Positions 1 through 55,839 of a stretch of 55,839 nucleotides of DNA are shown here, piece by piece. Positions within the stretch are counted from its first letter, which is position 1; each line of letters begins with the position of its first letter. Origin of the DNA: an uncultured Clostridia bacterium (GTDB lineage: Bacteria > Bacillota > Clostridia > Oscillospirales > QAMX01). The notes below the pieces were generated by a model. That model had not been told where the DNA came from, did no database searches, and worked only from the letters and a program-made list of their open reading frames with translations. Made by a program: the position numbers and the translations under genes. Location of the stretch: NCBI GenBank assembly GCA_944376195.1, contig CALWBW010000009.1, positions 1-55,839 on the forward strand. Direction: 5' to 3'.

Positions 1-850
1 ACGTGTTCGGGTCCGGAACTACCAAGGTGCCCTTGGTGCCGTACACCTCAAACCGAGCCTGTGCGCCGCGGCCGTAGTAGACGTCAAAGGTGGTGAAAAT
101 CGAGGCAATTGCGCCGTTTGAGAAGAGAATATTGCCCGCGAGGTAGGTGTCGATATCGACGTCCACAACCTCGCCATAGTGCGGCTGGGAGGTAATGATG
201 CGCTGCGGGAAGCTCTTCTTGGTCATACCCATAACGCCCTTTGCCTCACCGATGAGCTGTACAAGCGCTGTGACGTAATAAGGTCCCATGTCCATCATCG
301 GGCCGCCGCCGCGCTTATAATAAAATTCAGGATCCGGATGCCAGGTTTCGTGGCCATGGCAGACCATGGCGCAGTTGGCGCCGATCACGTCGCCAATGAT
401 CCCGCTGTCGATCAGCTTGCGGCAGGTCTGGATGCCTGCGCCCAGGAAGGTATCCGGCGCGCCGCCCATGTGAAGGCCGGTCTTTTTCGCCAGCTCGACG
501 AGCTCGTCCGCCTCTTCCATATCGACGGCCAGGGGTTTCTCGGAGAAGACATGTTTCCCCGCAAGCAGCGCGGCCTTTGTCACTTCATAGTGTTCGTAAG
601 GACGGGTGAGGTTTAAGATCACGTCTACTTCCGGATCATTGAACGCCTCATACATATCCTTGTAAATCTTCGGAATTACGGCCTTTGCGCCCTTTTCGAC
701 CTCTTCACGGACATACTGTACGCCTTTTTCGGCACGCTCCGGAATCAGGTCGCAGACACCAATCAACTCCACTTCCTTGAAGGTCAGCGTCAGGTTCTTC
801 AGGTAGATGCCGCTGATTGCGCCGACGCCGATCATCGCCACTTTCATCAT
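1..850 (-). CDS. Gfo/Idh/MocA family oxidoreductase (3' end outside window)
   Basis: Reading the minus strand from 850 gives an open frame that runs off the left edge (283 codons seen). The N-terminus is a Rossmann fold with a glycine-rich nucleotide loop (MKVAMIGVGAIS). It is followed by the family EKP motif (FSEKPLAV) that contributes the substrate lysine, and by the GGGPMMDMGPYY stretch typical of Gfo/Idh/MocA proteins. These enzymes are cytoplasmic NAD(P)-dependent dehydrogenases of sugars, inositols or related polyols; the substrate here cannot be told. The start was chosen because GGAGG lies 9 nt upstream of the ATG at 850, with a second in-frame ATG directly after it. A good promoter lies upstream at 901-929. 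The cut C-terminus prevents assignment to a subfamily. Confidence 0.92.
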   Translation of the reverse strand, partial: MMKVAMIGVGAISGIYLKNLTLTFKEVELIGVCDLIPERAEKGVQYVREEVEKGAKAVIPKIYKDMYEAFNDPEVDVILNLTRPYEHYEVTKAALLAGKHVFSEKPLAVDMEEADELVELAKKTGLHMGGAPDTFLGAGIQTCRKLIDSGIIGDVIGANCAMVCHGHETWHPDPEFYYKRGGGPMMDMGPYYVTALVQLIGEAKGVMGMTKKSFPQRIITSQPHYGEVVDVDIDTYLAGNILFSNGAIASIFTTFDVYYGRGAQARFEVYGTKGTLVVPDPNT

Positions 851-900
851 AAAGCTTGTCCTCCTTCGTTTCTGTCTGCGAAACGGCTTTCAATACGGTA

Positions 901-929
901 AATATATCACAACGGGGCATTCTATGCAA
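901..929 (-). promoter_or_regulatory. sigma-A promoter of the Gfo/Idh/MocA gene
   Basis: On the minus strand TTGCAT, a 17-nt spacer and TATATT are seen, about 50 nt upstream of the start codon at 850. Hexamers match the vegetative consensus at 4/6 and 5/6. Confidence 0.6.
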
Positions 930-1074
930 GAGGATTTTCCAAATACCGGGGCCTTTTTGTGACATCTTCACAGAATGTACGGCCATGCGTGGGGGGCGAA
1001 ACCTTGTGCCGGGAGAAAATCTATGATATAACTAAACAGGACGGCATAAGGAAAACTGCGTGCGGAGGTGGCCT

Positions 1075-1659
1075 GTGAACCATTTTTTTGCCTATTTATT
1101 CCGGATGAAGCATATCAAACGCTGGGGGCTGATGCGAAATGCCTCCGAGGAAAATTTAGAGGAGCACACGCTCGAGGTTGCGTTGTTGGCGCACGCGTTG
1201 GCTTCCATACGGCGGGATGTGCTCGGCATACCATGCGACCCGGAGCGCGTTGCCGCCGCCGCGATGTTCCATGACGCCTCGGAAATCTTGACAGGCGATC
1301 TGCCGACGCCTGTCAAATACATGACGGCGGAGTTAACCGGTGCGTACCGGGAGATTGAACACGCCGCAGAGGAAAAGCTGCTTTCCTTTTTGCCGCAGGA
1401 ACTTTGCGGCACCTATCGTACGCTCTTTGCCCTGGCGCATGATCCGGAGGTTTATCCGCTGGTCAAGGCGGCGGACCGTCTCGCGGCATACATCAAGTGC
1501 GTGGAGGAGTTAAAGTCCGGAAATGCCGAGTTCCGCCGTGCGGCGGAGCAGACTATGGCGTCCATCCGCGCGATGGAACTGCCGGAACTGACGTATTTCC
1601 TGGCGCATTTTCTGCCGTCGTTTGAACTGACGCTCGATGAAATGGGACTTTTGGAATGA
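1075..1659 (+). CDS. yfbR: 5'-deoxynucleotidase, YfbR family (HD domain)
   Basis: The 194-residue protein aligns over its whole length with what I know of E. coli YfbR, which removes the 5' phosphate from dNMPs (dUMP/dTMP supply and nucleotide clean-up). Metal and substrate residues of the HD fold are in place: R16, H31, the HD pair H66-D67 in AMFHDASE, and D75 in TGDLPTPVKY, a near-invariant family motif. The family C-terminal signature PSFELTLDE is also present. An upstream in-frame GTG at 1060 is possible, but the GTG at 1075 lies 6 nt after GGAGG and gives the canonical start NHFFAYLFR. It appears monocistronic, ending in the hairpin at 1703. Confidence 0.93.
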   Translation: MNHFFAYLFRMKHIKRWGLMRNASEENLEEHTLEVALLAHALASIRRDVLGIPCDPERVAAAAMFHDASEILTGDLPTPVKYMTAELTGAYREIEHAAEEKLLSFLPQELCGTYRTLFALAHDPEVYPLVKAADRLAAYIKCVEELKSGNAEFRRAAEQTMASIRAMELPELTYFLAHFLPSFELTLDEMGLLE

Positions 1660-1702
1660 AAAGCCGTCCGGCGGAACCTTGCTTACCGCCATGCGGCGAG
1701 GT

Positions 1703-1737
1703 AAGGCCCCCGTGCTTTGTAGCACGGGGGCCTTTTT
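1703..1737 (+). terminator. Rho-independent terminator after yfbR
   Basis: A 14-bp perfect stem (AAGGCCCCCGTGCT pairing with AGCACGGGGGCCTT) with a TTGT loop is followed by T residues. It lies between convergent genes and works best in the plus direction. Confidence 0.9.
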
Positions 1738-1757
1738 GATCTTCTATCTTAGGGACG

Positions 1758-2639
1758 TTACCGCAGCGGCGTAACCGTGTGACGGCAGACGTACGTTTCG
1801 CCGGGCGGAAGCAGGAGCGTACCTTCCCGTTCCCGAAAGACGTCCTGACGGGGACGATCACGGCGCGTAATTGCGCCGTGCCAGGCCTCCATGGCAAGGA
1901 ACGGGCTTCCGGGCGCCGTCCAGATTTGAAAGCAGTCCGCGCCGTCCAGGGAAAGCCGGATGCCGCGCCCGCTTTTCCGGCTGCGGAGCGTTACCTGCCC
2001 GGAGGCGATCGGCCGGAAACAGATCGATCCGTCCCGGAACAAATCATAGGAGAGCGGGAGGATTTTCCCCGACCGGCCGAAGGCGCGTTCCAGCACTTCC
2101 ATCGGGCTGTAAAACGTGACGACATGGGAGAGCTGTTCTTCGCGGTCGAACGCCAGTTCATAATCGGAAAAGCCTTCGCCGGGAAGGAGCGGGCAGGTAA
2201 AGCCCGGATGTCCGCCGATGGAAAACGGCAGCGCACGTTCGTCGCGGTTTTCCACCTCATAGGTAATCTCCAAAGACGCGCCGGAGAGTGTGTACCGCAT
2301 GCGCAGCGTGAACGCAAAGGGGTACATGGCGCGCGTTCGTTCATTTGCCGTTAGTTCATAGGTGACGCGGTCGGCATGGCGCTCCGTCACGGCAAAGACC
2401 TCATGCTGGGCAAAGCCATGCATCGGCATATCATATGTCCGTCCGTCCAGGCAGTACCGGCCTTCCGGCAGACGCCCCAGCAGCGGAAAGCAGAGGAAAC
2501 TGCCGTGTTCCCAGTGGCCGGGGCGCGGCTGCCAGACGTAGTCGATGTCCTCGTCCAGGAATCGCAGCGAGACGTGCTCGGCGGAAAGCGTGCCGGAGCG
2601 GAAAGAGAGCTGCCGGCTGCGGATTTCACAGATTTCCAT
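1758..2639 (-). CDS. Aldose 1-epimerase family protein (LacX-like)
   Basis: This 293-residue protein has the galactose-mutarotase beta-sandwich signatures: PLLGRLPEG near residue 53, MHGFA near 73, and SIGGHPGF near 160, which carries the family His. It belongs to the LacX-like branch rather than to GalM proper (compare the true GalM at 4849). The role would be interconversion of alpha and beta anomers of a hexose or sugar phosphate in the cytoplasm; the substrate is not predictable. Its ATG overlaps the TGA of the MATE gene upstream by one base (TGATG), so the two are translationally coupled. That coupling also supports the chosen start. Confidence 0.85.
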   Translation of the reverse strand: MEICEIRSRQLSFRSGTLSAEHVSLRFLDEDIDYVWQPRPGHWEHGSFLCFPLLGRLPEGRYCLDGRTYDMPMHGFAQHEVFAVTERHADRVTYELTANERTRAMYPFAFTLRMRYTLSGASLEITYEVENRDERALPFSIGGHPGFTCPLLPGEGFSDYELAFDREEQLSHVVTFYSPMEVLERAFGRSGKILPLSYDLFRDGSICFRPIASGQVTLRSRKSGRGIRLSLDGADCFQIWTAPGSPFLAMEAWHGAITRRDRPRQDVFREREGTLLLPPGETYVCRHTVTPLR

Positions 2640-4027
2640 CAGACATTTTCCTCCCGGCGGCCGGCAACGGATTCTCGAAACGTTTTCATAATGCGTTGCA
2701 GCGTAATGATTCCGGCAACGGCCAGCACGACCTCTGCGGCAAATGCGCCGTATGCCAGAGCGGAGATGCCAAATACGGCGTTTAAGAGAATCGTAGCAGG
2801 GATTTCAAGGACAATCTTCCGCAAAACAGCAAAAATTAAGGACGTGATACCGCGCCCAATCGCCTGACAGACACCCACAACGAGGAAGTCGAGAATCAGG
2901 AACGGAACGGCGATAATCATGGCCCGCAGGAATCCGGTTCCGTAGGCAATTACCTCCGTATCGGCAATAAAGAGACGGAGCAACTGCGGCGCAAAAATCC
3001 ACACGGCCACGGAAACGACGATCATGATGGGAAGCATCAGGCGGGCCAGGAATGAAATGGATGAACGGAAACGGTCGTAGTTGCGGGAAGAGTAAGAATA
3101 GCTGACAAGAGGCATGACGCCCTGCGTGCCGCCCAGGGAAATCTGCATTGGAACGGTGTAAATTTTCTGCGCGATTCCCATGGCGGCCACGGCGGCGGCG
3201 CCATAGGCGGCGGTAAAGTTATTGAGGATGGTCATGCCGGTTACGTTCAATAAATTTTGTATGGCGGCTGGAATGCCAACGCTGCAAACCGCCCCGGCAA
3301 TCTTACGGTCAAACCGAAAATATTTGGGATGAAGACGGATCAAAGTCTGTGAGCGTCTGATAAAGAGCAGCACAAAGAAGTAAATACAGGCGGCGCAGTT
3401 TGATAAAAACGTTGCCAGACCGGCGCCTGCCGCGCCCATGTTAAATCCCCAGGGGAAAATAAAAATGGGGTCAAGAATCATATTGAGCACGCAGCCGCTC
3501 ATGGTGCCGATACTGGCCTGTAAGGAATTCCCTTCCGCGCGGACGAGATAAGCCAGAACGACATTCAGGATGGACGGCGCCGCGCCGCAGACGACAGTCC
3601 AACCCAGATAACCGGCAGTTGCTTCCATCGTGATTTCGTCTGCGCCGAGCAGCGTGAGCAGCGGGCGGAAAAAGCACAGGCATAAAAGCGAAAACAACAG
3701 ACCGCTGCCGAAAGCGCAGTAAAGGCCGAAAGATGCGCTCTTTCGGACGGCGTCGTAGTCTTTTTGCCCGAGCGCCCGGCTCATCATGCTGGAACTGCCT
3801 ACGCCAAACAGATTATTTATGGCGTTAAAGGCCAGCAATACGGGGGCCGAGAGCGTAACGGCGGCATTTTGTACGGCATCGTTTAACTGGCCGACAAAGT
3901 AGGTGTCGGCCATATTATAGAGAACCATAACGAGAGAACTCAGAATCGTCGGGACGACGAGCTTTCCAACGGCCCTGGGTATCGGCATTTGCTCAAAGAG
4001 CGCCGTGTTATTGTGCGAGTTACTCAT
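2639..4027 (-). CDS. MATE family efflux transporter
   Basis: The protein has 462 residues and about 12 hydrophobic helices, with the two-fold MATE layout. The N-terminal motif is PRAVGKLVVPTILSSLVMVLYN and a DTYFVGQL segment follows; Q-x-G-rich turns occur in both halves (GSSSMMSRALGQKDYD and SLGGTQGVMPLVSYSY). Members extrude cationic drugs or metabolites by Na+ or H+ antiport. AGGTGA lies 9 nt before the ATG at 4027. Coupling to the downstream epimerase by a 1-nt overlap is unusual for a drug pump and hints at a sugar-linked metabolite, but that is only inference. Confidence 0.93.
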   Translation of the reverse strand: MSNSHNNTALFEQMPIPRAVGKLVVPTILSSLVMVLYNMADTYFVGQLNDAVQNAAVTLSAPVLLAFNAINNLFGVGSSSMMSRALGQKDYDAVRKSASFGLYCAFGSGLLFSLLCLCFFRPLLTLLGADEITMEATAGYLGWTVVCGAAPSILNVVLAYLVRAEGNSLQASIGTMSGCVLNMILDPIFIFPWGFNMGAAGAGLATFLSNCAACIYFFVLLFIRRSQTLIRLHPKYFRFDRKIAGAVCSVGIPAAIQNLLNVTGMTILNNFTAAYGAAAVAAMGIAQKIYTVPMQISLGGTQGVMPLVSYSYSSRNYDRFRSSISFLARLMLPIMIVVSVAVWIFAPQLLRLFIADTEVIAYGTGFLRAMIIAVPFLILDFLVVGVCQAIGRGITSLIFAVLRKIVLEIPATILLNAVFGISALAYGAFAAEVVLAVAGIITLQRIMKTFRESVAGRREENV

Positions 4028-4065
4028 AGATTTACTTCACCTGAAACTTTCAAAAATAACGTAAG

Positions 4066-4088
4066 CGGCGCGGCATTTTGCCGCGCCG
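4066..4088 (-). terminator. GC-rich hairpin between the DUF4867 gene and MATE
   Basis: A 10-bp perfect stem (CGGCGCGGCA / TGCCGCGCCG) with a 3-nt loop lies 23 nt past the DUF4867 stop codon. No uninterrupted U run follows in the minus direction, so it may be an attenuating or processing hairpin between the two genes and not a full terminator. Confidence 0.5.
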
Positions 4089-4110
4089 GACTGGTTTTTC
4101 TTCCACGTTT

Positions 4111-4743
4111 TCAGTGCGGGAGCGTGATGTTTTCCCCGATCATGCCGAAATAGGCGCCTTCGTCCGTAATGCCGGAATCTTTGTGGCAGATACGCCACTT
4201 ATTATTTGCGGTCAAAAGCGCGTTTTCGCCGGTGCGTTCGATCTTCTTCGTCAGATCCACATTTGTGCCCTTCGGCAGAACAATCACGCAGCGGAACCCA
4301 TCCGGGTTGGCGTTGCAGGGCGCATAGTGCAGGCAGGTGGCATAAAGCTCGACGGCGGTGCCGGCAGGTACGCGGAACAGCTCGACTTTTGCGGTGTCAT
4401 AGGTATAGTCGTCTGTGATATCCTGCTGCATGCCGACCATGATGATGAGGTCCGTCACCGCGATATCCACTTCGGAGGAACGATGATACTCCAGCGCGTC
4501 CATGCGGTAGTTATTGCCGTTGCAATAGCCGATTTCAATCGGCAGTTCACCAAAGACTTCGTCTTCCAGGATTTTTTTGGTGGATTCCACGGCTTCCAGT
4601 TCCCGGACAGACGGGACATAAGCCACGTCGGCGGGAATGGGGGTGTATTGGTTCATGGCATCTAGTAAAGGCGTCCAGTCATAACCTTTGATAACGCGGC
4701 CGTACTTTTTAAAGGAACTGTCGCATACGCATTTGATTTCCAT
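4111..4743 (-). CDS. DUF4867 family protein
   Basis: This 210-residue soluble protein has no signal peptide or membrane helix. I recognise the family DUF4867 from its opening MEIKCVCDSSFKKYGRVIKGYD and its central EIGYCNGNNYRMDALEYHRSSEVDIAV segment. The second half (DLIIMVG, AELYATCLHYAPC, FRCVIVLPKGTN) has the look of a cupin-like beta-barrel with conserved His and Glu residues, as in sugar isomerase-like proteins. The family often sits by sugar catabolism genes, and here it is divergent from galM across a palindromic control region. Biochemical function is not established to my knowledge. AAGGAGA lies 8 nt before the ATG at 4743. Confidence 0.8.
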   Translation of the reverse strand: MEIKCVCDSSFKKYGRVIKGYDWTPLLDAMNQYTPIPADVAYVPSVRELEAVESTKKILEDEVFGELPIEIGYCNGNNYRMDALEYHRSSEVDIAVTDLIIMVGMQQDITDDYTYDTAKVELFRVPAGTAVELYATCLHYAPCNANPDGFRCVIVLPKGTNVDLTKKIERTGENALLTANNKWRICHKDSGITDEGAYFGMIGENITLPH

Positions 4744-4778
4744 AAAATGATCTCCTTCCTTTTCCCGGATAATGATAC

Positions 4779-4807
4779 TTGTATTTTATCATGCCGGATG
4801 ATAAAAT
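4779..4807 (+). promoter_or_regulatory. galM promoter overlapped by a 25-bp inverted repeat (putative operator)
   Basis: TTGTAT (4779-4784), a 17-nt spacer and TAAAAT (4802-4807) form a plus-strand promoter about 40 nt before galM. An inverted repeat with 10-bp arms, ATTTTATCAT (4783-4792) and ATGATAAAAT (4798-4807), spans the spacer and the -10 box. A regulator bound here would block galM and probably the divergent DUF4867 gene. Confidence 0.6.
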
Positions 4808-4848
4808 GAAAGACAGTAACCGAAACTTTTTTATCAGGAGGGACATCT

Positions 4849-5844
4849 ATGGTCACAAAGCTTCCTTTTGGCACAGGGATTGACGGCGAAGCGGCTTCGC
4901 TTTACAAAATTGAACTGGCAGACGGCTCTTACGCCGCCATTACGGATTACGGCGCGACCATTACGGAGATCGTGGTGCCGGATAAGGCCGGAAAACTCCG
5001 CGATGTGGTTATGGGCCATGCCGATGTGCAGGCCTATCAGAAGGCAGGCGGTTTCTGGGGCGCGACCATTGGCCGCGTGGGGAACCGGCTGGGCGCCTCG
5101 AAGTTTGAAATCAACGGGAAGGTCTATCAGGTTTTGGCAAACGACGGCCCGAACCACCTCCACGGCGGCGCAAAGGGGTTTGACAAGCGCATGTGGGAAG
5201 GCGAAATCGTGGACGATCATACCGTGAAATTTTCCCGCGTTTCCCCGGATGGCGAGGAGGGATATCCCGGTACGCTGACCGTCAGCGTCACGTTCACCTT
5301 CGATGCAGAGCACCGGCTGACCATCTCCTACCATGCCGTTTCCGATGCGGACACGCTTTGCAACCTGACAAACCACAGCTATTTCAACTTAAACGGCACG
5401 ACGGGCGAGACGGCGGGCCTGATTTTGAATCACAAGATGCAGATCCATGCTACGCGCATGACTGCGTGCAGCCCCGATCTTTTGCCCACCGGCGAGCTGC
5501 TGCCCGTTGCCGGCACGCCGTTTGATTTCCGCACGCCGAAACCCATCGGTCAGGATATCGATGCGGACAACATTTATATTTCCTATCCGCACGGTTATGA
5601 TCACAATTTCTGCTTGGATGGCGAAGGCTTCCGTCAGGTCGCCGTGACGACCGGAGACGAGAGCGGGATCACGATGGAGACCTGGACCGATTTGCCCGGG
5701 ATGCAGTTCTTCTCTTCCAACCGCCACAGTTTCTGCCTGGAAAGCCAGTGCTATCCGAACTGGAATCAAAACCCGCAGTTCCCGTCGATCCTTTTGAAAA
5801 AAGGCGACGTTTATGAAACAAAAACCGCGTATTGGTTTCGGTAA
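4849..5844 (+). CDS. galM: Aldose 1-epimerase (galactose mutarotase)
   Basis: The 331-residue protein has the usual GalM length and motif order. YGATITEIVVPD is near residue 28, GATIGRVGNRLG near 70, the NDGPNHLHGG loop with a catalytic-region His near 100, TNHSYFNLNG near 180 (the catalytic His of the family), and YDHNFCLDG near 250; a glutamate late in the chain would be the general base. It interconverts alpha- and beta-galactose or glucose in the cytoplasm and feeds the Leloir pathway. AGGAGG lies 9 nt before the ATG at 4849. It is monocistronic, with its own promoter-operator and a strong terminator. Confidence 0.93.
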   Translation: MVTKLPFGTGIDGEAASLYKIELADGSYAAITDYGATITEIVVPDKAGKLRDVVMGHADVQAYQKAGGFWGATIGRVGNRLGASKFEINGKVYQVLANDGPNHLHGGAKGFDKRMWEGEIVDDHTVKFSRVSPDGEEGYPGTLTVSVTFTFDAEHRLTISYHAVSDADTLCNLTNHSYFNLNGTTGETAGLILNHKMQIHATRMTACSPDLLPTGELLPVAGTPFDFRTPKPIGQDIDADNIYISYPHGYDHNFCLDGEGFRQVAVTTGDESGITMETWTDLPGMQFFSSNRHSFCLESQCYPNWNQNPQFPSILLKKGDVYETKTAYWFR

Positions 5845-5878
5845 GGCGTCTCGCTGCATGCGGTAGCAGGAATATAGA

Positions 5879-5921
5879 AAAGTCCCCGTTTTTACTTTGA
5901 CATGGTAAAAACGGGGACTTT
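5879..5921. terminator. Bidirectional terminator between galM and the Pr6Pr gene
   Basis: A perfect 17-bp stem (5879-5895 pairing with 5905-5921) has a 9-nt loop, with A residues on one flank and T residues on the other. It sits between convergent genes. Confidence 0.85.
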
Positions 5922-5942
5922 GTATGCAAAATCAGAACGTGG

Positions 5943-6647
5943 TCAAACCGGATCCCGGTCACGTGCCGGACGCGCCTGATAGGCTTCCCACAACCGGCGG
6001 AGGGCATGATCCAGCGCCCAAAGCAGCAACGCGCCCACAATGGTACCCGCTGTAATCAACGTCCCCCAAAGGAGTGCTTTTCCGGTTCCCATCGCCTGGT
6101 AATCAAGAAAATAATACGGTACGCGCCGCGCGATATCGTAGGAAACAAACCGGCCCTCCAGTGCGGTATAAATGGCGATGTATCCAATATAGAGCAGGGG
6201 GATGATGGCGGAAACCGGCGCGTACCACCATCGAAACTGCCCTTTTTCGTCAAAAAGCAAATAATCCGCCAGCATCATCAGCGGCGTATAGGTATTTAAA
6301 AGGACGTCGGTCAGGGAAAACCGGCTGAAATATTCCGGATACGCAGCCGTCATGCGCGGATGCAGCACGGCATGGTACAGGATAAACGTCAGAAAGATGC
6401 AGACGATGGTGCAGAACCGAAGCACCGAATAAACGCGGTTTTTATGATATTCAATATCCGCCAGGTTGCAGGAGAGCAGCACCAGCGTCATGACAACGCA
6501 GACCAAGTTGCTTTGCATGGTATAAAAAGAAAGCGCGGACGGCATTTCCATGCCCGGGGCAAACAAACTGAGCAAGACGCCGTACAGCGCGCCCGCGAGA
6601 TAGAGCAGCCGAAATCCCGCCGAAATAAAGCGGTTTGTGATTCGCAT
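5943..6647 (-). CDS. Pr6Pr-like integral membrane protein
   Basis: With the start at 6647 the product has 234 residues and six evenly spaced hydrophobic helices. Polar turns include MQSNLVCVV, YHAVLHPR, NTYTPLMMLADYLLFD and VPYYFLDYQAMG, which match the Pr6Pr/FAR-17a-like membrane family as I know it. Helix II SFYTMQSNL and helix IV HxxxP-type residues are the most typical. No biochemical role is established for bacterial members. A longer start at 6662 exists but has no ribosome site, whereas TGAGG lies 5 nt before the ATG at 6647. The C-terminus is short, basic and cytoplasmic. Confidence 0.75.
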   Translation of the reverse strand: MRITNRFISAGFRLLYLAGALYGVLLSLFAPGMEMPSALSFYTMQSNLVCVVMTLVLLSCNLADIEYHKNRVYSVLRFCTIVCIFLTFILYHAVLHPRMTAAYPEYFSRFSLTDVLLNTYTPLMMLADYLLFDEKGQFRWWYAPVSAIIPLLYIGYIAIYTALEGRFVSYDIARRVPYYFLDYQAMGTGKALLWGTLITAGTIVGALLLWALDHALRRLWEAYQARPARDRDPV

Positions 6648-6704
6648 ATCAGCCTCAACCATAAAACGTTTACAAAATACATAAAAAATTTAAAAACTGT
6701 CTAT

Positions 6705-6733
6705 ATAATAGCATCAATCTCTGCGCTTGTCTA
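6705..6733 (-). promoter_or_regulatory. Promoter of the Pr6Pr-like gene
   Basis: On the minus strand TAGACA, 17 nt and TATTAT are seen about 60 nt upstream of the start at 6647. Each hexamer matches the consensus at 5/6. Confidence 0.6.
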
Positions 6734-6827
6734 CCGATATTTCTGACGAAAAAGGCCTTTTCTTTTGTGAAAATTAGGGAAAATATTACGATGGGACTGC
6801 CCAAAGCACCGACGGAAAAACAACCGC

Positions 6828-6860
6828 AAAAAAGAGGAAGCTGTACGCTTCCTCTTTTTT
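6828..6860 (-). terminator. Terminator after the xylanase gene
   Basis: AAAAAAGAGGAAGC pairs with GCTTCCTCTTTTTT around a 5-nt loop. It lies directly past the xylanase stop codon and ends in a T run in the minus direction. Confidence 0.9.
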
Positions 6861-6873
6861 GACGGGAGCTTTT

Positions 6874-8439
6874 TTATTTCTTACCGAAATCAAAGCCCCA
6901 GGATTTTTCAAGCTCTTTCAGACGGAAGAAGCTCTCTTTCGGTTCAAAGTCCTCCGTAAACAGCCCGGACGCCGGGACATAACCGGGATCCGCCATGCTC
7001 CACATGGTGATGGCTTCCACTTCGGGGTGGGAGTAGGTAACGGTGTAGAACTGCTCCACCCAGTCCGCCTGCAGGCGTTCGTTCCAGCCCATTTCGTGCC
7101 ACAGGCCGTAGTACATGTACTTCAGGCAGTAAATGTCGCCCGGCGTGGTATTGGGACGGACGTCTTTTTCAAAAGACGGAACGCCGAGCTCTGTGAGGTG
7201 GACGCGGCGGCCGAACTTTTTGAAGCGGTCATACATCTTATCAATGGCGAGCATGTCGCGCGCCGGGTTGTAAAGCTGCATACCGATGGCCTCATATTGC
7301 GTGCCGAGCTCTTCCAGACGCTCAATCGCGGTGTAGGGAACCAGATTGCGTTCCCACGTCGGGCCCCACTGCGTCCGGCCGTCGGCGGCGTTTTCGCCGA
7401 ACATAAAGCAGGTATTGACAACGGCATGCACGTCCGGGTCGGCCTCATGCATGGCGTCACAGCAGTATTTGGTCATCATGGTCTGCTGGTCCTGCGTGAG
7501 ATTATAGGAATTACACCAGTCATGGTTTTCATTGATGGCGTCATAATAGTGGATACGGCCCTTATAGCGCTTCACGGTACGGCTGATCGTCCGGTCAATT
7601 TCGCGTTTGATGGAGCCGTCTTCCCACTTTAAGCCCTTTGTCCACGCAGGCATACCGGCGGTATGCGCCCACCACAGCGGATGGCCTTTTGTGGTGATGC
7701 CGGCCTTTTCGAATTCATCCTGCAAATAATCCAGATAGGAAAAATCGGGTTTTCCATACTCCGGTTCCAGGTTTGCCAGATAGAAGGGAAGCGTCGCATA
7801 GTTGAAAACGCTGTCGAAGTTTTCCTTCATGGAAGGCATACCCTTGTAATCGATGCACTTTCCGCCGCGGCCGTTCCACTCACGCGCGCCGGTGTAGGGA
7901 TAGCTGAACCCGCCCGCGCCGAAGAGAATATCGTCACGGCGGCCGGTCTTGCGGATCCGGGCCTGTGCGCGCTCCACAACGGCCAACTCGCCGCTCCACA
8001 TTGCGGCGGCCAGAGCCAGCATATGGTAGGCGGGCGCCTTCACGGGATTGGCCCCGGCCAGTGTCAGAAGGCTTTTTGCGTCGCGCAGCATGGCAAGGCA
8101 TTTGGGCGACGGGTCGAATTCCTGGGTCCCCAGCACGACTTCCACCTCATGAATCCGGCTTTCCGCCGCGTCATGGATGAAATCCACTTCCGCGTCCGGA
8201 CCGTATCCCGCGCCGCAGTTATCGGACATGATCCACATGCCGTAGCCGTAGCCGGGAACGCGGAGCTTTGCGTGAAGAATCACAGGCCCTTGCGGCACTT
8301 CCAGGTTGATGGTTGCGTCATAATCAATCGAAGCCTTGCGGATGTACGGAACATAATCCATGTCGCTCGCGTACAGGGACACGATTTCGTCGCGGGTCAC
8401 ATAAGAACCGTCCGCGCCGAGGATTTTGACTCTGAGCAT
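6874..8439 (-). CDS. Glycoside hydrolase family 10 (endo-1,4-beta-xylanase type), no signal peptide
   Basis: The C-terminal two thirds of this 521-residue protein are a GH10 barrel. TKGHPLWWAHTAGMPAW corresponds to the family GHxLxW strand, INENHDW carries the acid/base Glu (about E304), and HLTELGVPS carries the nucleophile Glu (about E417). The first roughly 200 residues are a beta-rich region I do not recognise, perhaps a carbohydrate-binding or accessory domain. No signal peptide, lipobox or surface anchor is seen, so it should act inside the cell on imported xylo-oligosaccharides. The start at 8439 follows AAAGGGG by 7 nt; the longer reading to 8508 has no such site. It is transcribed alone from a promoter covered by palindromes. 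Confidence 0.85.
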   Translation of the reverse strand: MLRVKILGADGSYVTRDEIVSLYASDMDYVPYIRKASIDYDATINLEVPQGPVILHAKLRVPGYGYGMWIMSDNCGAGYGPDAEVDFIHDAAESRIHEVEVVLGTQEFDPSPKCLAMLRDAKSLLTLAGANPVKAPAYHMLALAAAMWSGELAVVERAQARIRKTGRRDDILFGAGGFSYPYTGAREWNGRGGKCIDYKGMPSMKENFDSVFNYATLPFYLANLEPEYGKPDFSYLDYLQDEFEKAGITTKGHPLWWAHTAGMPAWTKGLKWEDGSIKREIDRTISRTVKRYKGRIHYYDAINENHDWCNSYNLTQDQQTMMTKYCCDAMHEADPDVHAVVNTCFMFGENAADGRTQWGPTWERNLVPYTAIERLEELGTQYEAIGMQLYNPARDMLAIDKMYDRFKKFGRRVHLTELGVPSFEKDVRPNTTPGDIYCLKYMYYGLWHEMGWNERLQADWVEQFYTVTYSHPEVEAITMWSMADPGYVPASGLFTEDFEPKESFFRLKELEKSWGFDFGKK

Positions 8440-8462
8440 GTTTGATCCCCTTTCTGTGTTCG

Positions 8463-8518
8463 GCTGTATATACAGCGTATTACAAGATACATTGTAACGC
8501 ATCGCCAAAAAAAATCAA
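8463..8518 (-). promoter_or_regulatory. Xylanase promoter with two palindromic operators
   Basis: On the minus strand TTGATT (8513-8518), 16 nt and TACAAT (8491-8496) form the promoter. An inverted repeat TTACAA-N6-TTGTAA (8480-8497) covers the -10 box. A perfect 14-bp palindrome, GCTGTATATACAGC (8463-8476), lies just downstream of the start point. This arrangement suggests repression by a dimeric regulator; no such regulator gene is adjacent. Confidence 0.6.
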
Positions 8519-8593
8519 GTGGCGCCCGTCGATTTCTGTTAAAAACATCAAATGTTGCGGACGGTTTCCCACTCTTTGGCTGGAAACAGGAAA

Positions 8594-8636
8594 AAAGGAC
8601 AGAGGATGGCAACTGCTTGCCGTCCTCTGTCCTTTT
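8594..8636 (-). terminator. Terminator after the CotF-like gene
   Basis: An A-flanked long stem (AAAGGACAGAGGA pairing with TCCTCTGTCCTTT, extended by GGCAA/TTGCC) reads as a terminator for the minus-strand gene ending at 8661. Confidence 0.8.
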
Positions 8637-8660
8637 GGGGGAAAGGGGAAATTTTCGGGG

Positions 8661-9113
8661 TTATTGATACATCTGGTTGACAGACAGGAACGTATAAAGC
8701 TGTTCTCCGTGTTCCTGTTCTTCCTTTTGCATGTGGTTCAAGGCGTTACGCACGCCGGCGTCTGTGAATTCAAAGATGGAGGTATCATACGCACTTGAGA
8801 CGTACTTTTCCATGGAAAGCGCGTCGTGACAGAGAAACTGGTCGTTTTTGCGGTCTGCCGCCTGATAGGAGACCGGCTGCGTGGGCGCCATGGGGCGGGT
8901 CCCGCCGCCGCCCATTTGCGGGACGGTGCCGGAGGAAATCTGGGTCAATGTGTTCAAATGCCCCTGTTCAACCTGCGCAATGGCGCTGAACAAATTTTTC
9001 AGTCCGCCGTCGCAGGCGTCCGCCGAATATTTGTTGTACTTTTCCACGCAGAGCTGTTCCTGGGAAATCAGGTCTTTCAAAAGAGACTGCTCTTTCGAAG
9101 TAAACGTTAGCAT
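8661..9113 (-). CDS. Spore coat protein, CotF family
   Basis: This 150-residue protein is built of two ferritin-like helical halves, as in coat protein F. The first opens SKEQSLLKDLISQEQLCVEK with a later VEQGHLNTL; the second is NDQFLCHDALSMEKYVSSAY with a later MQKEEQEHGEQLY. The halves are joined by a Gly/Pro-rich linker (PQMGGGGTRP). Such proteins are structural components of the spore surface or forespore. AGGTGA lies 9 nt upstream of the ATG. A sigma-G-like promoter lies at 9133-9162 and agrees with late forespore expression. Two smaller relatives sit at 15309 and 15508. Confidence 0.85.
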   Translation of the reverse strand: MLTFTSKEQSLLKDLISQEQLCVEKYNKYSADACDGGLKNLFSAIAQVEQGHLNTLTQISSGTVPQMGGGGTRPMAPTQPVSYQAADRKNDQFLCHDALSMEKYVSSAYDTSIFEFTDAGVRNALNHMQKEEQEHGEQLYTFLSVNQMYQ

Positions 9114-9132
9114 GTCAAAATCACCTCGCTGC

Positions 9133-9162
9133 TAGTATGGGACAAAAGCAGGAATTTCATAC
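9133..9162 (-). promoter_or_regulatory. Putative sigma-G promoter of the CotF-like gene
   Basis: On the minus strand GTATG, 18 nt and CATACTA are seen about 20 nt before the start codon. This matches the forespore sigma-G consensus (GHATR / CATnHTA). The CATACTAGCA core is identical to that before the CotF-like gene at 15309. Confidence 0.65.
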
Positions 9163-9254
9163 CTGCCGCAGAAGAGAAAAACTTTCGGAAAATCAGTTGC
9201 TCTGTTCCACAAAAGAAAGGATGCGTCCGCATGAGATTTCTGTATTTTCGCGCC

Positions 9255-9283
9255 TATACAAAGCGGTAAAAACATGCTATGAT
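9255..9283 (+). promoter_or_regulatory. Promoter of the cation/proton antiporter
   Basis: TATACA, 17 nt and TATGAT are seen. The -10 box is preceded by TGC, an extended -10, and lies 42 nt before the chosen start. Confidence 0.55.
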
Positions 9284-9325
9284 GACTCGGTGGAATTAAG
9301 AAAAACCGGGAAAGAAGATGAATGT

Positions 9326-10603
9326 ATGGAAACTCTGCTCAGCATTGCCGTGGCGCTTACTGCCGGCTTGCTGTTTTCGCGTGTTGTAAAACGTTTTAAA
9401 CTCCCTGCCGTGACGGGATATTTGATTGCCGGTATTTTAATCGGCCCGTATTGCCTGGGACGGTTGGGAATACCCGGCCTGGGCTTTGTCAGCCATGAGG
9501 CGGTCACTTCACTTGATATCATTTCCCAGGTGGCGCTGGGTTTTATTGCATTTGCCATCGGCAACGAGTTTCGTCTTTCCCAACTGAAAAAAACCGGACG
9601 TCAGGCGACGGTAATTGCCATTGTGCAGGCACTTGCGGCGACAATCTTGGTTGATCTGGTGCTGGCCGGGGTCCATTTCCTGGCGCCGGATAAGCTTCCG
9701 CTTGAGGCGGCGATTACGCTTGGCGCCATTGCGACCGCCACTGCGCCGGCCGCTACGCTGATGGTGGTGCGGCAATATAAGGCGCGCGGTCCGCTGACGG
9801 ACATTCTGCTGCCCATCGTTGCGCTGGACGACGCCGTGGGCCTTGTGGTGTTTGCGGTATCCTTTGGAATTGCGAAGGCGATGGTGCATGGGGAATTCAG
9901 CCTGATTTCCATTCTTGCGGAACCGATTCTGGAGGTTGTGGCGTCGATTGCGCTGGGTACCTTGATGGGCCTTTTGTTTACGTGGTTTGAGAAATGGTTC
10001 CATTCCAACAGCAAGCGCCTGTGTCTTTCCGTGACGTTCGTCATCCTGACGGTGGCGATTTCCATGATGGAATTTGAAATCGGCGGCGTGGTGCATGTGG
10101 GCTTTTCCTCGTTGCTTGTGTGTATGATGCTGGGATCTATTTTCTGCAATATTTGTGATTTTTCCGCGGAACTGATGGAAAAAACGGACAAATGGACCGC
10201 CCCGCTCTTCGTCCTCTTTTTTGTACTCAGCGGCGCAGAACTAGAACTGAGCGTATTTGCCGATATCGCGATTGTTTTGATCGGCGTTGCCTACATTTTT
10301 GCCCGTTCGGCCGGAAAATACATCGGAGCTTACTTTTCCGCCCGCGGCATGAAATGCGGGCCGAATATCGTGAAATATCTAGGGATCACGCTGCTGCCCC
10401 AGGCGGGCGTGGCGTTGGGCATGTCCCTCACTGCTGCACAGACTTTGGGCGCGGAGGGATCGCTCATCCGGAATGTTTCGCTCTTTGCGGTATTGGTTTA
10501 TGAATTGGTTGGTCCGCTGCTGACCAAAATCGCGCTGACGCGCGCCGGAGAAATTGTTCCGCGCGCCGTTGCACAGATTTCCGACGAAGACGATGAAGAA
10601 TAA
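9326..10603 (+). CDS. Cation:proton antiporter, CPA2 (KefB/NapA-like) family
   Basis: The 425-residue protein has 12-13 hydrophobic helices and no soluble RCK domain. Family features include the N-terminal FSRVVKRFKLPAVTGYLIAGILIGP, the TAPAATLMVVRQYKARGPLTD loop, and the LDDAVGLVVFA helix with the paired aspartates that bind the cation. It should exchange Na+ or K+ for H+ across the membrane for pH or ion balance. The ATG at 9326 is preferred over the much longer open frame from 9137 because the upstream part reads as non-membrane sequence containing the promoter; the ribosome site (AAAGAAG) is weak. The C-terminus is acidic (SDEDDEE). Confidence 0.88.
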   Translation: METLLSIAVALTAGLLFSRVVKRFKLPAVTGYLIAGILIGPYCLGRLGIPGLGFVSHEAVTSLDIISQVALGFIAFAIGNEFRLSQLKKTGRQATVIAIVQALAATILVDLVLAGVHFLAPDKLPLEAAITLGAIATATAPAATLMVVRQYKARGPLTDILLPIVALDDAVGLVVFAVSFGIAKAMVHGEFSLISILAEPILEVVASIALGTLMGLLFTWFEKWFHSNSKRLCLSVTFVILTVAISMMEFEIGGVVHVGFSSLLVCMMLGSIFCNICDFSAELMEKTDKWTAPLFVLFFVLSGAELELSVFADIAIVLIGVAYIFARSAGKYIGAYFSARGMKCGPNIVKYLGITLLPQAGVALGMSLTAAQTLGAEGSLIRNVSLFAVLVYELVGPLLTKIALTRAGEIVPRAVAQISDEDDEE

Positions 10604-10610
10604 AAGAATC

Positions 10611-10644
10611 AAAAAAGACCGTTTCAGATGAAACGGTCTTTTTT
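10611..10644. terminator. Bidirectional terminator, antiporter / sugar kinase operon
   Basis: A perfect 15-bp stem (AAAAAAGACCGTTTC / GAAACGGTCTTTTTT) with a 4-nt loop lies between convergent genes. Confidence 0.92.
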
Positions 10645-10657
10645 ATCAAAGAACATG

Positions 10658-12334
10658 TTACGCTTGAATCAGCGCGTTCATCACCGCGCGGCGGCCGGCA
10701 AGCGTTTTTTCCGCCTCTTCGCGCGTCGGACGGCGCACGGAGTAATATACTTTGATTTTCGGCTCCGTGCCGGAAGGCCGCACCGCCATCCAGGAACCGT
10801 CCGCAAAGCGGTACTTTAAAACATCAGACTTCGGCAGATCACCGATGCCCTGCGTATAGTCGAGAAGTTCCGTCACATCTTCCATGAGAGCGGCGCCGCG
10901 CCGGCGCAGCTCCGCGCTGATAGCGTGAATACGCTCCGCGCCATCCTTGCCCTTCAGCGTATAGGAGTCCAGCGCGTCCAGATACATGCCGTATTCCTGA
11001 TAAAGCTCCTCCAGCACGTCGATGAGCGTTTTGCCCTGGGCCAGATAGTAAGCCGCCATTTCACAGATGAGCATACTGGCTACCACAGCGTCCTTGTCAC
11101 GCGCATGCGTACCAACCAGATAACCGTAACTTTCCTCATAGCCCATGACGAATTCATGAGAACCGTCCTTTTCATAGCGGTTCATGCGGTCCCCAATGAA
11201 CTTGAAGCCCGTGAGCGTATCTACCACCTGCAAGCCGTGTTTTCTGGCAATATCCGCGCCGAACTCGCTGGTGACTATCGTCTTGACCAGCGTGGATTTC
11301 GGCGTTAAGGACGTCGCGCGGCGGGTCAGGACATAATTGACAAGCAGCGCGCCCGTCTGATTCCCGGAGAAAAGCTGGAATCCATCGCGCCCGCGTACGG
11401 CAATGCCCACGCGGTCGCAGTCCGGGTCGGTACCGAGCACCAGATCTGCGCCCTCGCGTTCCGCCTGTTCTATGGCCAGACGCAGTGCGTCGCGTTCTTC
11501 CGGATTCGGGGAACGGACCGTGGAGAAATTCCCGTCCGGCTGTTCCTGTGCGGAAACCACCTGAATTCCGGTAAATCCCTGATGCGCCAGGACCTCGCGG
11601 ACCGGCACGTTGCCTGTGCCGTGCAGCGGGGAATACACAATCCGGAGCGCCGCCCGTGCAGCGGCGGGAAGTTCATGCGCCTGGGTCTCCACCGCCGCCT
11701 CGAATGCGTCGAGTACATCGCGGCCGATCTCATGGTACAGGCCGGCCGCGCGCGCCGCATCTTCTTCCATCGCGCGCGTCGCCGTAATGTCGACCGCTTC
11801 CACGCGTTTGATTACGGCGGCGGCGTCCTCAAGGCCGAGCTGGCAGCCTGTTTCGTCATAGGCCTTGTAGCCGTTATATTCCTTCGGATTGTGGCTTGCC
11901 GTCACGACAATGCCGCCCGCGCAGCCCAGGTGCCGCACGGCAAAGGACAAAAGGGGCGTGGCGGACAAAATGGTGAACAGATAGGCCGGAATTCCGGCCG
12001 CCGCCATGGTCAGCGCGGCTTCCCGTGCAAATTCACGCGAATGATTGCGAGAATCAAAGGCAATTGCCACGCCGCGGGTCTTGGCCGCGTCGCCGTATGT
12101 ATCAAATAAAAACTGTGCAAATCCTGTGGTTGCCCGGCGTACGGTGTAACGGTTCATCCGGTTGGTGCCTGCGCCCATCACGCCGCGCAGACCGCCGGTA
12201 CCGAACTCCAGGTCCCGGTAAAAACGGTCCTCAATTTCGCGTTCGTCCGTCAACGCGGCGAGCTCCGTGCGCGTCGCATCATCAAAGAACGGGTCGTTTT
12301 TCCAATATTCAAATGTTTCGCGATAATTGCCCAT
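10658..12334 (-). CDS. pgcA: Phosphoglucomutase / phosphosugar mutase
   Basis: This 558-residue alpha-D-phosphohexomutase has all four active-site loops in order: the phosphoserine loop VVTASHNPKEYNG, the Mg2+ loop GTDPDCDRVGI, the sugar loop GYEESYG, and the C-terminal phosphate loop RPSGTEPKIKVYYS. It interconverts glucose-1-phosphate and glucose-6-phosphate (possibly also mannose phosphates) in the cytoplasm, feeding glycogen and cell-envelope sugars. An ATG at 12334, 9 nt after GAGG, is preferred over the TTG at 12340. It is the last gene of the hexokinase-pgi-pgm operon, 35 nt after pgi, and ends before a bidirectional terminator. Confidence 0.94.
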   Translation of the reverse strand: MGNYRETFEYWKNDPFFDDATRTELAALTDEREIEDRFYRDLEFGTGGLRGVMGAGTNRMNRYTVRRATTGFAQFLFDTYGDAAKTRGVAIAFDSRNHSREFAREAALTMAAAGIPAYLFTILSATPLLSFAVRHLGCAGGIVVTASHNPKEYNGYKAYDETGCQLGLEDAAAVIKRVEAVDITATRAMEEDAARAAGLYHEIGRDVLDAFEAAVETQAHELPAAARAALRIVYSPLHGTGNVPVREVLAHQGFTGIQVVSAQEQPDGNFSTVRSPNPEERDALRLAIEQAEREGADLVLGTDPDCDRVGIAVRGRDGFQLFSGNQTGALLVNYVLTRRATSLTPKSTLVKTIVTSEFGADIARKHGLQVVDTLTGFKFIGDRMNRYEKDGSHEFVMGYEESYGYLVGTHARDKDAVVASMLICEMAAYYLAQGKTLIDVLEELYQEYGMYLDALDSYTLKGKDGAERIHAISAELRRRGAALMEDVTELLDYTQGIGDLPKSDVLKYRFADGSWMAVRPSGTEPKIKVYYSVRRPTREEAEKTLAGRRAVMNALIQA

Positions 12335-12369
12335 TGTCAAGCACCTCTTTCTTTCCCCACTTGGCCCGG

Positions 12370-13653
12370 TTAGTTCCGGCCCAGCAGCGCAAACATATTC
12401 TTTTTGTATTCTTCCACGCCGGGCTGATCAAACGGATTTACGCCCTGCATATATCCGGAAATGCCGCACGCGGCTTCAAAGAAATACACCAGCGCCCCGA
12501 ACGTCTCTTCGTCCGGGCGGTCTGCTACAAGTTCCATGCAGGGAACGCCGCCTGAGATATGCGCGCGGCGAATACCCTCTGCTGCACAGGCAAAGATTTC
12601 ATCGTAGTCCCGGCCGGCGACATAGTTTAAGCCGTCTTCATCCGCCTCCACACGCGGCACTTCCACACGGCGGCGGCTGTGCGCAAAACGCAGCATGGTT
12701 TCCAAAAGGATTCGCTCGCCGTCCTGAATGTATTGGCCCAGCGAATGCAGATCCGCCGTCAGTTCACAGGAAGCCGGGAAAATCCCAAGGCCGTCCTTGC
12801 CCTCGCTTTCGCCGTAAAGTTGCTTCCACCACTCAGCGAGGAAGCGGGAGTTTTCGCCCGGATACGAGAGCACCTCCACCTTTTTGCCCATACGGTAAAG
12901 CGCCTGGCGCGCGGCGGCATAAACGACGGACGGGTTTTCTTCGCATTCCGCCAAAGACTCCGCCATCTGCGCTGCGGCGCCTGCCATCACGCGGGAAATA
13001 TCGATCCCTGCCGCCGCCATGGGCAGCAGGCCCACCGGTGTCAACACGCTATAGCGTCCACCGACATCATCGGGAATGACGAAGGTTTCATAACCTTCCC
13101 GGTCCGCAATCCCTTTTAAAACGCCGCGGGCACGATCCGTCGTGCAGAGGATGCGCTCTCTCGCGCCGTCTTTGCCGTAAGTATGTTCCAGATATTCGCG
13201 GAAGATCCGGAAAGCCAGCGCAGGTTCCAGCGTCGTGCCGGACTTGGAAATTACGTTGACATAGAGATTTTTCCCGCGTACCAGATCCAGAACCTCGGAA
13301 ATATCGTCCGCTGAAATACCATTTCCGATAAAATAAACGGCCGGCCCGGATGTTTTTGCCTCGTTGCAGCGCGGGGAACGCAACAGTTCCAGCGCCGCGC
13401 GTGCGCCCAGGTAGGATCCCCCAATTCCGATCACCACAAACGCTTCCGCCTGTTCCCATATACGCCGCCCTGCCGCTATGATGCGCGAAAACTCATCGCG
13501 GTCATAGGTTTCCGGAAGCCGAACCCAGCCCAGGTAGTCATTTCCCGCGCCGGTTCCCGATTTCAACGTGCGAAGAGAGGAGAGCGCAGCGCCAAAATCT
13601 AACGCTTCCGGTGGCAAAAAAGTACGAATGCCGTCAAGTCCAATTTTCAGCAT
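12370..13653 (-). CDS. pgi: Glucose-6-phosphate isomerase
   Basis: The 427-residue protein is of the short bacterial type. It has the family GIGGSYLGARAALELL loop that binds the sugar phosphate, the NVISKSGTTLEPALAFRIF signature, a GGRYSVLTPVGLLP stretch, and a late Lys in the Q-x-V-N-P-F-D-Q-PGVEEYKKN region that is the typical catalytic lysine. It interconverts G6P and F6P in glycolysis. GGTGA lies 7 nt upstream of the ATG. It sits between hexokinase and phosphoglucomutase, so the operon converts glucose to both the glycolytic and the glucose-1-phosphate branch. Confidence 0.95.
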   Translation of the reverse strand: MLKIGLDGIRTFLPPEALDFGAALSSLRTLKSGTGAGNDYLGWVRLPETYDRDEFSRIIAAGRRIWEQAEAFVVIGIGGSYLGARAALELLRSPRCNEAKTSGPAVYFIGNGISADDISEVLDLVRGKNLYVNVISKSGTTLEPALAFRIFREYLEHTYGKDGARERILCTTDRARGVLKGIADREGYETFVIPDDVGGRYSVLTPVGLLPMAAAGIDISRVMAGAAAQMAESLAECEENPSVVYAAARQALYRMGKKVEVLSYPGENSRFLAEWWKQLYGESEGKDGLGIFPASCELTADLHSLGQYIQDGERILLETMLRFAHSRRRVEVPRVEADEDGLNYVAGRDYDEIFACAAEGIRRAHISGGVPCMELVADRPDEETFGALVYFFEAACGISGYMQGVNPFDQPGVEEYKKNMFALLGRN

Positions 13654-13673
13654 ACAATTATCACCAATCTTCC

Positions 13674-14954
13674 TTATGAGTTTAAAAGTGCGGCAACGGC
13701 CGAGCCAATTAACGTAGCGTCGTCAGCCCGCACAATTTTGCAGTAAAATCCGAGTTCGTCGCGTAAAAAAGTATCCAGATAGTGCTCCAGCTTCTGGCGG
13801 AAAAACGGCGCCTTGTAAAACGTTGTGCCTTCTGCTGCGATGCAGACGGGGCGTGAGGCGTCGTGTCCCTCGCCGGTTTGGGTCATGATGGCGGCAAACG
13901 TGACGGCTACAATGCGCGCCGCACGGTCAAAGCAATCCTCGAGAAGTTCCAAAAAAACCGCGCGGTCTCCCGGATTTTGAAAAATCGGGACGAGCGGGCC
14001 GGAGCCTTCCACAAAATCGGAAATTTCCACCATGGAAAAGACACGCGTCATATCAAACGCCGCGGTAAGCGCCTCGGAGAATAATCCCTCGCGCACGGCG
14101 CCGCGCACAGTCCGCGTCATCAATTCGCCGAGATAGGCGCCGCCAATCATTTTTTCCGTCAGATGGTCGCCGGGATTTTGCGAGGCTTCGTCCAGTTCGC
14201 GGTCGTAGTCGCCGCGTGGAAATCCGGCATAGCAGCCGCTTTCCATGTTCACAGCCATGCGGCCTTCGCCCCCGCCGATTTTCGTGATTTCACTTGTGGA
14301 TTCTATGTAACAGGTGTTTGTGCCGGTTCCGAGAATGAACCCGATATAACCGCCGTATGATTTGTTTTCATAGCCGATGCCGCAGAGCATGGTGGCAACG
14401 GTATCGTTTAATATGGTAAATTGCAGAGGCCCTGCGCCGCGCAAGGCAAGCGCCGCGTTAATTCCCTCTCCAAGCAGGCGTCCCGCCGCGTCCGGCACGG
14501 CGACTTCTTTGGAAAAAGCCAAAATTTTGCCGTCCCGGTTGGGTAAAATCTCCGTCGGGAAGGAGAAGCAGAACCCTACCCGGGCGCTGCTGTTCGTGTA
14601 GGGGAGAATGTAGGCGGCTATCGCGTCAAAAAACGCGTCGCACGACAGGCTGCCCTGTGTGCCGGGCATGGGATATTTTTGAAATCCCTCGATAATGGGC
14701 GCGCCGAGATCGTCAAAATGGACGACGGCAATTCGGAGATTGGTCCCGCCCGCGTCCAGGACAATAGCGGGTTGCTCCTGCGGAACCCTGGTTTCTCCGG
14801 AGAGATAAGTGGGAATCATGAAAAGCGAGGATGGACGGCCTGCCAGACCGTCACGCATGGCGCGCAGCAGCTCGCCCGTTCCACGCAAGAGCGGGATCCC
14901 GCCGGACGCCATGTGATGGCGTTTTAAAAAATTTTCCACTTCAAAGGAACACAT
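13674..14954 (-). CDS. Hexokinase of the eukaryote-like (HK family) type
   Basis: This 426-residue protein resembles eukaryotic hexokinases and not the bacterial ROK or Glk families. It has the phosphate-1 motif LDAGGTNLRIAVV, then GFCFSFPTEILP (compare the eukaryotic FSFP substrate motif), ILNDTVATML with the catalytic Asp, LGTGTNTCYIE, and a C-terminal AAEGTTFYK adenosine motif. It should phosphorylate glucose or other hexoses with ATP. The ATG at 14954 follows AAGGTGA; an in-frame TTG one codon earlier is less likely. It is the first gene of a three-gene glycolytic operon behind a structured leader of about 160 nt. Such hexokinases are uncommon in bacteria, and the length is close to one yeast-type catalytic half. 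Confidence 0.88.
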   Translation of the reverse strand: MCSFEVENFLKRHHMASGGIPLLRGTGELLRAMRDGLAGRPSSLFMIPTYLSGETRVPQEQPAIVLDAGGTNLRIAVVHFDDLGAPIIEGFQKYPMPGTQGSLSCDAFFDAIAAYILPYTNSSARVGFCFSFPTEILPNRDGKILAFSKEVAVPDAAGRLLGEGINAALALRGAGPLQFTILNDTVATMLCGIGYENKSYGGYIGFILGTGTNTCYIESTSEITKIGGGEGRMAVNMESGCYAGFPRGDYDRELDEASQNPGDHLTEKMIGGAYLGELMTRTVRGAVREGLFSEALTAAFDMTRVFSMVEISDFVEGSGPLVPIFQNPGDRAVFLELLEDCFDRAARIVAVTFAAIMTQTGEGHDASRPVCIAAEGTTFYKAPFFRQKLEHYLDTFLRDELGFYCKIVRADDATLIGSAVAALLNS

Positions 14955-15145
14955 CAAATCACCTTGCTCTATCTGGAAATGGTTCCGGCAAAAAATACTC
15001 CAACTCGTCGCCGGCTTTGCCGGATTTTATTAAAATGTTAGGAAAGCAATGCCTTAAAAATCGCATTTTTGAAAAAGAAAGCGGTTTTTCAGCGGCTTTC
15101 TTTCAGCCGCATGTATAGTATACACTAAAATTTTCCGTTCGTCTA
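14955..15145 (-). promoter_or_regulatory. Hexokinase operon promoter and structured leader
   Basis: The gene-free stretch 14955-15308 holds this promoter and the coat-gene promoter. On the minus strand TAGACG (15140-15145), 17 nt and TATACT (15117-15122) are seen. The roughly 160-nt leader can form several hairpins: GCGGCT-N7-AGCCGC (15092-15110), AATGC...GCATT, and CCGGC-AAA-GCCGG close to the gene. No known riboswitch was recognised. Confidence 0.5.
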
Positions 15146-15222
15146 TCGGAATTATAGTCTTTTTGTTGAAAAACAGGATGGCGTTTTTCACAAAATTTTC
15201 GTATAACGTAAAAATTTATGCA

Positions 15223-15251
15223 GAATACAGACACACAAATTTCACATACTA
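15223..15251 (+). promoter_or_regulatory. Putative sigma-G promoter of the small CotF-like operon
   Basis: GAATA (15223-15227), 17 nt and CATACTA (15245-15251) match the forespore sigma-G consensus. The site lies about 58 nt before the first coat-like gene and shares CATACTAGCA with the promoter at 9133. Confidence 0.7.
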
Positions 15252-15308
15252 GCACCGGCAGCGAAAAAAGCTGCCTATGGTTGATCCGATAAGAGAGGAG
15301 ACCACGAG

Positions 15309-15494
15309 ATGGCAAATCTGACATCCAAAGAAGCAACGGCTCTGGAAGAACAGCTTGGCAGCGAGCAAGTGCTTGTTGCAAAATACCGGGGCATGGCTGC
15401 GATGTGTACAGATCCGGTAATTCGGACAAAACTGGAACAGATCGCATCAAGACATCAGCAGCATTATGACCGTATGGTCGGATATCTGAAATAA
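15309..15494 (+). CDS. Small CotF-like (ferritin-like) spore protein
   Basis: This 61-residue helical protein reads as one half of a CotF-type ferritin-like repeat: SKEATALEEQLGSEQVLVAKYRG followed by a second helix with ASRHQQHYDRMVGYL. The opening mirrors SKEQSLLKDLISQEQLCVEKY of the larger protein at 8661. AGAGGAG lies 8 nt before the ATG. It is followed after 13 nt by a second coat-like gene and preceded by a sigma-G-like promoter, so forespore expression is likely. Confidence 0.75.
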   Translation: MANLTSKEATALEEQLGSEQVLVAKYRGMAAMCTDPVIRTKLEQIASRHQQHYDRMVGYLK

Positions 15495-15507
15495 AGGGGA
15501 AGAGAAA

Positions 15508-15774
15508 ATGGCCAATAACGTCATGAATATGTGCGAACGCGACATTTTAAAAGACTTCCTCTCCTCGCAGAAGTTCATTACAGACACCTATAACATTTGG
15601 GCGGGCGAATGTGTGAACCAGAATTTGCGGGATGAATTTTTGTGCATCCTGAAGGAAGAGCATGAAATTCAGTCGGAGTTGTTTACAGAGATGCAGAATC
15701 ACGGCTGGTATCAGACCAAGCCGGCGGAACAGCAGGAACTGGATCAGCTCCGGCAGAAATTCGGATGTTGCTGA
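15508..15774 (+). CDS. CotF-like spore coat protein
   Basis: The 88-residue protein carries the other type of CotF half: CERDILKDFLSSQKFITDTYN, then LRDEFLCILKEEHEIQSELF, ending in a QLRQKFGCC tail with a double Cys. It matches the coat F domain as found in small spore coat proteins of Clostridia. GGGGAAGAG lies before the ATG, and the gene is 13 nt behind 15309, so the pair forms one operon that may supply the two halves of a ferritin-like bundle. The terminal cysteines could crosslink the coat; that part is inference. Confidence 0.82.
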   Translation: MANNVMNMCERDILKDFLSSQKFITDTYNIWAGECVNQNLRDEFLCILKEEHEIQSELFTEMQNHGWYQTKPAEQQELDQLRQKFGCC

Positions 15775-15875
15775 CAAAATGCATGCAGGCAGGGCGGTAA
15801 TCCTCCTGTAAGACGCCCGTTTCTCTGCTCTGCGGGAAAAAGGCGTTTCCGGACGGAAATCTTCCGAACGGAGCA

Positions 15876-15915
15876 AAAAGCCCGCCGCCTGTGAAAAAAC
15901 AGGCGGCGGGACTTT
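15876..15915. terminator. Bidirectional terminator between coat operon and glnS
   Basis: A 12-bp perfect stem CCCGCCGCCTGT / ACAGGCGGCGGG with a 6-nt A-rich loop is flanked by AAAAAG and ACTTTT. It lies between convergent genes. Confidence 0.85.
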
Positions 15916-15932
15916 TCAAATGGCGGACACGT

Positions 15933-17588
15933 TTATTTCAGCGTTTTGGCGTAACTGTCCTTGAGCGATACGGTACGGTTGAACACAGAGGGGTTCTTCG
16001 TGTCGCGGCAGAAGTAACCCAGGCGCACGAACTGAAACCGTTCGCCGGGCGCCGCATCGGAAAGAGCCGGTTCCAGTTTGCAGCCGGTGAGATGGATGAC
16101 GGATTCCGGATTCAGATAATCGTCATAGGTTTTATCTTCTGGCATGGCGCCCATGTTTTCCATGGTGAAGAGTTTGTCAAACAGATCAATGTTCGCGTCT
16201 ACGGCGTACTGTGCGCTGAGCCAGTGGATGGTGCCGCGCACCTTCCGGCCATCGGCCGGTACGCCGTCACGCGTTTCAAGATCCGCCGTGCAAATGATTT
16301 CCGCGATGTTTCCCGCGTCGTCTTTGACCACGCGTTCACATTTCACGATGTACGCGCCCATGAGTCGGACTTCCCGTCCCGGCGTCATGCGCTGGAATTT
16401 GGGCGGCGGGACTTCGGCGAAATCGTCCTCCTCAATCCACAGTTCGCGGGTGAAGGGTACTTCGCGCGTTCCGGCAGCCGGATCTTCGGGATTGTTGGCT
16501 ACGGCAAAATACTCGGTTTTCCCGGCAGGATAGTTTTCAATGGTAACCTTCAAAGGCTTTGTTACGGCAATGCGGCGCAGAGCGGTTTTATTGAGCTCTT
16601 CCCGCAGGCAGTGTTCCAAAAGCCGAATGTCGACCAGGTTATAGACCTTGGAAACGCCGATACGGCTGATGAAATCCTGAATGGAGGCCGGCGTGTACCC
16701 ACGGCGGCGCAGGGCGCAAAGCGTCGGCAGACGCGGATCGTCCCAGCCATCGGCAACGCCGGTTTCAACGAGTTTGCGCAGATAACGCTTGGACATGACC
16801 GTGTTCGTGACGTTGAGCCGCGCGAACTCATACTGATGCGGGCGCGGATTGATGCCGAGGTTATCGAGTACCCAGTCATAAAGCGGACGGTGGTTTTCAA
16901 ACTCGATGGAACAAAGCGAGTGGGTGATTCCCTCCGTTGCGTCCTGAATGGGATGCGCGAAGTCGTAAAGCGGATAAATACACCAGCGGTTCCCCTGACG
17001 ATGATGCGCGCAATGGACAATCCGGTAAATCGCCGGATCGCGCAGGTTTAAATTGGGGGAAGTCATATCGATTTTTGCGCGCAGCGTCCGGGCGCCGTCG
17101 GGAAATTCCCCTGCGCGCATCCGCTGGAACAGATCCAGGTTTTCCTCCACGCTGCGGTTCCGGTACGGGCTTTCGCGTCCCGGTTCCGTCAGAGTACCGC
17201 GGTATTCGCGCATTTCATCGGCGGAAAGGTCGCAAACATAGGCCTTGCCGTCGCGAATGAGCTGCAACGCATATTCGTAACATTTGTCAAAATAATCGGA
17301 ACCATAAAAGATGGCGTCCGGCTCGTCGCCGATCAACCAGCGGATATCTTCTTCAATGGACTGCACAAATTCCTCATCTTCTTTTGTAGGGTTTGTGTCG
17401 TCATAACGAAGATTGAACTTGCCGCCATATTTTCGGGCGGTGGTGTAGTTGATTAAAATGGCCTTTGCGGAACCAATGTGCAGATACCCATTGGGTTCCG
17501 GCGGGAACCGCGTATGCACGTGGTTCTCGCGGCCGGACGCCAGGTCGGCGTCAATAATTTCATGTATAAAATTCGTGGAATCACTCAT
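15933..17588 (-). CDS. glnS: Glutaminyl-tRNA synthetase
   Basis: The 551-residue class I synthetase shows the HIGH-type motif PPEPNGYLHIGSAKAI near residue 33 and the KMSKS-type motif VMSKRYLRKLV near 270. It also has the GlnRS signature LRYDDTNPTKEDEEFVQSIEEDI, which distinguishes it from bacterial GluRS, and the C-terminal anticodon-binding beta-barrels. It charges tRNA-Gln directly. The ATG at 17588 follows GAGGTGA by 5 nt and is preferred over a GTG at 17597. It lies 38 nt downstream of gltX in the same operon. Confidence 0.95.
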   Translation of the reverse strand: MSDSTNFIHEIIDADLASGRENHVHTRFPPEPNGYLHIGSAKAILINYTTARKYGGKFNLRYDDTNPTKEDEEFVQSIEEDIRWLIGDEPDAIFYGSDYFDKCYEYALQLIRDGKAYVCDLSADEMREYRGTLTEPGRESPYRNRSVEENLDLFQRMRAGEFPDGARTLRAKIDMTSPNLNLRDPAIYRIVHCAHHRQGNRWCIYPLYDFAHPIQDATEGITHSLCSIEFENHRPLYDWVLDNLGINPRPHQYEFARLNVTNTVMSKRYLRKLVETGVADGWDDPRLPTLCALRRRGYTPASIQDFISRIGVSKVYNLVDIRLLEHCLREELNKTALRRIAVTKPLKVTIENYPAGKTEYFAVANNPEDPAAGTREVPFTRELWIEEDDFAEVPPPKFQRMTPGREVRLMGAYIVKCERVVKDDAGNIAEIICTADLETRDGVPADGRKVRGTIHWLSAQYAVDANIDLFDKLFTMENMGAMPEDKTYDDYLNPESVIHLTGCKLEPALSDAAPGERFQFVRLGYFCRDTKNPSVFNRTVSLKDSYAKTLK

Positions 17589-17626
17589 GTAGGTCACCTC
17601 GAAAAGATGAAATAGGAAAACTCAAG

Positions 17627-19276
17627 TCAGCCCAGCTTTTCAATCATGGCGGCTATCCGCGCGCGTACGCGCTCTGCCCCCAAAACGCGCATCACTTCAT
17701 ACATATCCGGGGAATTCTGTTTCCCCGTTACGGCGATACGCAGGAACATGCTCACATCCGCCACATTGCCGGAATATTGCTCCGGCGCGGCGCGATAGGC
17801 TTTCATATCCGAGGCAAAGCCGAGCGAGTCGGCCACAGCCTTGATTTTATCAAACCACACGGACTGCTCGTCCGCCGGATCGTAGGTTGTCAGGAAGGCC
17901 GAAAGCGCGGTGCGGATGAGTTCCGGCGTAAATTTTTCGGGATACGCGTCCTCTATCCGGAACAGTTCATCAAAGAAAAATCCCATATAACCGCGCACTT
18001 CGCTCCATACGGCGAAGTCCTTGCGCGGTTTTTTGCCGCCGCGCCCAATGGCAAGCGCCGCCCGGGAGAGCTCCGGCTGGGACGCCAGGCAGACGGCAAA
18101 TTCGGAATCAAATTCGCCTGCCCAGGTGAGCACCTCCTTGTAAACCGTGTCCGCGCTCATACGCGAAACGACATCCTTTGACACGTCGCGCAGTTTCATT
18201 ACGTCAAAGAGCGCGCCGGCCGGGTTCATTTTTTTATAGGAAAAGCGGAAATCCGAAGCGGAAACGTCCGGATTGGCACGCCGCCAGTCCTCAAAGTTGG
18301 AGTTTAAAATCGTCAAAAGATATTCATAAATGGATTCTACGGGATATCCTTCGGCCTGGTAGAAGGTCAGCGCAAGTTCGGGGTCTTTGCGTTTGGAAAG
18401 CTTGCGCTTGCTTGTGCCGTCCATTTTCTGAAGCGGGCCGATGTGCAGGTATTTCGGCGGCCGGAACCCCAACGCCGCAAACAACTGAAGGTGGAAGGGC
18501 AGGCTCGGCAGCCATTCGTCGCCGCGCACGACATGCGTGGTGTGCATGAGGTGATCGTCGACCGCGTGGGCGAAGTGATAGGTGGGAATGCCGTCGGATT
18601 TCAAAAGCACGTGGTCGATATCGTTTTCCGTCAACTCAAGACGGCCTTTGATCAGATCGGTAAACGGAATTTTATGTTCGATAGACCCCTCTGAGCGGAA
18701 ACGCAGGACCCAGGGTTTCCCGGCGTCCATCGCGGCGCGGATCTCATCCAGGGAGCGGTCGCGCCACACGGCCCAACGGCCGAAGTAACCGAAGTTGGCC
18801 TTTTCGGCTTCCTGCTCCTCATGCATTCTGGCCAGTTCTTCTTCCGTGCAGAAGCACGGATATGCCCGGCCTTCCTGTACAAGCTTTTTGGCAAAAACAT
18901 GATAAATCGCGGCACGCTGGCGCTGACGGTACGGGCCGTACGCCCCGCGCTCTCCGTCAACCGTGGCGCCTTCGTCAAATTCAATATGGTAATGGCTCAA
19001 AGCCCGAATTAACGTTTCCACCGCACCGGGGACCTCGCGTTTTGCGTCCGTGTCCTCAATACGCAGATAGAGCACGCCGCCGGACTGGTGCGTCATACGC
19101 TCCGAAGTCAGCCCCTGCACAAGATTCCCCAGATGGACGAATCCCGTCGGGCTGGGCGCGGCGCGCGAGACAACGGCCCCCTCGGGCAGTTCGCGCGCGG
19201 GATACCGGGCCTCCACCTCCTCCGGTGTTTCCGTAACATCCGGGAAAAGAAGCTGGGCAAGCGCTAGATAATCCAT
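17627..19276 (-). CDS. gltX: Glutamyl-tRNA synthetase
   Basis: The 549-residue class I synthetase has RAAPSPTGFVHLGNLVQGL as the HIGH region and KLSKRKDPE as the KMSKS loop. It is some 60-70 residues longer than common bacterial GltX, with about 35 extra N-terminal residues before the HIGH strand. It attaches Glu to tRNA-Glu. GGAGG lies 7 nt before the ATG at 19276. It heads the gltX-glnS operon and has a TTGCAA-N17-TAAAAT promoter. Because a GlnRS is encoded next door, this enzyme is likely discriminating for tRNA-Glu (inference). Confidence 0.95.
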   Translation of the reverse strand: MDYLALAQLLFPDVTETPEEVEARYPARELPEGAVVSRAAPSPTGFVHLGNLVQGLTSERMTHQSGGVLYLRIEDTDAKREVPGAVETLIRALSHYHIEFDEGATVDGERGAYGPYRQRQRAAIYHVFAKKLVQEGRAYPCFCTEEELARMHEEQEAEKANFGYFGRWAVWRDRSLDEIRAAMDAGKPWVLRFRSEGSIEHKIPFTDLIKGRLELTENDIDHVLLKSDGIPTYHFAHAVDDHLMHTTHVVRGDEWLPSLPFHLQLFAALGFRPPKYLHIGPLQKMDGTSKRKLSKRKDPELALTFYQAEGYPVESIYEYLLTILNSNFEDWRRANPDVSASDFRFSYKKMNPAGALFDVMKLRDVSKDVVSRMSADTVYKEVLTWAGEFDSEFAVCLASQPELSRAALAIGRGGKKPRKDFAVWSEVRGYMGFFFDELFRIEDAYPEKFTPELIRTALSAFLTTYDPADEQSVWFDKIKAVADSLGFASDMKAYRAAPEQYSGNVADVSMFLRIAVTGKQNSPDMYEVMRVLGAERVRARIAAMIEKLG

Positions 19277-19306
19277 GATAGTCCTCCATCCATAACAATA
19301 TTATGT

Positions 19307-19335
19307 ATTTTATCATAATGAAGAGTGGTTTGCAA
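19307..19335 (-). promoter_or_regulatory. gltX-glnS promoter
   Basis: On the minus strand TTGCAA, 17 nt and TAAAAT are seen, 31 nt before the gltX start. No T-box specifier or terminator is visible in the short leader. Confidence 0.65.
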
Positions 19336-19476
19336 TGCCCGTGACCTCACAGATTCGCGGGTGATCCCTTATTCGAAAGAGCCGGACGCCTGATACCTGT
19401 CTGCAGCCGAAACACTATTTTGTCTGTATTTATGCATGGCTGCTATTATAATATTATACAAATTTAAAAATTTTTA

Positions 19477-19505
19477 TTGACTTTTTTTATTCAATATGAT
19501 AAGAT
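19477..19505 (+). promoter_or_regulatory. Promoter for the hypothetical gene and lipoprotein region
   Basis: TTGACT, 17 nt and TAAGAT lie in a very AT-rich stretch. The gene-free interval 19277-19593 contains this promoter, the gltX promoter on the other strand, and two tiny coupled reading frames: a 14-codon ATG frame at 19540 after an AAGGTGG site, whose TGA overlaps a 21-codon ATG frame at 19581. These may be a decayed 5' part of the following gene. Confidence 0.5.
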
Positions 19506-19593
19506 GGTGCCATAAAACTGGAAAGGTGGTGTGAACCCCATGGGCCGGAAAGTTTTGCCCAAGAAAGGATTTGCGGACAGATGAAAGATGTAA

Positions 19594-19920
19594 ATGTACA
19601 GGGTTTTGAATGGAAATTCGACTGGCGGACAGGTTACGCCGCTTAAAAATATTGTCATAATGGCGAGCGGCACTTACCGGACTTATTTGAAGGTGAAAAC
19701 CGCATATGATATTAACACGCTGGAGATTGCACAGTATACATACAGTCATGTGATTGAGTCTTATGGGAATTACCCCTCTGAGGGTACGCTTTACTCTAAT
19801 TTCAACAATCCCTGCCCCTATGCCATAGATATTGCCGTCAGCAGCGCTCCCGGCAGCGGCGGTGGGATGTATTTTAACTGTGAGGTGTTCATTGATGGCA
19901 GATCTTATTCGTGGCATTAA
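19594..19920 (+). CDS. Hypothetical protein, possibly remnant of a larger gene
   Basis: The 108-codon frame has no family I recognise. Its composition is polar and beta-prone (TYRTYLKVKTAYDINTLEI, later SNFNNPCPYAIDIAVSS and a Gly-rich GSGGGMYF). There is no signal peptide. A stop codon lies directly before the ATG and the ribosome site is weak. Two overlapping mini-frames upstream carry the better ribosome site, so frameshift decay of an originally longer gene is plausible. The end overlaps the start of the lipoprotein by 26 nt, which suggests coupled translation. Whether this protein is made is uncertain. Confidence 0.45.
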   Translation: MYRVLNGNSTGGQVTPLKNIVIMASGTYRTYLKVKTAYDINTLEIAQYTYSHVIESYGNYPSEGTLYSNFNNPCPYAIDIAVSSAPGSGGGMYFNCEVFIDGRSYSWH

Positions 19921-20974
19921 AAGTTGTCATGGCTTTGTCCGGCTGATCTCCTTTACTCTTTGCCTCTGCCTGCTCTTTTCCCTCGCTGCGTGCGATTCCG
20001 CAGAAGAAGAACCGGGGACATCCGATGCCTTGAATGTTTCCAATCCCCCTACGGAGGATGTCTCGGATGAAGCAGAGGACGGCCCGGACAAAATTGCCCA
20101 ACCGGATGAGACCCCGGACGAGACGGGGGAGGAATCCGGCGAGGAGGACGGGGCTTCTTCCGCCTGGGAGGATGTTCAGGCGCAGGTGGAGGCGCTTGGG
20201 CTTCCCGAAGGGCCGAAGTTTTCCGGCTTTGAGAATTTTTCTTTCGCGGGCCCGTATCTTGAGAGCTTAGGCGAATTCCGGCAGGATCTGGTCGAGCCGC
20301 TCTCTCTTACGGACGATGTCTGGGAATACTTAGAAGTCGACGGGCTGCCTGGCCCGCGTCCTTCCATGCGAGAGCCTGTGGAAATCGGCAGAGAGGCCTA
20401 CACCCTCTATCTTCGTTTCACGCAGGGCCCGGAACGCGACACACCCGGCTACTTGAGCTATTATTATTTTGAGCGCACAGTGGAAGGCGATGCCGCGGCC
20501 AAGGATACCGCAATTCAGGCACTTTACGAGCAGCTGGTCGAGGAGCTTGGCGAGCCGGAGGAACCCGGCACGAATGTCACTTTTATGATTGAAAACGACG
20601 GCCTCTCGCCGGAAGATTATATCGCCGATACGGAAACCGAGCAATCGCCGCTTTATGACACGGTACGCGGCGGCATCGAGGCCGGGACACACCGCACGCA
20701 GGAGTATGAAAAGTGGGTGTTGGCGGATGGAGTCCTTTATCCCGGTATGGTGGTGGACGCGCTGAAGCTGGGTGTGGAGCCCGAAACGGTGACGGATGAG
20801 AACGTGGCGCTGTTGGTCACACTGGGTGTGAACAACAACAGCTCGAGCGTTGTGCTGACGGTGACCATGCAGCTGATCAGTGTGGCGGATACGGAGGTCG
20901 CCCGTTATCAGGACGAGCGCACTGCAAAGTTTATCGAGGAACGTATCGCAGAGCGGCAGGCGCGGAAGTCATAA
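19895..20974 (+). CDS. Lipoprotein of unknown function
   Basis: The 359-residue protein has a basic N-terminus, a hydrophobic core and a lipobox LFSLAAC, so it should be anchored to the outer face of the membrane. A long acidic, Asp/Glu/Pro-rich linker (about residues 34-85) precedes a globular domain I do not recognise, with segments EIGREAYTLYLRFTQGPE, LSYYYFERTVEGD and NNSSSVVLTVTMQL. The last residues are charged and helical. The ATG at 19895 follows GAGGTG by 7 nt; an upstream in-frame ATG at 19832 would add a non-signal extension. It is followed by a terminator. Confidence 0.75.
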   Translation: MADLIRGIKSCHGFVRLISFTLCLCLLFSLAACDSAEEEPGTSDALNVSNPPTEDVSDEAEDGPDKIAQPDETPDETGEESGEEDGASSAWEDVQAQVEALGLPEGPKFSGFENFSFAGPYLESLGEFRQDLVEPLSLTDDVWEYLEVDGLPGPRPSMREPVEIGREAYTLYLRFTQGPERDTPGYLSYYYFERTVEGDAAAKDTAIQALYEQLVEELGEPEEPGTNVTFMIENDGLSPEDYIADTETEQSPLYDTVRGGIEAGTHRTQEYEKWVLADGVLYPGMVVDALKLGVEPETVTDENVALLVTLGVNNNSSSVVLTVTMQLISVADTEVARYQDERTAKFIEERIAERQARKS

Positions 20975-21000
20975 GCAAGGCAGTTTCAGCCTTTTATTTG

Positions 21001-21032
21001 AAAAAAGCAAGGTTTTTGGGCCTTGCTTTTTT
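21001..21032 (+). terminator. Terminator after the lipoprotein gene
   Basis: AAAAAAGCAAGG pairs with CCTTGCTTTTTT over an 8-nt loop, with a T run. Confidence 0.9.
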
Positions 21033-21045
21033 TCGCCCTTTTCTC

Positions 21046-21074
21046 TTGAACTTAAGGCACCGCCGGCGTATAAT
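21046..21074 (+). promoter_or_regulatory. Promoter of the AEC transporter
   Basis: TTGAAC, 17 nt and a perfect TATAAT are seen, 64 nt before the preferred GTG start. Confidence 0.75.
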
Positions 21075-21137
21075 AAGAAAACGGCGCGAAAAAAGAGAAC
21101 ATGCGCTATCATGAAAGGGAAAAGGAAGTGCTTTATT

Positions 21138-22070
21138 GTGGAATTAAGCCTGCTTCTGATGAAACAGATTGCCTCCATGTTCCTGATGATGGCCGTCGGT
21201 GTGATTCTGGTGCGGCTGAAGGTGTTAAAACCGGAACACGGGACTGTGATATCCAAAATCCTGCTCTACGCCGTAGTGCCCTGTACCATCATCAATTCCT
21301 ATCAAATTGAGTTTTCACTTTCCAAGCTTGAGGGCCTGGGCGTTTCCATTTTGGGCGCGGTTGTCGTACATGTGATTTTTTATGTGCTGGAGCGCGTGCT
21401 TCGGAAGCCGCTTCATCTGGAACCGGTGGAAAGCGCGTCGGTTTTCTACTCCAACGCCGGAAATCTGATTATCCCGCTGGTGCTGGCGGCGCTCGGGCAG
21501 GAATGGGTCTTTTATATCAGCGGTTATATGCTCATTCAGCAGCTGCTGATCTGGACGCACGGAAAATCCATGGTCTGCGGCGAACGGCAGTGGGATATCA
21601 AGAAGATTGTGACGAACGTCAATATTATTGCCATTTTCGTCGGGATTATTTTGTTTTTGACGGGATTCCGTTTTCCCTCCGTCGTACAGACGGCAGTGGA
21701 CTCCATGGCGGGCATGATCGCCCCGCTTTCCATGGTCCTGACCGGGATGTTGCTGGGCGGCATGAAGTTCCGCGAGATCATCGGCGCGCGGCGCGCCTAT
21801 CTCATCACGGCGCTGCGGCTGATTGTGTTTCCACTGGTCGTTGTGTTGGTTTTTGCTTTTTCCGGCATGACGCGCCTGCACCCGGAGGCGGCGAACATCC
21901 TGCTGGTCACGACGCTGGCGACTGCGTCCGCGTCTGCGACAACCATTACGCAGTTTGCGCAGTTATACGATAACAAGCCCGGCTATACCAGCGTCATCAG
22001 TATTATGACCGTAATTTTCTGTATCGTCACGATTCCTCTCATGACGGGACTTTATCAATGGCTGGTTTAA
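21138..22070 (+). CDS. AEC family transporter (auxin efflux carrier-like)
   Basis: The 310-residue protein has about ten hydrophobic helices in the 5+5 layout of the AEC/PIN-like family. Typical motifs are MMAVGVILVRLKVL in helix 1, KILLYAVVPCTIINSYQ in helix 2, the FYSNAGNLIIPLVLAALG crossover with the family Asn-Gly, and the GMLLGGMKFRE turn. In bacteria such proteins export or import small organic acids such as malate; the substrate is unknown here. The GTG at 21138 lies 9 nt after AAAGGAAG; an ATG at 21111 would add a basic tail that contains that site, so the GTG is preferred. Confidence 0.88.
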   Translation: MELSLLLMKQIASMFLMMAVGVILVRLKVLKPEHGTVISKILLYAVVPCTIINSYQIEFSLSKLEGLGVSILGAVVVHVIFYVLERVLRKPLHLEPVESASVFYSNAGNLIIPLVLAALGQEWVFYISGYMLIQQLLIWTHGKSMVCGERQWDIKKIVTNVNIIAIFVGIILFLTGFRFPSVVQTAVDSMAGMIAPLSMVLTGMLLGGMKFREIIGARRAYLITALRLIVFPLVVVLVFAFSGMTRLHPEAANILLVTTLATASASATTITQFAQLYDNKPGYTSVISIMTVIFCIVTIPLMTGLYQWLV

Positions 22071-22088
22071 AGGAAAATCCGGTATTTG

Positions 22089-22114
22089 AGGACGGCTTCG
22101 GCCGTCCTTTTTTA
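22089..22114 (+). terminator. Terminator after the AEC gene
   Basis: AGGACGGC-TTCG-GCCGTCCT forms a stable UUCG-type tetraloop hairpin followed by T6. Confidence 0.92.
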
Positions 22115-22141
22115 TCTTTTCCCGGCAGAGCGGCGGGATGG

Positions 22142-22170
22142 TTGAAACGTCCCGCCGCCCATGCTATACT
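22142..22170 (+). promoter_or_regulatory. Promoter of the M28 peptidase operon
   Basis: TTGAAA, 17 nt and TATACT are seen, 33 nt before the start codon. Confidence 0.7.
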
Positions 22171-22202
22171 AGAGAAAAATGGAGGAAAAGGAGGGGCTTT
22201 TC

Positions 22203-23435
22203 ATGTCATTTTCTCCTCTTACATTTGTCAGAGACCTGAGCTTTGTCCGCTACGGCGGTACGCCGGCGGAATTGATCCGCCGGGAGCTGGAAAACGCCGG
22301 CGGCAGCGGCGAGTTTTTGGAATTCCGGATTCCCGCTTCCGTCTGCACACACTGCGCGGTGTCGGTTACGGCGCCGTTTTCGCGCAGCCTCTCTGTGACG
22401 CCCTATGGCATGTGCGCGTCTCTTCCCGAGCCTGGCCGTGATTTGCACTTTTTCTATGCCGAGCAGGGGACTGCGCGCGACTTTCTGGGGCGGGAGGATC
22501 TTTCCGACTCTGTGGTCCTGGTCAACATGTTAAGCCGCGATACGTTCCGCCTTTTGTGCGAGCGCCATGCGGCAGCGATCCTGGTTGTCACGGGGAAATA
22601 CTACCACTCGTCAGACGAGGCTGGGATTTATGCGCGGAACCTGCGCCCTAAATTTTTGGAATACGGGGATATCCCCACCTTTGGCATCACGGCGCACGAT
22701 GCGACGGAGCTTGTCCGCGACGGAGCCGAACAGCTGCATGTCGAACTGGTGCAGGAAAACGGCGAAGCCACCTCGCAAAACGTAGAGGCGGTGATTCCGG
22801 GAGGGGATCTGGCAAAAGAAGAGCTGATCCTGACGGCGCACTATGACAGCGTTCCCGTCGGCACCGGGTCCTGGGATAATGCGACTGGAAGCGCGGCGCT
22901 TCTCGGACTTTACCGCTATTTCCTTGCGCATCCTGCGCGGCGCACACTGCGTTTCCTCTGGTGTGGCGCGGAAGAACAGGGCCTTCTGGGATCAAAGGCG
23001 TATGTCGACCAGCGCGGTGAGGCGCTCGACGCCATTAAATTCTGCTTTAACTTTGATATGTGCGGCACTATTTTGGGCAATAACCGGATTTGCGTCACGG
23101 GCGGCCGGGAATTGGAGACTTTTGTAGATCAATATTGCCGGGAAACCGGTTGTTCCGCCGACATCCGCACGCAGGTGCATTCCAGTGATTCCGCGCCGTT
23201 TGCGGATCATGGGATCCCGGCCATCGGCCTTTCCCGCGGAACGGCCACTTCCGAAATCCATACCAGCCGCGATCTGGAATTTCCTATCGGGGAAAAGGCG
23301 CTTTTGAAAAATATTGCGGAATTTGCCGGGATGGTGGAACGCGTCGCAAACGCCGCCGTTTTGCCGGTAGATACGGGAATGCCGGAGGAAATGAAGAAGG
23401 AACTGGACCGATATTTTCAGAGGGAGCCAAAATAA
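22203..23435 (+). CDS. M28 family zinc aminopeptidase
   Basis: The 410-residue protein carries the M28 zinc site. AHYDSVPVGTGSWDNATGSAA supplies His and the bridging Asp, WCGAEEQGLLGS the catalytic Glu and a ligand Glu, FNFDMCG an Asp ligand, and SEIHTSRD a late His. An N-terminal region resembling a PA-type insert (about residues 75-165) precedes the catalytic core. No signal peptide is seen, so it is probably a cytoplasmic peptidase. The start at 22203 lies 8 nt after GGAGGGG-type sequence; an ATG at 22179 lacks a site. It is followed after 18 nt by a small P-loop kinase in the same transcript. Confidence 0.88.
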   Translation: MSFSPLTFVRDLSFVRYGGTPAELIRRELENAGGSGEFLEFRIPASVCTHCAVSVTAPFSRSLSVTPYGMCASLPEPGRDLHFFYAEQGTARDFLGREDLSDSVVLVNMLSRDTFRLLCERHAAAILVVTGKYYHSSDEAGIYARNLRPKFLEYGDIPTFGITAHDATELVRDGAEQLHVELVQENGEATSQNVEAVIPGGDLAKEELILTAHYDSVPVGTGSWDNATGSAALLGLYRYFLAHPARRTLRFLWCGAEEQGLLGSKAYVDQRGEALDAIKFCFNFDMCGTILGNNRICVTGGRELETFVDQYCRETGCSADIRTQVHSSDSAPFADHGIPAIGLSRGTATSEIHTSRDLEFPIGEKALLKNIAEFAGMVERVANAAVLPVDTGMPEEMKKELDRYFQREPK

Positions 23436-23453
23436 GAAAGAGGCGCTGTCGGG

Positions 23454-23978
23454 ATGAAGCTTTATATCATCGGGGCGGTGGCCAGCGGAAAATCTACGCT
23501 GGCACGTCGGGTTGCCGAACGCACGGGCGTCCCCTGTACGCATTTGGACGACGTGGTCTATATGCCCGATCCGGCCGCCCCCGAGGGGAACCGCAAACGC
23601 CCGGCAGAAGAGCGCGACCGCCTGTTTCAGGAGGTACTCGCACAGAAGTCTTATATTATAGAGGATGCCGGCCGGGCCTGTTTTCTGGAGGGGTTGCGGC
23701 AGGCAGATACGGTGGTTTTGCTGGACCCGCCGATTGCCGTGCGACGGCGGCGCATTCTGACGCGATGGGTCAAGCAGAATCTGGGTTTGGAGCCGTGCGG
23801 TTACCGGCCGAACTTTGCCATGCTGCGGGCCATGTTCCGTTGGTCTTCCCGGTATGATACGGGAGCGGACGGCGTGAGAGGCCGCGTCGGCTGTTTTCAG
23901 AAGAAAACGGTTGTGTTGCGGAATAACCGGGAGATTGCAGCCTGGCTGGCACAACTGTCCTCCCCGCTATGTAAATGA
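23454..23978 (+). CDS. P-loop kinase-like NTPase (FlaR/adenylate-kinase-like)
   Basis: The 174-residue protein starts with the Walker A loop IIGAVASGKSTLARR and has a HLDDVVY segment where related small kinases hold the catalytic Asp. It then has IIEDAGRACFLEGL and a basic lid region RRRRILTRWVKQ. This resembles proteins annotated as FlaR-type DNA topology modulation proteins, which in fact look like small nucleoside or metabolite kinases. The substrate is unknown. It is co-transcribed with the M28 peptidase and ends before a strong terminator. Confidence 0.75.
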   Translation: MKLYIIGAVASGKSTLARRVAERTGVPCTHLDDVVYMPDPAAPEGNRKRPAEERDRLFQEVLAQKSYIIEDAGRACFLEGLRQADTVVLLDPPIAVRRRRILTRWVKQNLGLEPCGYRPNFAMLRAMFRWSSRYDTGADGVRGRVGCFQKKTVVLRNNREIAAWLAQLSSPLCK

Positions 23979-23981
23979 GAG

Positions 23982-24020
23982 AACCCCGCCCGGGGCTGCT
24001 ATTGCCTGGGCGGGGTTTTT
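23982..24020. terminator. Terminator between the kinase-like gene and the MacB-like gene
   Basis: AACCCCGCCCGGG pairs with CCTGGGCGGGGTT (one wobble) and is followed by a T run in the plus direction. The genes are convergent. Confidence 0.85.
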
Positions 24021-24021
24021 C

Positions 24022-26625
24022 TTATTCCGTCCGCAGTGCGACGACGGGATCTTTTTTCGCTGCAATCCGCGACGGGATGAGTCCCGCGATGAATGTCAGG
24101 AACATGCTGATGGCGATGAGGAGGATCCCGCCGCCGAGCGGGAGCTGCGCGACGTCTGCAATATCCGAAAGTGCCTTAATAATCAGATTGACCGGGATGC
24201 ACAGCAGGACTGTGACAAGGATCCCGAGCATTCCGGAGACAAAGCCGATAATCAGCGTTTCCGCGTTGAAAACGCGGGAAATATCGCGTTTGGAAGCGCC
24301 GATGGAACGGAGAATCCCGATCTCCTTGGTGCGCTCCAAGACGGAAATATAGGTGATGATGCCAATCATAATTGAAGATACTACGAGCGAAATGGCGACA
24401 AAGGCAATCAATACATAGGAAATGGTGTTGATGATGGTGCTGACGGAAGACATGATGAGCCCGACGTAATCCGTATAATTGATCACGGCTTCTTCCTGCC
24501 CGGCGTCTGTCTTTTCGCGGTTATAGTCGTTAATGAGATCCACAAGCGCTTCCTTGGCCGCAAAGTCGACCGGATAAAGGGAAATCCGGGACGGTGTTTC
24601 CGGGTCTACAACGCCGAGTACCTTGAGATTCCCCTCATAGGTTGCGTCGGACGACTGGGACGCCAGATATTCCTCAATCAGCGCCGCGCGCTCCTCCTCG
24701 GAAAGAGTGGCAAGGTAGGACTGCTGTTCCGGCGGAAGCGTAGAAAGATCAAATTCCGCCGCTTCTGTGCTCTCTTCCGCAGTCCCGGCAAATGGCAGGC
24801 CGGTGAATACGTCGGTTTCCGGATGTTCCTGCTGCGCGAGAACAATTTCCGAGGCGTTGGTCTCTGCAATCACGTGCTCCACAAGCGCGTGGGTATAACC
24901 GATGCTGCCGCTCATGGAAGTCGCAAGGGAGTCGTCCGTGGGACGCAGGATGCCGACGATGCGAATTTCCGGGCAAGTCTCGAGGAGTTCCTTCAGATAG
25001 GACTCATCCTCATGGCGATCGAGCCAGGCACCGCTCTCTTCCTCGTACGTATAGTACTGCGGCGTCAGAACCAGGCGGTAGGACATGGCAAGCAGCTCTT
25101 CATAGGAAAACGCCGCTTCTTCGGTTTCAAACGTTTCGCCGCGGCGGATGGCCTGCATTTGTTCGGAGAGTTCCGACTGGTCCAGCAAACCGAGGGAATA
25201 AAGGGTTAAATCCGTTATTTCGTTGTCGCTGTCTACAATGAGCACCACTTCGTCCCAGGCTTCAGGCCAATGGCCGGCCAGCACTTCATATTGGGAATCC
25301 AAAAGCTCCTGGTTCCCTAAAAGTTCCTGCCAGGCCTCAAGGCTTCCGTAAGCGGACGCGGTATCCGACGGTTGGACCGCGCCGCCCATTTCCGAAAAAA
25401 CGGTGCTGGGATTGACCTGCACGACCCCATCCGAGGTGTCGGAAGCGTAAAGATTCAAGTCGATATCGTAACTATACTGGATGTCGTTGACCAGCTCTCC
25501 GACGCGCTCTGATTCACGTTCCAAATAATCGCGGAATGTGGCAATATCGTTGGACTGGATTTCGGCGGCCATGGAGTTCATCATTTCCGACATGATGTTG
25601 TTGGAGTAAACATAGCCTTCCACATGCTCGGTCTCGTCCGGCTGCGCCGCCCCCATCATGGTCTGCATCAGGCTGGTGAGGTCCACGGTTTCCGCCTCGA
25701 TGGTGAGCGGGTAGGAAGAAAGCGTATCTTCCTCCACTTTGGAGATATAATTTTGAAAGCCGGAGGAGAGGGAGAGGATCAGCGCAATCCCGATGATGCC
25801 GATGCTTCCGGCAAACGCTGTTAAAAAGGTGCGCGCTTTTTTCGTCATGAGATTATGAAGGCTGAGGGAAAGCGCGGTGAGATAGGACATGGAGTGACGA
25901 CGCAAGTCCTTCGTTTCGCGCGGTGGCCTGCCCTCCTCGGGCGTGCCGTCATAGGGGTTGGTATCGTCCGTGATCCGGCCGTCGAGCAGACGTACGATGC
26001 GCGTGGAATACCGTTCGGCAAGATCGGGATTGTGCGTGACCATGATGACGAGGCGGTCGCGTGCGACTTCCTTTAAAATGTCCATGACCTGCACGCTGGT
26101 TTCCGTGTCGAGCGCGCCTGTGGGTTCGTCCGCGAGCAGGATATCCGGGTCGTTTACGAGGGCGCGCGCGATGGCGACGCGCTGCATCTGGCCGCCGGAC
26201 ATCTGGTTGGGACGTTTGTTCATCTGGTCGCCGAGCCCGACTTTGGCAAGCGCCTCGCGCGCACGGCGGCGGCGCGCGGACTTCGAGACGCCGGAGAGCG
26301 TCAGCGCAAGCTCCACGTTGGAAAGCACGCTCTGATGTGGGATCAGGTTGTAGTTTTGAAAGACAAATCCAACTCTGTGGTTGCGATAGGTATCCCAATC
26401 GCGGTCTGAGAAATCCTTTGTCGAACGTCCCCCCACAGAGAGATCGCCGGACGTGTACCGGTCCAGTCCGCCGATGATGTTTAAAAGCGTCGTTTTGCCG
26501 CACCCGGAGGGCCCCAGGATGGAGACGAATTCGTTTTCGCGAAACGCAATCTCCACACCGCGCAGGGCCTGGATGCGTTCCCCTCCTGCGAGATATTCTT
26601 TCGTAATATTTTTGAGTATCAGCAT
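24022..26625 (-). CDS. MacB/FtsX-type ABC transporter, ATPase-permease fusion
   Basis: In this 867-residue protein residues 1-225 form a LolD/MacB-like ATPase: Walker A GPSGCGKTT at 38-46, signature MSGGQMQRVAIARAL, and Walker B DILLADEPTGALD. A first membrane helix follows near residue 265 (FAGSIGIIGIALILSLSSGF). A long extracytoplasmic domain of about 400 residues comes next, then three C-terminal helices with the FtsX motif EIGILRSIGASKRDI. Such mechanotransmission-type transporters act on lipoproteins, peptides or antimicrobials. The orientation of ATPase before permease in one chain is as in MacB. GGAGC lies 9 nt before the ATG. A two-component system lies about 1.5 kb away but on the other strand, and a link is not shown. 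Confidence 0.9.
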   Translation of the reverse strand: MLILKNITKEYLAGGERIQALRGVEIAFRENEFVSILGPSGCGKTTLLNIIGGLDRYTSGDLSVGGRSTKDFSDRDWDTYRNHRVGFVFQNYNLIPHQSVLSNVELALTLSGVSKSARRRRAREALAKVGLGDQMNKRPNQMSGGQMQRVAIARALVNDPDILLADEPTGALDTETSVQVMDILKEVARDRLVIMVTHNPDLAERYSTRIVRLLDGRITDDTNPYDGTPEEGRPPRETKDLRRHSMSYLTALSLSLHNLMTKKARTFLTAFAGSIGIIGIALILSLSSGFQNYISKVEEDTLSSYPLTIEAETVDLTSLMQTMMGAAQPDETEHVEGYVYSNNIMSEMMNSMAAEIQSNDIATFRDYLERESERVGELVNDIQYSYDIDLNLYASDTSDGVVQVNPSTVFSEMGGAVQPSDTASAYGSLEAWQELLGNQELLDSQYEVLAGHWPEAWDEVVLIVDSDNEITDLTLYSLGLLDQSELSEQMQAIRRGETFETEEAAFSYEELLAMSYRLVLTPQYYTYEEESGAWLDRHEDESYLKELLETCPEIRIVGILRPTDDSLATSMSGSIGYTHALVEHVIAETNASEIVLAQQEHPETDVFTGLPFAGTAEESTEAAEFDLSTLPPEQQSYLATLSEEERAALIEEYLASQSSDATYEGNLKVLGVVDPETPSRISLYPVDFAAKEALVDLINDYNREKTDAGQEEAVINYTDYVGLIMSSVSTIINTISYVLIAFVAISLVVSSIMIGIITYISVLERTKEIGILRSIGASKRDISRVFNAETLIIGFVSGMLGILVTVLLCIPVNLIIKALSDIADVAQLPLGGGILLIAISMFLTFIAGLIPSRIAAKKDPVVALRTE

Positions 26626-26724
26626 GGGGTCTTGCTCCTTTTCTTTGCAATAAAGAAAGTGTACGCCTCCTTTGTAAACGCAGTATAAATTTCCGCGGCG
26701 GCACTTTGCCCAAGTTTTTTTACA

Positions 26725-26753
26725 TTGCGTTCACAGAGGGAATTAGGTATAAT
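26725..26753 (+). promoter_or_regulatory. Plus-strand promoter without an obvious gene (candidate small RNA)
   Basis: TTGCGT, 17 nt and a perfect TATAAT are seen. Transcription would run about 115 nt to the hairpin at 26851-26874. No convincing coding frame with a ribosome site lies between, so a short untranslated RNA is possible. Confidence 0.4.
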
Positions 26754-26850
26754 GGGGGTAAAGGCCCGACACGCCCCGGCATATCACAGGAACGCGGCCG
26801 CCGTCACATGCGGACAGACGGTAGTACGGGACGCAAAAAGCAGCCTGTAA

Positions 26851-26874
26851 AAAAGCGGACGCAGGCCCGCTTTT
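26851..26874. terminator. Terminator after the XRE-methyltransferase gene
   Basis: AAAAGCGG pairs with CCGCTTTT over an 8-nt loop. In the minus direction it starts at the stop codon of the methyltransferase gene and ends in a T6 run; on the plus strand it could also end the candidate small RNA. Confidence 0.75.
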
Positions 26875-28001
26875 CACTTTTCCGACAGGACAACATACTC
26901 CGCCATCCACTGCAAGACCTCATTTTGGAATGGGAACACATCCTGCTCCGGCGCGGGCAGTTCGCCGTATACCTTCCTGGCGTCATTTTTACGGAACCCG
27001 GTCTGCCCGCAGAATGTCAGCCATGTCTGGATATCCTGCAGGTTTCCCTGGCCAAAAAACCGGTCGAAGCCGTCAAGCTCCTGTAAAAGCCGTATCCATT
27101 TCCTTGAGTTTTCCCCGTTCCAGTCCTCTATCGCGCTCATGTTGTAAAGCGCATGCGCGCCGGGTTTCAGTACGCGATAGGCCTCGCGGAAGCCGTCGCG
27201 CATTTTTACCTGCATACTTTCAAACCCGCCATTTGAGAATACCAGATCAATGCTTTCGTTCGCAAGCGGCAGCTTTGCGCCGTCGCAGGCTAGGCATACC
27301 AGGTCGACATAGGGGTTTTTCCACTCGTCCGTAAAATATTTGCGGTTCCATTTTAAAATCCTGTGGCTAAGGTCTACAAAAAGTATCGTTACCGGCCAAT
27401 GGATGCGCTCTATCATATATTTCATGCCGCTGCCTGTACCGCAGGCCATGTCGAGGATCGTCCGGGGCTGGAGACGCTCGAGCGCCTGCCACATGAGTTC
27501 CCGAAAATTTGGTGCGCCCTGCCAATATCGCGGATTTCCCAAGTGGCGCTGTTCCTCCAGATATTGCTCATAGTTTTTCAAAAAAAGCGACCACAGCTCC
27601 CCCTCAGTCTCCCGCACGCCAAAGTCCAAAACGCCGTCCACCACGTTGTAGCCGTGCCCATTTTCGCAGACAAAGCGCGGCTTTTCCTGCCGGATCGGGA
27701 CGCACACATGCAGCGCCTTCCCGCACGCAGGGCAGATGAGATGGCGGCTGATACGGGCCAGACCACGGTCCAAACCAGATTGCACCGGGAATACCTCGCC
27801 GTCCAGAATTTCGTTGATAGAGATTTTTGCCATCCAGGAAATGTTTAACAGCGTCTCGACATCCGGAAGGGAGAGCCCCGTTTCCCATTTGGAGACTGCC
27901 TGTGTCGTGACGTTCAGTTTTTCCGCAAACCTGGCCTGGGAGTATCCCAGTTCTCTGCGAAGTGCGGCGATACGCTGCCCCACCGCGTGTTTATCGATCA
28001 T
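26874..28001 (-). CDS. XRE-type HTH / zinc ribbon / SAM methyltransferase fusion
   Basis: The 375-residue protein has three parts. Residues about 5-60 are a Cro/C1-type helix-turn-helix (LRRELGYSQARFAEKLNV, TTQAVSKWETGLSLPD). Residues about 88-120 form a zinc ribbon with CPACGK and CENGHGY, as at the front of RlmA-type rRNA methyltransferases. The rest is a class I methyltransferase with motif I ILDMACGTGSGM and post-motif DLVFSNGGFESM. The combination suggests either an autoregulated RNA or antibiotic-resistance methyltransferase or a DNA-bound regulator; this is inference. The ATG at 28001 follows AGGAGGTGG by 6 nt, so the longer frame up to 28133 is not used. It is divergent from the response regulator. 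Confidence 0.82.
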   Translation of the reverse strand: MIDKHAVGQRIAALRRELGYSQARFAEKLNVTTQAVSKWETGLSLPDVETLLNISWMAKISINEILDGEVFPVQSGLDRGLARISRHLICPACGKALHVCVPIRQEKPRFVCENGHGYNVVDGVLDFGVRETEGELWSLFLKNYEQYLEEQRHLGNPRYWQGAPNFRELMWQALERLQPRTILDMACGTGSGMKYMIERIHWPVTILFVDLSHRILKWNRKYFTDEWKNPYVDLVCLACDGAKLPLANESIDLVFSNGGFESMQVKMRDGFREAYRVLKPGAHALYNMSAIEDWNGENSRKWIRLLQELDGFDRFFGQGNLQDIQTWLTFCGQTGFRKNDARKVYGELPAPEQDVFPFQNEVLQWMAEYVVLSEK

Positions 28002-28164
28002 AGTGCCACCTCCTGATATCAGTATTCTATATGAGTCTGTGCGGCAAGGCAAGCGCGCGGCGGTTTGATTTTTTCGGCGGAGCATCCACTGCCGGTTGAC
28101 AGCGCCTATCGGCTGCATGATTCCCCTCCGCAATCGGAGAGTATGAAGGAAAGGGTTTGTTTCG

Positions 28165-28839
28165 ATGTTTCATATTTTAGTCGTCGAGGACGACGAAAAC
28201 GCAAGAAAATTGATGATGACCGTGCTGGAGCAAAACGGCTACAGCGCGATTCCCGCACACGACGGCGTGGATGCGCTGGACGTGATGGACCGCACGCATG
28301 TCGATCTCGTGCTGCTCGACGTGATGATGCCGCGCATGGACGGGTATGAGTTGGCGCGTACGCTGCGCGAAGCAGGCAGTGAACTGCCGATTTTGATGGT
28401 CACGGCGCGAGGGGTCCCGGCGGATAAACGCGCGGGTTTTCTCTCCGGCACGGACGATTACATGGTCAAGCCCGTCGACGAGGAGGAAATGCTGCTGCGC
28501 ATCGCGGCGCTTTTGCGCCGTTCGAAAATTGCCAGCGAGCATCGCCTGACGGTCGGTGATACGGTGCTTGATTATGATGCGTTTACTGTGACCACAGGCG
28601 GACGTACGGAGGAACTGCCGAACAAGGAATTTTTGCTTTTGTTCAAGTTGCTCTCCTATGCGGGCAAGATTTTTACGCGCCGCCAGCTCATGGACGAGCT
28701 GTGGGACATGGACAGCGATACGGACGAACGAACGGTAGACGTACATATTAACCGTCTCCGCGACCGGTTTGAAGACAACCCGGACTTTACCATTGTCACG
28801 GTGCGCGGCTTGGGCTATAAGGCGGTGAAGACGGAATGA
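28165..28839 (+). CDS. OmpR-family response regulator
   Basis: The 224-residue protein has a receiver domain with the acidic pocket EDDE at residues 8-11, phospho-acceptor D52 in LLDVMMPRMDG, T80 and K102 in DYMVKPVDEEE. It is followed by a winged-helix DNA-binding domain (NKEFLLLFKLLSYAGKIFTR, DERTVDVHINRLRDRF, TVRGLGYK). It is partnered with the histidine kinase whose ATG overlaps its stop (ATGA). GAAAGG lies 8-9 nt before the ATG. Targets are unknown; the nearby MacB-like transporter is a candidate. Confidence 0.95.
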   Translation: MFHILVVEDDENARKLMMTVLEQNGYSAIPAHDGVDALDVMDRTHVDLVLLDVMMPRMDGYELARTLREAGSELPILMVTARGVPADKRAGFLSGTDDYMVKPVDEEEMLLRIAALLRRSKIASEHRLTVGDTVLDYDAFTVTTGGRTEELPNKEFLLLFKLLSYAGKIFTRRQLMDELWDMDSDTDERTVDVHINRLRDRFEDNPDFTIVTVRGLGYKAVKTE

Positions 28840-29876
28840 AAGCGCCGCACCGCCGCATCGGCTCACTGCGCATTGCATTGACGCTGTTTGTTTTTCTCGT
28901 CATGACCGTTTCCGGTGTGATTGCGGCCTGCGTATTTTTGCTTGCGCGCCGGTTCGGCATGATTCCCCCTGCTTATATGGCGACGATTATCCCGATTATG
29001 ATGATCGTGGGCAGCGTATTGGTGGGGACAGTGCTCTCCGCGCTGGTCGGCTCGAAGTTCCTGCGGCCGGTACGCCGGCTCAGCGGGGCGCTTGACGCGG
29101 TGTCAAAAGGCGATTTTTCCGTGCGCGTCCCCGTTTCGCGCGGGCCGGAAGAACTGCGGGCCCTTCAGGAGAGCTTTAATCATATGGCGGAAGATTTAAG
29201 CGGCATTGAGATGTTCCGCAATGATTTTATCGATAGCTTTTCCCATGAATTCAAAACGCCAATTGTATCCATCCGGGGATTTGCGCGCCAGCTTGCGCGC
29301 GGCTCCCTCTCGGAGGAACAACGGCAGGAGTACCTCGATATCATTGTGCGTGAGTCGGAGCGCCTGTCCAGGCTCTCTACCAACGTGTTGTTGCTCTCTC
29401 GGCTGGAACATCAAAAAATTGTCACCAACAAAACCGATTTTTATCTCGATGAGCAGATACGCGGCTGTATTCTCCTTCTGGAAAAGCAGTGGAGTGAAAA
29501 GGAAATCACGTTTGACCTTGAACTGGAGGAAATCCCGTATCGCACGAATGAGGAATTGCTTTCCCAGGTATGGGTCAACCTGCTCGGCAACGCTGTCAAG
29601 TTCAGCGAACCGGGCGGTTTGGTGGAGGTGCAGTGTATGCGTGTGGGAGAAACGGTGACGGTGAGCGTTGCCGACCACGGCCCCGGTATGGAGGAAGAGA
29701 CGCTGCGCCATGCCTTTGACAAGTTTTATCAGGGCGATACCTCCCACGCCTCCGAGGGAAACGGAATCGGCCTTTCCATCGTACGGCGTATCTGTGAATT
29801 GTGCGGCGGCGCCGTTGCCGTGGCGAGCGCACCGGGCAAGGGCACAAAATTTACGGTGACGCTGCCGCCTGTGTGA
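28836..29876 (+). CDS. Sensor histidine kinase
   Basis: The 346-residue membrane kinase has two N-terminal helices (about 12-36 and 50-72) with a very short external loop of some 12 residues, then a HAMP linker (RPVRRLSGALDAVSKGDFSVRV). The HisKA domain has H137 in SFSHEFKTPIVSIRGF, and the ATPase domain has an N box (WVNLLGNAVKFSE), DHGPGM and GNGIGLSIV. The minimal sensor loop is typical of intramembrane-sensing kinases that respond to cell-envelope stress or work with ABC transporters in Firmicutes. It overlaps the response regulator by 4 nt. Confidence 0.95.
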   Translation: MKAPHRRIGSLRIALTLFVFLVMTVSGVIAACVFLLARRFGMIPPAYMATIIPIMMIVGSVLVGTVLSALVGSKFLRPVRRLSGALDAVSKGDFSVRVPVSRGPEELRALQESFNHMAEDLSGIEMFRNDFIDSFSHEFKTPIVSIRGFARQLARGSLSEEQRQEYLDIIVRESERLSRLSTNVLLLSRLEHQKIVTNKTDFYLDEQIRGCILLLEKQWSEKEITFDLELEEIPYRTNEELLSQVWVNLLGNAVKFSEPGGLVEVQCMRVGETVTVSVADHGPGMEEETLRHAFDKFYQGDTSHASEGNGIGLSIVRRICELCGGAVAVASAPGKGTKFTVTLPPV

Positions 29877-29908
29877 ATGCGAAAATCTGCGCTCTTATCA
29901 AAATAGTC

Positions 29909-29971
29909 AAAAAACCGTTTTCAACCTCTGTGCTTTTTTTAGCGCGGGGACGTGTGGAAACGGGTTTTTTT
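29909..29971 (+). terminator. Probable terminator after the two-component operon
   Basis: AAAAAACCGTTTTC and GAAACGGGTTTTTT can pair with a bulge over a long loop, with T7 at the end. The rest of the gene-free stretch 29877-30560 holds the operator, promoter, leader and small frame listed next. Confidence 0.5.
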
Positions 29972-30003
29972 ATGTCTTTTTGGCATTGCCTTTTTAGAAA
30001 AAG

Positions 30004-30022
30004 CAATTTTGTGACAAAATTG
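30004..30022 (+). promoter_or_regulatory. Palindrome upstream of the peptide-cluster promoter
   Basis: CAATTTTG-TGA-CAAAATTG is a perfect 8-bp inverted repeat centred about 35 nt before the -35 box. A dimeric regulator could bind here to control the operon. No regulator gene lies inside the cluster. Confidence 0.5.
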
Positions 30023-30044
30023 TGGAAATAAACAAAAATACTGC

Positions 30045-30073
30045 TTGACAATTTGCTGGAATATGGTTATGAT
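30045..30073 (+). promoter_or_regulatory. Near-consensus promoter of the Clo7bot-type peptide cluster
   Basis: A perfect TTGACA (30045-30050), 17-nt spacer and TATGAT (30068-30073) are seen. It is among the strongest promoter matches in the window and the only one evident before the co-directional genes from 30561 to 50988. Confidence 0.85.
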
Positions 30074-30079
30074 TTACAT

Positions 30080-30264
30080 AAGGAAAAGTTTTGAATTTTT
30101 TATGGGCTTTGTCTGGGAGAAGTGCGGTGAAGCGTTTTTATTGGAAAACAGGATTAGATATGAAATGCAGACCTATTGGTTGGGATACCCGAAATAGGTG
30201 TATTTTCAATGCGCTTTTGTAAGACCGCAGGTTGTGATGTGCCGTCACGCCTGCGGCTTTTTTT
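30080..30264 (+). ncRNA. Structured leader RNA with an intrinsic terminator (attenuator)
   Basis: From about 30080 the transcript can fold into ACCTATT...AATAGGT (30171-30177 with 30193-30199, inner GGG/CCC). It then meets a terminator hairpin CCGCAGG...CCTGCGG (30225-30231 with 30250-30256, inner GTGA/TCAC) followed by T7. The genes of the cluster lie behind this terminator, so expression needs read-through or antitermination. A 31-codon frame (30102-30197) with a poor ribosome site is present; it lacks codon runs typical of attenuation peptides. I recognise no known riboswitch. Confidence 0.55.
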
Positions 30265-30307
30265 ATTTGGAGTAAAAATGAGACTCAAGGACTGAGAGAA
30301 AGGGGCA

Positions 30308-30469
30308 GTGATTAAAAAACAGAAATTGAAAATTTTAAATTTGAATGAAAAAAGATACATCGTTATGAAAATTGGCAGTTTTGGTATTTCGGTGATGGCA
30401 ATGCTTTCAAAAGAGAATTTGTTTGTTACGGAGAATCCTTTCAAGAGTTGGAAATATCCTGGCGGGTAA
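30308..30469 (+). CDS. Possible small peptide gene ahead of the cluster, C-terminal PGG
   Basis: A GTG frame of 53 codons (or an ATG frame of 34 codons from 30365) sits between the attenuator and the adenylate-forming gene. The peptide is basic at the N-terminus (MIKKQKLKILNLNEKR), has a mildly hydrophobic middle (KIGSFGISVMAML) and ends PFKSWKYPGG. AAAGGGG is only 2 nt before the GTG, so translation is doubtful. It could be a signal or accessory peptide, or chance. No family recognised. Confidence 0.3.
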   Translation: MIKKQKLKILNLNEKRYIVMKIGSFGISVMAMLSKENLFVTENPFKSWKYPGG

Positions 30470-30560
30470 ATAAGTGAACAACTGCTCTTTGGTGCAAAAA
30501 TGCCGAATGGAATATCAGCGCCAAAACACATATGACCGGATCTTGGAAAAGGAGGCACCT

Positions 30561-31763
30561 ATGAAAATACTTGATTATGCGTTTTCGGAAGCAGCGTATT
30601 ACAGAAAGAATTTAAGTCAGTTTCAATCAAAAGAGCATGATGATGGGATCTACTGCACGCTTCCTGATCTTCCGATGCTGAATATTGAATCTGTTTATAA
30701 AAGTTATGGGGATTTTATTGCGGATCCTTATCAAAAATTTCCGAAAAGTCAAAATGTAATTATAAAAAGAGCATATGAGTTTGGCGGAAAAATGATCAAA
30801 GTGATATGGGATCAAGACGACTACTTGGAAATGCAGAAATCTCTATCTGATTTGCACCGGAAATACTATGACATAGAGCCACATGATCAATATTGTGGTT
30901 TTTATACTGCGTTATATCGCGCAAATAAAATTATTGATGTTGACACGACACAGTTGATGGATAACGGCAATAGTATGGTTTTTAATGTTTTCCGTTTATA
31001 TGATGATAAACTGGAAAAAATTTGTCGAGAAATGAGGGAATATAACCCCAAATGGTTGCTTTTGCAGCCAAGTATAGCGTGGTTATTGGCGGAATTTATT
31101 GAGACAAAAAGCATCGCCTTGCCCAAAGACCTAAAATATATCGAACTATACGGAGAAATGGTAGACGAGTCGATTCGTAAGAAAGTTGAAGAGGCGTTTG
31201 GTGTTACTACTGCTTATACATATGTGACAAATATGGTCGGCGCTGCGGCAATAGAGTGCCCTTGTCGAAACATGCACGTTATTTCTGACAACGCGGTAGT
31301 AGAAGTTTTAAAAGATGGCGTTCCTGTTTTCGGAGAAGAAGGAGATATCTGTGTGACAGGACTCAAAAACCATGCTATGCCAATCATACGATATCTTACT
31401 GGAGAAAAGGGCGTGTTGCTTAACGTTGACTGTGCGTGTGGAAACAAGGCCCCTATTATTAAAATCACAAAAGGGAAAAAGTTCCCTTTCATTCATTTGA
31501 AAGATGGGAACAAGTTAAGTGCATACAGCATTCTGGGCGCGATAGAATTTGCCAATGAGTTTATGGCGAATGCGATCAAGACTATGGAAGTTGTCCAGAC
31601 TGATTTGGATCGCTTTGAAGCGTGTATTGAATTGAAACCGGCATATTCAGGGTGGAAAAAGGCGGTCGTTGATGCATTCCTATCAAATTTACGTGAAGAT
31701 GAACTGAGACAATCCAAATGGAAGATAATCTTTTCTGACAACACGGTAATTGAAAAAGTTTGA
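30561..31763 (+). CDS. PaaK/CapK-like adenylate-forming protein of the peptide cluster
   Basis: The 400-residue protein matches the phenylacetate-CoA ligase/CapK fold in its second half: ELYGEMVDESIRKKVEEAFGV, then TNMVGAAAIECPC, and GDICVTGLKNHAMPIIRY, equivalent to the GELVxTTLxxxxxPxIRY strand of PaaK. The usual glycine-rich ATP loop (SSGTTGKP type) is replaced by RAYEFGGKMIKVIWDQDDY, so ATP use may be altered or lost. It is the first clear gene of the cluster, followed after 24 nt by the radical SAM maturase. The ATG at 30561 follows AAGGAGG by 5 nt; the frame up to 30474 is not used. It may activate a carboxylate on or for the peptide (inference). Confidence 0.75.
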   Translation: MKILDYAFSEAAYYRKNLSQFQSKEHDDGIYCTLPDLPMLNIESVYKSYGDFIADPYQKFPKSQNVIIKRAYEFGGKMIKVIWDQDDYLEMQKSLSDLHRKYYDIEPHDQYCGFYTALYRANKIIDVDTTQLMDNGNSMVFNVFRLYDDKLEKICREMREYNPKWLLLQPSIAWLLAEFIETKSIALPKDLKYIELYGEMVDESIRKKVEEAFGVTTAYTYVTNMVGAAAIECPCRNMHVISDNAVVEVLKDGVPVFGEEGDICVTGLKNHAMPIIRYLTGEKGVLLNVDCACGNKAPIIKITKGKKFPFIHLKDGNKLSAYSILGAIEFANEFMANAIKTMEVVQTDLDRFEACIELKPAYSGWKKAVVDAFLSNLREDELRQSKWKIIFSDNTVIEKV

Positions 31764-31787
31764 TTAAAAAATGAAGGAGGTGCCAAG

Positions 31788-33197
31788 ATGAATGATCGCC
31801 CGAATGTACATTTTTTAAAAACGCCATTGGCGTGCTATATGTACGAGGTTAATACAAATCAGATGTTGAAAATTCCAGAGGAATTTTACTCAGGACTTCA
31901 GGAATATGTGAAAACAGGTATGGCTTCTGATGCGGTTATGAATTACGCAAATGCGTTAAAGGCGGAAGGATATCTCTCCAGCAATCGTCCTACGGAAATG
32001 GAACACCAGGAGAGCAAATTTTTGGACTTTCATCTGGGAACAAATGTGGAACAAATGACGTTGCAGGTGACCCAGCAGTGTAATTTCAGGTGTACCTATT
32101 GTACTTATGCACCGAAAGATTTTGAATATCAGCGCCAGCATTCTTCGAAACGGATGACGCTCGAGACTGCATTGAAAGCGGTTGACTTTTTTGCCGCACA
32201 TTCAGTGAAGCGGGAGCGTGTGGCTCTGGGCTTTTATGGCGGAGAACCTCTATTGGAATTAAATCTCATTCAGAAGATCGTCGCATACGCAGAAGAATTG
32301 TTTGATGGAAAAGATTTAATATTCCCGATTACAACAAACGGATCGCTGTTTACCAAAGATGTTGTGGATTTTATAAGCAAACACAATTTTAATGTGCTCA
32401 TCAGTCTTGATGGAACGCCGGAAATCCACAACAGATCAAGAAAGTTTGCGGCGACAGGAGAGGGAACTTATGAAGAAATTGAACGTAATCTGCGATATGT
32501 GCAGGAAAATTATCCAGACTTGTATGCAAGAATTTCATTCAATGTTGTGATCGATCCGCGCTATAGTTGCGTGGGGTTACATGAACTGTTTTCTCACCAT
32601 CCGCTATTTGTAAATGCCAATGTCAATTCCACATTGATTTCGGATGAAAGTTCAATGGAACATGTCACGGCGTCCGATCAATATATCTATGAAAATTCCA
32701 TATATTTATTTAAAGCGCTCATGGCGAAAAAAGACCGATATCCGCAGGAAAAGGCATCCAAAGTTGCCGTGGGAACCGTTGGAGCAAGAAGTGAAAGATT
32801 AAAAAAGAACATGAAGATATCCAAAGGACTGCCCGCGAAAATGTCTCATGGAGGACCGTGTATTCCGGGACAGAGAAGAGTGTTCGTAACTGTAGACGGA
32901 GATCTTTTCCCGTGTGAGCGAGTTAGTGAAACTTCAGAAGTAAACAAAATTGGCAATATCTATGATGGGTTCGATATTGACAAGGCAAGAGCCATACTCA
33001 ATATTGCGCAGTTGACGCCGGAGGAGTGCAAAAATTGCTGGGCGATTCGTCATTGTATGCAATGCGTCCGAGCATGCGACAACAATGGAGAGTTATCAAG
33101 AGAATTAAAACTTCATAACTGTGCAAGGGTGAGAAGTGAGGTTGAGGAGATTTTCAAGGAATATTTGATGTATAAGGAGTTAGGCTATGAACTTTGA
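31788..33197 (+). CDS. Radical SAM / SPASM peptide maturase, CcpM-like (Clo7bot system)
   Basis: The 469-residue protein has the radical SAM cluster C98-C102-C105 in QQCNFRCTYCTYAPK, then GFYGGEPLLE and ITTNGSL typical of the SAM-binding core. A C-terminal SPASM/twitch-like region supplies many cysteines (GGPCIPGQRR, DLFPCERVSE, CKNCWAIRHCMQCVRACDN, HNCARV), enough for two auxiliary Fe-S clusters. About 85 N-terminal residues form a small domain that may be a precursor-recognition element. This is the layout of the radical SAM maturases of Clo7bot/CLI_3235 Cys-rich peptides. The likely job is to crosslink or otherwise modify the Cys-rich core. AAGGAGGTG precedes the ATG; it overlaps the next gene by 11 nt. 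Confidence 0.9.
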   Translation: MNDRPNVHFLKTPLACYMYEVNTNQMLKIPEEFYSGLQEYVKTGMASDAVMNYANALKAEGYLSSNRPTEMEHQESKFLDFHLGTNVEQMTLQVTQQCNFRCTYCTYAPKDFEYQRQHSSKRMTLETALKAVDFFAAHSVKRERVALGFYGGEPLLELNLIQKIVAYAEELFDGKDLIFPITTNGSLFTKDVVDFISKHNFNVLISLDGTPEIHNRSRKFAATGEGTYEEIERNLRYVQENYPDLYARISFNVVIDPRYSCVGLHELFSHHPLFVNANVNSTLISDESSMEHVTASDQYIYENSIYLFKALMAKKDRYPQEKASKVAVGTVGARSERLKKNMKISKGLPAKMSHGGPCIPGQRRVFVTVDGDLFPCERVSETSEVNKIGNIYDGFDIDKARAILNIAQLTPEECKNCWAIRHCMQCVRACDNNGELSRELKLHNCARVRSEVEEIFKEYLMYKELGYEL

Positions 33198-34329
33198 AAA
33201 TTTGCAAGGCGGAAAGATATGCATATATCCCTACAGCGAAGAAGTTCAACCTTTGTTGAGACACCATACATTGCTATCCTCTGCATGGAAGGTGGCCTCA
33301 TTGGTCTCTCCCAGAAGCTGGGGATTTGTCGGGAGGGAATTCCGGTGCGGAAATGAAATTTTGAAGGTTGAACCGTCGCTTGAGCATTTGCCTGATGACA
33401 TCGATTATATCCTGATCCCGGAATTTTTTGAAAATTTAATGGAGACATCAATCGTAAAACGGATTTTATCGCGTGTTCTCCCGGTGCTTGGTAAGATACG
33501 CGGCATCATACTCTCGGCAGTTTTGGATGGGGAAAATTATGAAATGCTGAAAAGCGCTTGTGCGGGGATCTGCGAATTCATTGACGTGAGCGCAACGTCT
33601 TCGGATCCAGGACCGGTGCAGCAATTTGAAAAAAGGAAGGGCATACTGGAAATCGACGTCCCAGTCATCGGGATTATGGGAATGTGGGATGGTACGGATA
33701 AATTTGAAGTATCTTTGGCTCTTCGTGAGAAATTTTTAAAGGATGGTTACCAAGTCTCTCAAATTGGCTCGAGAAACTACTGCGAAATGATGGGCTTTCA
33801 CTCTTTCCCCCGGTTCATGCTGAATCCCACAGTGGGCGAGGAAGAAAAAATATATCAATTCAACCGGTATTTGAAACAGCTCGTTGAGGAGGAATCTCCG
33901 GATGTGATACTCATCACGATACCTGGCGGTACGCAGCAGCTCAATAATCAGTTCCCGAACCGGTTTGGCATTTTGCCCTTTTTGGTTTCCAAAGCGGTAG
34001 TATTCGACGCGCTGATATTGTGTACGATCTACGAACCGAATGCAGGAGAACTGTTTGAACTGATCTCGACTTCCTTCAAATATAAATACGGCTGCGAAGC
34101 TGATGCGTTCCATATGTCAAACATGGTATTTGATGTTGCGTCGATCAGCGAAAAGGAGGCAATGAGACTTCACCACATTGCAAGGAGCGACGTGGAAAAA
34201 GCCGTAAATGAGAACTATGCCGGCCTGGCAGCCCCGATGGTAGATGTCTATAGCGCCGGCGGGGCGGAAAAGTTATATCACACGATTGTTGATAAGCTCA
34301 CGGAAAATGTGGCTGACGCCATGTTATGA
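33187..34329 (+). CDS. Peptide maturation system protein, TIGR04066-like
   Basis: The 380-residue soluble protein starts inside the end of the radical SAM gene. I recognise it by context and pattern as the TIGR04066 partner of Clo7bot systems. Its centre (about residues 155-200) reads like a degenerate nucleotide-binding fold, VIGIMGMWDGTDKFEVSLALR, where a P-loop Lys-Ser/Thr would be expected but Lys-Phe is found. Later segments PDVILITIPGGTQQLNN and ILCTIYEPNAGELFELIS are typical alpha/beta strand-helix units. It probably helps the radical SAM step or precursor handling; function is unproven. GGAG lies 8 nt before the ATG. Confidence 0.75.
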   Translation: MNFENLQGGKICIYPYSEEVQPLLRHHTLLSSAWKVASLVSPRSWGFVGREFRCGNEILKVEPSLEHLPDDIDYILIPEFFENLMETSIVKRILSRVLPVLGKIRGIILSAVLDGENYEMLKSACAGICEFIDVSATSSDPGPVQQFEKRKGILEIDVPVIGIMGMWDGTDKFEVSLALREKFLKDGYQVSQIGSRNYCEMMGFHSFPRFMLNPTVGEEEKIYQFNRYLKQLVEEESPDVILITIPGGTQQLNNQFPNRFGILPFLVSKAVVFDALILCTIYEPNAGELFELISTSFKYKYGCEADAFHMSNMVFDVASISEKEAMRLHHIARSDVEKAVNENYAGLAAPMVDVYSAGGAEKLYHTIVDKLTENVADAML

Positions 34330-34343
34330 GGAGGGCGCATATA

Positions 34344-34619
34344 ATGCTGACGAAAAATAAGAATTTCACGCCTGAATGGATCTGTGCCGATATCCTGGGT
34401 ATTCTAAAAGAAAAATTTGACGTGAAGAAGCCCAAAGTACAGAGGTTTTTCGGGTTGGAAGGGTTGCTGGATGCCAGGGGGCTTGTCTATCTTGTTCATA
34501 TTCTGGAGGAGCGCTACGGCATCCGCTTTACCGCGGAGGATATGGACGAGGAACAATTTTACACGGTAGACGGCATGGCTGCTATGGTATCTTCGAAGTT
34601 ATGCCCGGAAGACCAGTGA
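34344..34619 (+). CDS. Acyl-carrier-protein-related protein lacking the attachment serine
   Basis: The 91-residue helical protein aligns with ACP: LLDARGLVYLVHILEERYGIRFTAED corresponds to ADSLDTVELVMALEEEF of a true ACP, and TVDGMAAMV to the last helix. The Asp-Ser-Leu site for 4'-phosphopantetheine reads Asp-Ala-Arg, so no prosthetic group can be attached there. It corresponds to the ACP-related family of the Clo7bot system. It may act as a docking or scaffold protein for the PaaK-like enzyme. The ATG at 34344 follows GAGGAGG by 9 nt, and an earlier ATG at 34326 overlaps the upstream stop. Confidence 0.8.
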   Translation: MLTKNKNFTPEWICADILGILKEKFDVKKPKVQRFFGLEGLLDARGLVYLVHILEERYGIRFTAEDMDEEQFYTVDGMAAMVSSKLCPEDQ

Positions 34620-34715
34620 CATTCGGTGTAAAGGGGTATTCGCCGATACTCTTTACATATGGGCGGCGAACGGCGAATCGCTGTCCGGTATTATGGAAGA
34701 AAGGAGGAAGGAAAC

Positions 34716-34922
34716 ATGAAAAAGCTCAGGAAAGTCAAGACGAACCTGCAGGATTCCATTGAGGCGTATGAAGGAGCTTGTACTTGTTCGATAGGCTGCT
34801 CTTGCGTTGTCTGCGGCTGTCCGAATAATGATTTGAGTATCGACGTAGCTTATGACCCAACTTACGAAAATACGGAATCCACCAGTTTAAGCATTTCTCT
34901 TTCCCATTATAGTTGGGCTTAA
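34716..34922 (+). CDS. Clo7bot-family Cys-rich precursor peptide 1
   Basis: The 68-residue precursor has the conserved leader MKKLRKVKTNLQDSIEAY and then a core with six cysteines spaced CxC-xxx-CxC-xx-CxC (near residues 22-35). An acidic, Tyr-containing stretch follows, with a C-terminal tail SLSISLSHYSWA that resembles the VSTSLSSVHWS tail of the other two precursors. It is the first of three and lies behind the maturation genes. The strong site AAAGGAGG sits 8 nt before the ATG. The leader is the probable recognition element for the maturase, with cleavage likely near the EAY-Glu-Gly junction (inference). A GC hairpin follows. Confidence 0.92.
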   Translation: MKKLRKVKTNLQDSIEAYEGACTCSIGCSCVVCGCPNNDLSIDVAYDPTYENTESTSLSISLSHYSWA

Positions 34923-35008
34923 GCAACACATTTGATGGAGGCAAATGATCATTCTCTGACTGCTATTTAGGGAGGCATGCCAATTTATCTCACTTAGATA
35001 GCATGTGC

Positions 35009-35044
35009 CGGCAGAAGTGCGGCGGACGCGTCGCGCTTCTGCCG
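35009..35044 (+). repeat. Post-precursor GC-rich hairpin, copy 1
   Basis: A 16-bp stem (15 bp GGCAGAAGTGCGGCG with two wobbles plus one C-G pair) has a GACG loop. No U run follows, so it looks like a stabilising or attenuating hairpin between precursor 1 and the first solute-binding gene. Confidence 0.8.
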
Positions 35045-35091
35045 AGAAACTATCATAATCTTCAGGACCTAGCCCTAAAAGAGGTGTTTCT

Positions 35092-36462
35092 ATGAAAAAG
35101 ACTCGCTCCATAGCAGGCCTTCTTGCTGTCGTTCTCCTATTTTTGCTTCCATTTTCCGGGTGTGAGAAAGTCCCAGAACGTACGGAAGTACCCGCACCAA
35201 TCGAAGGGCCAAAACTCGCCGATCTTAAAGAGACAGACACTCTGGTGATTTATGTCATGCAAAGCTTTCAACGAACCTACATGCCCCAAATTGAGGCATT
35301 TCGCAAGGCCACCGGCGTAGACGTAGAGGTCGTAAGCGTAGTTGGGGAACCCGAAGAATTTACAGAACGAGTCATAAACGATATGGTAAGCGGCTCTGGC
35401 CCGGATGTTCTGTATTTTAGCGATTCTTTTAGAATGGATATCACAAAATCTGCATTAAACGGCAATTTTCTCGACTTGACTGATATTTTAGCGGAGGATC
35501 CGGACTTTTCCGAGGACGATTATATCGAGGGGGTGTTTGACGCCTGTCAGGTGAATGGACGGCAATATACAGTTCCAACATCGTATGATCTTCCGTTTGC
35601 ATTTTCTGTTGCGGAGACATTGGCGGATATTGGCTTTCGTTGGGATGGGATTGACACAATGTCTGATTTCATAGAAGAAATCGCACATCTGACTCCAGAA
35701 GCATCTGAAAATAATTCTGGGTTTCAGCAGATGATGAATAGCAAAAACTATTTTAAGATGTTGTACAGATATTCTGGTATTCGTCTGCTGGACTATGAAA
35801 ACGGTGTGGTACTACCGGATGAGAAGGAGCTGCGTGAATTTTTAGAGGCATATAAGCTATTTTTTCCATACGATTATGATGCGTCAGGAGCCTCTCAAAT
35901 CTGGAACAGGGTTGATCCCCTCTTGAGCGGTATCGCCGCTTTTTGGATCCCGTCCTTTCTTACAGGTATTGTTGATTCTATTAGTATCATGAAACTTGAA
36001 TCCCTTGCGTATGCCTATCGTGTAATTCCCAGCCAGACAGGGGAAATCGTCGCACGAATAAGTTCACAATTGGCAATCCCGGCAAATGCAAAAAACACGG
36101 CAAACGCCTATCGCTTTATCAAGTTTTTACTCTCGGAAGAGATGCAGCTGGATCAGAATGTACTTTTAGGGATGAAACCGATTCGCAAAAGTGCGATACA
36201 CAAAGTTATATATGAGACACCGGCACTTTATGAAAACCATGGGTTTTACCTTGATGATCCCGAAAACCTGGCTTTGACGGAGGATGAGGCTGTAGCACTC
36301 GAGGAGGCAATCACCAGTATTGACCGCTTTATGCAGGATGAACGGGTGGTGCTATCGAATATGTTGCAGGAGTCCATGCTGCCCTTCTTCCGGGACGAAG
36401 CAAGTTACGAGGACTGCCTTGCCGACCTCAAGAACAAACTGACGCTCTATTTAAGCGAGTGA
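35092..36462 (+). CDS. Extracellular solute-binding lipoprotein 1 (family 1)
   Basis: The 456-residue protein has a signal peptide with lipobox LPFSGC and then a family 1 (CUT1-type) binding protein: FQRTYMPQIEAFRKATGVDVEV, GSGPDVLYF, FLDLTDILAEDPDFSEDDY, the NGRQYTVPTS hinge segment and FIKFLLSEEMQ. The C-terminus is DEASYEDCLADLKNKLTLYL-SE, nearly identical in all six paralogues, with one Cys 20 residues from the end. It should be anchored outside the membrane and deliver a ligand to the MalF/MalG-type permeases encoded 12 kb downstream. It is closest to copy 2 over the whole length. AGAGGTG precedes the ATG. Confidence 0.9.
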   Translation: MKKTRSIAGLLAVVLLFLLPFSGCEKVPERTEVPAPIEGPKLADLKETDTLVIYVMQSFQRTYMPQIEAFRKATGVDVEVVSVVGEPEEFTERVINDMVSGSGPDVLYFSDSFRMDITKSALNGNFLDLTDILAEDPDFSEDDYIEGVFDACQVNGRQYTVPTSYDLPFAFSVAETLADIGFRWDGIDTMSDFIEEIAHLTPEASENNSGFQQMMNSKNYFKMLYRYSGIRLLDYENGVVLPDEKELREFLEAYKLFFPYDYDASGASQIWNRVDPLLSGIAAFWIPSFLTGIVDSISIMKLESLAYAYRVIPSQTGEIVARISSQLAIPANAKNTANAYRFIKFLLSEEMQLDQNVLLGMKPIRKSAIHKVIYETPALYENHGFYLDDPENLALTEDEAVALEEAITSIDRFMQDERVVLSNMLQESMLPFFRDEASYEDCLADLKNKLTLYLSE

Positions 36463-36533
36463 CGCGCCGCGCTTCTGCCGGGGACCCCATAACCGTTTCC
36501 AGGATGATCCCTTTAGAGAAAGAGGTGTTATCT
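36463..36533 (+). repeat. Inter-gene repeat between binding lipoproteins 1 and 2
   Basis: The segment starts with CGCGCCGCGCTTCTGCCGG, which is the right arm of the post-precursor hairpin without its left arm, then CCCCATAACCGTTTCCAGG and the ribosome site. Nearly the same 70-71 nt recur at 41625 and 43063. Confidence 0.85.
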
Positions 36534-37880
36534 ATGAAAAATCGCCGTATTTTATCCGCGTTTCTTGCCGTCTCCCTGCTGCTCCTCCTTTTTACCGGGT
36601 GCGCGAAAATACCCGAATCTGCCAAAGGCCCCGGGTTTGACGATCTGGTGGAAACAGACACCTTAGTTGTTTATTTAATGCAACGTTTTCAACGAACCTA
36701 CATGTACCAAATTGAGGCCTTTCAGAAGGCCACCGGGGTAGATGTAGAGGTTGTAAGTGTGATCGGGGAGCCCGAAGCATTTACGGAACGTATTATCAAC
36801 GATCTTACGAGTGGTTCCGGCCCGGATGTGCTGATTTTTGACGATACATTTATGATGGACGTTACGAAATCTGCATTAAACGGCAGTTTTCTTGATTTGA
36901 CTGATGTTTTGGCGGAGGATCCGGAGTTTTCAAAAGATGATTACCTGGATGGCGTATTTGAAGCCTGTCAGGTAAACGGACGGCAATACACGATTCCGAC
37001 GTCATATGATTTCCTGTTGGCATTTTCTCTTACAGAAATGCTGGCGGATATCGGGTTCAGCTGGGATGGCATTGATACAATGGCGGATTTTTTGGAAGAG
37101 ATTGCACGTTTAACGCCGGAGGCTGCGGAACTTCCGAAATTTCAGCAAATGCTGAACAGTAAAAATTTTTATTGGAAACTGTACAGGTATGCCGGCATCC
37201 GCCTATTGGATTATGAGAATGGCGTTGTACTGCCGGATGAGGAAGAATTACGCGAATTTTTGGAAGCCTATAAGCTGTATTTTCCATATGATTACGATGC
37301 GTCAGGAGCCTCTCAGACCTGGATCAGAGTAGATCCGCTCTTGAATGGTACGGCCGCTTTTTGGATAACACATTATCTTACAGGGATCGTGGATTCTATC
37401 AGTATCTTGAAACTTAAATCCAGAGAGTATACCTATCACGCGATTCCCAGCCAGACAGGAGAAATTGTCGCACGGATCGGCTCGCAGCTGGCGATTCCGG
37501 CTAATGCAAAGAATACTGCAAATGCCTATCGGTTTATCAAGTTTTTGCTCTCCGAAGAAATACAGGTGGATCAGCTTTTACTTATGGGGGTAAAACCGAT
37601 TCGCAAAAGTGCGATACATAAAGTCATATATGAAAGTCCGGCGTTTTATGAAAACCATGGGTATTACATTGAAGATCCTGAAAATTTTGCTTTGACAGAG
37701 GACGAGGCAAAAGCACTGGAAGAGGTGATGCTCAACATCGATCGTTTTGTGCAGGATGAGAGACTTGTAGTGCCGGAAATGATGTTCGAGTCCATGATGC
37801 CCTTCTTCCGGGATGAGGCAAGCTACGAGGACTGCCTTGCCGACCTCAAGAACAAACTGACGCTCTATTTGAGCGAGTGA
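36534..37880 (+). CDS. Extracellular solute-binding lipoprotein 2 (family 1)
   Basis: The 448-residue paralogue of copy 1 has lipobox LLFTGC, a shorter acidic linker, FQRTYMYQIEAFQKATGVDVEV and GSGPDVLIFDD. The ligand-side segments NGRQYTIPTSYDF and DYENGVVLPDEEELREFLEA are almost as in copy 1, making this pair the most recent duplicates of the array. The ATG at 36534 follows AGAGGTG; the longer frame from 36459 overlaps the previous stop and is not used. The stop is followed by CGGGATGCGTGCGCGCGA, an 18-nt element found again only after copy 6, in both cases where the next gene is not a binding protein. Confidence 0.9.
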   Translation: MKNRRILSAFLAVSLLLLLFTGCAKIPESAKGPGFDDLVETDTLVVYLMQRFQRTYMYQIEAFQKATGVDVEVVSVIGEPEAFTERIINDLTSGSGPDVLIFDDTFMMDVTKSALNGSFLDLTDVLAEDPEFSKDDYLDGVFEACQVNGRQYTIPTSYDFLLAFSLTEMLADIGFSWDGIDTMADFLEEIARLTPEAAELPKFQQMLNSKNFYWKLYRYAGIRLLDYENGVVLPDEEELREFLEAYKLYFPYDYDASGASQTWIRVDPLLNGTAAFWITHYLTGIVDSISILKLKSREYTYHAIPSQTGEIVARIGSQLAIPANAKNTANAYRFIKFLLSEEIQVDQLLLMGVKPIRKSAIHKVIYESPAFYENHGYYIEDPENFALTEDEAKALEEVMLNIDRFVQDERLVVPEMMFESMMPFFRDEASYEDCLADLKNKLTLYLSE

Positions 37881-38000
37881 CGGGATGCGTGCGCGCGACG
37901 TGAAAAGAAAATCAGGATAAAGCAAATGAGTAAAAACAGCCCATATATACATATACAGGGGAAATTGGTGCCCGGTATAAAAACAAAGGAGGAAGGAAAC

Positions 38001-38222
38001 ATGAAAAAACTCAGAAAAGTCAAGACGAACCTGCAGGATTCCGTTGAGGCGTATGCTGGCAGTTGTACCTGTGAGCCCAATTGCTATTGCTCTTGTAATT
38101 GCTATTGTTCTACTGAACACCAGTCAGTGATTGATGCTGTAGAGCCGCAGAGTTCTACATTTTATCAAAACCAAGAATTTGTTGGTGTAAGTACTTCTCT
38201 TTCCAGTGTACATTGGTCTTAA
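38001..38222 (+). CDS. Clo7bot-family Cys-rich precursor peptide 2
   Basis: The 73-residue precursor has leader MKKLRKVKTNLQDSVEAY and a core of seven cysteines, SCTCEPNCYCSCNCYCSTE, five of them in an unbroken C-x-C-x-C ladder. The tail is EFVGVSTSLSSVHWS, identical over its last 13 residues to precursor 3. The leader DNA is nearly identical to the other copies while the core differs. AAAGGAGG lies 8 nt before the ATG at 38001; the earlier in-frame ATG at 37926 is not used. It is placed between binding lipoproteins 2 and 3. Confidence 0.92.
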   Translation: MKKLRKVKTNLQDSVEAYAGSCTCEPNCYCSCNCYCSTEHQSVIDAVEPQSSTFYQNQEFVGVSTSLSSVHWS

Positions 38223-38307
38223 AATTGCGCTCATCAAGAAAGTAAACGTTTATTTGCCAGCTGCTATTTAGGAAAGCAATGAAATTTGCTACGTCTAAAT
38301 AGCAATG

Positions 38308-38347
38308 CCCGGCAGAAGCGCGGCGGACGCGCCGCGCTTCTGCCGGG
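38308..38347 (+). repeat. Post-precursor GC-rich hairpin, copy 2
   Basis: A perfect 18-bp stem CCCGGCAGAAGCGCGGCG with a GACG loop. A weaker upstream hairpin, GCTATTTAG...CTAAATAGC (38265-38303), precedes it, as after precursor 1. No U run is seen, so it may slow transcription or protect the 5' or 3' RNA piece. Confidence 0.85.
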
Positions 38348-38392
38348 GAAAAAGTATGAGCATGAATGAGTTCAAAGAAAAAGGTGTTTTCT

Positions 38393-39769
38393 ATGAAGAC
38401 GACGCATATTCTGTCGCTGGGATTGGCGGCAATACTGCTTCTGCTCCCCTTAGCTGCCTGTCAACAGAAAGAGGACGAAACTTCCACATCTGTCGATACG
38501 CTCGAGCTCGTTGAAAGCCTCACGTATGACGAATTGACTCCTACTGCTTCACTGGTATTGTATGTTCCAGTATCAGCGGAAGCGCAAATACAGCCCTTGA
38601 TCAATCGGTATCAAACGTTTTACGAGGTCGAGGTGGAAGTTGTACGCGTAGATGGCGATTATGAGGCATATGCAGAACGTGTAGCAAATGATCTTGCAAG
38701 TGGGAAAGGCCCGGATGTACTGTTTTTAGATTATCTTGATATAGACATTGCAAAGGCCGCGCTGAACAACAATTTTCTTGATCTGACTGATATTTTAGCG
38801 GAAGACCCGGACTTTTCGGAAGACGATTACCTGGACGGTGTGTTTGAGGCGGGCTGTTTCTATGGGAGGCAATATACAATCCCTACTTCGTTTTTCTTGC
38901 CTCTTCTTCTTTCCGCCCAAACAAAGCTGGAAGAATTGGGCTTTCATTGGGATCAAATAGAAACAACATCGGACTTTTTAGAAGAAATTTCTTGTCTGAC
39001 GCCATACGCGCAACAGAGCCCATCTTTTCAGCAAATGATGCAATCGAAGAATTATGTTGGGATGTTGAACTTAGCATCAGGCATCAGTCTGCTTGACTAT
39101 GAAAAAAACACGGTACTACCGGACGAAGGAGCGCTTCGCGAATATCTCCAGGCCTACAAGGCATATTTCCCATATGATTATGATGAGACGGGACGTTCTA
39201 CTTTATCTAACTTTGGCGCAGATAATCTTGTTCGGGGGAAATACCTTTTCTGGTTGGGCAGTTTAATGATTGCAGATTTAACCTGGAATATGGATGCGCT
39301 GATAGAGGCCTCTTGCGGTTACGCGCTTTCCGTCTTGCCAAGTCAAACAGGCGACATCGTTGGAAGCATAGACGGACAAATGGCCATCAACGTAAATACA
39401 AAGAATCCATTAAACGCATATCGCTTCATCAAAATGATGCTGTCCGCAGATGTACAGAGTAGCAGAAACCCACTTCTTAGTTATGTACCGATTCACAAAG
39501 AGGCCATAAAAGCGATTATATCCGGTACATATACCTTTGATGTCGCAGGGACGACATATGGAGGACGCCAGAGTGCCTACCTCACTGAGGAGGAATTGGA
39601 TACGATCATTGAGACGCTCACCGCAGTCGACCAGTTTACCCAACCGGCATCCGCAAGTGTTAACAATATAATGTGGGAAACCATGCTCCCCTTCTTCCGG
39701 GATGAGAAAAGCTACGAGAACTGCCTTGCCGACCTCAAAAACAAGCTGATGCTCTATTTAAGCGAGTGA
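38393..39769 (+). CDS. Extracellular solute-binding lipoprotein 3 (family 1)
   Basis: The 458-residue family member is the most divergent of the six in the first 150 residues (lipobox LPLAAC, then YVPVSAEAQIQPLINRYQTF). It keeps FLDLTDILAEDPDFSEDDYL, GRQYTIPTSFF, and the conserved end KSYENCLADLKNKLMLYLSE including the late Cys. The middle differs strongly from the neighbours, pointing to a different ligand. It directly follows precursor 2 and its hairpin. The ATG at 38393 has AAAAGGTG upstream; the in-frame ATG at 38366 has no site. Confidence 0.88.
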   Translation: MKTTHILSLGLAAILLLLPLAACQQKEDETSTSVDTLELVESLTYDELTPTASLVLYVPVSAEAQIQPLINRYQTFYEVEVEVVRVDGDYEAYAERVANDLASGKGPDVLFLDYLDIDIAKAALNNNFLDLTDILAEDPDFSEDDYLDGVFEAGCFYGRQYTIPTSFFLPLLLSAQTKLEELGFHWDQIETTSDFLEEISCLTPYAQQSPSFQQMMQSKNYVGMLNLASGISLLDYEKNTVLPDEGALREYLQAYKAYFPYDYDETGRSTLSNFGADNLVRGKYLFWLGSLMIADLTWNMDALIEASCGYALSVLPSQTGDIVGSIDGQMAINVNTKNPLNAYRFIKMMLSADVQSSRNPLLSYVPIHKEAIKAIISGTYTFDVAGTTYGGRQSAYLTEEELDTIIETLTAVDQFTQPASASVNNIMWETMLPFFRDEKSYENCLADLKNKLMLYLSE

Positions 39770-39879
39770 CGATTATGTGTGTACAGTGCAAAAAATCAAA
39801 ATAAAGTACTGAATAAGCAATTAATATTGGTACAGAAATGAAAATTATGGCCTGTTCGAATTAAAAGGAGGAAAGAAAC

Positions 39880-40101
39880 ATGAAAAAACTCAGGAAAGTC
39901 AAGACGAACCTGCAGGATTCCATCGAGGCGTATGAAGGCGCTTGTGATTGTGCCCCCAATTGCAACTGTCATTGCAATTGTGCTTGTTCTAATGTGAATC
40001 CAACTGTTACAAGTCGCACGAATACAGGTTATACTACAGCAGCTAATACTCAGGAATTCGTTGGTGTAAGTACTTCTCTTTCTAGTGTACATTGGTCTTA
40101 A
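39880..40101 (+). CDS. Clo7bot-family Cys-rich precursor peptide 3
   Basis: The 73-residue precursor has leader MKKLRKVKTNLQDSIEAY and seven cysteines at the same spacing as precursor 2 (ACDCAPNCNCHCNCACSN). The residues between the cysteines change (Asp, Asn and His in place of Thr, Tyr and Ser). A variable Thr/Asn-rich middle follows, then the tail EFVGVSTSLSSVHWS. The strong site AAAGGAGG precedes the ATG. It lies between binding lipoproteins 3 and 4. Conserved leader and tail with a variable core is the usual picture of a precursor family made by one shared maturase. Confidence 0.93.
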   Translation: MKKLRKVKTNLQDSIEAYEGACDCAPNCNCHCNCACSNVNPTVTSRTNTGYTTAANTQEFVGVSTSLSSVHWS

Positions 40102-40182
40102 GCTGTGGCTTAATTAAGTAAGTCGATGTAATCTGGTTGTGATTTGAGGAGAACGATACAGATTCGCTTAAGTAGCAGACGA

Positions 40183-40218
40183 CGGCTGAAGCGCGACAGG
40201 TTTGCCGCGCTTCAGCCG
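40183..40218 (+). repeat. Post-precursor GC-rich hairpin, copy 3
   Basis: A 13-bp stem CGGCTGAAGCGCG / CGCGCTTCAGCCG with a 10-nt loop. Compared with copies 1 and 2, compensating changes (GCAGAA to GCTGAA with TTCTGC to TTCAGC) keep the pairing, which supports a functional RNA structure. Confidence 0.8.
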
Positions 40219-40265
40219 GGAAAGCCAAGAATCAGCATGAATGAATTCTAAGAAAGAGGTATCGC

Positions 40266-41624
40266 ATGAAAAAGTCTCGTATTATTGCATTATTCCTTAT
40301 CATGGTGCTGCTACTCCTCCTTTTCACCGGGTGCGCGAAAACACCCGACCGCGCGGAGGAATCTGAGCCCGTCGAAGGCCCCGGGCTTGACGATCTGGTG
40401 GAAACGGATTCGCTGGTGATCTATATCATGAAAGGCAATGAAACGCTTGAACAGCGCCGGATCAACCAGTTTACCGTACTCTACGATGTAGATGTGGAAG
40501 TCGTGCGCGTGGCGGCAGATGAGTATCAGGAACGTGTTATGAATGATCTCGCAGGTGGTTCCGGCCCGGATATCCTGTTTTTAAATGATCTATATTCTCT
40601 GGATTTTACGAAAGCTGCTTTAAACGGGAATTTTCTCGATCTGACTGATATTTTAGCGGAGGATCCAGAGTTTTCGAAAGACGATTATCTGGATGGCGTC
40701 TTTGAAGCCTGCCAGGTGAATGGGCGGCAGTATATAGTACCGTTTTCATGCATGATGCCGCTTGAAATATCGTCCGAGGAATCATTGCAAAAGTTGAGTT
40801 TTGATTGGAGTGAGATCGAGACAACGTCAGATTATATTAATGCGCTTGCGCGCATGACACCTGTGGCAACAAAAGATCTTGGCTTTTCAAGTATGCTTTT
40901 CTCAAAAAATAATTTCTATGCCCTGTTTTCAAGCAGTGGTATTCAACTTTTGGATTATAAAAATGGTGATGTTTTACCAGACGAAGAAGGATTGCGTGAA
41001 TTCATGGAAGCCTATAAAGCATTTTTCCCATATGACTATGATGAAGCAGATGGATCCAGCTTTGCAAACTATGATTCTTATATGCTTAGCTCAGGGACAA
41101 TTGCGTTCTTTGAGCCTATTTCTATTGAAGGCATAACCTCAACAATAAACTGTATGAAGCTTGATTCCTGCGATTATGTACTGCAGGCGTGTCCTGGTCA
41201 ATCCGGCGAGGTCATAAAAAGCATATTCGGACAGATAGCAATAAACGCAAATTCAAAAAACACCTTAAATGCTTATAAATTTGTCAAATATATGCTGTCA
41301 AAAGAGGCACAGTCGGATCCTTACATGATTTATTACATGCCAATTAGCAAAGACGCAATCCATAATAGCATTCATGGTGCAAATGCGCTGTATGAAGCCA
41401 ACGGTTATTATTTTAACGATTACGACAATCTTGCGTTTTCTGAAGAAGAAGCAAACATGATAGAAGCGGAGATCACTAAGGGCGATCAGTTTGTTCGGAT
41501 GATGCCTTTAAATGTATTTAATATGGTGCAGGAATCCATGCTGCCCTTCTTCCAAGACGAGGCAAGCTACGAGACCTGCCTTGCCGACCTCAAGAACAAG
41601 CTGACGCTTTATTTGAGCGAGTGA
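40266..41624 (+). CDS. Extracellular solute-binding lipoprotein 4 (family 1)
   Basis: The 452-residue copy has lipobox LLFTGC and the block CAKTPDRAEESEPVEGPGLDDL shared with copy 5 almost letter for letter. A divergent ligand half follows (MMPLEISSEESLQKLSFDW, ITSTINCMKLDSCDYVLQACPG). It retains NGRQYIVPFS, and its C-terminal DEASYETCLADLKNKL retains the late Cys. Between the lipobox and about residue 190 it switches several times between being close to copy 2 and close to copy 5, consistent with gene conversion. AGAGGTA lies before the ATG. Confidence 0.88.
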   Translation: MKKSRIIALFLIMVLLLLLFTGCAKTPDRAEESEPVEGPGLDDLVETDSLVIYIMKGNETLEQRRINQFTVLYDVDVEVVRVAADEYQERVMNDLAGGSGPDILFLNDLYSLDFTKAALNGNFLDLTDILAEDPEFSKDDYLDGVFEACQVNGRQYIVPFSCMMPLEISSEESLQKLSFDWSEIETTSDYINALARMTPVATKDLGFSSMLFSKNNFYALFSSSGIQLLDYKNGDVLPDEEGLREFMEAYKAFFPYDYDEADGSSFANYDSYMLSSGTIAFFEPISIEGITSTINCMKLDSCDYVLQACPGQSGEVIKSIFGQIAINANSKNTLNAYKFVKYMLSKEAQSDPYMIYYMPISKDAIHNSIHGANALYEANGYYFNDYDNLAFSEEEANMIEAEITKGDQFVRMMPLNVFNMVQESMLPFFQDEASYETCLADLKNKLTLYLSE

Positions 41625-41694
41625 CGCGCCGCGCTTCTGCCGGGACCCCATAACCGTTCCCGGGATGATCCATTTTGAGAAAGAGGTGTTTCCT
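41625..41694 (+). repeat. Inter-gene repeat between binding lipoproteins 4 and 5
   Basis: A near-identical copy of the element at 36463: half-hairpin CGCGCCGCGCTTCTGCCGG, CCCCATAACCGTTCCC and the ribosome site GAAAGAGGTG. Confidence 0.85.
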
Positions 41695-43062
41695 ATGAAA
41701 AGCCGCCGTATTTTATCTGCGTTTCTTGCCGTCTCTCTGCTGCTCCTCCTTTTTACCGGGTGCGCGAAAACACCCGACCGCACGGAGGAATCTGAGCCTG
41801 TCGAAGGGCCCGGGCTTGACGATCTGAAAGCAACGGACTCGCTGGTAATCTATACGTATACGGGAGCTGATGTACTTGATCAACGCCGGATCAATCAATT
41901 TATTGCGATTTACGGTGTGGATGTAGAAGTTGTACGCGTGGACGGGAAAATTCCTGAATACACCGAACGAGTCATGAATGATCTGGCCAGCGGCTCCGGC
42001 CCGGATGTTCTGTTTGTGGATGACCTTTACAGCGCGGATATCGCAAAAATTGCTTTGAACGGAAGCCTCCTCGATCTGACCAATGTTTTGGCGGAGGATC
42101 CTGATTTTTCCGAGGAGGATTATGTCGAGGGTGCCTTTGAGGCTGGACAATTTCACGGACGGCAGTATGTGATTCCACTGGCATTTGAAGCGCCAGTTTT
42201 GCTATCTTCCACGGAAAAATTGGATGAGCTTGGATTTGATTGGGACGGTATTGAGACTACCGAGGATTTTGTAGAAAATTTAGGGCTCCTGACACCTGCT
42301 GCAGAAGAAACCCCCGGGTTTGAGAGGATGTTGGACTCACAGAACCGTTTTTCTCAGTTGCTGATTACCTCGGGCATTACTTTAATTGACTATGAAACCG
42401 GCGAAGTGTTGCCGGAAGAGGAGGAACTGCGCGAATTTCTCGAGGGATACAAGGCGTATTTTCCATATGATTATAACGAGACAGGGAGCACTTATCTTGT
42501 AGGTATGGGTCATGAAGGACTTCTTTCGGATAAATGGAGTTTTTGGCTTGCGCCAACTGTTTCCTGTTTAACTGAATCGATATCTATATTGAAAAATGCG
42601 TCCTGTGATTACACTATGCATTTAATCCCTAGTCAAACAGGAGAAACTGTAGCGAATATACGTGGCGGGGCAATGGCGATCCGGGCTAATACGGAAAACT
42701 CCCTAAACGCATACAATTTTATTAAGTTTATGCTGTCTGCAGATGCGCAAAGTGACCAATTTATACTTCCCGGCTACATGCCAATTCGCAAAGAGTCAAT
42801 TCAAAAAATCATATATAATGCCCCCTCGATGTATCAAAACAACGGATATTACTTTTATGATTCCGAGAACCCGGCACTTACAGACGAAGAAGCGGAAATG
42901 CTCATAGAAATGTTCACCGGGATCGACCGGTTTGTCCTGGGGCTCCCTGTCATGTCAACCATGGTGCAGGAGTCGATGCTGCCATATTTCCAGGACGAGG
43001 CAAGTTACGAGGACTGCTTTGCGGACCTCAAGAACAAACTGACGCTTTATTTAAGCGAGTGA
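41695..43062 (+). CDS. Extracellular solute-binding lipoprotein 5 (family 1)
   Basis: The 455-residue copy has signal peptide RRILSAFLAVSLLLLLFTGC nearly the same at DNA level as copy 2, then the linker of copy 4. The ligand-binding body is distinct (FEAGQFHGRQYVIPLAFEAP, FERMLDSQNRFSQLLITSG, WLAPTVSCLTESISILKN). It ends DEASYEDCFADLKNKLTL-YLSE with the late Cys. The ATG at 41695 follows AAGAGGTG; the in-frame ATG at 41665 lies within the repeat and is not used. It probably supplies a third or fourth ligand specificity to the common permease pair. Confidence 0.88.
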   Translation: MKSRRILSAFLAVSLLLLLFTGCAKTPDRTEESEPVEGPGLDDLKATDSLVIYTYTGADVLDQRRINQFIAIYGVDVEVVRVDGKIPEYTERVMNDLASGSGPDVLFVDDLYSADIAKIALNGSLLDLTNVLAEDPDFSEEDYVEGAFEAGQFHGRQYVIPLAFEAPVLLSSTEKLDELGFDWDGIETTEDFVENLGLLTPAAEETPGFERMLDSQNRFSQLLITSGITLIDYETGEVLPEEEELREFLEGYKAYFPYDYNETGSTYLVGMGHEGLLSDKWSFWLAPTVSCLTESISILKNASCDYTMHLIPSQTGETVANIRGGAMAIRANTENSLNAYNFIKFMLSADAQSDQFILPGYMPIRKESIQKIIYNAPSMYQNNGYYFYDSENPALTDEEAEMLIEMFTGIDRFVLGLPVMSTMVQESMLPYFQDEASYEDCFADLKNKLTLYLSE

Positions 43063-43132
43063 CGCGCCGCGCTTCTGCCGGGACCCCATAATCGTTTCCA
43101 GGATGATCCCTTTAGAGAAAGAGGTGTTTTCT
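43063..43132 (+). repeat. Inter-gene repeat between binding lipoproteins 5 and 6
   Basis: The third copy of the half-hairpin/ribosome-site element described at 36463, one nucleotide shorter than that copy and differing from it by few substitutions. Confidence 0.85.
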
Positions 43133-44485
43133 ATGAAAAACCGCCGTATCCTATCTGCGTTTCTTGCCGCTGTCTTCCTGATTCTCAGTTTTTCTGGATG
43201 TGAAAAAAAGAAGGCACCGGAACCATTGACCTATGGCGAACTAAACGAGACGGATACGCTGGTGTTGTATGTGTTACAAGAACAAGAGAGCATTTTCCGT
43301 AGCATTGCTGCCAGATTTACAGCGAGCACCGGGATTACACCGGAGCTTTTAGTCGTAGATGGGGACCTGGATGTATACCAGGAACGTGTTGCAGCCGATC
43401 TTGCAGCCGGTTCCGGTCCGGATGTGTTGTTCCTCTATTATCTGGATAATCTCGATGTTGCAAAAGCAGTGCAAAACTATAATTTTCTCGATTTGACAGA
43501 GATTCTCGCCACCGATCCGGAATTCTCTGAGGAGGATTTTGTGGATGGGGTCTTTGAGGCGGGGAAGTTTAACGGACGGCAGTATACCGTACCGCAATCT
43601 TTTTATTTGCCATTCTATCTTTCGTCAGGGACAAAGTTGGATGTTTTGGAAGATCAGGATTTTGAATGGGAAGAAATTAACACGACTTCAGAATTCATGG
43701 AAGAAATGGGACGTCTGACACCGCTTGTAGAGGAACTGCCGTCTTTCCTTCGAATGATGCAGTCATGGAATTTTGCATCCAGGTTTTTTCAGAATTCCGG
43801 GATTCGTCTGATTGACTACGATAATGGCGAGATCCTTCCGAATGAGGAGAGTTTGCATGCATTCATGGAAGGATACAAGGCCTATTATCCGTATGATTAC
43901 GACGGAACAGGGGTATCCTGGTGGGAAAGTCGCGGTTCGCAGTATCTTTTGCATGGGTCATATTATTTCTTTAACACCAATTGGAGTCAGGATTTGCTTC
44001 AGGATATTGATGACCTGATTGAGGCGGGGCATGGATATGAGCTGCATGTTATGCCTAGTCAAGCCGGCGATGTAGTCGGACGGATCACCGGACAAATGGC
44101 GATTAACGCAGCAACGCAAAACACGATGAATGCCTATAAATTTATTCAATATATGTTGTCTGAGGAAGAACAGAGCAGTGGAAGCGCGCTGATCAAACCC
44201 GTTCCGATTCGAAAAGATTCGATTCGCGCAATCGTACATGGAGAATACACAAAAATGGCGATTTCGATCAGCATTCCCGGATATAAAAGCGAATATCTTA
44301 CAGAAGAGGAGATGGACAAAATCGTGGAGATGCTTATGAGTGCCGACCGTTACATACAAGATGATCCACGGGCCACTTTGGAAATGATGTGGGAGTCGAT
44401 GCTGCCATATTTCCAAGACGAGGCAAGCTACGAGGACTGCCTTGCCGACCTCAAGAATAAGCTGACGCTCTATTTAAGCGAGTGA
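43133..44485 (+). CDS. Extracellular solute-binding lipoprotein 6 (family 1)
   Basis: The 450-residue copy has lipobox LSFSGC, a shorter basic linker (EKKKAPEPLTYGEL) and a family 1 body with GSGPDVLFLYYLDN, GRQYTVPQSFYLPF and FIQYMLSEEEQ. It keeps the C-terminal DEASYEDCLADLKNKLTL with the late Cys. Several aromatic residues in the putative pocket differ from the other copies (WWESRGSQYLLHGSYYFF). It is the last of the array, and its stop is followed by the 18-nt boundary element CGGGATGCGTGCGCGCGA before the exporter gene. Confidence 0.88.
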   Translation: MKNRRILSAFLAAVFLILSFSGCEKKKAPEPLTYGELNETDTLVLYVLQEQESIFRSIAARFTASTGITPELLVVDGDLDVYQERVAADLAAGSGPDVLFLYYLDNLDVAKAVQNYNFLDLTEILATDPEFSEEDFVDGVFEAGKFNGRQYTVPQSFYLPFYLSSGTKLDVLEDQDFEWEEINTTSEFMEEMGRLTPLVEELPSFLRMMQSWNFASRFFQNSGIRLIDYDNGEILPNEESLHAFMEGYKAYYPYDYDGTGVSWWESRGSQYLLHGSYYFFNTNWSQDLLQDIDDLIEAGHGYELHVMPSQAGDVVGRITGQMAINAATQNTMNAYKFIQYMLSEEEQSSGSALIKPVPIRKDSIRAIVHGEYTKMAISISIPGYKSEYLTEEEMDKIVEMLMSADRYIQDDPRATLEMMWESMLPYFQDEASYEDCLADLKNKLTLYLSE

Positions 44486-44520
44486 CGGGATGCGTGCGCG
44501 CGAAATAGGGAACAGGGGAA

Positions 44521-46338
44521 ATGACAAAATCTATGAAAAAGCTTACGCAGTTATTCAAGGACTTTGGCCTTGTATTACGTTTTAGTCTCAGAATTTCTTA
44601 TAAATCCTCACCAAAATATTTTATAATTCGCATTTTGGTAGACCTTGCAAATATTGTGCTGCCTTTTGCCACGATCTCTCTTAATGGATATCTGGTGGAC
44701 TTGCTCACACAGGGCGGCTCTTCGCCGGATGTTCTTGCGCCTCTTTTATTTCTTGTATTGCTTGCGCTTGCGGTCAAGGGCGCAAACAGTATATCAAATA
44801 CTATTTTAACTTACTGCGACGGCATGCACCGGGAACTCCTGACGCAATTTAACAGGTCGGAAATCATCAAAACGGTGGCGGATATCGATCTGTCGTTTTT
44901 TGATTCCAACGAGTTTTATAACGAGCTTAGCGATGCAAATGCAAATGCGATGACTGTTTCATTCGCGGCTTTCCAAGCAATGAATTTTTTCCGATCTTTC
45001 ATTCAATTGGTGATCTCTGTGGTTTACATTTCCACGTTCAGTCTGGTTTACGCCGTGCTGCTTATCGCAAGCGGAGTTCCAAACATTATTTTTAGTATCC
45101 GGCAGCTCAATCTGATTTACTCTTGGCGGCGGGATAATTTATCGAACGAACGAAAAATTTCCTACGTTTCCAGCCTGGCGACCCAGAGGTATTATGCGAA
45201 AGATATCAGGTTTTATGGTTTGTCTTCCTACATCATGCAAAAATATGCGGATTTGTTTCGAACCTGGTTCTCTGAAAAACGATCGGTTTCCTATAAGAGT
45301 ACGGTCTTTCTCTGTGTGGCCTCTTTGCTCCCGGAGGTTATGACCGCGGTTATCACCTTTCGCCTGGGGGTATCCATCCTAGAAGGGCAATTGTTGGTGG
45401 GCGATTTCGTTCGTTACACAGGATTGATCGGCCAGCTGCTTACCAGCATGTATTCTGCAATTCGCTATCTCAGTGATTTGAATGACGCCAGGGTGAAAAT
45501 AAAAAATTACGTCAAACTCCTCAACTGGGAGACGAGCGTTGAAAAATCTGGGGCAAGTTTGGTCCCTGACGGTCCGCTCAATTTTGAATTTCGCCATGTG
45601 TCGTTTTCCTATTTGGACCATCTCCCGAAGGTTTTGACTGACGTAACCTTCTCTTTCACAGACAAAGAAAAAATTGCGCTTGTCGGCCAAAACGGCTCCG
45701 GTAAATCAACCATAATCAAACTGTTGATGCGCTTTTATGATCCCACCGAGGGGGAAATTCTACTCAATGGCAAAAACCTGAAGGAATATGATTTGCGTTC
45801 GCTCAGGCGGTGTTTCAGCACGCTGTTTCAGGATTATTGTAACTATGCGTTTACGGTAAAAGAATCTACCATGCTTGCGGATAATAACGCTTTGCATGAC
45901 GAAAGTAAAGTAAAAGACGCACTTTGTAAGAGCGGAGCGATGGAATTTGTCAGGAATTTTCCAAAGGGAATTGACAGTTATCTTACAAGAGGATATGATG
46001 AGGATGGAGTGGAAATGTCTGGCGGACAATGGCAGAAAATGGCGCTTGCGCGCACCTTTTACCGGGACGCCCCGATTTACATATTGGATGAACCGTCTGC
46101 TGCGCTGGATGCGCAGTCCGAGGATAAACTGTTTAAAGACTTTGAAAAACTGTATCGGGACAAGGGTGCGTTGCTCATTTCACACCGGTTATCTAATGTG
46201 GTGAGCGCGGATCGAATTTTGGTGCTTGAAAACGGAAAAATCATCGAAGCGGGAACGCACCGGGAACTGATGCGGCAAAACGGGCAATACGCCAAAATGT
46301 TTCAATTGCAGGCTGATAAATATAGGGAGAAGGATTGA
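44521..46338 (+). CDS. ABC exporter (membrane domain plus ATPase) of the peptide cluster
   Basis: The 605-residue half-transporter has six membrane helices in its first 330 residues and then an ATPase with Walker A GQNGSGKST, signature MSGGQWQKMALARTF, Walker B IYILDEPSAALD and switch His in LLISHRLSNV. No N-terminal C39 peptidase domain is present, so leader removal must be done by another protein, most likely the subtilase encoded next. A homodimer should export the mature Cys-rich peptide. The start at 44521 has AGGGGAA very close; an ATG at 44533 is an alternative. It is separated by 3 nt from the protease gene. Confidence 0.9.
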   Translation: MTKSMKKLTQLFKDFGLVLRFSLRISYKSSPKYFIIRILVDLANIVLPFATISLNGYLVDLLTQGGSSPDVLAPLLFLVLLALAVKGANSISNTILTYCDGMHRELLTQFNRSEIIKTVADIDLSFFDSNEFYNELSDANANAMTVSFAAFQAMNFFRSFIQLVISVVYISTFSLVYAVLLIASGVPNIIFSIRQLNLIYSWRRDNLSNERKISYVSSLATQRYYAKDIRFYGLSSYIMQKYADLFRTWFSEKRSVSYKSTVFLCVASLLPEVMTAVITFRLGVSILEGQLLVGDFVRYTGLIGQLLTSMYSAIRYLSDLNDARVKIKNYVKLLNWETSVEKSGASLVPDGPLNFEFRHVSFSYLDHLPKVLTDVTFSFTDKEKIALVGQNGSGKSTIIKLLMRFYDPTEGEILLNGKNLKEYDLRSLRRCFSTLFQDYCNYAFTVKESTMLADNNALHDESKVKDALCKSGAMEFVRNFPKGIDSYLTRGYDEDGVEMSGGQWQKMALARTFYRDAPIYILDEPSAALDAQSEDKLFKDFEKLYRDKGALLISHRLSNVVSADRILVLENGKIIEAGTHRELMRQNGQYAKMFQLQADKYREKD

Positions 46339-46341
46339 ACT

Positions 46342-47502
46342 ATGCGCTGGGCCATACTAGATGACGGCGTGAATTTAGCGCTTCCCGCAATTGTTCAAGA
46401 TCTTGAAATAGACCGCTATGGCATGGTGAAAAAAAGAATCTCGAAGTCGACGTCCGATCATGCGACGATTTGTTTCAAAATCATACAAAAATATGCCGGT
46501 ACGCTGTTTGATGTAGTAAGCATTAAAATTTTAAATGATGATACCCGCCGGGGCAATAAAGACGCGCTGATTGCTGCATTCCGTTGGTGCATGGAAAACG
46601 GGATCCGGCTGATTCATATGAGCATCGGAACGACGGACCCCCGTGACGGAGAGGAAATACGGACCTTGATTGGGGAACTTACCGCTCGTGGGATCATCAT
46701 TGTCGCGGCGAATAGTAATAAAGGCGTACAAACATACCCTGCCTATGAGAATCGTGTTATTGGCGTAGAGTGTGATGCGACGTTGCGGGATGATCAGTTT
46801 GTATATACGCCTAATGCGTTGAACGGTATGATGTTCCGCGCCTCATCCCGTCACCGGATTGCGGGGGGGCCTGTCCCGATAACGTCTTTTGCCAATTCTT
46901 TCGCCGCGCCGCTGATTACGGCGCAGCTTCTCAAACTGGCGGAGCGTGAAAGATGCTTTTCTTATGCCCGTGCGGTTGAATGGCTGCGGGAAAACGCGGT
47001 TCGCACGGATGAAAGGGTGCTGTTCTCTCTGCCGCACAACGTAGAAAAGGCGGTGGTAATTGCGCTTTTGGGGTTGGACAGAGTCTTAACACGACAGTTG
47101 ATGACAGAATGGAAGACGTTATTCAGAAAGGACGGCTATGTGTGTTGTATGTCCGCGCCTGCGGAATGGCTGATCCCGGAGGCGGAGGTGATTCCTCCCC
47201 GGATGACACAAGGCCGTTATCTGGATTGGGCGGCGCGATTTTTCTCTTGTGAGGTGATTTTGGCTGCGTTGACGGAAGAAGAACTGGACGGAGCAGAAAC
47301 AGAGATTGATTTGCTTGTCACGTGCAATGCGAGTAGAATTCCCCCTGCTTATCATGAAGCGGTCATTTACACGGAATCCGACGGGACTGTGCGCAGTTCC
47401 GACGAATTATATCAAGAACTGATTTCCATATTGACGGAGGAGGAAACACCTATGAAACTGATTGAAGACCGCAGCATGCCGACCATCTGGGCAGAACCAT
47501 GA
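46342..47502 (+). CDS. Subtilisin-like (S8) serine protease, probable leader peptidase
   Basis: The 386-residue protein has no signal peptide and a subtilase core with D7 in AILDDGV, H40 in SDHATICF, N124 in IIVAANSNKG as oxyanion residue, and S186 in ANSFAAP. The usual HGT and GTSMAAP motifs are degenerate (DHAT, FANSFAAP), but all triad residues are in place. The C-terminal 180 residues match no domain I know and may bind the precursor. Placed right behind the exporter, it is the best candidate to cut the leader in the cytoplasm. Its end overlaps the permease start (ATGA). Confidence 0.82.
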   Translation: MRWAILDDGVNLALPAIVQDLEIDRYGMVKKRISKSTSDHATICFKIIQKYAGTLFDVVSIKILNDDTRRGNKDALIAAFRWCMENGIRLIHMSIGTTDPRDGEEIRTLIGELTARGIIIVAANSNKGVQTYPAYENRVIGVECDATLRDDQFVYTPNALNGMMFRASSRHRIAGGPVPITSFANSFAAPLITAQLLKLAERERCFSYARAVEWLRENAVRTDERVLFSLPHNVEKAVVIALLGLDRVLTRQLMTEWKTLFRKDGYVCCMSAPAEWLIPEAEVIPPRMTQGRYLDWAARFFSCEVILAALTEEELDGAETEIDLLVTCNASRIPPAYHEAVIYTESDGTVRSSDELYQELISILTEEETPMKLIEDRSMPTIWAEP

Positions 47503-48368
47503 AAAAGGGAAGCTTGGCGCGCCGGGAAGCGCGCATAGGATGGTGTTACGCGGCGCTGCCGCTTTGCGGGTTTGCCGTGTTTTTCCTGGTGCCTTTTCTC
47601 ATCAGTATCCTGCGTTCGTTTCAAAAAGGCCTGACCCAGGAGTTTGTCGGACTCGAAAATTATGCCGAACTGCTGCAAAGCGAGGCATTCCGTACCGCCG
47701 CGATCAATACGCTGCGTTTTATTGCATTCGCCGTACCGTTAAATGTGCTGATCGGTCTGCTGATTGCCCTGGCGCTGTACCGGCTGATTGCACGAGCCTC
47801 GTTTTTCCGTACGGTCTTTCTGATCCCTTATGTTATTCCGGTATCCGCAACCGTGATGTTTTTCCAGATTCTCTTTGAGCGTTCCGGTTTCATTAATACC
47901 GTTTTGCGGATGATTGGTGCGGAACCGGTCTCGTTTCTTGACAGCTCAAACGCGTTCTATATCCTTTTGTTATTATATTTATGGAAAAATTTTGGATATA
48001 ACATGGTGCTTTTTCTGGCGGGACTCTCCCGTATCCCGCGGGATTACAGCGATGCGGCGTGTATTGACGGTGCAGGAACGCTCCAAACTTTCTGGTATAT
48101 CACGATGCCTCTGCTTGCCCCCACGTTTTTCTTTGTTTTCGTCATCAGTATCATGAACTCTTTCAAGGTATTCCGAGAGGCCTATGCCCTGGGCGGCGAG
48201 TATCCGCACGAGAGCATCTATATGCTGCAGCATTTCATGAACAATAATCTGCTAAACCTGAATTATCAGCGCGTATCCACGGCGTCGCTTTATGTCTTTG
48301 TCGTCATTGTGCTGCTGGTGCTGCTGCTCTACCTCCGGAGACAGAAGAAGGGAGAGTATCAACTATGA
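47499..48368 (+). CDS. Sugar-type ABC importer permease (MalF/UgpA-like)
   Basis: The 289-residue protein has six membrane helices and the cytoplasmic EAA loop DAACIDGAGTLQTFWYITMPLLAP, which docks on an ATPase. N-terminal WCYAALPLCGFAVFFLVPFLISI is typical of CUT1 permeases. It pairs with the next gene, with a 4-nt overlap. No MalK/MsmX-type ATPase lies in the window, so a shared ATPase encoded elsewhere is likely. The six binding lipoproteins upstream are its probable partners. The ATG overlaps the protease stop, so translation is coupled. Confidence 0.92.
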   Translation: MKKGSLARREARIGWCYAALPLCGFAVFFLVPFLISILRSFQKGLTQEFVGLENYAELLQSEAFRTAAINTLRFIAFAVPLNVLIGLLIALALYRLIARASFFRTVFLIPYVIPVSATVMFFQILFERSGFINTVLRMIGAEPVSFLDSSNAFYILLLLYLWKNFGYNMVLFLAGLSRIPRDYSDAACIDGAGTLQTFWYITMPLLAPTFFFVFVISIMNSFKVFREAYALGGEYPHESIYMLQHFMNNNLLNLNYQRVSTASLYVFVVIVLLVLLLYLRRQKKGEYQL

Positions 48369-49228
48369 AAAGGCATGGTGTACGAAAAAAAACTGTTACA
48401 TATTGGTTGGTCTGGACCGGCTGCCTGCTGATTGCCGTAATGGTTCTTCTACCTGTTGTATTCACCATATTTGCATCCTTTATGTCCCCCGAGGAAGTGG
48501 CGCTGAATTACGGAGAAATGAGCCTTGAAAATGGATTTACGCCGCTGCATTTTCTGCCTGACCGCATTTCCCTGTCTGCGTATCGCGAGGTTCTTATCGA
48601 AACCCCGCGCTACCTCATGCAGTTCTGGATTTCACTTGGCATCTGTGTTGCGATCTGCGTTGGACAGGTTTTTTTGTCAATTCTGGGCGGCTATGCGTTT
48701 TCCCGTTTCCGCTTCCGCTTTCGGGATGCCATTTTCTTTGGCGTAATCGTATTAATGGTGCTGCCGTATCAGGTCACGTTGGCCCCCAGTTACATGGTAA
48801 TCCGGGCGCTGGGGTTACTTAACACCAATGCGTCCCTAATCTTTCCGGGAATTTTTTCGGCCTTTGGCCTGTTTTTGATGCGACAAATTATGGCGTCTGT
48901 GCCGGACTCCATTCTGGAGGCGGCCAGTCTCGACGGTGCAAATACGTTCGTTGCCCTGTGGCGCGTGATGGTTCCCTGCTGTTCATCGGGCATCAAGGCA
49001 CTGGTCCTTTTAAGCTTTGTAGACGCATGGAGTATGGTCGAACAGCCGATTGTCTTTATAACAGATGCGTTCCGCCAGCCTTTGTCCGTATTCCTGCTGC
49101 GTGTCGGCAAGGAAGATATGGCTTTGGGATTTGCTTGCAGCGTCTTGTTTATCATTCCGGTACTGTTCCTGCTTCTGTTGTTTGAAAAACAGCTGGTAGA
49201 GGGAATTGTCCAATCGGAAATCAAGTGA
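48365..49228 (+). CDS. Sugar-type ABC importer permease (MalG/UgpE-like)
   Basis: The 287-residue protein has six helices and the EAA loop EAASLDGANTFVALWRVMVPCC, close to the MalG consensus. The helix pair around LMVLPYQVTLAPSYMVIRALGLLNT, and the ILGGYAFSRFRFRFRD turn, are typical. Together with the MalF-like partner it forms the channel of a CUT1-type importer. It overlaps the upstream gene by 4 nt and is followed after 13 nt by the adaptor-like gene. The import substrate is not predictable: oligosaccharide by family, possibly peptide-linked by context. Confidence 0.92.
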   Translation: MKRHGVRKKTVTYWLVWTGCLLIAVMVLLPVVFTIFASFMSPEEVALNYGEMSLENGFTPLHFLPDRISLSAYREVLIETPRYLMQFWISLGICVAICVGQVFLSILGGYAFSRFRFRFRDAIFFGVIVLMVLPYQVTLAPSYMVIRALGLLNTNASLIFPGIFSAFGLFLMRQIMASVPDSILEAASLDGANTFVALWRVMVPCCSSGIKALVLLSFVDAWSMVEQPIVFITDAFRQPLSVFLLRVGKEDMALGFACSVLFIIPVLFLLLLFEKQLVEGIVQSEIK

Positions 49229-49241
49229 AAAGGAGCGGAAT

Positions 49242-49928
49242 ATGAAAAGAAAACTCCTATGGAGGCTCATCGCTGCCTTCTTTGCCCTACTCATTGTCTG
49301 TACTGTGATCGCAAATGCCGTATATAACGCAAAACTGCCCGTCGTGACGCTTACTTCGGCCGCCACCATGACGTTGGAAGAAAGTACGACTGTCGCCGGG
49401 GATGTCTACGAGGAAGGCGGCACGCTTTACGTCCGATACAGTCTGTCGGCGGAGGATCGGGAGAAATATGAGACGCCCGATGTGGGAAAGGCCAGCGTGA
49501 AAACCGTCGTAACGGACGCGGAAACGGGCAATGAGTCGCTTTTGAGCGAATCGCTGGATTTATATGCCTATACGTATCATTATAATGAGGGAACCGGCCT
49601 GTTTGACGTTGTGGCCGAGGTGGCGCCGCCGGTGGGCGAACTGGTTTTTCGCGAGGGCGCAACGGTGGATCTTGCAGTCGGCGTGTATGTCCCGTATACC
49701 ACCGTGGTTCCGTCGTACTGCCTGCGCAGCGATGCAGAGGGTGATTTCATTTTCGTGCTCGGGGAGCAGAAATCCCTTTTTGGCGTGGAAAATTATGTGC
49801 TTCGCATGAGTACCGAGGTAGAAGCGCGCAGTGGGATGTATGTGGCGTTATCCTATTTCACCACGGATCCGATCGTTGCAACGTCCAGCCTGCCGATTGA
49901 ATCGGGCGATGTGGTGGTGGTGCGGTGA
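49242..49928 (+). CDS. Membrane-fusion-like (MacA/HlyD C-terminal type) protein, shortened
   Basis: The 228-residue protein has one N-terminal membrane anchor (LIAAFFALLIVCTVIANAV) and an external beta domain. Its second half, VPYTTVVPSYCLRSDAEGDFIFVLGE...IESGDVVVVR, follows the closing barrel of periplasmic adaptor proteins. The coiled-coil and lipoyl regions of a full adaptor appear to be missing. The ATG at 49242 follows AAGGAG by 8 nt. It abuts the MacB-like permease gene (one nucleotide gap), so the two should act together on the outer face of the membrane. Confidence 0.7.
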   Translation: MKRKLLWRLIAAFFALLIVCTVIANAVYNAKLPVVTLTSAATMTLEESTTVAGDVYEEGGTLYVRYSLSAEDREKYETPDVGKASVKTVVTDAETGNESLLSESLDLYAYTYHYNEGTGLFDVVAEVAPPVGELVFREGATVDLAVGVYVPYTTVVPSYCLRSDAEGDFIFVLGEQKSLFGVENYVLRMSTEVEARSGMYVALSYFTTDPIVATSSLPIESGDVVVVR

Positions 49929-49929
49929 T

Positions 49930-50988
49930 ATGAAAAGATGGATGAGTTTGATCGTCAGCATCGTCTTGCTCGCAGCGCTGTTTGTGATGCACGGCAGCGT
50001 AGCGCGCGACGCAGTTGCCACGCTGCCGGACGCGGCGCTGGCCACTGCGCTGCCGCCGGTTTCCATACAACTGTTTTCCAATCTGAAAACGCCGGCGTCT
50101 CCGATTCTGACACAGGAGGGGTATGTCGGACTGGAGAGCGTGACAGCCTATTACACGACCTCCGATGCGCCGGAACTTTTCGGCTTGACGATGCTGTATG
50201 GTGGTTTTACGCCGTGGGAGGAGGATAGTGTTGTCATCGGGACCGATCTGGCAGTCGCGGTATTCCTGACGGAAGACGCGGTGGGGCAGACCCTTGCGTA
50301 CAACGGGCGCGACTACACGGTCTGCGGCGTTTATGCCCGGCCCGATTCTCTGCTCGCGCGTGTGTCCCAGACGCCGGCGCCAATCGTTTTTCTGCCGCTT
50401 GCAGCTTATCCTGACCAAAACGCGGTTGCTGGTGAAATTTTAATGAGCTGCGCGGGTGCGCCCAGTACCGAGAGCGTTGCGGCTGTGCTGGAAGCGCAGT
50501 TCAACGTGCGCCTGACCGTCTATAGCGCCTATCATTTTGGTGAGACACGCCGCCTTGCGCAGCAGAGCGCGTCGCTGCTGTGGCTGCTGTCGGCGCTGAC
50601 CTTCTGGGGCCTCTCTGTGTGGTGGGGGATCCAGCGGGTGCTGCGGCTTATAAACGCCCTGAAAGCCGACGCCATCCGCACGACGCCTGTCGGACACAGG
50701 CGGGAACTTGTGCTTTGCGTGGTGGCGCTGGCCTGTTTTGCTGCCGGAACGGTTTGGTTGTGCTGCTCGGGATTTGTACTTTTCCTGCCGCAGGATTTGA
50801 TTACCCGTGATGGCAGTGTGATCGAGTATATCATCGGCAATTTTCAGCTGGAGAACCTGAGAATGGATCAGTTCCTCTGCGCGTTCTCCACCCGCGTGAA
50901 GACAGTGCTCACATTATTGGTCCTCTGCGCGGCGGTCGTACTTTGGAGGATTGCGTATCAGATGAAAACCATACTCAAGGGCCTTTAA
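49930..50988 (+). CDS. MacB-like permease without ATPase domain
   Basis: In the 352-residue protein a first helix (SLIVSIVLLAALFVM) is followed by a MacB-type extracytoplasmic domain, recognisable by VVIGTDLAVAVF, DAVGQTLAYNGRDYTVCGVYA and APIVFLPLAAYP. Three C-terminal helices come next, as in MacB/FtsX. No ATPase is fused or encoded nearby in this operon besides the exporter. The expected ATPase partner is either the exporter subunit, the importer ATPase or a gene elsewhere. It is the last gene before the strong terminator. The ATG lies 1 nt after the previous stop. Confidence 0.78.
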   Translation: MKRWMSLIVSIVLLAALFVMHGSVARDAVATLPDAALATALPPVSIQLFSNLKTPASPILTQEGYVGLESVTAYYTTSDAPELFGLTMLYGGFTPWEEDSVVIGTDLAVAVFLTEDAVGQTLAYNGRDYTVCGVYARPDSLLARVSQTPAPIVFLPLAAYPDQNAVAGEILMSCAGAPSTESVAAVLEAQFNVRLTVYSAYHFGETRRLAQQSASLLWLLSALTFWGLSVWWGIQRVLRLINALKADAIRTTPVGHRRELVLCVVALACFAAGTVWLCCSGFVLFLPQDLITRDGSVIEYIIGNFQLENLRMDQFLCAFSTRVKTVLTLLVLCAAVVLWRIAYQMKTILKGL

Positions 50989-51029
50989 ACTGAAATTTGC
51001 GCGAAAGCCAGAAACCGTTTGCCTAAAAT

Positions 51030-51104
51030 CATGACCCCGAACGTTTTGGGAAAGAACCCTTGTGGGAGCTTTTCCGCTTCAAACGTTCGGGATCATGTTT
51101 TTTT
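51030..51104 (+). terminator. Strong terminator closing the peptide cluster
   Basis: CATGACCCCGAACGTTT (51030-51046) pairs with AAACGTTCGGGATCATG (51081-51097), with one mismatch, around a loop that holds a nested hairpin; T7 follows. It is the only clear intrinsic terminator after 30264 in this orientation. Confidence 0.88.
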
Positions 51105-51209
51105 GATGGGATACATCGAGCATTCGACCTGTTTGCCATTGCGTTTGCCGGAATGAGAGAAAAATATTTTTACGGCGCGGTTTTATTATTTAACGCCGCT
51201 TCTACGAAT

Positions 51210-52121
51210 TTACATGGTGGAAAAGGATGGGGAAGAAGTCGTCGTCTCACGCAAGAGCGTTTCGAGAAGAGAAAGAAACAGACGCGCCGGCTGATGGATG
51301 GAAGCGCTGTGGTATACTACGCCAAAGGACAAAGGATCGAATTCGGGCATGGGAATATAACGGAGGTTCGGCATACGGGCGGGTTTTAAATCCGGCATCA
51401 CCGCGCAGGCATAGCCGGAGGCAATCAGCGTATAGGCAATGTCAAGGCTGTCACAGAAGAGCAGCTGATCCGGGCTCCGTCCGGAGAGAACCCGGCTTTG
51501 AATGGCAAACAGGGAAGGCGGATAAGACGGCGGCGGACAGGTTGCGATACGTCCGGCACTTTGAAGCTGGGCAAGCGTGAGCGCTTCGCGGGCTGCAAAC
51601 GGATGGCTTCGGTCACAGACAAAAACCAGAGGGCAACGCACCAATTCCCGAAAAACAGCCTTCTGCGGCGTTGAATCCTGAAAGGTAAGCAAAAGCTGAA
51701 TATCATCTTCCTCCAATAAATTTTCCAAAGAAGCGGAGGGAATCAGACGCAGAACGGGGAGCAGGTCGGGCGCCTCTTGCCGAAGTCTTGCCAGCGCCGG
51801 TTCCAAAAGCCGCAATTCCAGAAAATTGCGGCAGCCGATCCCCAGCCGCAGCGGAAAGGATTCCCGGCATTCTCTTACACGTGCTTTGGACACGCCGGAA
51901 AGCTTTAAAATTTCGCTGGCGTATTGTGTGAAGAGCTGGCCGGCTTCCGTCAGGCGAACGCTTTTGCTGGTTCGATAAAAAAGCTTTGCGCCCAGTTCGT
52001 CTTCCAACGTATTGATCTGGTGGCTGACGGCGGGCTGTGTGATTTGCAGTTGCTCCGCGGCTCGCGAAAAATTTAAAAAGTTCGCGACGGAGAGAAATGT
52101 CTCTAATTGTGTGGTATTCAA
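51210..52121 (-). CDS. LysR-family transcriptional regulator
   Basis: The 303-residue protein has the LysR winged helix at the front (TTQLETFLSVANFLNFSRAA, QPAVSHQINTLEDELGAKLF) followed by a periplasmic-binding-like effector domain (PLRLGIGCRNFLELRLLEPAL through the end). It begins with TTG at 52121, 9 nt after GGAGG, and not with the ATG at 52217, which would add sequence without family similarity. It is transcribed away from the MarR-ABC operon, and LysR proteins often control the divergent gene. The effector is unknown. Confidence 0.88.
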   Translation of the reverse strand: MNTTQLETFLSVANFLNFSRAAEQLQITQPAVSHQINTLEDELGAKLFYRTSKSVRLTEAGQLFTQYASEILKLSGVSKARVRECRESFPLRLGIGCRNFLELRLLEPALARLRQEAPDLLPVLRLIPSASLENLLEEDDIQLLLTFQDSTPQKAVFRELVRCPLVFVCDRSHPFAAREALTLAQLQSAGRIATCPPPSYPPSLFAIQSRVLSGRSPDQLLFCDSLDIAYTLIASGYACAVMPDLKPARMPNLRYIPMPEFDPLSFGVVYHSASIHQPARLFLSLLETLLRETTTSSPSFSTM

Positions 52122-52207
52122 AAAAATCGCCTCCGTATTCCAAGATATTACGCAAAGTATCACAAAAGTCAATAAATTATCTTTATAGATGATAACAGAT
52201 TTGAATT

Positions 52208-52235
52208 TCACATGCAAGGATGTCGGTGCTATAAT
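52208..52235 (+). promoter_or_regulatory. Promoter of the MarR-ABC operon
   Basis: TTCACA, 16 nt and a perfect TATAAT (52230-52235) are seen, 57 nt before the start. The region is shared with the divergent LysR gene. Confidence 0.65.
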
Positions 52236-52292
52236 AACGAAGAAATATCAAGTGCAAAACAATTTACAGCTTAACAGACGGAGGTGAGCGTG

Positions 52293-52805
52293 GTGGAAAC
52301 CGTGAAAACCGATCAGAATATGTTAATGCTGGAAAGCCGTAGAATTGGAGTATTGCTGGAATTCTTGGGTGATCGGCTAACGGCTGCGCGGGGATTATCT
52401 GCGACGCAGGCCCAAATGCTGCTGTATATCTTACGGTATGTGAAGCAGGGAACTTCGCTGACGGAAATTCATCGGGAATTCGGATATTCTTTGGCAGCTC
52501 TGAGTAATATTTTAAAGCGCTTGCGGAATCATGGATATGTGCGGGTAGAGTCTTGTTTGGAAGACAACCGATGTAAGAAAATTTATGCAACGCAAGAAGC
52601 TGTGGATTTAGAGCCGTTTTTAAAAGACAGCGTACAAAAAGTTTACGGCCAGGCATATCAGGGATTTTCCGACTGGGAACTTGCGGAGTTGGATCGCCTG
52701 CAAAAGAAAGTTCTAGGAAATTTGTCTGCCGAAAAAGAACGACACAAGGCGACTGAAAGGAGTGGGGCTTATGAGAAAAGTTCTGCAACAATTGAAGCAG
52801 TATAA
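52293..52805 (+). CDS. MarR-family transcriptional regulator
   Basis: The 170-residue protein has the winged-helix pattern of MarR: LSATQAQMLLYILRYV, TSLTEIHREFGYSLAALSNILKRLRNHGYVRVESCLEDNRCKKIYAT, with the Asp-Asn-Arg-Cys-Lys-Lys wing. It is probably the local repressor of the two ABC genes that follow. Starts are GTG codons; 52293 lies 8 nt after GGAGG and 52290 is equally possible. The end overlaps the ABC gene by 35 nt, which ensures coupled translation. Confidence 0.85.
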   Translation: METVKTDQNMLMLESRRIGVLLEFLGDRLTAARGLSATQAQMLLYILRYVKQGTSLTEIHREFGYSLAALSNILKRLRNHGYVRVESCLEDNRCKKIYATQEAVDLEPFLKDSVQKVYGQAYQGFSDWELAELDRLQKKVLGNLSAEKERHKATERSGAYEKSSATIEAV

Positions 52806-54510
52806 ACGAGCAACTTTTTTATGTATTGCCATGGCAGCTTTGGAAGTGGTTGTGGAAATTCTGCTGCCCTTTGTCACGGCACAAATTATTGATAAAGGTT
52901 TGGAAGCGGGTAATTTGCCGGCGGTATACCGTTATGGAATTCTGATGATCGTTATGGCGTTCCTCAGCCTGATTTTCGGAGCGTTTGCCGGAAAGTTTGC
53001 GGCAAGTTCCTCATCCGGCTTTGCAGCCAATCTTCGGGAAGCAATTTATGCAAAAATTCAAACGTTTTCCTTTTCCAACATTGATAAATTCAGCGTTCCC
53101 GGTCTGGTAACCCGTATGACCACCGATATTACCAATATTCAAAACGCTTTTATGATGGTCATTCGCATTGCAGTTCGTGCACCTTTAATGTTGATTTTCA
53201 GCTATGCGATGTGCCTTTACATCAGTCCGCGATTGAGCGCGATGTTTTTGTTTGCTGTGGTATTTCTTGTTGCGGTGATTGGCTCCATTATGGTAGTCAC
53301 AATGAAAATTTTTAACCGGGTGTTCCGGAAATATGATGATTTGAACGCCAGCGTTCAGGAGAATATTTCCGCGATCCGCGTGGTAAAGGCGTTTGTCCGG
53401 GAGAAATATGAAAACGAAAAGTTTTCTAAAGCTTCGTCAAATCTTTACCGCATGTTTGTCAAGGCCGAAGGCTTGCTTGCGTTCAACAACCCGGCTATGA
53501 TGCTGGCGATTTATTTTTGTATTATTTCTGTATCCTGGTTCGGCGCGCAGTTTATTGTGGAAGGTACGCTGACAACCGGAGATTTGACCAGCTTGTTTAG
53601 TTACATCATGTCTCTGCTGATGAGCTTAATGATGCTTTCCATGGTGGTTGTCATGATCAGTATGTCCTTGGCCAGCGTCCGGCGTATTGGGGAAGTGTTG
53701 GACGAAACGCCGGATCTTGCGGCACCCGAAAAACCGGTTATGGAAGTGAAGGATGGCAATATTGTTTTTGATCACGTAAGTTTCTCTTATAAGCACGGCA
53801 GTGGGAAAAACGCCTTATCTGATATTAATTTGCGGATTCGTTCCGGAGAGATCATCGGCGTGATCGGCGGCACGGGCTCCGGGAAGAGTAGCCTGGTGAA
53901 CCTGATTTGCCGGCTTTACGATGTAAACCAGGGTTCCGTCAGTGTCGGCGGCGTAGATGTTCGGCAATACGATACGGAAGTATTGCGCAACCAGGTGTCG
54001 GTTGTGCTTCAAAAGAACACCCTGTTTTCCGGTACAATCTTGGAAAATCTGCGTTGGGGAAATCCTGACGCGACAGACGAAGAGTGCCAGGCTGCCTGTC
54101 GTGCGGCTTGTGCCGACGAATTTATTGAGCGGCTGCCGGATGGCTATGAAACCCGGATTGAGCGGGGCGGCGCGAACGTTTCCGGCGGACAGAAGCAGCG
54201 GCTTTGCATTGCCCGAGCGCTTTTGAAAAAACCAAAAGTCCTGATCCTGGACGACTCTACCAGTGCGGTGGATACCGCGACAGACGCCAAAATCCGTGAT
54301 GCCTTCGCCCGTAAAATTCCGGGGACGACGACCATCATCATTGCACAGCGTATTTCCAGCGTGGAACACGCCGATCGCATTCTGGTTTTGGATGGGGGCC
54401 GTGTAAATGCGTTTGATACGCATGAAAATTTGTTAAAAACAAATGCCATTTACCAGGAGATTTATGAATCCCAGGTAAAAGGCGGCGGCGACTTTGATCA
54501 GCCGGCGTGA
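52771..54510 (+). CDS. ABC multidrug exporter half-transporter
   Basis: The 579-residue protein has six membrane helices, then Walker A GGTGSGKSS, signature NVSGGQKQRLCIARAL, Walker B VLILDDSTSAVD and switch region IIIAQRISSV (Gln in place of the common His). The Asp-Asp after Walker B in place of the catalytic Asp-Glu suggests this is the degenerate ATP site partner of a heterodimer, as in BmrC- or TM287-type exporters. AAGGAG lies 8 nt before the ATG at 52771. The second half-transporter follows after 14 nt. Confidence 0.93.
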   Translation: MRKVLQQLKQYKRATFLCIAMAALEVVVEILLPFVTAQIIDKGLEAGNLPAVYRYGILMIVMAFLSLIFGAFAGKFAASSSSGFAANLREAIYAKIQTFSFSNIDKFSVPGLVTRMTTDITNIQNAFMMVIRIAVRAPLMLIFSYAMCLYISPRLSAMFLFAVVFLVAVIGSIMVVTMKIFNRVFRKYDDLNASVQENISAIRVVKAFVREKYENEKFSKASSNLYRMFVKAEGLLAFNNPAMMLAIYFCIISVSWFGAQFIVEGTLTTGDLTSLFSYIMSLLMSLMMLSMVVVMISMSLASVRRIGEVLDETPDLAAPEKPVMEVKDGNIVFDHVSFSYKHGSGKNALSDINLRIRSGEIIGVIGGTGSGKSSLVNLICRLYDVNQGSVSVGGVDVRQYDTEVLRNQVSVVLQKNTLFSGTILENLRWGNPDATDEECQAACRAACADEFIERLPDGYETRIERGGANVSGGQKQRLCIARALLKKPKVLILDDSTSAVDTATDAKIRDAFARKIPGTTTIIIAQRISSVEHADRILVLDGGRVNAFDTHENLLKTNAIYQEIYESQVKGGGDFDQPA

Positions 54511-54524
54511 AAGGGGGAAGCAAG

Positions 54525-55839
54525 ATGACAAAACAGAGACCTTCCAAAACGGCTTATATACCGCTACTGAAGCGAACGATAGGCTATATGCTTCATTATT
54601 ATAAAATTCCATTTATTGTGGTGGTGTGCTGCATTGTAATCAATGCCGTCACGACCGTGATCGGCGCAACTTTCCCGCAGACGCTGGTCGACGATTACAT
54701 TGTTCCCATGCTTGCCGATGGTTCGCGGGACTTCAGCGGACTCTTCCACAGTTTGGTTCGCCTGGCCTGCATTATGACGGTGGGAATTGCTGCGGCGTTT
54801 GGCTATAACCGCATTATGGTCAATGTTGGACAGGGTACAATGCGCCGTCTGCGTGACGATTTGTTCAGTAAGATGGAGTCGCTGCCGATTAAATATTTTG
54901 ACACACACTCCCATGGAGATATCATGTCTGTGTATACGAACGATGTGGATACTCTGCGACAGCTTTTAAGCCAAAGTATTCCCCATGTTATTAATTCGGT
55001 GATTTCCATGGTTGCCACTTTGGTGACGATGATTGTGTTAAATCCTGTTTTGACGATCATTTCTCTGCTCACTGCGGCCGTCATGTTGCTGGTGACGACG
55101 CAGTTTTCAAAACTGTCCGGAAAGTACTATGTGCGTCAGCAGCAGGATCTGGGTGCTGTGGACGGATTTATTGAGGAAATGCTGGATGGCCAGAAAGTGG
55201 TGAAGGTATTCTGCCATGAAGAGGCGGCAATCGCGGATTTTAAAAAGGTGAATGATTCGCTACGGGACAGCGCCGATCGCGCCAACCGTTATGCAAACCT
55301 GTTGATGCCGGTAAACAACAATATCGGTTGGTTGAGTTATGCGTTGGTCGCGATTATTGGCGCCGTTTTGGGAATCAATGGTCTGGCCGGCGTGACGCTT
55401 GGTACGGTAATTACGTTTGTCGGACTGAATAAGAGCTTTACCAACCCGATCTCTCAGGTGAGCCAGCAGGTGAACTTTGTGATTACGGCTGCAGCCGGTG
55501 CGCAGCGCGTGTTTGATTTGATGGACGAAATGCCGGAAAAAGACGAAGGGTATGTCGAATTGGTCAATGCGAAGGAAGACGCAGCGGGACAGATCACGGA
55601 GACGCCGGAACGCACCAATCTTTGGGCCTGGCGCCATCCGCATAAGGCCGACGGTACGGTGACTTATACGAAGCTGGAAGGCGGCGTGGTGTTCGACGAC
55701 GTGGATTTCGGATACGACGAAGAAAAATTGGTGTTGCATCATATCAGCCTGTGGGCGAAACCGGGACAGAAGATCGCGTTCGTTGGCGCTACCGGCGCGG
55801 GAAAGACTACCATTACGCATTTGCTTAACCGTCTCTATG
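54525..55839 (+). CDS. ABC multidrug exporter half-transporter (cut by right edge)
   Basis: About 438 codons are seen from ATG 54525 (AAAGGGGGAAG upstream). The N-terminal membrane domain (six helices, SMVATLVTMIVLNPVLT, GKYYVRQQQDLGAVDGFIEEML) is typical of the longer partner of heterodimeric exporters. It includes an insert of some 30 residues before the ATPase (about residues 345-385), and Walker A GATGAGKTT lies near the edge. The catalytic part beyond is outside the window, so its ATP site cannot be judged. It should pair with the preceding half-transporter under MarR control. Confidence 0.93.
   Translation, partial: MTKQRPSKTAYIPLLKRTIGYMLHYYKIPFIVVVCCIVINAVTTVIGATFPQTLVDDYIVPMLADGSRDFSGLFHSLVRLACIMTVGIAAAFGYNRIMVNVGQGTMRRLRDDLFSKMESLPIKYFDTHSHGDIMSVYTNDVDTLRQLLSQSIPHVINSVISMVATLVTMIVLNPVLTIISLLTAAVMLLVTTQFSKLSGKYYVRQQQDLGAVDGFIEEMLDGQKVVKVFCHEEAAIADFKKVNDSLRDSADRANRYANLLMPVNNNIGWLSYALVAIIGAVLGINGLAGVTLGTVITFVGLNKSFTNPISQVSQQVNFVITAAAGAQRVFDLMDEMPEKDEGYVELVNAKEDAAGQITETPERTNLWAWRHPHKADGTVTYTKLEGGVVFDDVDFGYDEEKLVLHHISLWAKPGQKIAFVGATGAGKTTITHLLNRLY

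Follow-up and report, generated by a model that had tools for sequence, protein, structure and literature searches.

In lantibiotic immunity, a surface lipoprotein of the LanI type (NisI) binds the peptide, and an ABC membrane complex, LanFEG, removes it. A RiPP cluster can also encode a dedicated solute-binding protein for its own product, as for the methanobactin-binding protein MbnE, which is thought to act in recapture of the mature product. Tandem surface-antigen or orphan-immunity arrays have homogenised ends and variable centres, and their conserved flanks permit recombination of divergent cassettes. SacP23 of Paenibacillus polymyxa, a member of the CLI_3235 family, was expressed and reported to be active against MRSA, the sole reported activity of this family found in our literature search (PMC10731318). 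CbpC, the binding protein of transporter C, did not bind any of the sugars tested; a loop blocks its pocket, and growth on glucose, cellobiose and Avicel did not require the transporter (PMC9601137). Here we analysed a stretch of 55,839 nucleotides from an uncultured Clostridia bacterium (the window), in which solute-binding proteins (SBPs) of the CbpC type are found in a CcpM/CLI_3235 RiPP cluster, a combination for which no describing paper was found in the open-access literature.

Six intact lipoprotein genes in a RiPP cluster

A sequence-only reading of this DNA had called six binding lipoproteins at 35092-44485, and our analysis confirmed them. All six ORFs are intact and lie above the Pfam gathering cut-off for SBP_bac_1, and the lipobox Cys is invariant. 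The closest solved structure to this family is CbpC (7x0o).

35092-36462, + strand: S1, SBP_bac_1 (CbpC-type) lipoprotein; Pfam SBP_bac_1 2e-16, family fold nearest CbpC
36534-37880, + strand: S2 lipoprotein; first ~147 nt from an S5/S4-like donor
38393-39769, + strand: S3 lipoprotein; AlphaFold2 model pLDDT 87.8, CbpC Z 32.6
40266-41624, + strand: S4 lipoprotein
41695-43062, + strand: S5 lipoprotein; signal peptide as S2, linker as S4
43133-44485, + strand: S6 lipoprotein; middle sister to S3, junction as S2/S5

The array is located inside a radical-SAM RiPP cluster. This setting, and the RiPP precursors between the SBP genes, had been overlooked in the sequence-only reading.

30474-31763, + strand: PaaK-like adenylate-forming ligase, accessory; weak NCBIfam matches to AMP-dependent CoA ligases
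31788-33197, + strand: CcpM radical SAM/SPASM maturase (TIGR04068); 524.7 bits, above the curated cut-off of 500
33187-34329, + strand: TIGR04066 peptide maturation protein; 281 bits, above the cut-off of 200
34326-34619, + strand: acyl-carrier-like protein; weak TIGR04069/PP-binding matches
44521-46338, + strand: ABC exporter (membrane and ATPase); Pfam ABC_membrane/ABC_tran
46342-47502, + strand: S8 subtilisin-like protease (QhpE-like), likely leader protease; Peptidase_S8, NF049966 E 4e-25, below cut-off
47499-48368, + strand: MalF/UgpA-like permease; BPD_transp_1
48365-49228, + strand: MalG/UgpE-like permease; BPD_transp_1
49242-49928, + strand: membrane-fusion-protein-like (MFP); weak RND_mfp match
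49894-50988, + strand: FtsX/MacB-like permease; MacB_PCD

A gene 35% identical to the PaaK-like ligase is found at the equivalent position, upstream of CcpM, in locus L068. The acyl-carrier-like protein scored 20.6 bits against a TIGR04069 cut-off of 70 and was assigned by its position and the weak PP-binding match; comparable small genes stand beside TIGR04066/CcpM in L068-L074. TIGR04069 was not counted as essential, since many CcpM loci in the homology scan are without one. The gene set SBP-MalF-MalG-MFP-FtsX is present at 43133-50988, with the exporter and protease in between, and it also occurs in the CbpC locus (L155), L154 and L158, each with a counterpart of the MFP-like gene at the equivalent position. 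Elsewhere in the genome lies a gene for an ATPase with a MalK-type C-terminal domain, and we recognised no metal-related gene within the cluster. Genome G002 is collinear with the window (77-82% nt) up to a histidine kinase and then differs, and from it an empty site is demonstrable on the left side only. No relatives of the array were found in the viral contigs searched.

Precursors and hairpins head the SBP runs

Three Cys-rich precursor peptides with CxC motifs were identified, each followed on its 3' side by strong mRNA hairpins.

34716-34922, + strand: RiPP precursor p1 (CLI_3235 family); TIGR04065 30.1 bits, cut-off 26
34961-35003 and 35009-35044, + strand: two strong hairpins after p1; MFE -48 kcal/mol, z -7.3
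38001-38222, + strand: RiPP precursor p2; TIGR04065 28.2 bits, cut-off 26
38262-38347, + strand: two strong hairpins after p2; MFE -61.6, z -11
39880-40101, + strand: RiPP precursor p3; TIGR04065 32.8 bits, cut-off 26
40183-40221, + strand: strong hairpin after p3; MFE -37.7, z -4.2 for 40131-40225

Each SBP run is headed by a precursor (p1-S1-S2, p2-S3 and p3-S4-S5-S6), and with six SBPs to three precursors there is no one-to-one match. The hairpins lack a U tract on the + strand, where none was called a terminator; we read them as mRNA stabiliser or attenuator, a role that is unproven. No Rfam family was found in the region.

The order of precursor followed by SBP recurs in L063 (same genus), L069, L071 and L072, other genera included, and SBPs occur together with CcpM/TIGR04066 in L073, L110/L158, L117 and L122. 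An ordinary oligosaccharide ABC importer with expanded SBPs, lying in a RiPP cluster by chance, would account for the SBP_bac_1 fold and the MalF/MalG-like permeases. We rate this reading as very unlikely because the precursors are interleaved with the SBPs, in an order that recurs in other genera, and because none of the tested sugars was bound by CbpC, whose transporter was dispensable on glucose, cellobiose and Avicel (PMC9601137).

In the window and in L157, SBPs directly precede the exporter and S8 protease, a neighbourhood that would suit chaperones acting outside the membrane to fold, process or release the exported peptide, with no role in immunity. Against such helpers, most of the CcpM clusters sampled across the class (28 of 31 loci) are without SBPs, and we consider this explanation quite unlikely. 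The CbpC-type SBP/MalFG/MFP(/FtsX) module was also seen with no RiPP genes nearby in L067, L154 and the CbpC locus, and hence the ligand bound by its ancestor was not necessarily a RiPP. No CcpM-like gene was found in 20 kb of the CbpC locus; the "rsam" label in the legend of Fig. 1 of PMC9601137 was therefore not assigned to transporter C.

The 3' ends are more alike than the protein sequence requires

The six genes diverge non-uniformly. Over the last ~28 codons, DNA identity is 81-94% in all 15 pairs, compared with ~45-70% elsewhere, in agreement with the near-identical ends and divergent middles described in the sequence-only reading.

36376-36462, + strand: homogenised 3' block of S1; synonymous identity 0.79 across copies
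37794-37880, + strand: homogenised 3' block of S2
39683-39769, + strand: homogenised 3' block of S3
41538-41624, + strand: homogenised 3' block of S4
42976-43062, + strand: homogenised 3' block of S5
44399-44485, + strand: homogenised 3' block of S6

A C-terminal motif ending in LYLxE is family-wide and kept in distant members, which means that ordinary constraint on the protein accounts for some of the 3' conservation. The similarity exceeds that constraint, however, since at sites with the same amino acid the same codon is used at a rate of 0.79 in the end block and 0.48 in the middle, with a codon-usage expectation of 0.39-0.40. The excess of synonymous identity in the end block was significant on invariant columns (p=5e-5). 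Independent end homogenisation was observed in L072, with synonymous identity of 0.93 versus 0.49 (binomial p 2e-6).

Comparison with a same-genus genome (G001) separates the causes. The synonymous identity of the ends is 0.79 within the window and 0.58 within G001, but 0.47 between the two genomes, close to the value for the middle (0.45). Constraint on RNA or DNA was rejected as the main cause, because between the genomes the block is hardly more alike than the middle. The S4 middle is 54-59% identical (nt) to the G001 middles and 58% to S1, whereas its ends are 87-90% like the window copies and 69-74% like the G001 copies. At the level of sequence, this shows concerted evolution: only copies of one genome resemble each other at their ends, and the middles are no closer within a genome than across the two.

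Recombination has moved 5' segments between copies

The 5' ends are mosaic. Identical values of 0.95 for amino acids and 0.89 for synonymous sites were obtained for the signal peptides of S2 and S5 and for the linkers of S4 and S5, two resemblances that had been noticed earlier. The wider claim that signal-peptide DNA is near-identical among copies holds for S2/S5 and, in part, S4 and S6, but S1 and S3 differ. It is precisely S2, S5 and S6 that stand right behind another SBP, and hence the shared unit is the junction, consisting of the 3' end, the 70-nt spacer and the signal peptide. The three spacers are 91-97% identical to each other.

36463-36533, + strand: junction spacer S1|S2; starts with the right arm of the precursor hairpin
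41625-41694, + strand: junction spacer S4|S5
43063-43132, + strand: junction spacer S5|S6

Recombination tests had been proposed in the sequence-only reading. A triplet test assigned the first ~147 nt of S2 to an S5/S4-like donor (0/100000 permutations, p<1e-5). The tree of the middles groups S1 with S2 and S3 with S6, that of the 3' block groups S5 with S6, and the middle topology was rejected for the 3' block by the AU test (p about 0.04); for the 5' end, the whole-tree test gave AU p of 0.08-0.68, and the triplet test was the decisive one. No silent cassettes, recombinase or switch were seen at the array.

Could purifying selection acting on a functional helix at the C-terminus, with codon or RNA constraint and no gene conversion, explain the ends? 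The motif kept in distant relatives and a short palindrome within the last codons of the SBP genes are in its favor, but the fall in synonymous identity of the ends between same-genus genomes to the level of the middle, the conflicting partitions and the mosaic 5' end of S2 make this highly improbable. Duplication with gene conversion or recombination at the SBP ends is well supported, because synonymous homogenisation, conflicting partitions and concerted evolution relative to the same-genus genome all point to it.

The earlier proposal had offered selection for new specificities beside gene conversion, and this part found no support. The S1/S2 pair, described as recent, is in fact not recent: it shares 77% amino acid identity with a dS of about 1.3 (not fully saturated) and a dN/dS of about 0.11, and the pair G1A/G1B of a same-genus relative has a dN/dS of about 0.16. 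For most other pairs dS is saturated or nearly so, indicating that the middles are old rather than fast. No sign of ongoing positive or diversifying selection on the centres was found, with dN/dS low (0.11 for S1/S2) or saturated. The term "diversification array" is plausible as a description of architecture, that is, old divergent middles between homogenised ends.

A proposed role for the array

We propose that the locus is a CcpM/CLI_3235-type RiPP cluster with amplified, cluster-specific CbpC-type SBPs and predicted bacteriocin-like products, and that S1-S6 may be receptors that bind the mature RiPP at the cell surface and serve immunity or recognition, their genes amplified and reshuffled through recombination; we give this explanation as a whole about an even chance. 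The basic unit would be a precursor, a strong mRNA hairpin and one or more SBP genes. CcpM would modify the three Cys-rich precursors, and the S8 protease and ABC exporter would trim and export the peptides. On the membrane's outer face, the six lipoproteins would bind the mature peptide or its relatives and pass it to the MalF/MalG-like and MFP/FtsX-like parts for removal or movement, giving receptor-based immunity or recognition. In the sequence, the SBP genes form tandem runs whose joint reaches from just past the stop codon to the right hairpin arm. Recombination evens out the 3' end and transfers 5' segments (junction, signal peptide, linker) among copies, leaving the centres old and divergent, so that each run combines different centres with a common C-terminal end. 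Recombination in the array is shown by sequence comparison; ligand and function we infer. The receptor reading is supported by the interleaved precursors, the recurrence of the precursor-SBP order and the failure of CbpC to bind any tested sugar (PMC9601137). Weighing against it are the six-to-three ratio of SBPs to precursors, the module found apart from RiPP genes in L067, L154 and the CbpC locus, the 28 of 31 sampled CcpM loci without SBPs, and the SacP23 cluster table, in which no SBP appears. The divergent centres probably serve recognition of own and related peptides.

The SBP and two permeases also resemble an importer, and with the CxC-containing, Cys-rich peptides and the MalK-type ATPase elsewhere in the genome, they may suggest that the SBPs and MalFG reimport the mature RiPP, alone or with metal or other cargo, with multiple SBPs matching multiple peptides. 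MFP- and FtsX-like genes are unusual as importer parts, however, the expected pocket is blocked in the relative CbpC (PMC9601137), and the cluster has no recognised metal-related gene; we regard recapture or sensing as rather unlikely.

If the receptor reading holds, SBP-bearing CcpM clusters carry a self-protection handle for finding active peptides. A further-reaching and rather unlikely extension is a recombining repertoire, in which dedicated SBPs swap centres between homogenised ends and give gut Clostridia a changing immunity or recognition set against their own and competitors' peptides; on this view, CbpC-type "sugar-binding" proteins of Clostridia would act as receptors for peptides, and their annotation as sugar transport would be mistaken. 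The results link a solved but functionally orphan family, annotated as sugar-binding, to RiPP clusters and thereby to a testable ligand. They also provide independent cases of 3'-end concerted evolution in tandem binding-protein genes with old divergent centres, an arrangement that may be a simple means to hold a repertoire of binding sites with a common end.

Comparison with known systems

CLI_3235/CcpM clusters, including that of SacP23, have in common with the window CcpM, TIGR04066, an ACP-like protein, Cys-rich precursors, an ABC exporter and an S8 protease. The SacP23 cluster table lists no SBPs or MalFG (PMC10731318), like most loci sampled across the class, and compared with it only the window has three precursors interleaved with six SBPs. 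CbpC of Clostridium thermocellum is closest to the window SBPs in fold and sequence, with 22% identity over the aligned part and a similar C-terminus (LxLNE), and its locus has the same SBP-MalF-MalG-MFP-FtsX set. Unlike the window, that locus has one full SBP and a 66-aa C-terminal remnant, and no RiPP genes were seen in 20 kb.

By analogy, the window SBPs would work like LanI with LanFEG, but they have an SBP fold and multiple copies. The MbnE system differs in its transport setting, peptide chemistry and metal involvement, for which the window cluster gave no evidence; the window has six copies interleaved with precursors. The array follows a logic like that of surface-antigen and orphan-immunity arrays, but all six of its reading frames are intact.

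Gene content of the cluster

The window is contig C9 of a 2.2-Mb genome. A block at ~30.4-51.0 kb, mostly low in G+C (0.38-0.46 up to 46 kb, compared with ~0.55 in the flanks), is identified by its gene content as a RiPP cluster. The left flank is collinear with G002, a genome of the same genus, at 77-82% nucleotide identity up to a histidine kinase, beyond which the sequences differ. The gene order is:

Biosynthetic start: PaaK-like ligase, CcpM radical SAM maturase (TIGR04068), TIGR04066 protein, ACP-like protein
Array: p1, S1, S2, p2, S3, p3, S4, S5, S6
After S6: ABC exporter, S8 protease, MalF-like and MalG-like permeases, MFP-like protein, FtsX-like permease

All three precursors (p1-p3) passed the CLI_3235 cut-off, and they are interleaved with S1-S6 (35092-44485), the six lipoproteins that a sequence-only reading had recognized as a diversification array. 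The PaaK-like adenylate-forming ligase (30474-31763) lies upstream of CcpM, as it does in locus L068; its pairing with the ACP-like protein suggests that peptide maturation includes a step activating an acyl group or an amino acid. In precursors p2 (38001-38222) and p3 (39880-40101) too, the ends are conserved and the centre is divergent, with nucleotide identities of 52/57 in the leader, 40/57 in the Cys core, 21/60 in the linker and 46/48 in the tail. Leader, Cys spacing (CxCxPNCxCxCNCxC) and 15-residue tail are kept, and the differences fall on non-Cys core residues and linker residues.

Relation to CbpC and distribution

The predicted structure of S3 is a confident SBP (pLDDT 87.8), and its best match by both sequence profile (3.8e-56) and fold (Z 32.6, 3.0 Å over 385 residues) was CbpC of C. 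thermocellum, the next-best fold match being far lower (Z 26.3). ITC and NMR detected no binding of CbpC to any sugar tested, an additional loop obstructs the expected pocket, and growth of the transporter C mutant on glucose, cellobiose and Avicel was normal (PMC9601137, mBio 2022); binding had been reported in an earlier study. In this light the name "cellodextrin-binding" looks wrong. The CbpC locus (L155), whose protein agrees with the 7x0o sequence over the stretches compared, contains SBP, MalF, MalG, MFP and FtsX genes in an operon of that order, with CbpC and a 66-aa remnant of a second copy at 9398-11047. No RiPP genes were seen at this locus, and the module thus occurs with and without RiPP clusters.

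In a sample of 38 CcpM/TIGR04066 loci, some ending at contig edges, CbpC-type SBPs were found at 4 of the 7 from the order and 3 of the 31 from the class. At L157 (genome G427) they accompany the exporter and S8 protease in the same order as in the window. A precursor stands immediately upstream of an SBP three times in the window and also at L063, L069, L071 and L072. The SBP tree did not split RiPP-linked and unlinked proteins into two clades; duplicates clustered by locus in L069, L072 and L157 (100% support), so there has been repeated local amplification. L069 (3121-18091) has a tandem arrangement of two full CcpM-TIGR04066-ACP sets, each of which adjoins an SBP and a Cys-rich precursor. 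L154 (7102-12336) and L158 (3-2189) encode ~870-aa SBPs with a long N-terminal extension ahead of the CbpC-like part and regulator-like genes nearby.

Mosaic genes with homogenized ends

Identity along the six genes is far from uniform. Whole genes share 56-64% of nucleotides (77% for S1/S2), whereas the last 84 nt share 81-94% in every pair, which bears out the near-identical 3' ends noted from sequence. Codon identity at identical amino acids was 0.79 in the last 28 codons and 0.40-0.57 elsewhere, with 0.40 expected from codon usage. The segments read as shared, the signal peptide of S2/S5 and the linker of S4/S5, were recovered, together with the last block of S5/S6. Recombination was evident: S2 resembles S1 except over an S5/S4-like stretch of ~147 nt at its start (0/100,000 permutations), and the end block favors a tree with S5+S6, rejecting (p about 0.04) the middle topology, which groups S1+S2 and S3+S6. 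Near identity of the signal-peptide DNA, claimed for the copies generally, held for S2/S5 (94% over the first 66 nt) but fell to 74% for S6. With a dS of 1.3 the pair S1/S2 is not recent, as it had been taken to be, and its dN/dS of 0.11 gives no visible sign of diversifying selection.

In G001, of the same genus, the L063 array (SVLW01000003.1, 12398-18456) reads SBP-SBP-precursor-SBP-SBP between unrelated genes. CcpM had no match in the 20-21 kb stretch around it, nor did TIGR04068 over cut-off in the G001 assembly, and L063 is, on gene content, an orphan precursor/SBP array. A fifth G001 SBP lies on another contig (L064) beside MalFG-MFP-FtsX. Within and between the two genomes, middles are equally distant (about 45-50% aa in most pairs), whereas ends share 79-96% aa among window copies versus 57-79% between genomes. 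Synonymous identity of the ends was 0.79 in the window, 0.58 in G001 and 0.47 between genomes. A DNA- or RNA-level constraint shared across the genus would give a high between-genome value; the observed 0.47, against 0.45 for the middle, speaks against it.

End homogenization has an independent parallel in another family of the order, at L072, where a RiPP precursor precedes a tandem SBP pair: synonymous identity was 0.93 in the last 28 codons, compared with a middle value of 0.49 (binomial p 2e-6), and similarity stops near the stop codon. The effect was weaker in the non-RiPP pair of L154 (p 0.01), and the C-terminal remnant adjoining CbpC has a near-identical ending. The C-terminal helix, ending LYLxE, is conserved family-wide. 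Protein constraint on this helix would supply the homology for conversion, with tracts probably limited on one side by 3' flanks that lack homology and on the other by the divergent centres. Two G178 SBPs whose signal peptides are almost identical sit at contig ends (L065, 3-1460; L144, 18107-19327); assembly seems to break in the SBP repeat, so copy numbers from draft genomes are lower bounds.

Junctions and hairpins

A very stable hairpin is predicted after each precursor (z -7.3, -11.0 and -4.2 for p1, p2 and p3), and there is one after the precursor of a relative as well (z -2.6); the precursor hairpins have no U tract on the + strand. The copies directly after another SBP (S2, S5 and S6) have a common spacer (91-97%) that begins immediately after the TGA with CGCGCCGCGCTTCTGCCGG; this is the right arm of the hairpin found elsewhere between a precursor and its SBP. 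This joint suggests that tandem runs arose by tandem duplication of hairpin arm plus SBP, or by loss of a precursor and the left arm between SBPs; it may have been either, as both are compatible with the sequence.

Proposed function and comparison with known systems

Sequence evidence shows what kind of cluster this is, how precursors and SBPs are interleaved, the junction structure, the predicted hairpins, the mosaic genes, the concerted evolution of their ends and the recurrence of the arrangement at other loci. We propose that the precursors would be modified and then exported, and that the SBPs, displayed on the surface, would bind the peptide in immunity or recognition; we give this receptor/immunity role about an even chance. 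The SBPs may instead serve uptake or sensing, but MFP and FtsX-like parts are unusual in importers, and SacP23, a CLI_3235 peptide, is reported to be active against MRSA (PMC10731318); for both reasons we favor immunity. The RiPP kind itself is already known; its combination with CbpC-type SBPs that are amplified, recombining and headed by precursors did not turn up in the open-access literature searched.

Follow-up and report, generated by a model that had tools for sequence, protein, structure and literature searches.

Sactipeptide clusters of the SacP23 / CLI_3235 family have been described in Paenibacillus polymyxa (PMC10731318). They share with the locus studied here, which lies in a stretch of 55,839 nucleotides (the window, taken at its full length), a CcpM-type radical SAM maturase, a TIGR04066 protein, an acyl-carrier-related protein, a Cys-rich CLI_3235-family precursor, and an ABC transporter. 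Unlike SacP23, the window has three precursors set among six binding lipoproteins, with importer-type permeases downstream; the available portion of the SacP23 description mentions neither a binding-protein array nor hairpins (PMC10731318). A sactipeptide-like cluster of Roseburia intestinalis has TIGR04068, TIGR04066, TIGR04069, a subtilase, and an ABC transporter together, as does the window. It consists of five genes, and a binding-protein array is not named in the available portion of its description (PMC4573289). Our literature search returned nothing that links binding-protein arrays with CcpM clusters or that describes half-hairpins of the kind reported below.

The host is a gut-type bacterium, and the region in question is a radical SAM peptide cluster (Table 1). 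The CcpM maturase, the TIGR04066 protein, and a small acyl-carrier-related protein are encoded upstream of the precursors. Three Cys-rich CLI_3235-family precursors (P1 to P3) then alternate with six binding lipoproteins (S1 to S6) in the order P1-H1-S1-half-S2-P2-H2-S3-P3-H3-S4-half-S5-half-S6, with H1 to H3 being full hairpins and "half" a half-hairpin. Downstream of S6 follow an ABC exporter, a subtilase-type protease, two binding-protein-dependent permeases, and a MacB-like protein; the importer-type permeases thus come after exporter and protease. The assignment to the CLI_3235 / CcpM family rests on the TIGR04068 maturase, the three precursors (TIGR04065, cut-off 26 bits), and the TIGR04066 protein, all of which reach their cut-offs. 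TIGR04069 is a usual companion that we do not treat as required, and the candidate for it scores below its cut-off although position and size fit. Genes for a response regulator and a histidine kinase (28165-29876), which are possible regulators, lie upstream of the cluster.

Table 1. Features of the cluster, with positions in the window.
Feature	Position	Strand	Score or remark
CcpM-type radical SAM maturase (TIGR04068)	31788..33197	+	524.7 bits, cut-off 500
TIGR04066 peptide maturation system protein	33187..34329	+	281 bits, cut-off 200
Acyl-carrier-related protein, TIGR04069-like	34326..34619	+	20.6 bits, below cut-off 70
Cys-rich precursor 1 (CLI_3235 family)	34716..34922	+	30.1 bits, cut-off 26
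Full hairpin H1, loop GACG, two G-U pairs	35009..35044	+	
Binding lipoprotein S1 (SBP_bac_1)	35092..36462	+	Pfam 61.2 bits
Half hairpin 1, stop codon + GACG + right arm	36460..36482	+	no fold, z +0.58
Binding lipoprotein S2; body sister of S1, 5' block common to S5 and S6	36534..37880	+	
Block-end flank CGGGATGCGTGCGCGCG, present after S6 too	37881..37897	+	
Cys-rich precursor 2	38001..38222	+	27.9 bits
Full hairpin H2, perfect 18-bp stem, loop GACG	38308..38347	+	
Binding lipoprotein S3	38393..39769	+	
Cys-rich precursor 3	39880..40101	+	32.8 bits
Full hairpin H3, loop GGTT, two compensatory pairs, one A-C mismatch	40183..40218	+	
Binding lipoprotein S4	40266..41624	+	
Half hairpin 2	41622..41644	+	z -0.10
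Binding lipoprotein S5; 5' block like that of S2	41695..43062	+	
Half hairpin 3	43060..43082	+	z -0.21
Binding lipoprotein S6; body sister of S3	43133..44485	+	
ABC exporter, membrane + ATPase	44521..46338	+	
Subtilase-type protease	46342..47502	+	PF00082 23.8 bits; QhpE model 88.5 bits, below cut-off 165
Two binding-protein-dependent permeases	47499..49228	+	PF00528 61.4 and 39.9 bits

Hairpins between precursors and binding genes

A full hairpin follows each precursor (3/3), as the first-pass annotation had claimed. The GACG loop that it had assigned to all of them is present in H1 and H2 and replaced by GGTT in H3. The arms of H1 pair as RNA through two G-U wobbles and do not form a perfect DNA palindrome. 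Compared with shuffled sequences, the three full-hairpin regions gave folding z-scores of -5.48, -7.58, and -3.44, whereas the three half junctions fold no better than shuffles (Table 1). Among the three stems, two pairs are compensatory, with both sides changed, and two are held by G-U wobble. Pair covariation was not above that of column shuffles (90 to 162 of 500 reached the observed value), three sequences being too few. Within the genus a stable hairpin was found at all precursor-to-binding-gene boundaries (4/4), and no hairpin was found at five boundaries between two binding genes (three in the window, compared with shuffles, and two in a congener, assessed by single folds and without a long stem).

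We hypothesize that the full hairpin acts as an RNA element that separates the short message of each precursor from the downstream binding gene. Such an element could protect the 3' end of the precursor message or attenuate transcription partially, and the precursor would then be made in excess.

Other identities of the hairpin were considered and rejected. A covariance model of the hairpin matched, in its own genome, only the three array hairpins (E <= 0.001), and a dispersed REP-like repeat was rejected on the grounds that the hairpin occurs at these three places only. As to a genome-wide repeat, the 14-nt core of the arm, CGCGCTTCTGCCGG, was found exactly only once outside the array (C7:25741), inside an open reading frame and with no hairpin of at least 12 bp around it. 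A search of Rfam gave no relevant match. Intrinsic terminators were rejected since the stems are present but lack a T run, the sequences after the three stems being GAGAAAC, GGAAAAAG, and GGAAAGCC, and they do not appear among the listed + strand terminators. A second hairpin, rich in A+T (TGCTATTTAGG...CTAAATAGCA), immediately precedes the G+C-rich one downstream of precursors 1 and 2 (34959-35006 and 38262-38304), and is degenerate after precursor 3.

Half-hairpin junctions and mosaic binding genes

Between binding genes 1/2, 4/5, and 5/6 only the right arm occurs, joined through GACG to the stop codon, exactly as first described. At these three places the 23-nt sequence TGACGCGCCGCGCTTCTGCCGGG overlaps the stop codons of S1, S4, and S5, and no left arm is present. 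It corresponds to the loop plus the right arm of the hairpin found between precursor and next binding gene; the right arm is identical in H2, and H1 and H3 carry close variants. With up to 3 mismatches allowed, the 14-nt core matches the window 35 times (8.6 expected), so the half-hairpin sequence is not due to chance. No exact match of the 23-nt junction was found in viral contigs.

The 3' ends of the six binding genes all read GAGTGACG. GACG is present at all six stop codons, including the three without an arm, and is thus as much a part of the binding-gene end as of the loop. The 3' flank GGGATGCGTGCGCGCGA is common to S2 and S6, and the flank of S3 resembles a diverged version of it. Each block consists of a full hairpin, a gene, any further half-hairpin and gene pairs [full hairpin - gene - (half - gene)n], and the original flank. 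We rejected the idea that S1, S4, and S5 inherited their 3' ends together: their last 60 nt are 91.1% identical within the group and 90.9% across groups, with no added similarity.

The half arms of spacers S45 and S56 are unchanged with respect to the right arm of H2 (21/21 columns) while the remaining spacer differs at 25 and 22 of 51 columns. Recent copying is the simple reading of this identity, and constraint is possible. Under constraint, the half arms would be working elements kept by selection, perhaps as a landing site, pairing with the left arms of the precursor hairpins or bound by a protein. The unchanged arms within diverged spacers are what this predicts; however, the half sites do not fold, every left arm already has a right arm of its own at a distance of 4 nt, and recent copying accounts for the identity of the three half arms. 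We therefore regard working half arms as very improbable. Slimmer still is the prospect that they are selected as unpaired partners, with the right arm before a binding gene either pairing with the left arm that follows a precursor or being bound in trans. If true, it would tie binding-protein output to precursor output.

To compare histories along the genes, the 5' block was defined as arm, spacer, and first 23 codons (codon columns 1-23), and the body as codon columns 57 to the end. In the 5'-block tree S2, S5, and S6 group together (97/96), whereas the body tree joins S1 with S2 (100/100) and S3 with S6 (98/98). Topology tests rejected an S2+S5+S6 clade in the bodies (p-AU = 9e-43) and an S1+S2 clade in the 5' block (p-AU = 0.017). 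Spacer identity is 90-96% among those preceding S2, S5, and S6, and 56-69% between these and the three full-hairpin spacers. Maximum-chi-square breakpoints fell in codon columns 14-56 and not at GACG (0 of 2000 permutations reached any of the eight tests), with switch points at columns 14-15 (S6, and S2 and S5 against S6), 23-32 (S5), and 53-56 (S2). S2, S5, and S6 carry a nearly identical module of arm, spacer, and signal peptide, joined to bodies that are unrelated. As spacer and gene trees conflict and the breakpoints lie in signal-peptide codons, the moving piece is arm, spacer, and signal peptide, and not a whole unit. The longest exact repeat within the array is 47 nt, which short reads could span, and collapse of the array at assembly, or an assembly artefact as the source of its structure, is therefore unlikely.

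These data bear on the unit proposed in the first-pass annotation, i.e. right arm, spacer, and binding gene up to GACG, duplicated by slippage or recombination at the hairpin loop, and on its reading as a separate duplication at each half site. The 4-nt GACG microhomology, the sister bodies of S1 and S2, and the block-end flanks retained at S2 and S6 all agree with such a unit. The conflict between the 5'-block and body trees does not, nor do the breakpoints in signal-peptide codons. S5 and S6 are not unit duplicates of their neighbours: S4+S5+S6 as a clade was rejected with both data sets (bodies, p-AU = 0.009; 5' block, p-AU = 0.001), and the body of S6 pairs with that of S3, which contradicts the proposal for gene 6. 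Separate duplications at each half site are accordingly improbable, and repeated slippage at the loop gives way to a single event with later copying.

Origin of the half junction

Short-homology duplication and gene conversion are known to shape tandem gene arrays. The array in the window resembles such arrays in a founding junction with a 4-nt overlap and in later exchange of segments between copies. It is unlike them in that the junction uses an RNA hairpin loop, so that the scar is visible as a half-hairpin.

The half junction consists of a binding-gene end, GACG, and the right arm, with exactly 4 nt common to both parents. For random breakpoints in the array an overlap of 4 nt would arise by chance with a probability of approximately 0.018. 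We hypothesize that the half junction arose once, when the right arm, spacer, and binding gene of block 1 would have been duplicated through the GACG match between the loop and the binding-gene end. The left arm and the precursor would lie outside the duplicated piece, leaving the second gene without a working hairpin. Retention of the original 3' flank by S2 and S6 is a prediction of tandem duplication, and duplication in block 1 fits both the sister bodies of S1 and S2 and the weak grouping of the half spacers with S01. This grouping has a support of 74/74 only and spacer S12 is just 60% identical to S01, and the donor block is thus not fixed. The junction, with spacer and signal-peptide codons, would subsequently have been copied to the other block by homologous recombination, onto unrelated bodies. 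The mosaic structure is observed directly, and the direction of copying is deduced. The half-hairpin is probably a scar left by a single short-homology event and then spread within the array by recombination, and the half arm itself would be a relic without a fold of its own.

Deletion would yield exactly the same junction sequence. An ancestral array of complete blocks may have lost precursor and left arm between the post-stop GACG and the loop GACG at each half site, and slippage deletion is known to occur where a palindrome adjoins short direct repeats. Deletion requires extra events, however, namely block duplication and then loss, and the three near-identical half spacers would still call for one origin followed by copying. 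No precursor remnant is present at the half sites, although an exact deletion would leave none. Both routes agree with the sequences; parsimony favours duplication, and we consider deletion rather unlikely. The whole explanation, comprising duplication via GACG in block 1, later copying of the junction, and a hairpin acting as RNA element, is one we hold with moderate confidence. We regard the array as a product of ordinary array evolution within a peptide cluster of the SacP23/CLI_3235 type.

Relatives and the place of the binding proteins

A scan of GTDB contigs gave matches only in one congener, the Oscillospiraceae MAG SIG497 (G001, SVLW01000003.1), at two loci. Its array has two binding genes, a precursor, a hairpin, and two further binding genes, and contains neither half arms nor GACG after the stops. 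The hairpin between precursor and binding gene differs in sequence from those of the window and occupies the same place (z = -3.99). The precursor lies inside the binding-gene array (L042, 6399-12457), and CcpM is below cut-off in this genome (best 135 bits); the precursor is either an orphan or its maturase is missing from the MAG. In two clusters of a more distant relative than the congener (G241), binding genes stand in tandem, and every one of them has a complete hairpin of its own behind it. The precursor gene in these clusters is bracketed by inverted repeats of 13 nt and 12 nt, approximately 230-275 nt apart (L086, 9930-10275; L085, 9600-10020). The first-pass annotation had predicted that junctions in related strains coincide with the loop. 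All binding-gene/binding-gene junctions examined in the relatives (4/4) lack loop and half arm, which contradicts this prediction in part, as these are other species and not strains.

Binding genes adjoin four of the eight TIGR04066 loci from the same order (L084-L087 among L082-L089), with L082, L083, and L088 lying near contig ends. This count leaves out L090-L092, which were fetched for a binding-protein match alone, and L093 and L094, which have weak TIGR04066 matches and no binding-protein match. At the class level 2 of 20 loci had binding-protein-like matches, of odd length or fragmented, and were left out of the counts. A set of binding protein, permease, and permease also adjoins CcpM in L087, and permeases are present in L084 too.

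The array in the window shows how a family of binding lipoproteins is shuffled within a radical SAM peptide cluster, with constant regulatory and signal-peptide ends and changing bodies, and it corrects the use of half-hairpins as markers of a duplication unit. Since binding proteins repeatedly adjoin the maturases, in half of the loci counted, the data suggest that binding or uptake belongs to the CcpM peptide system.
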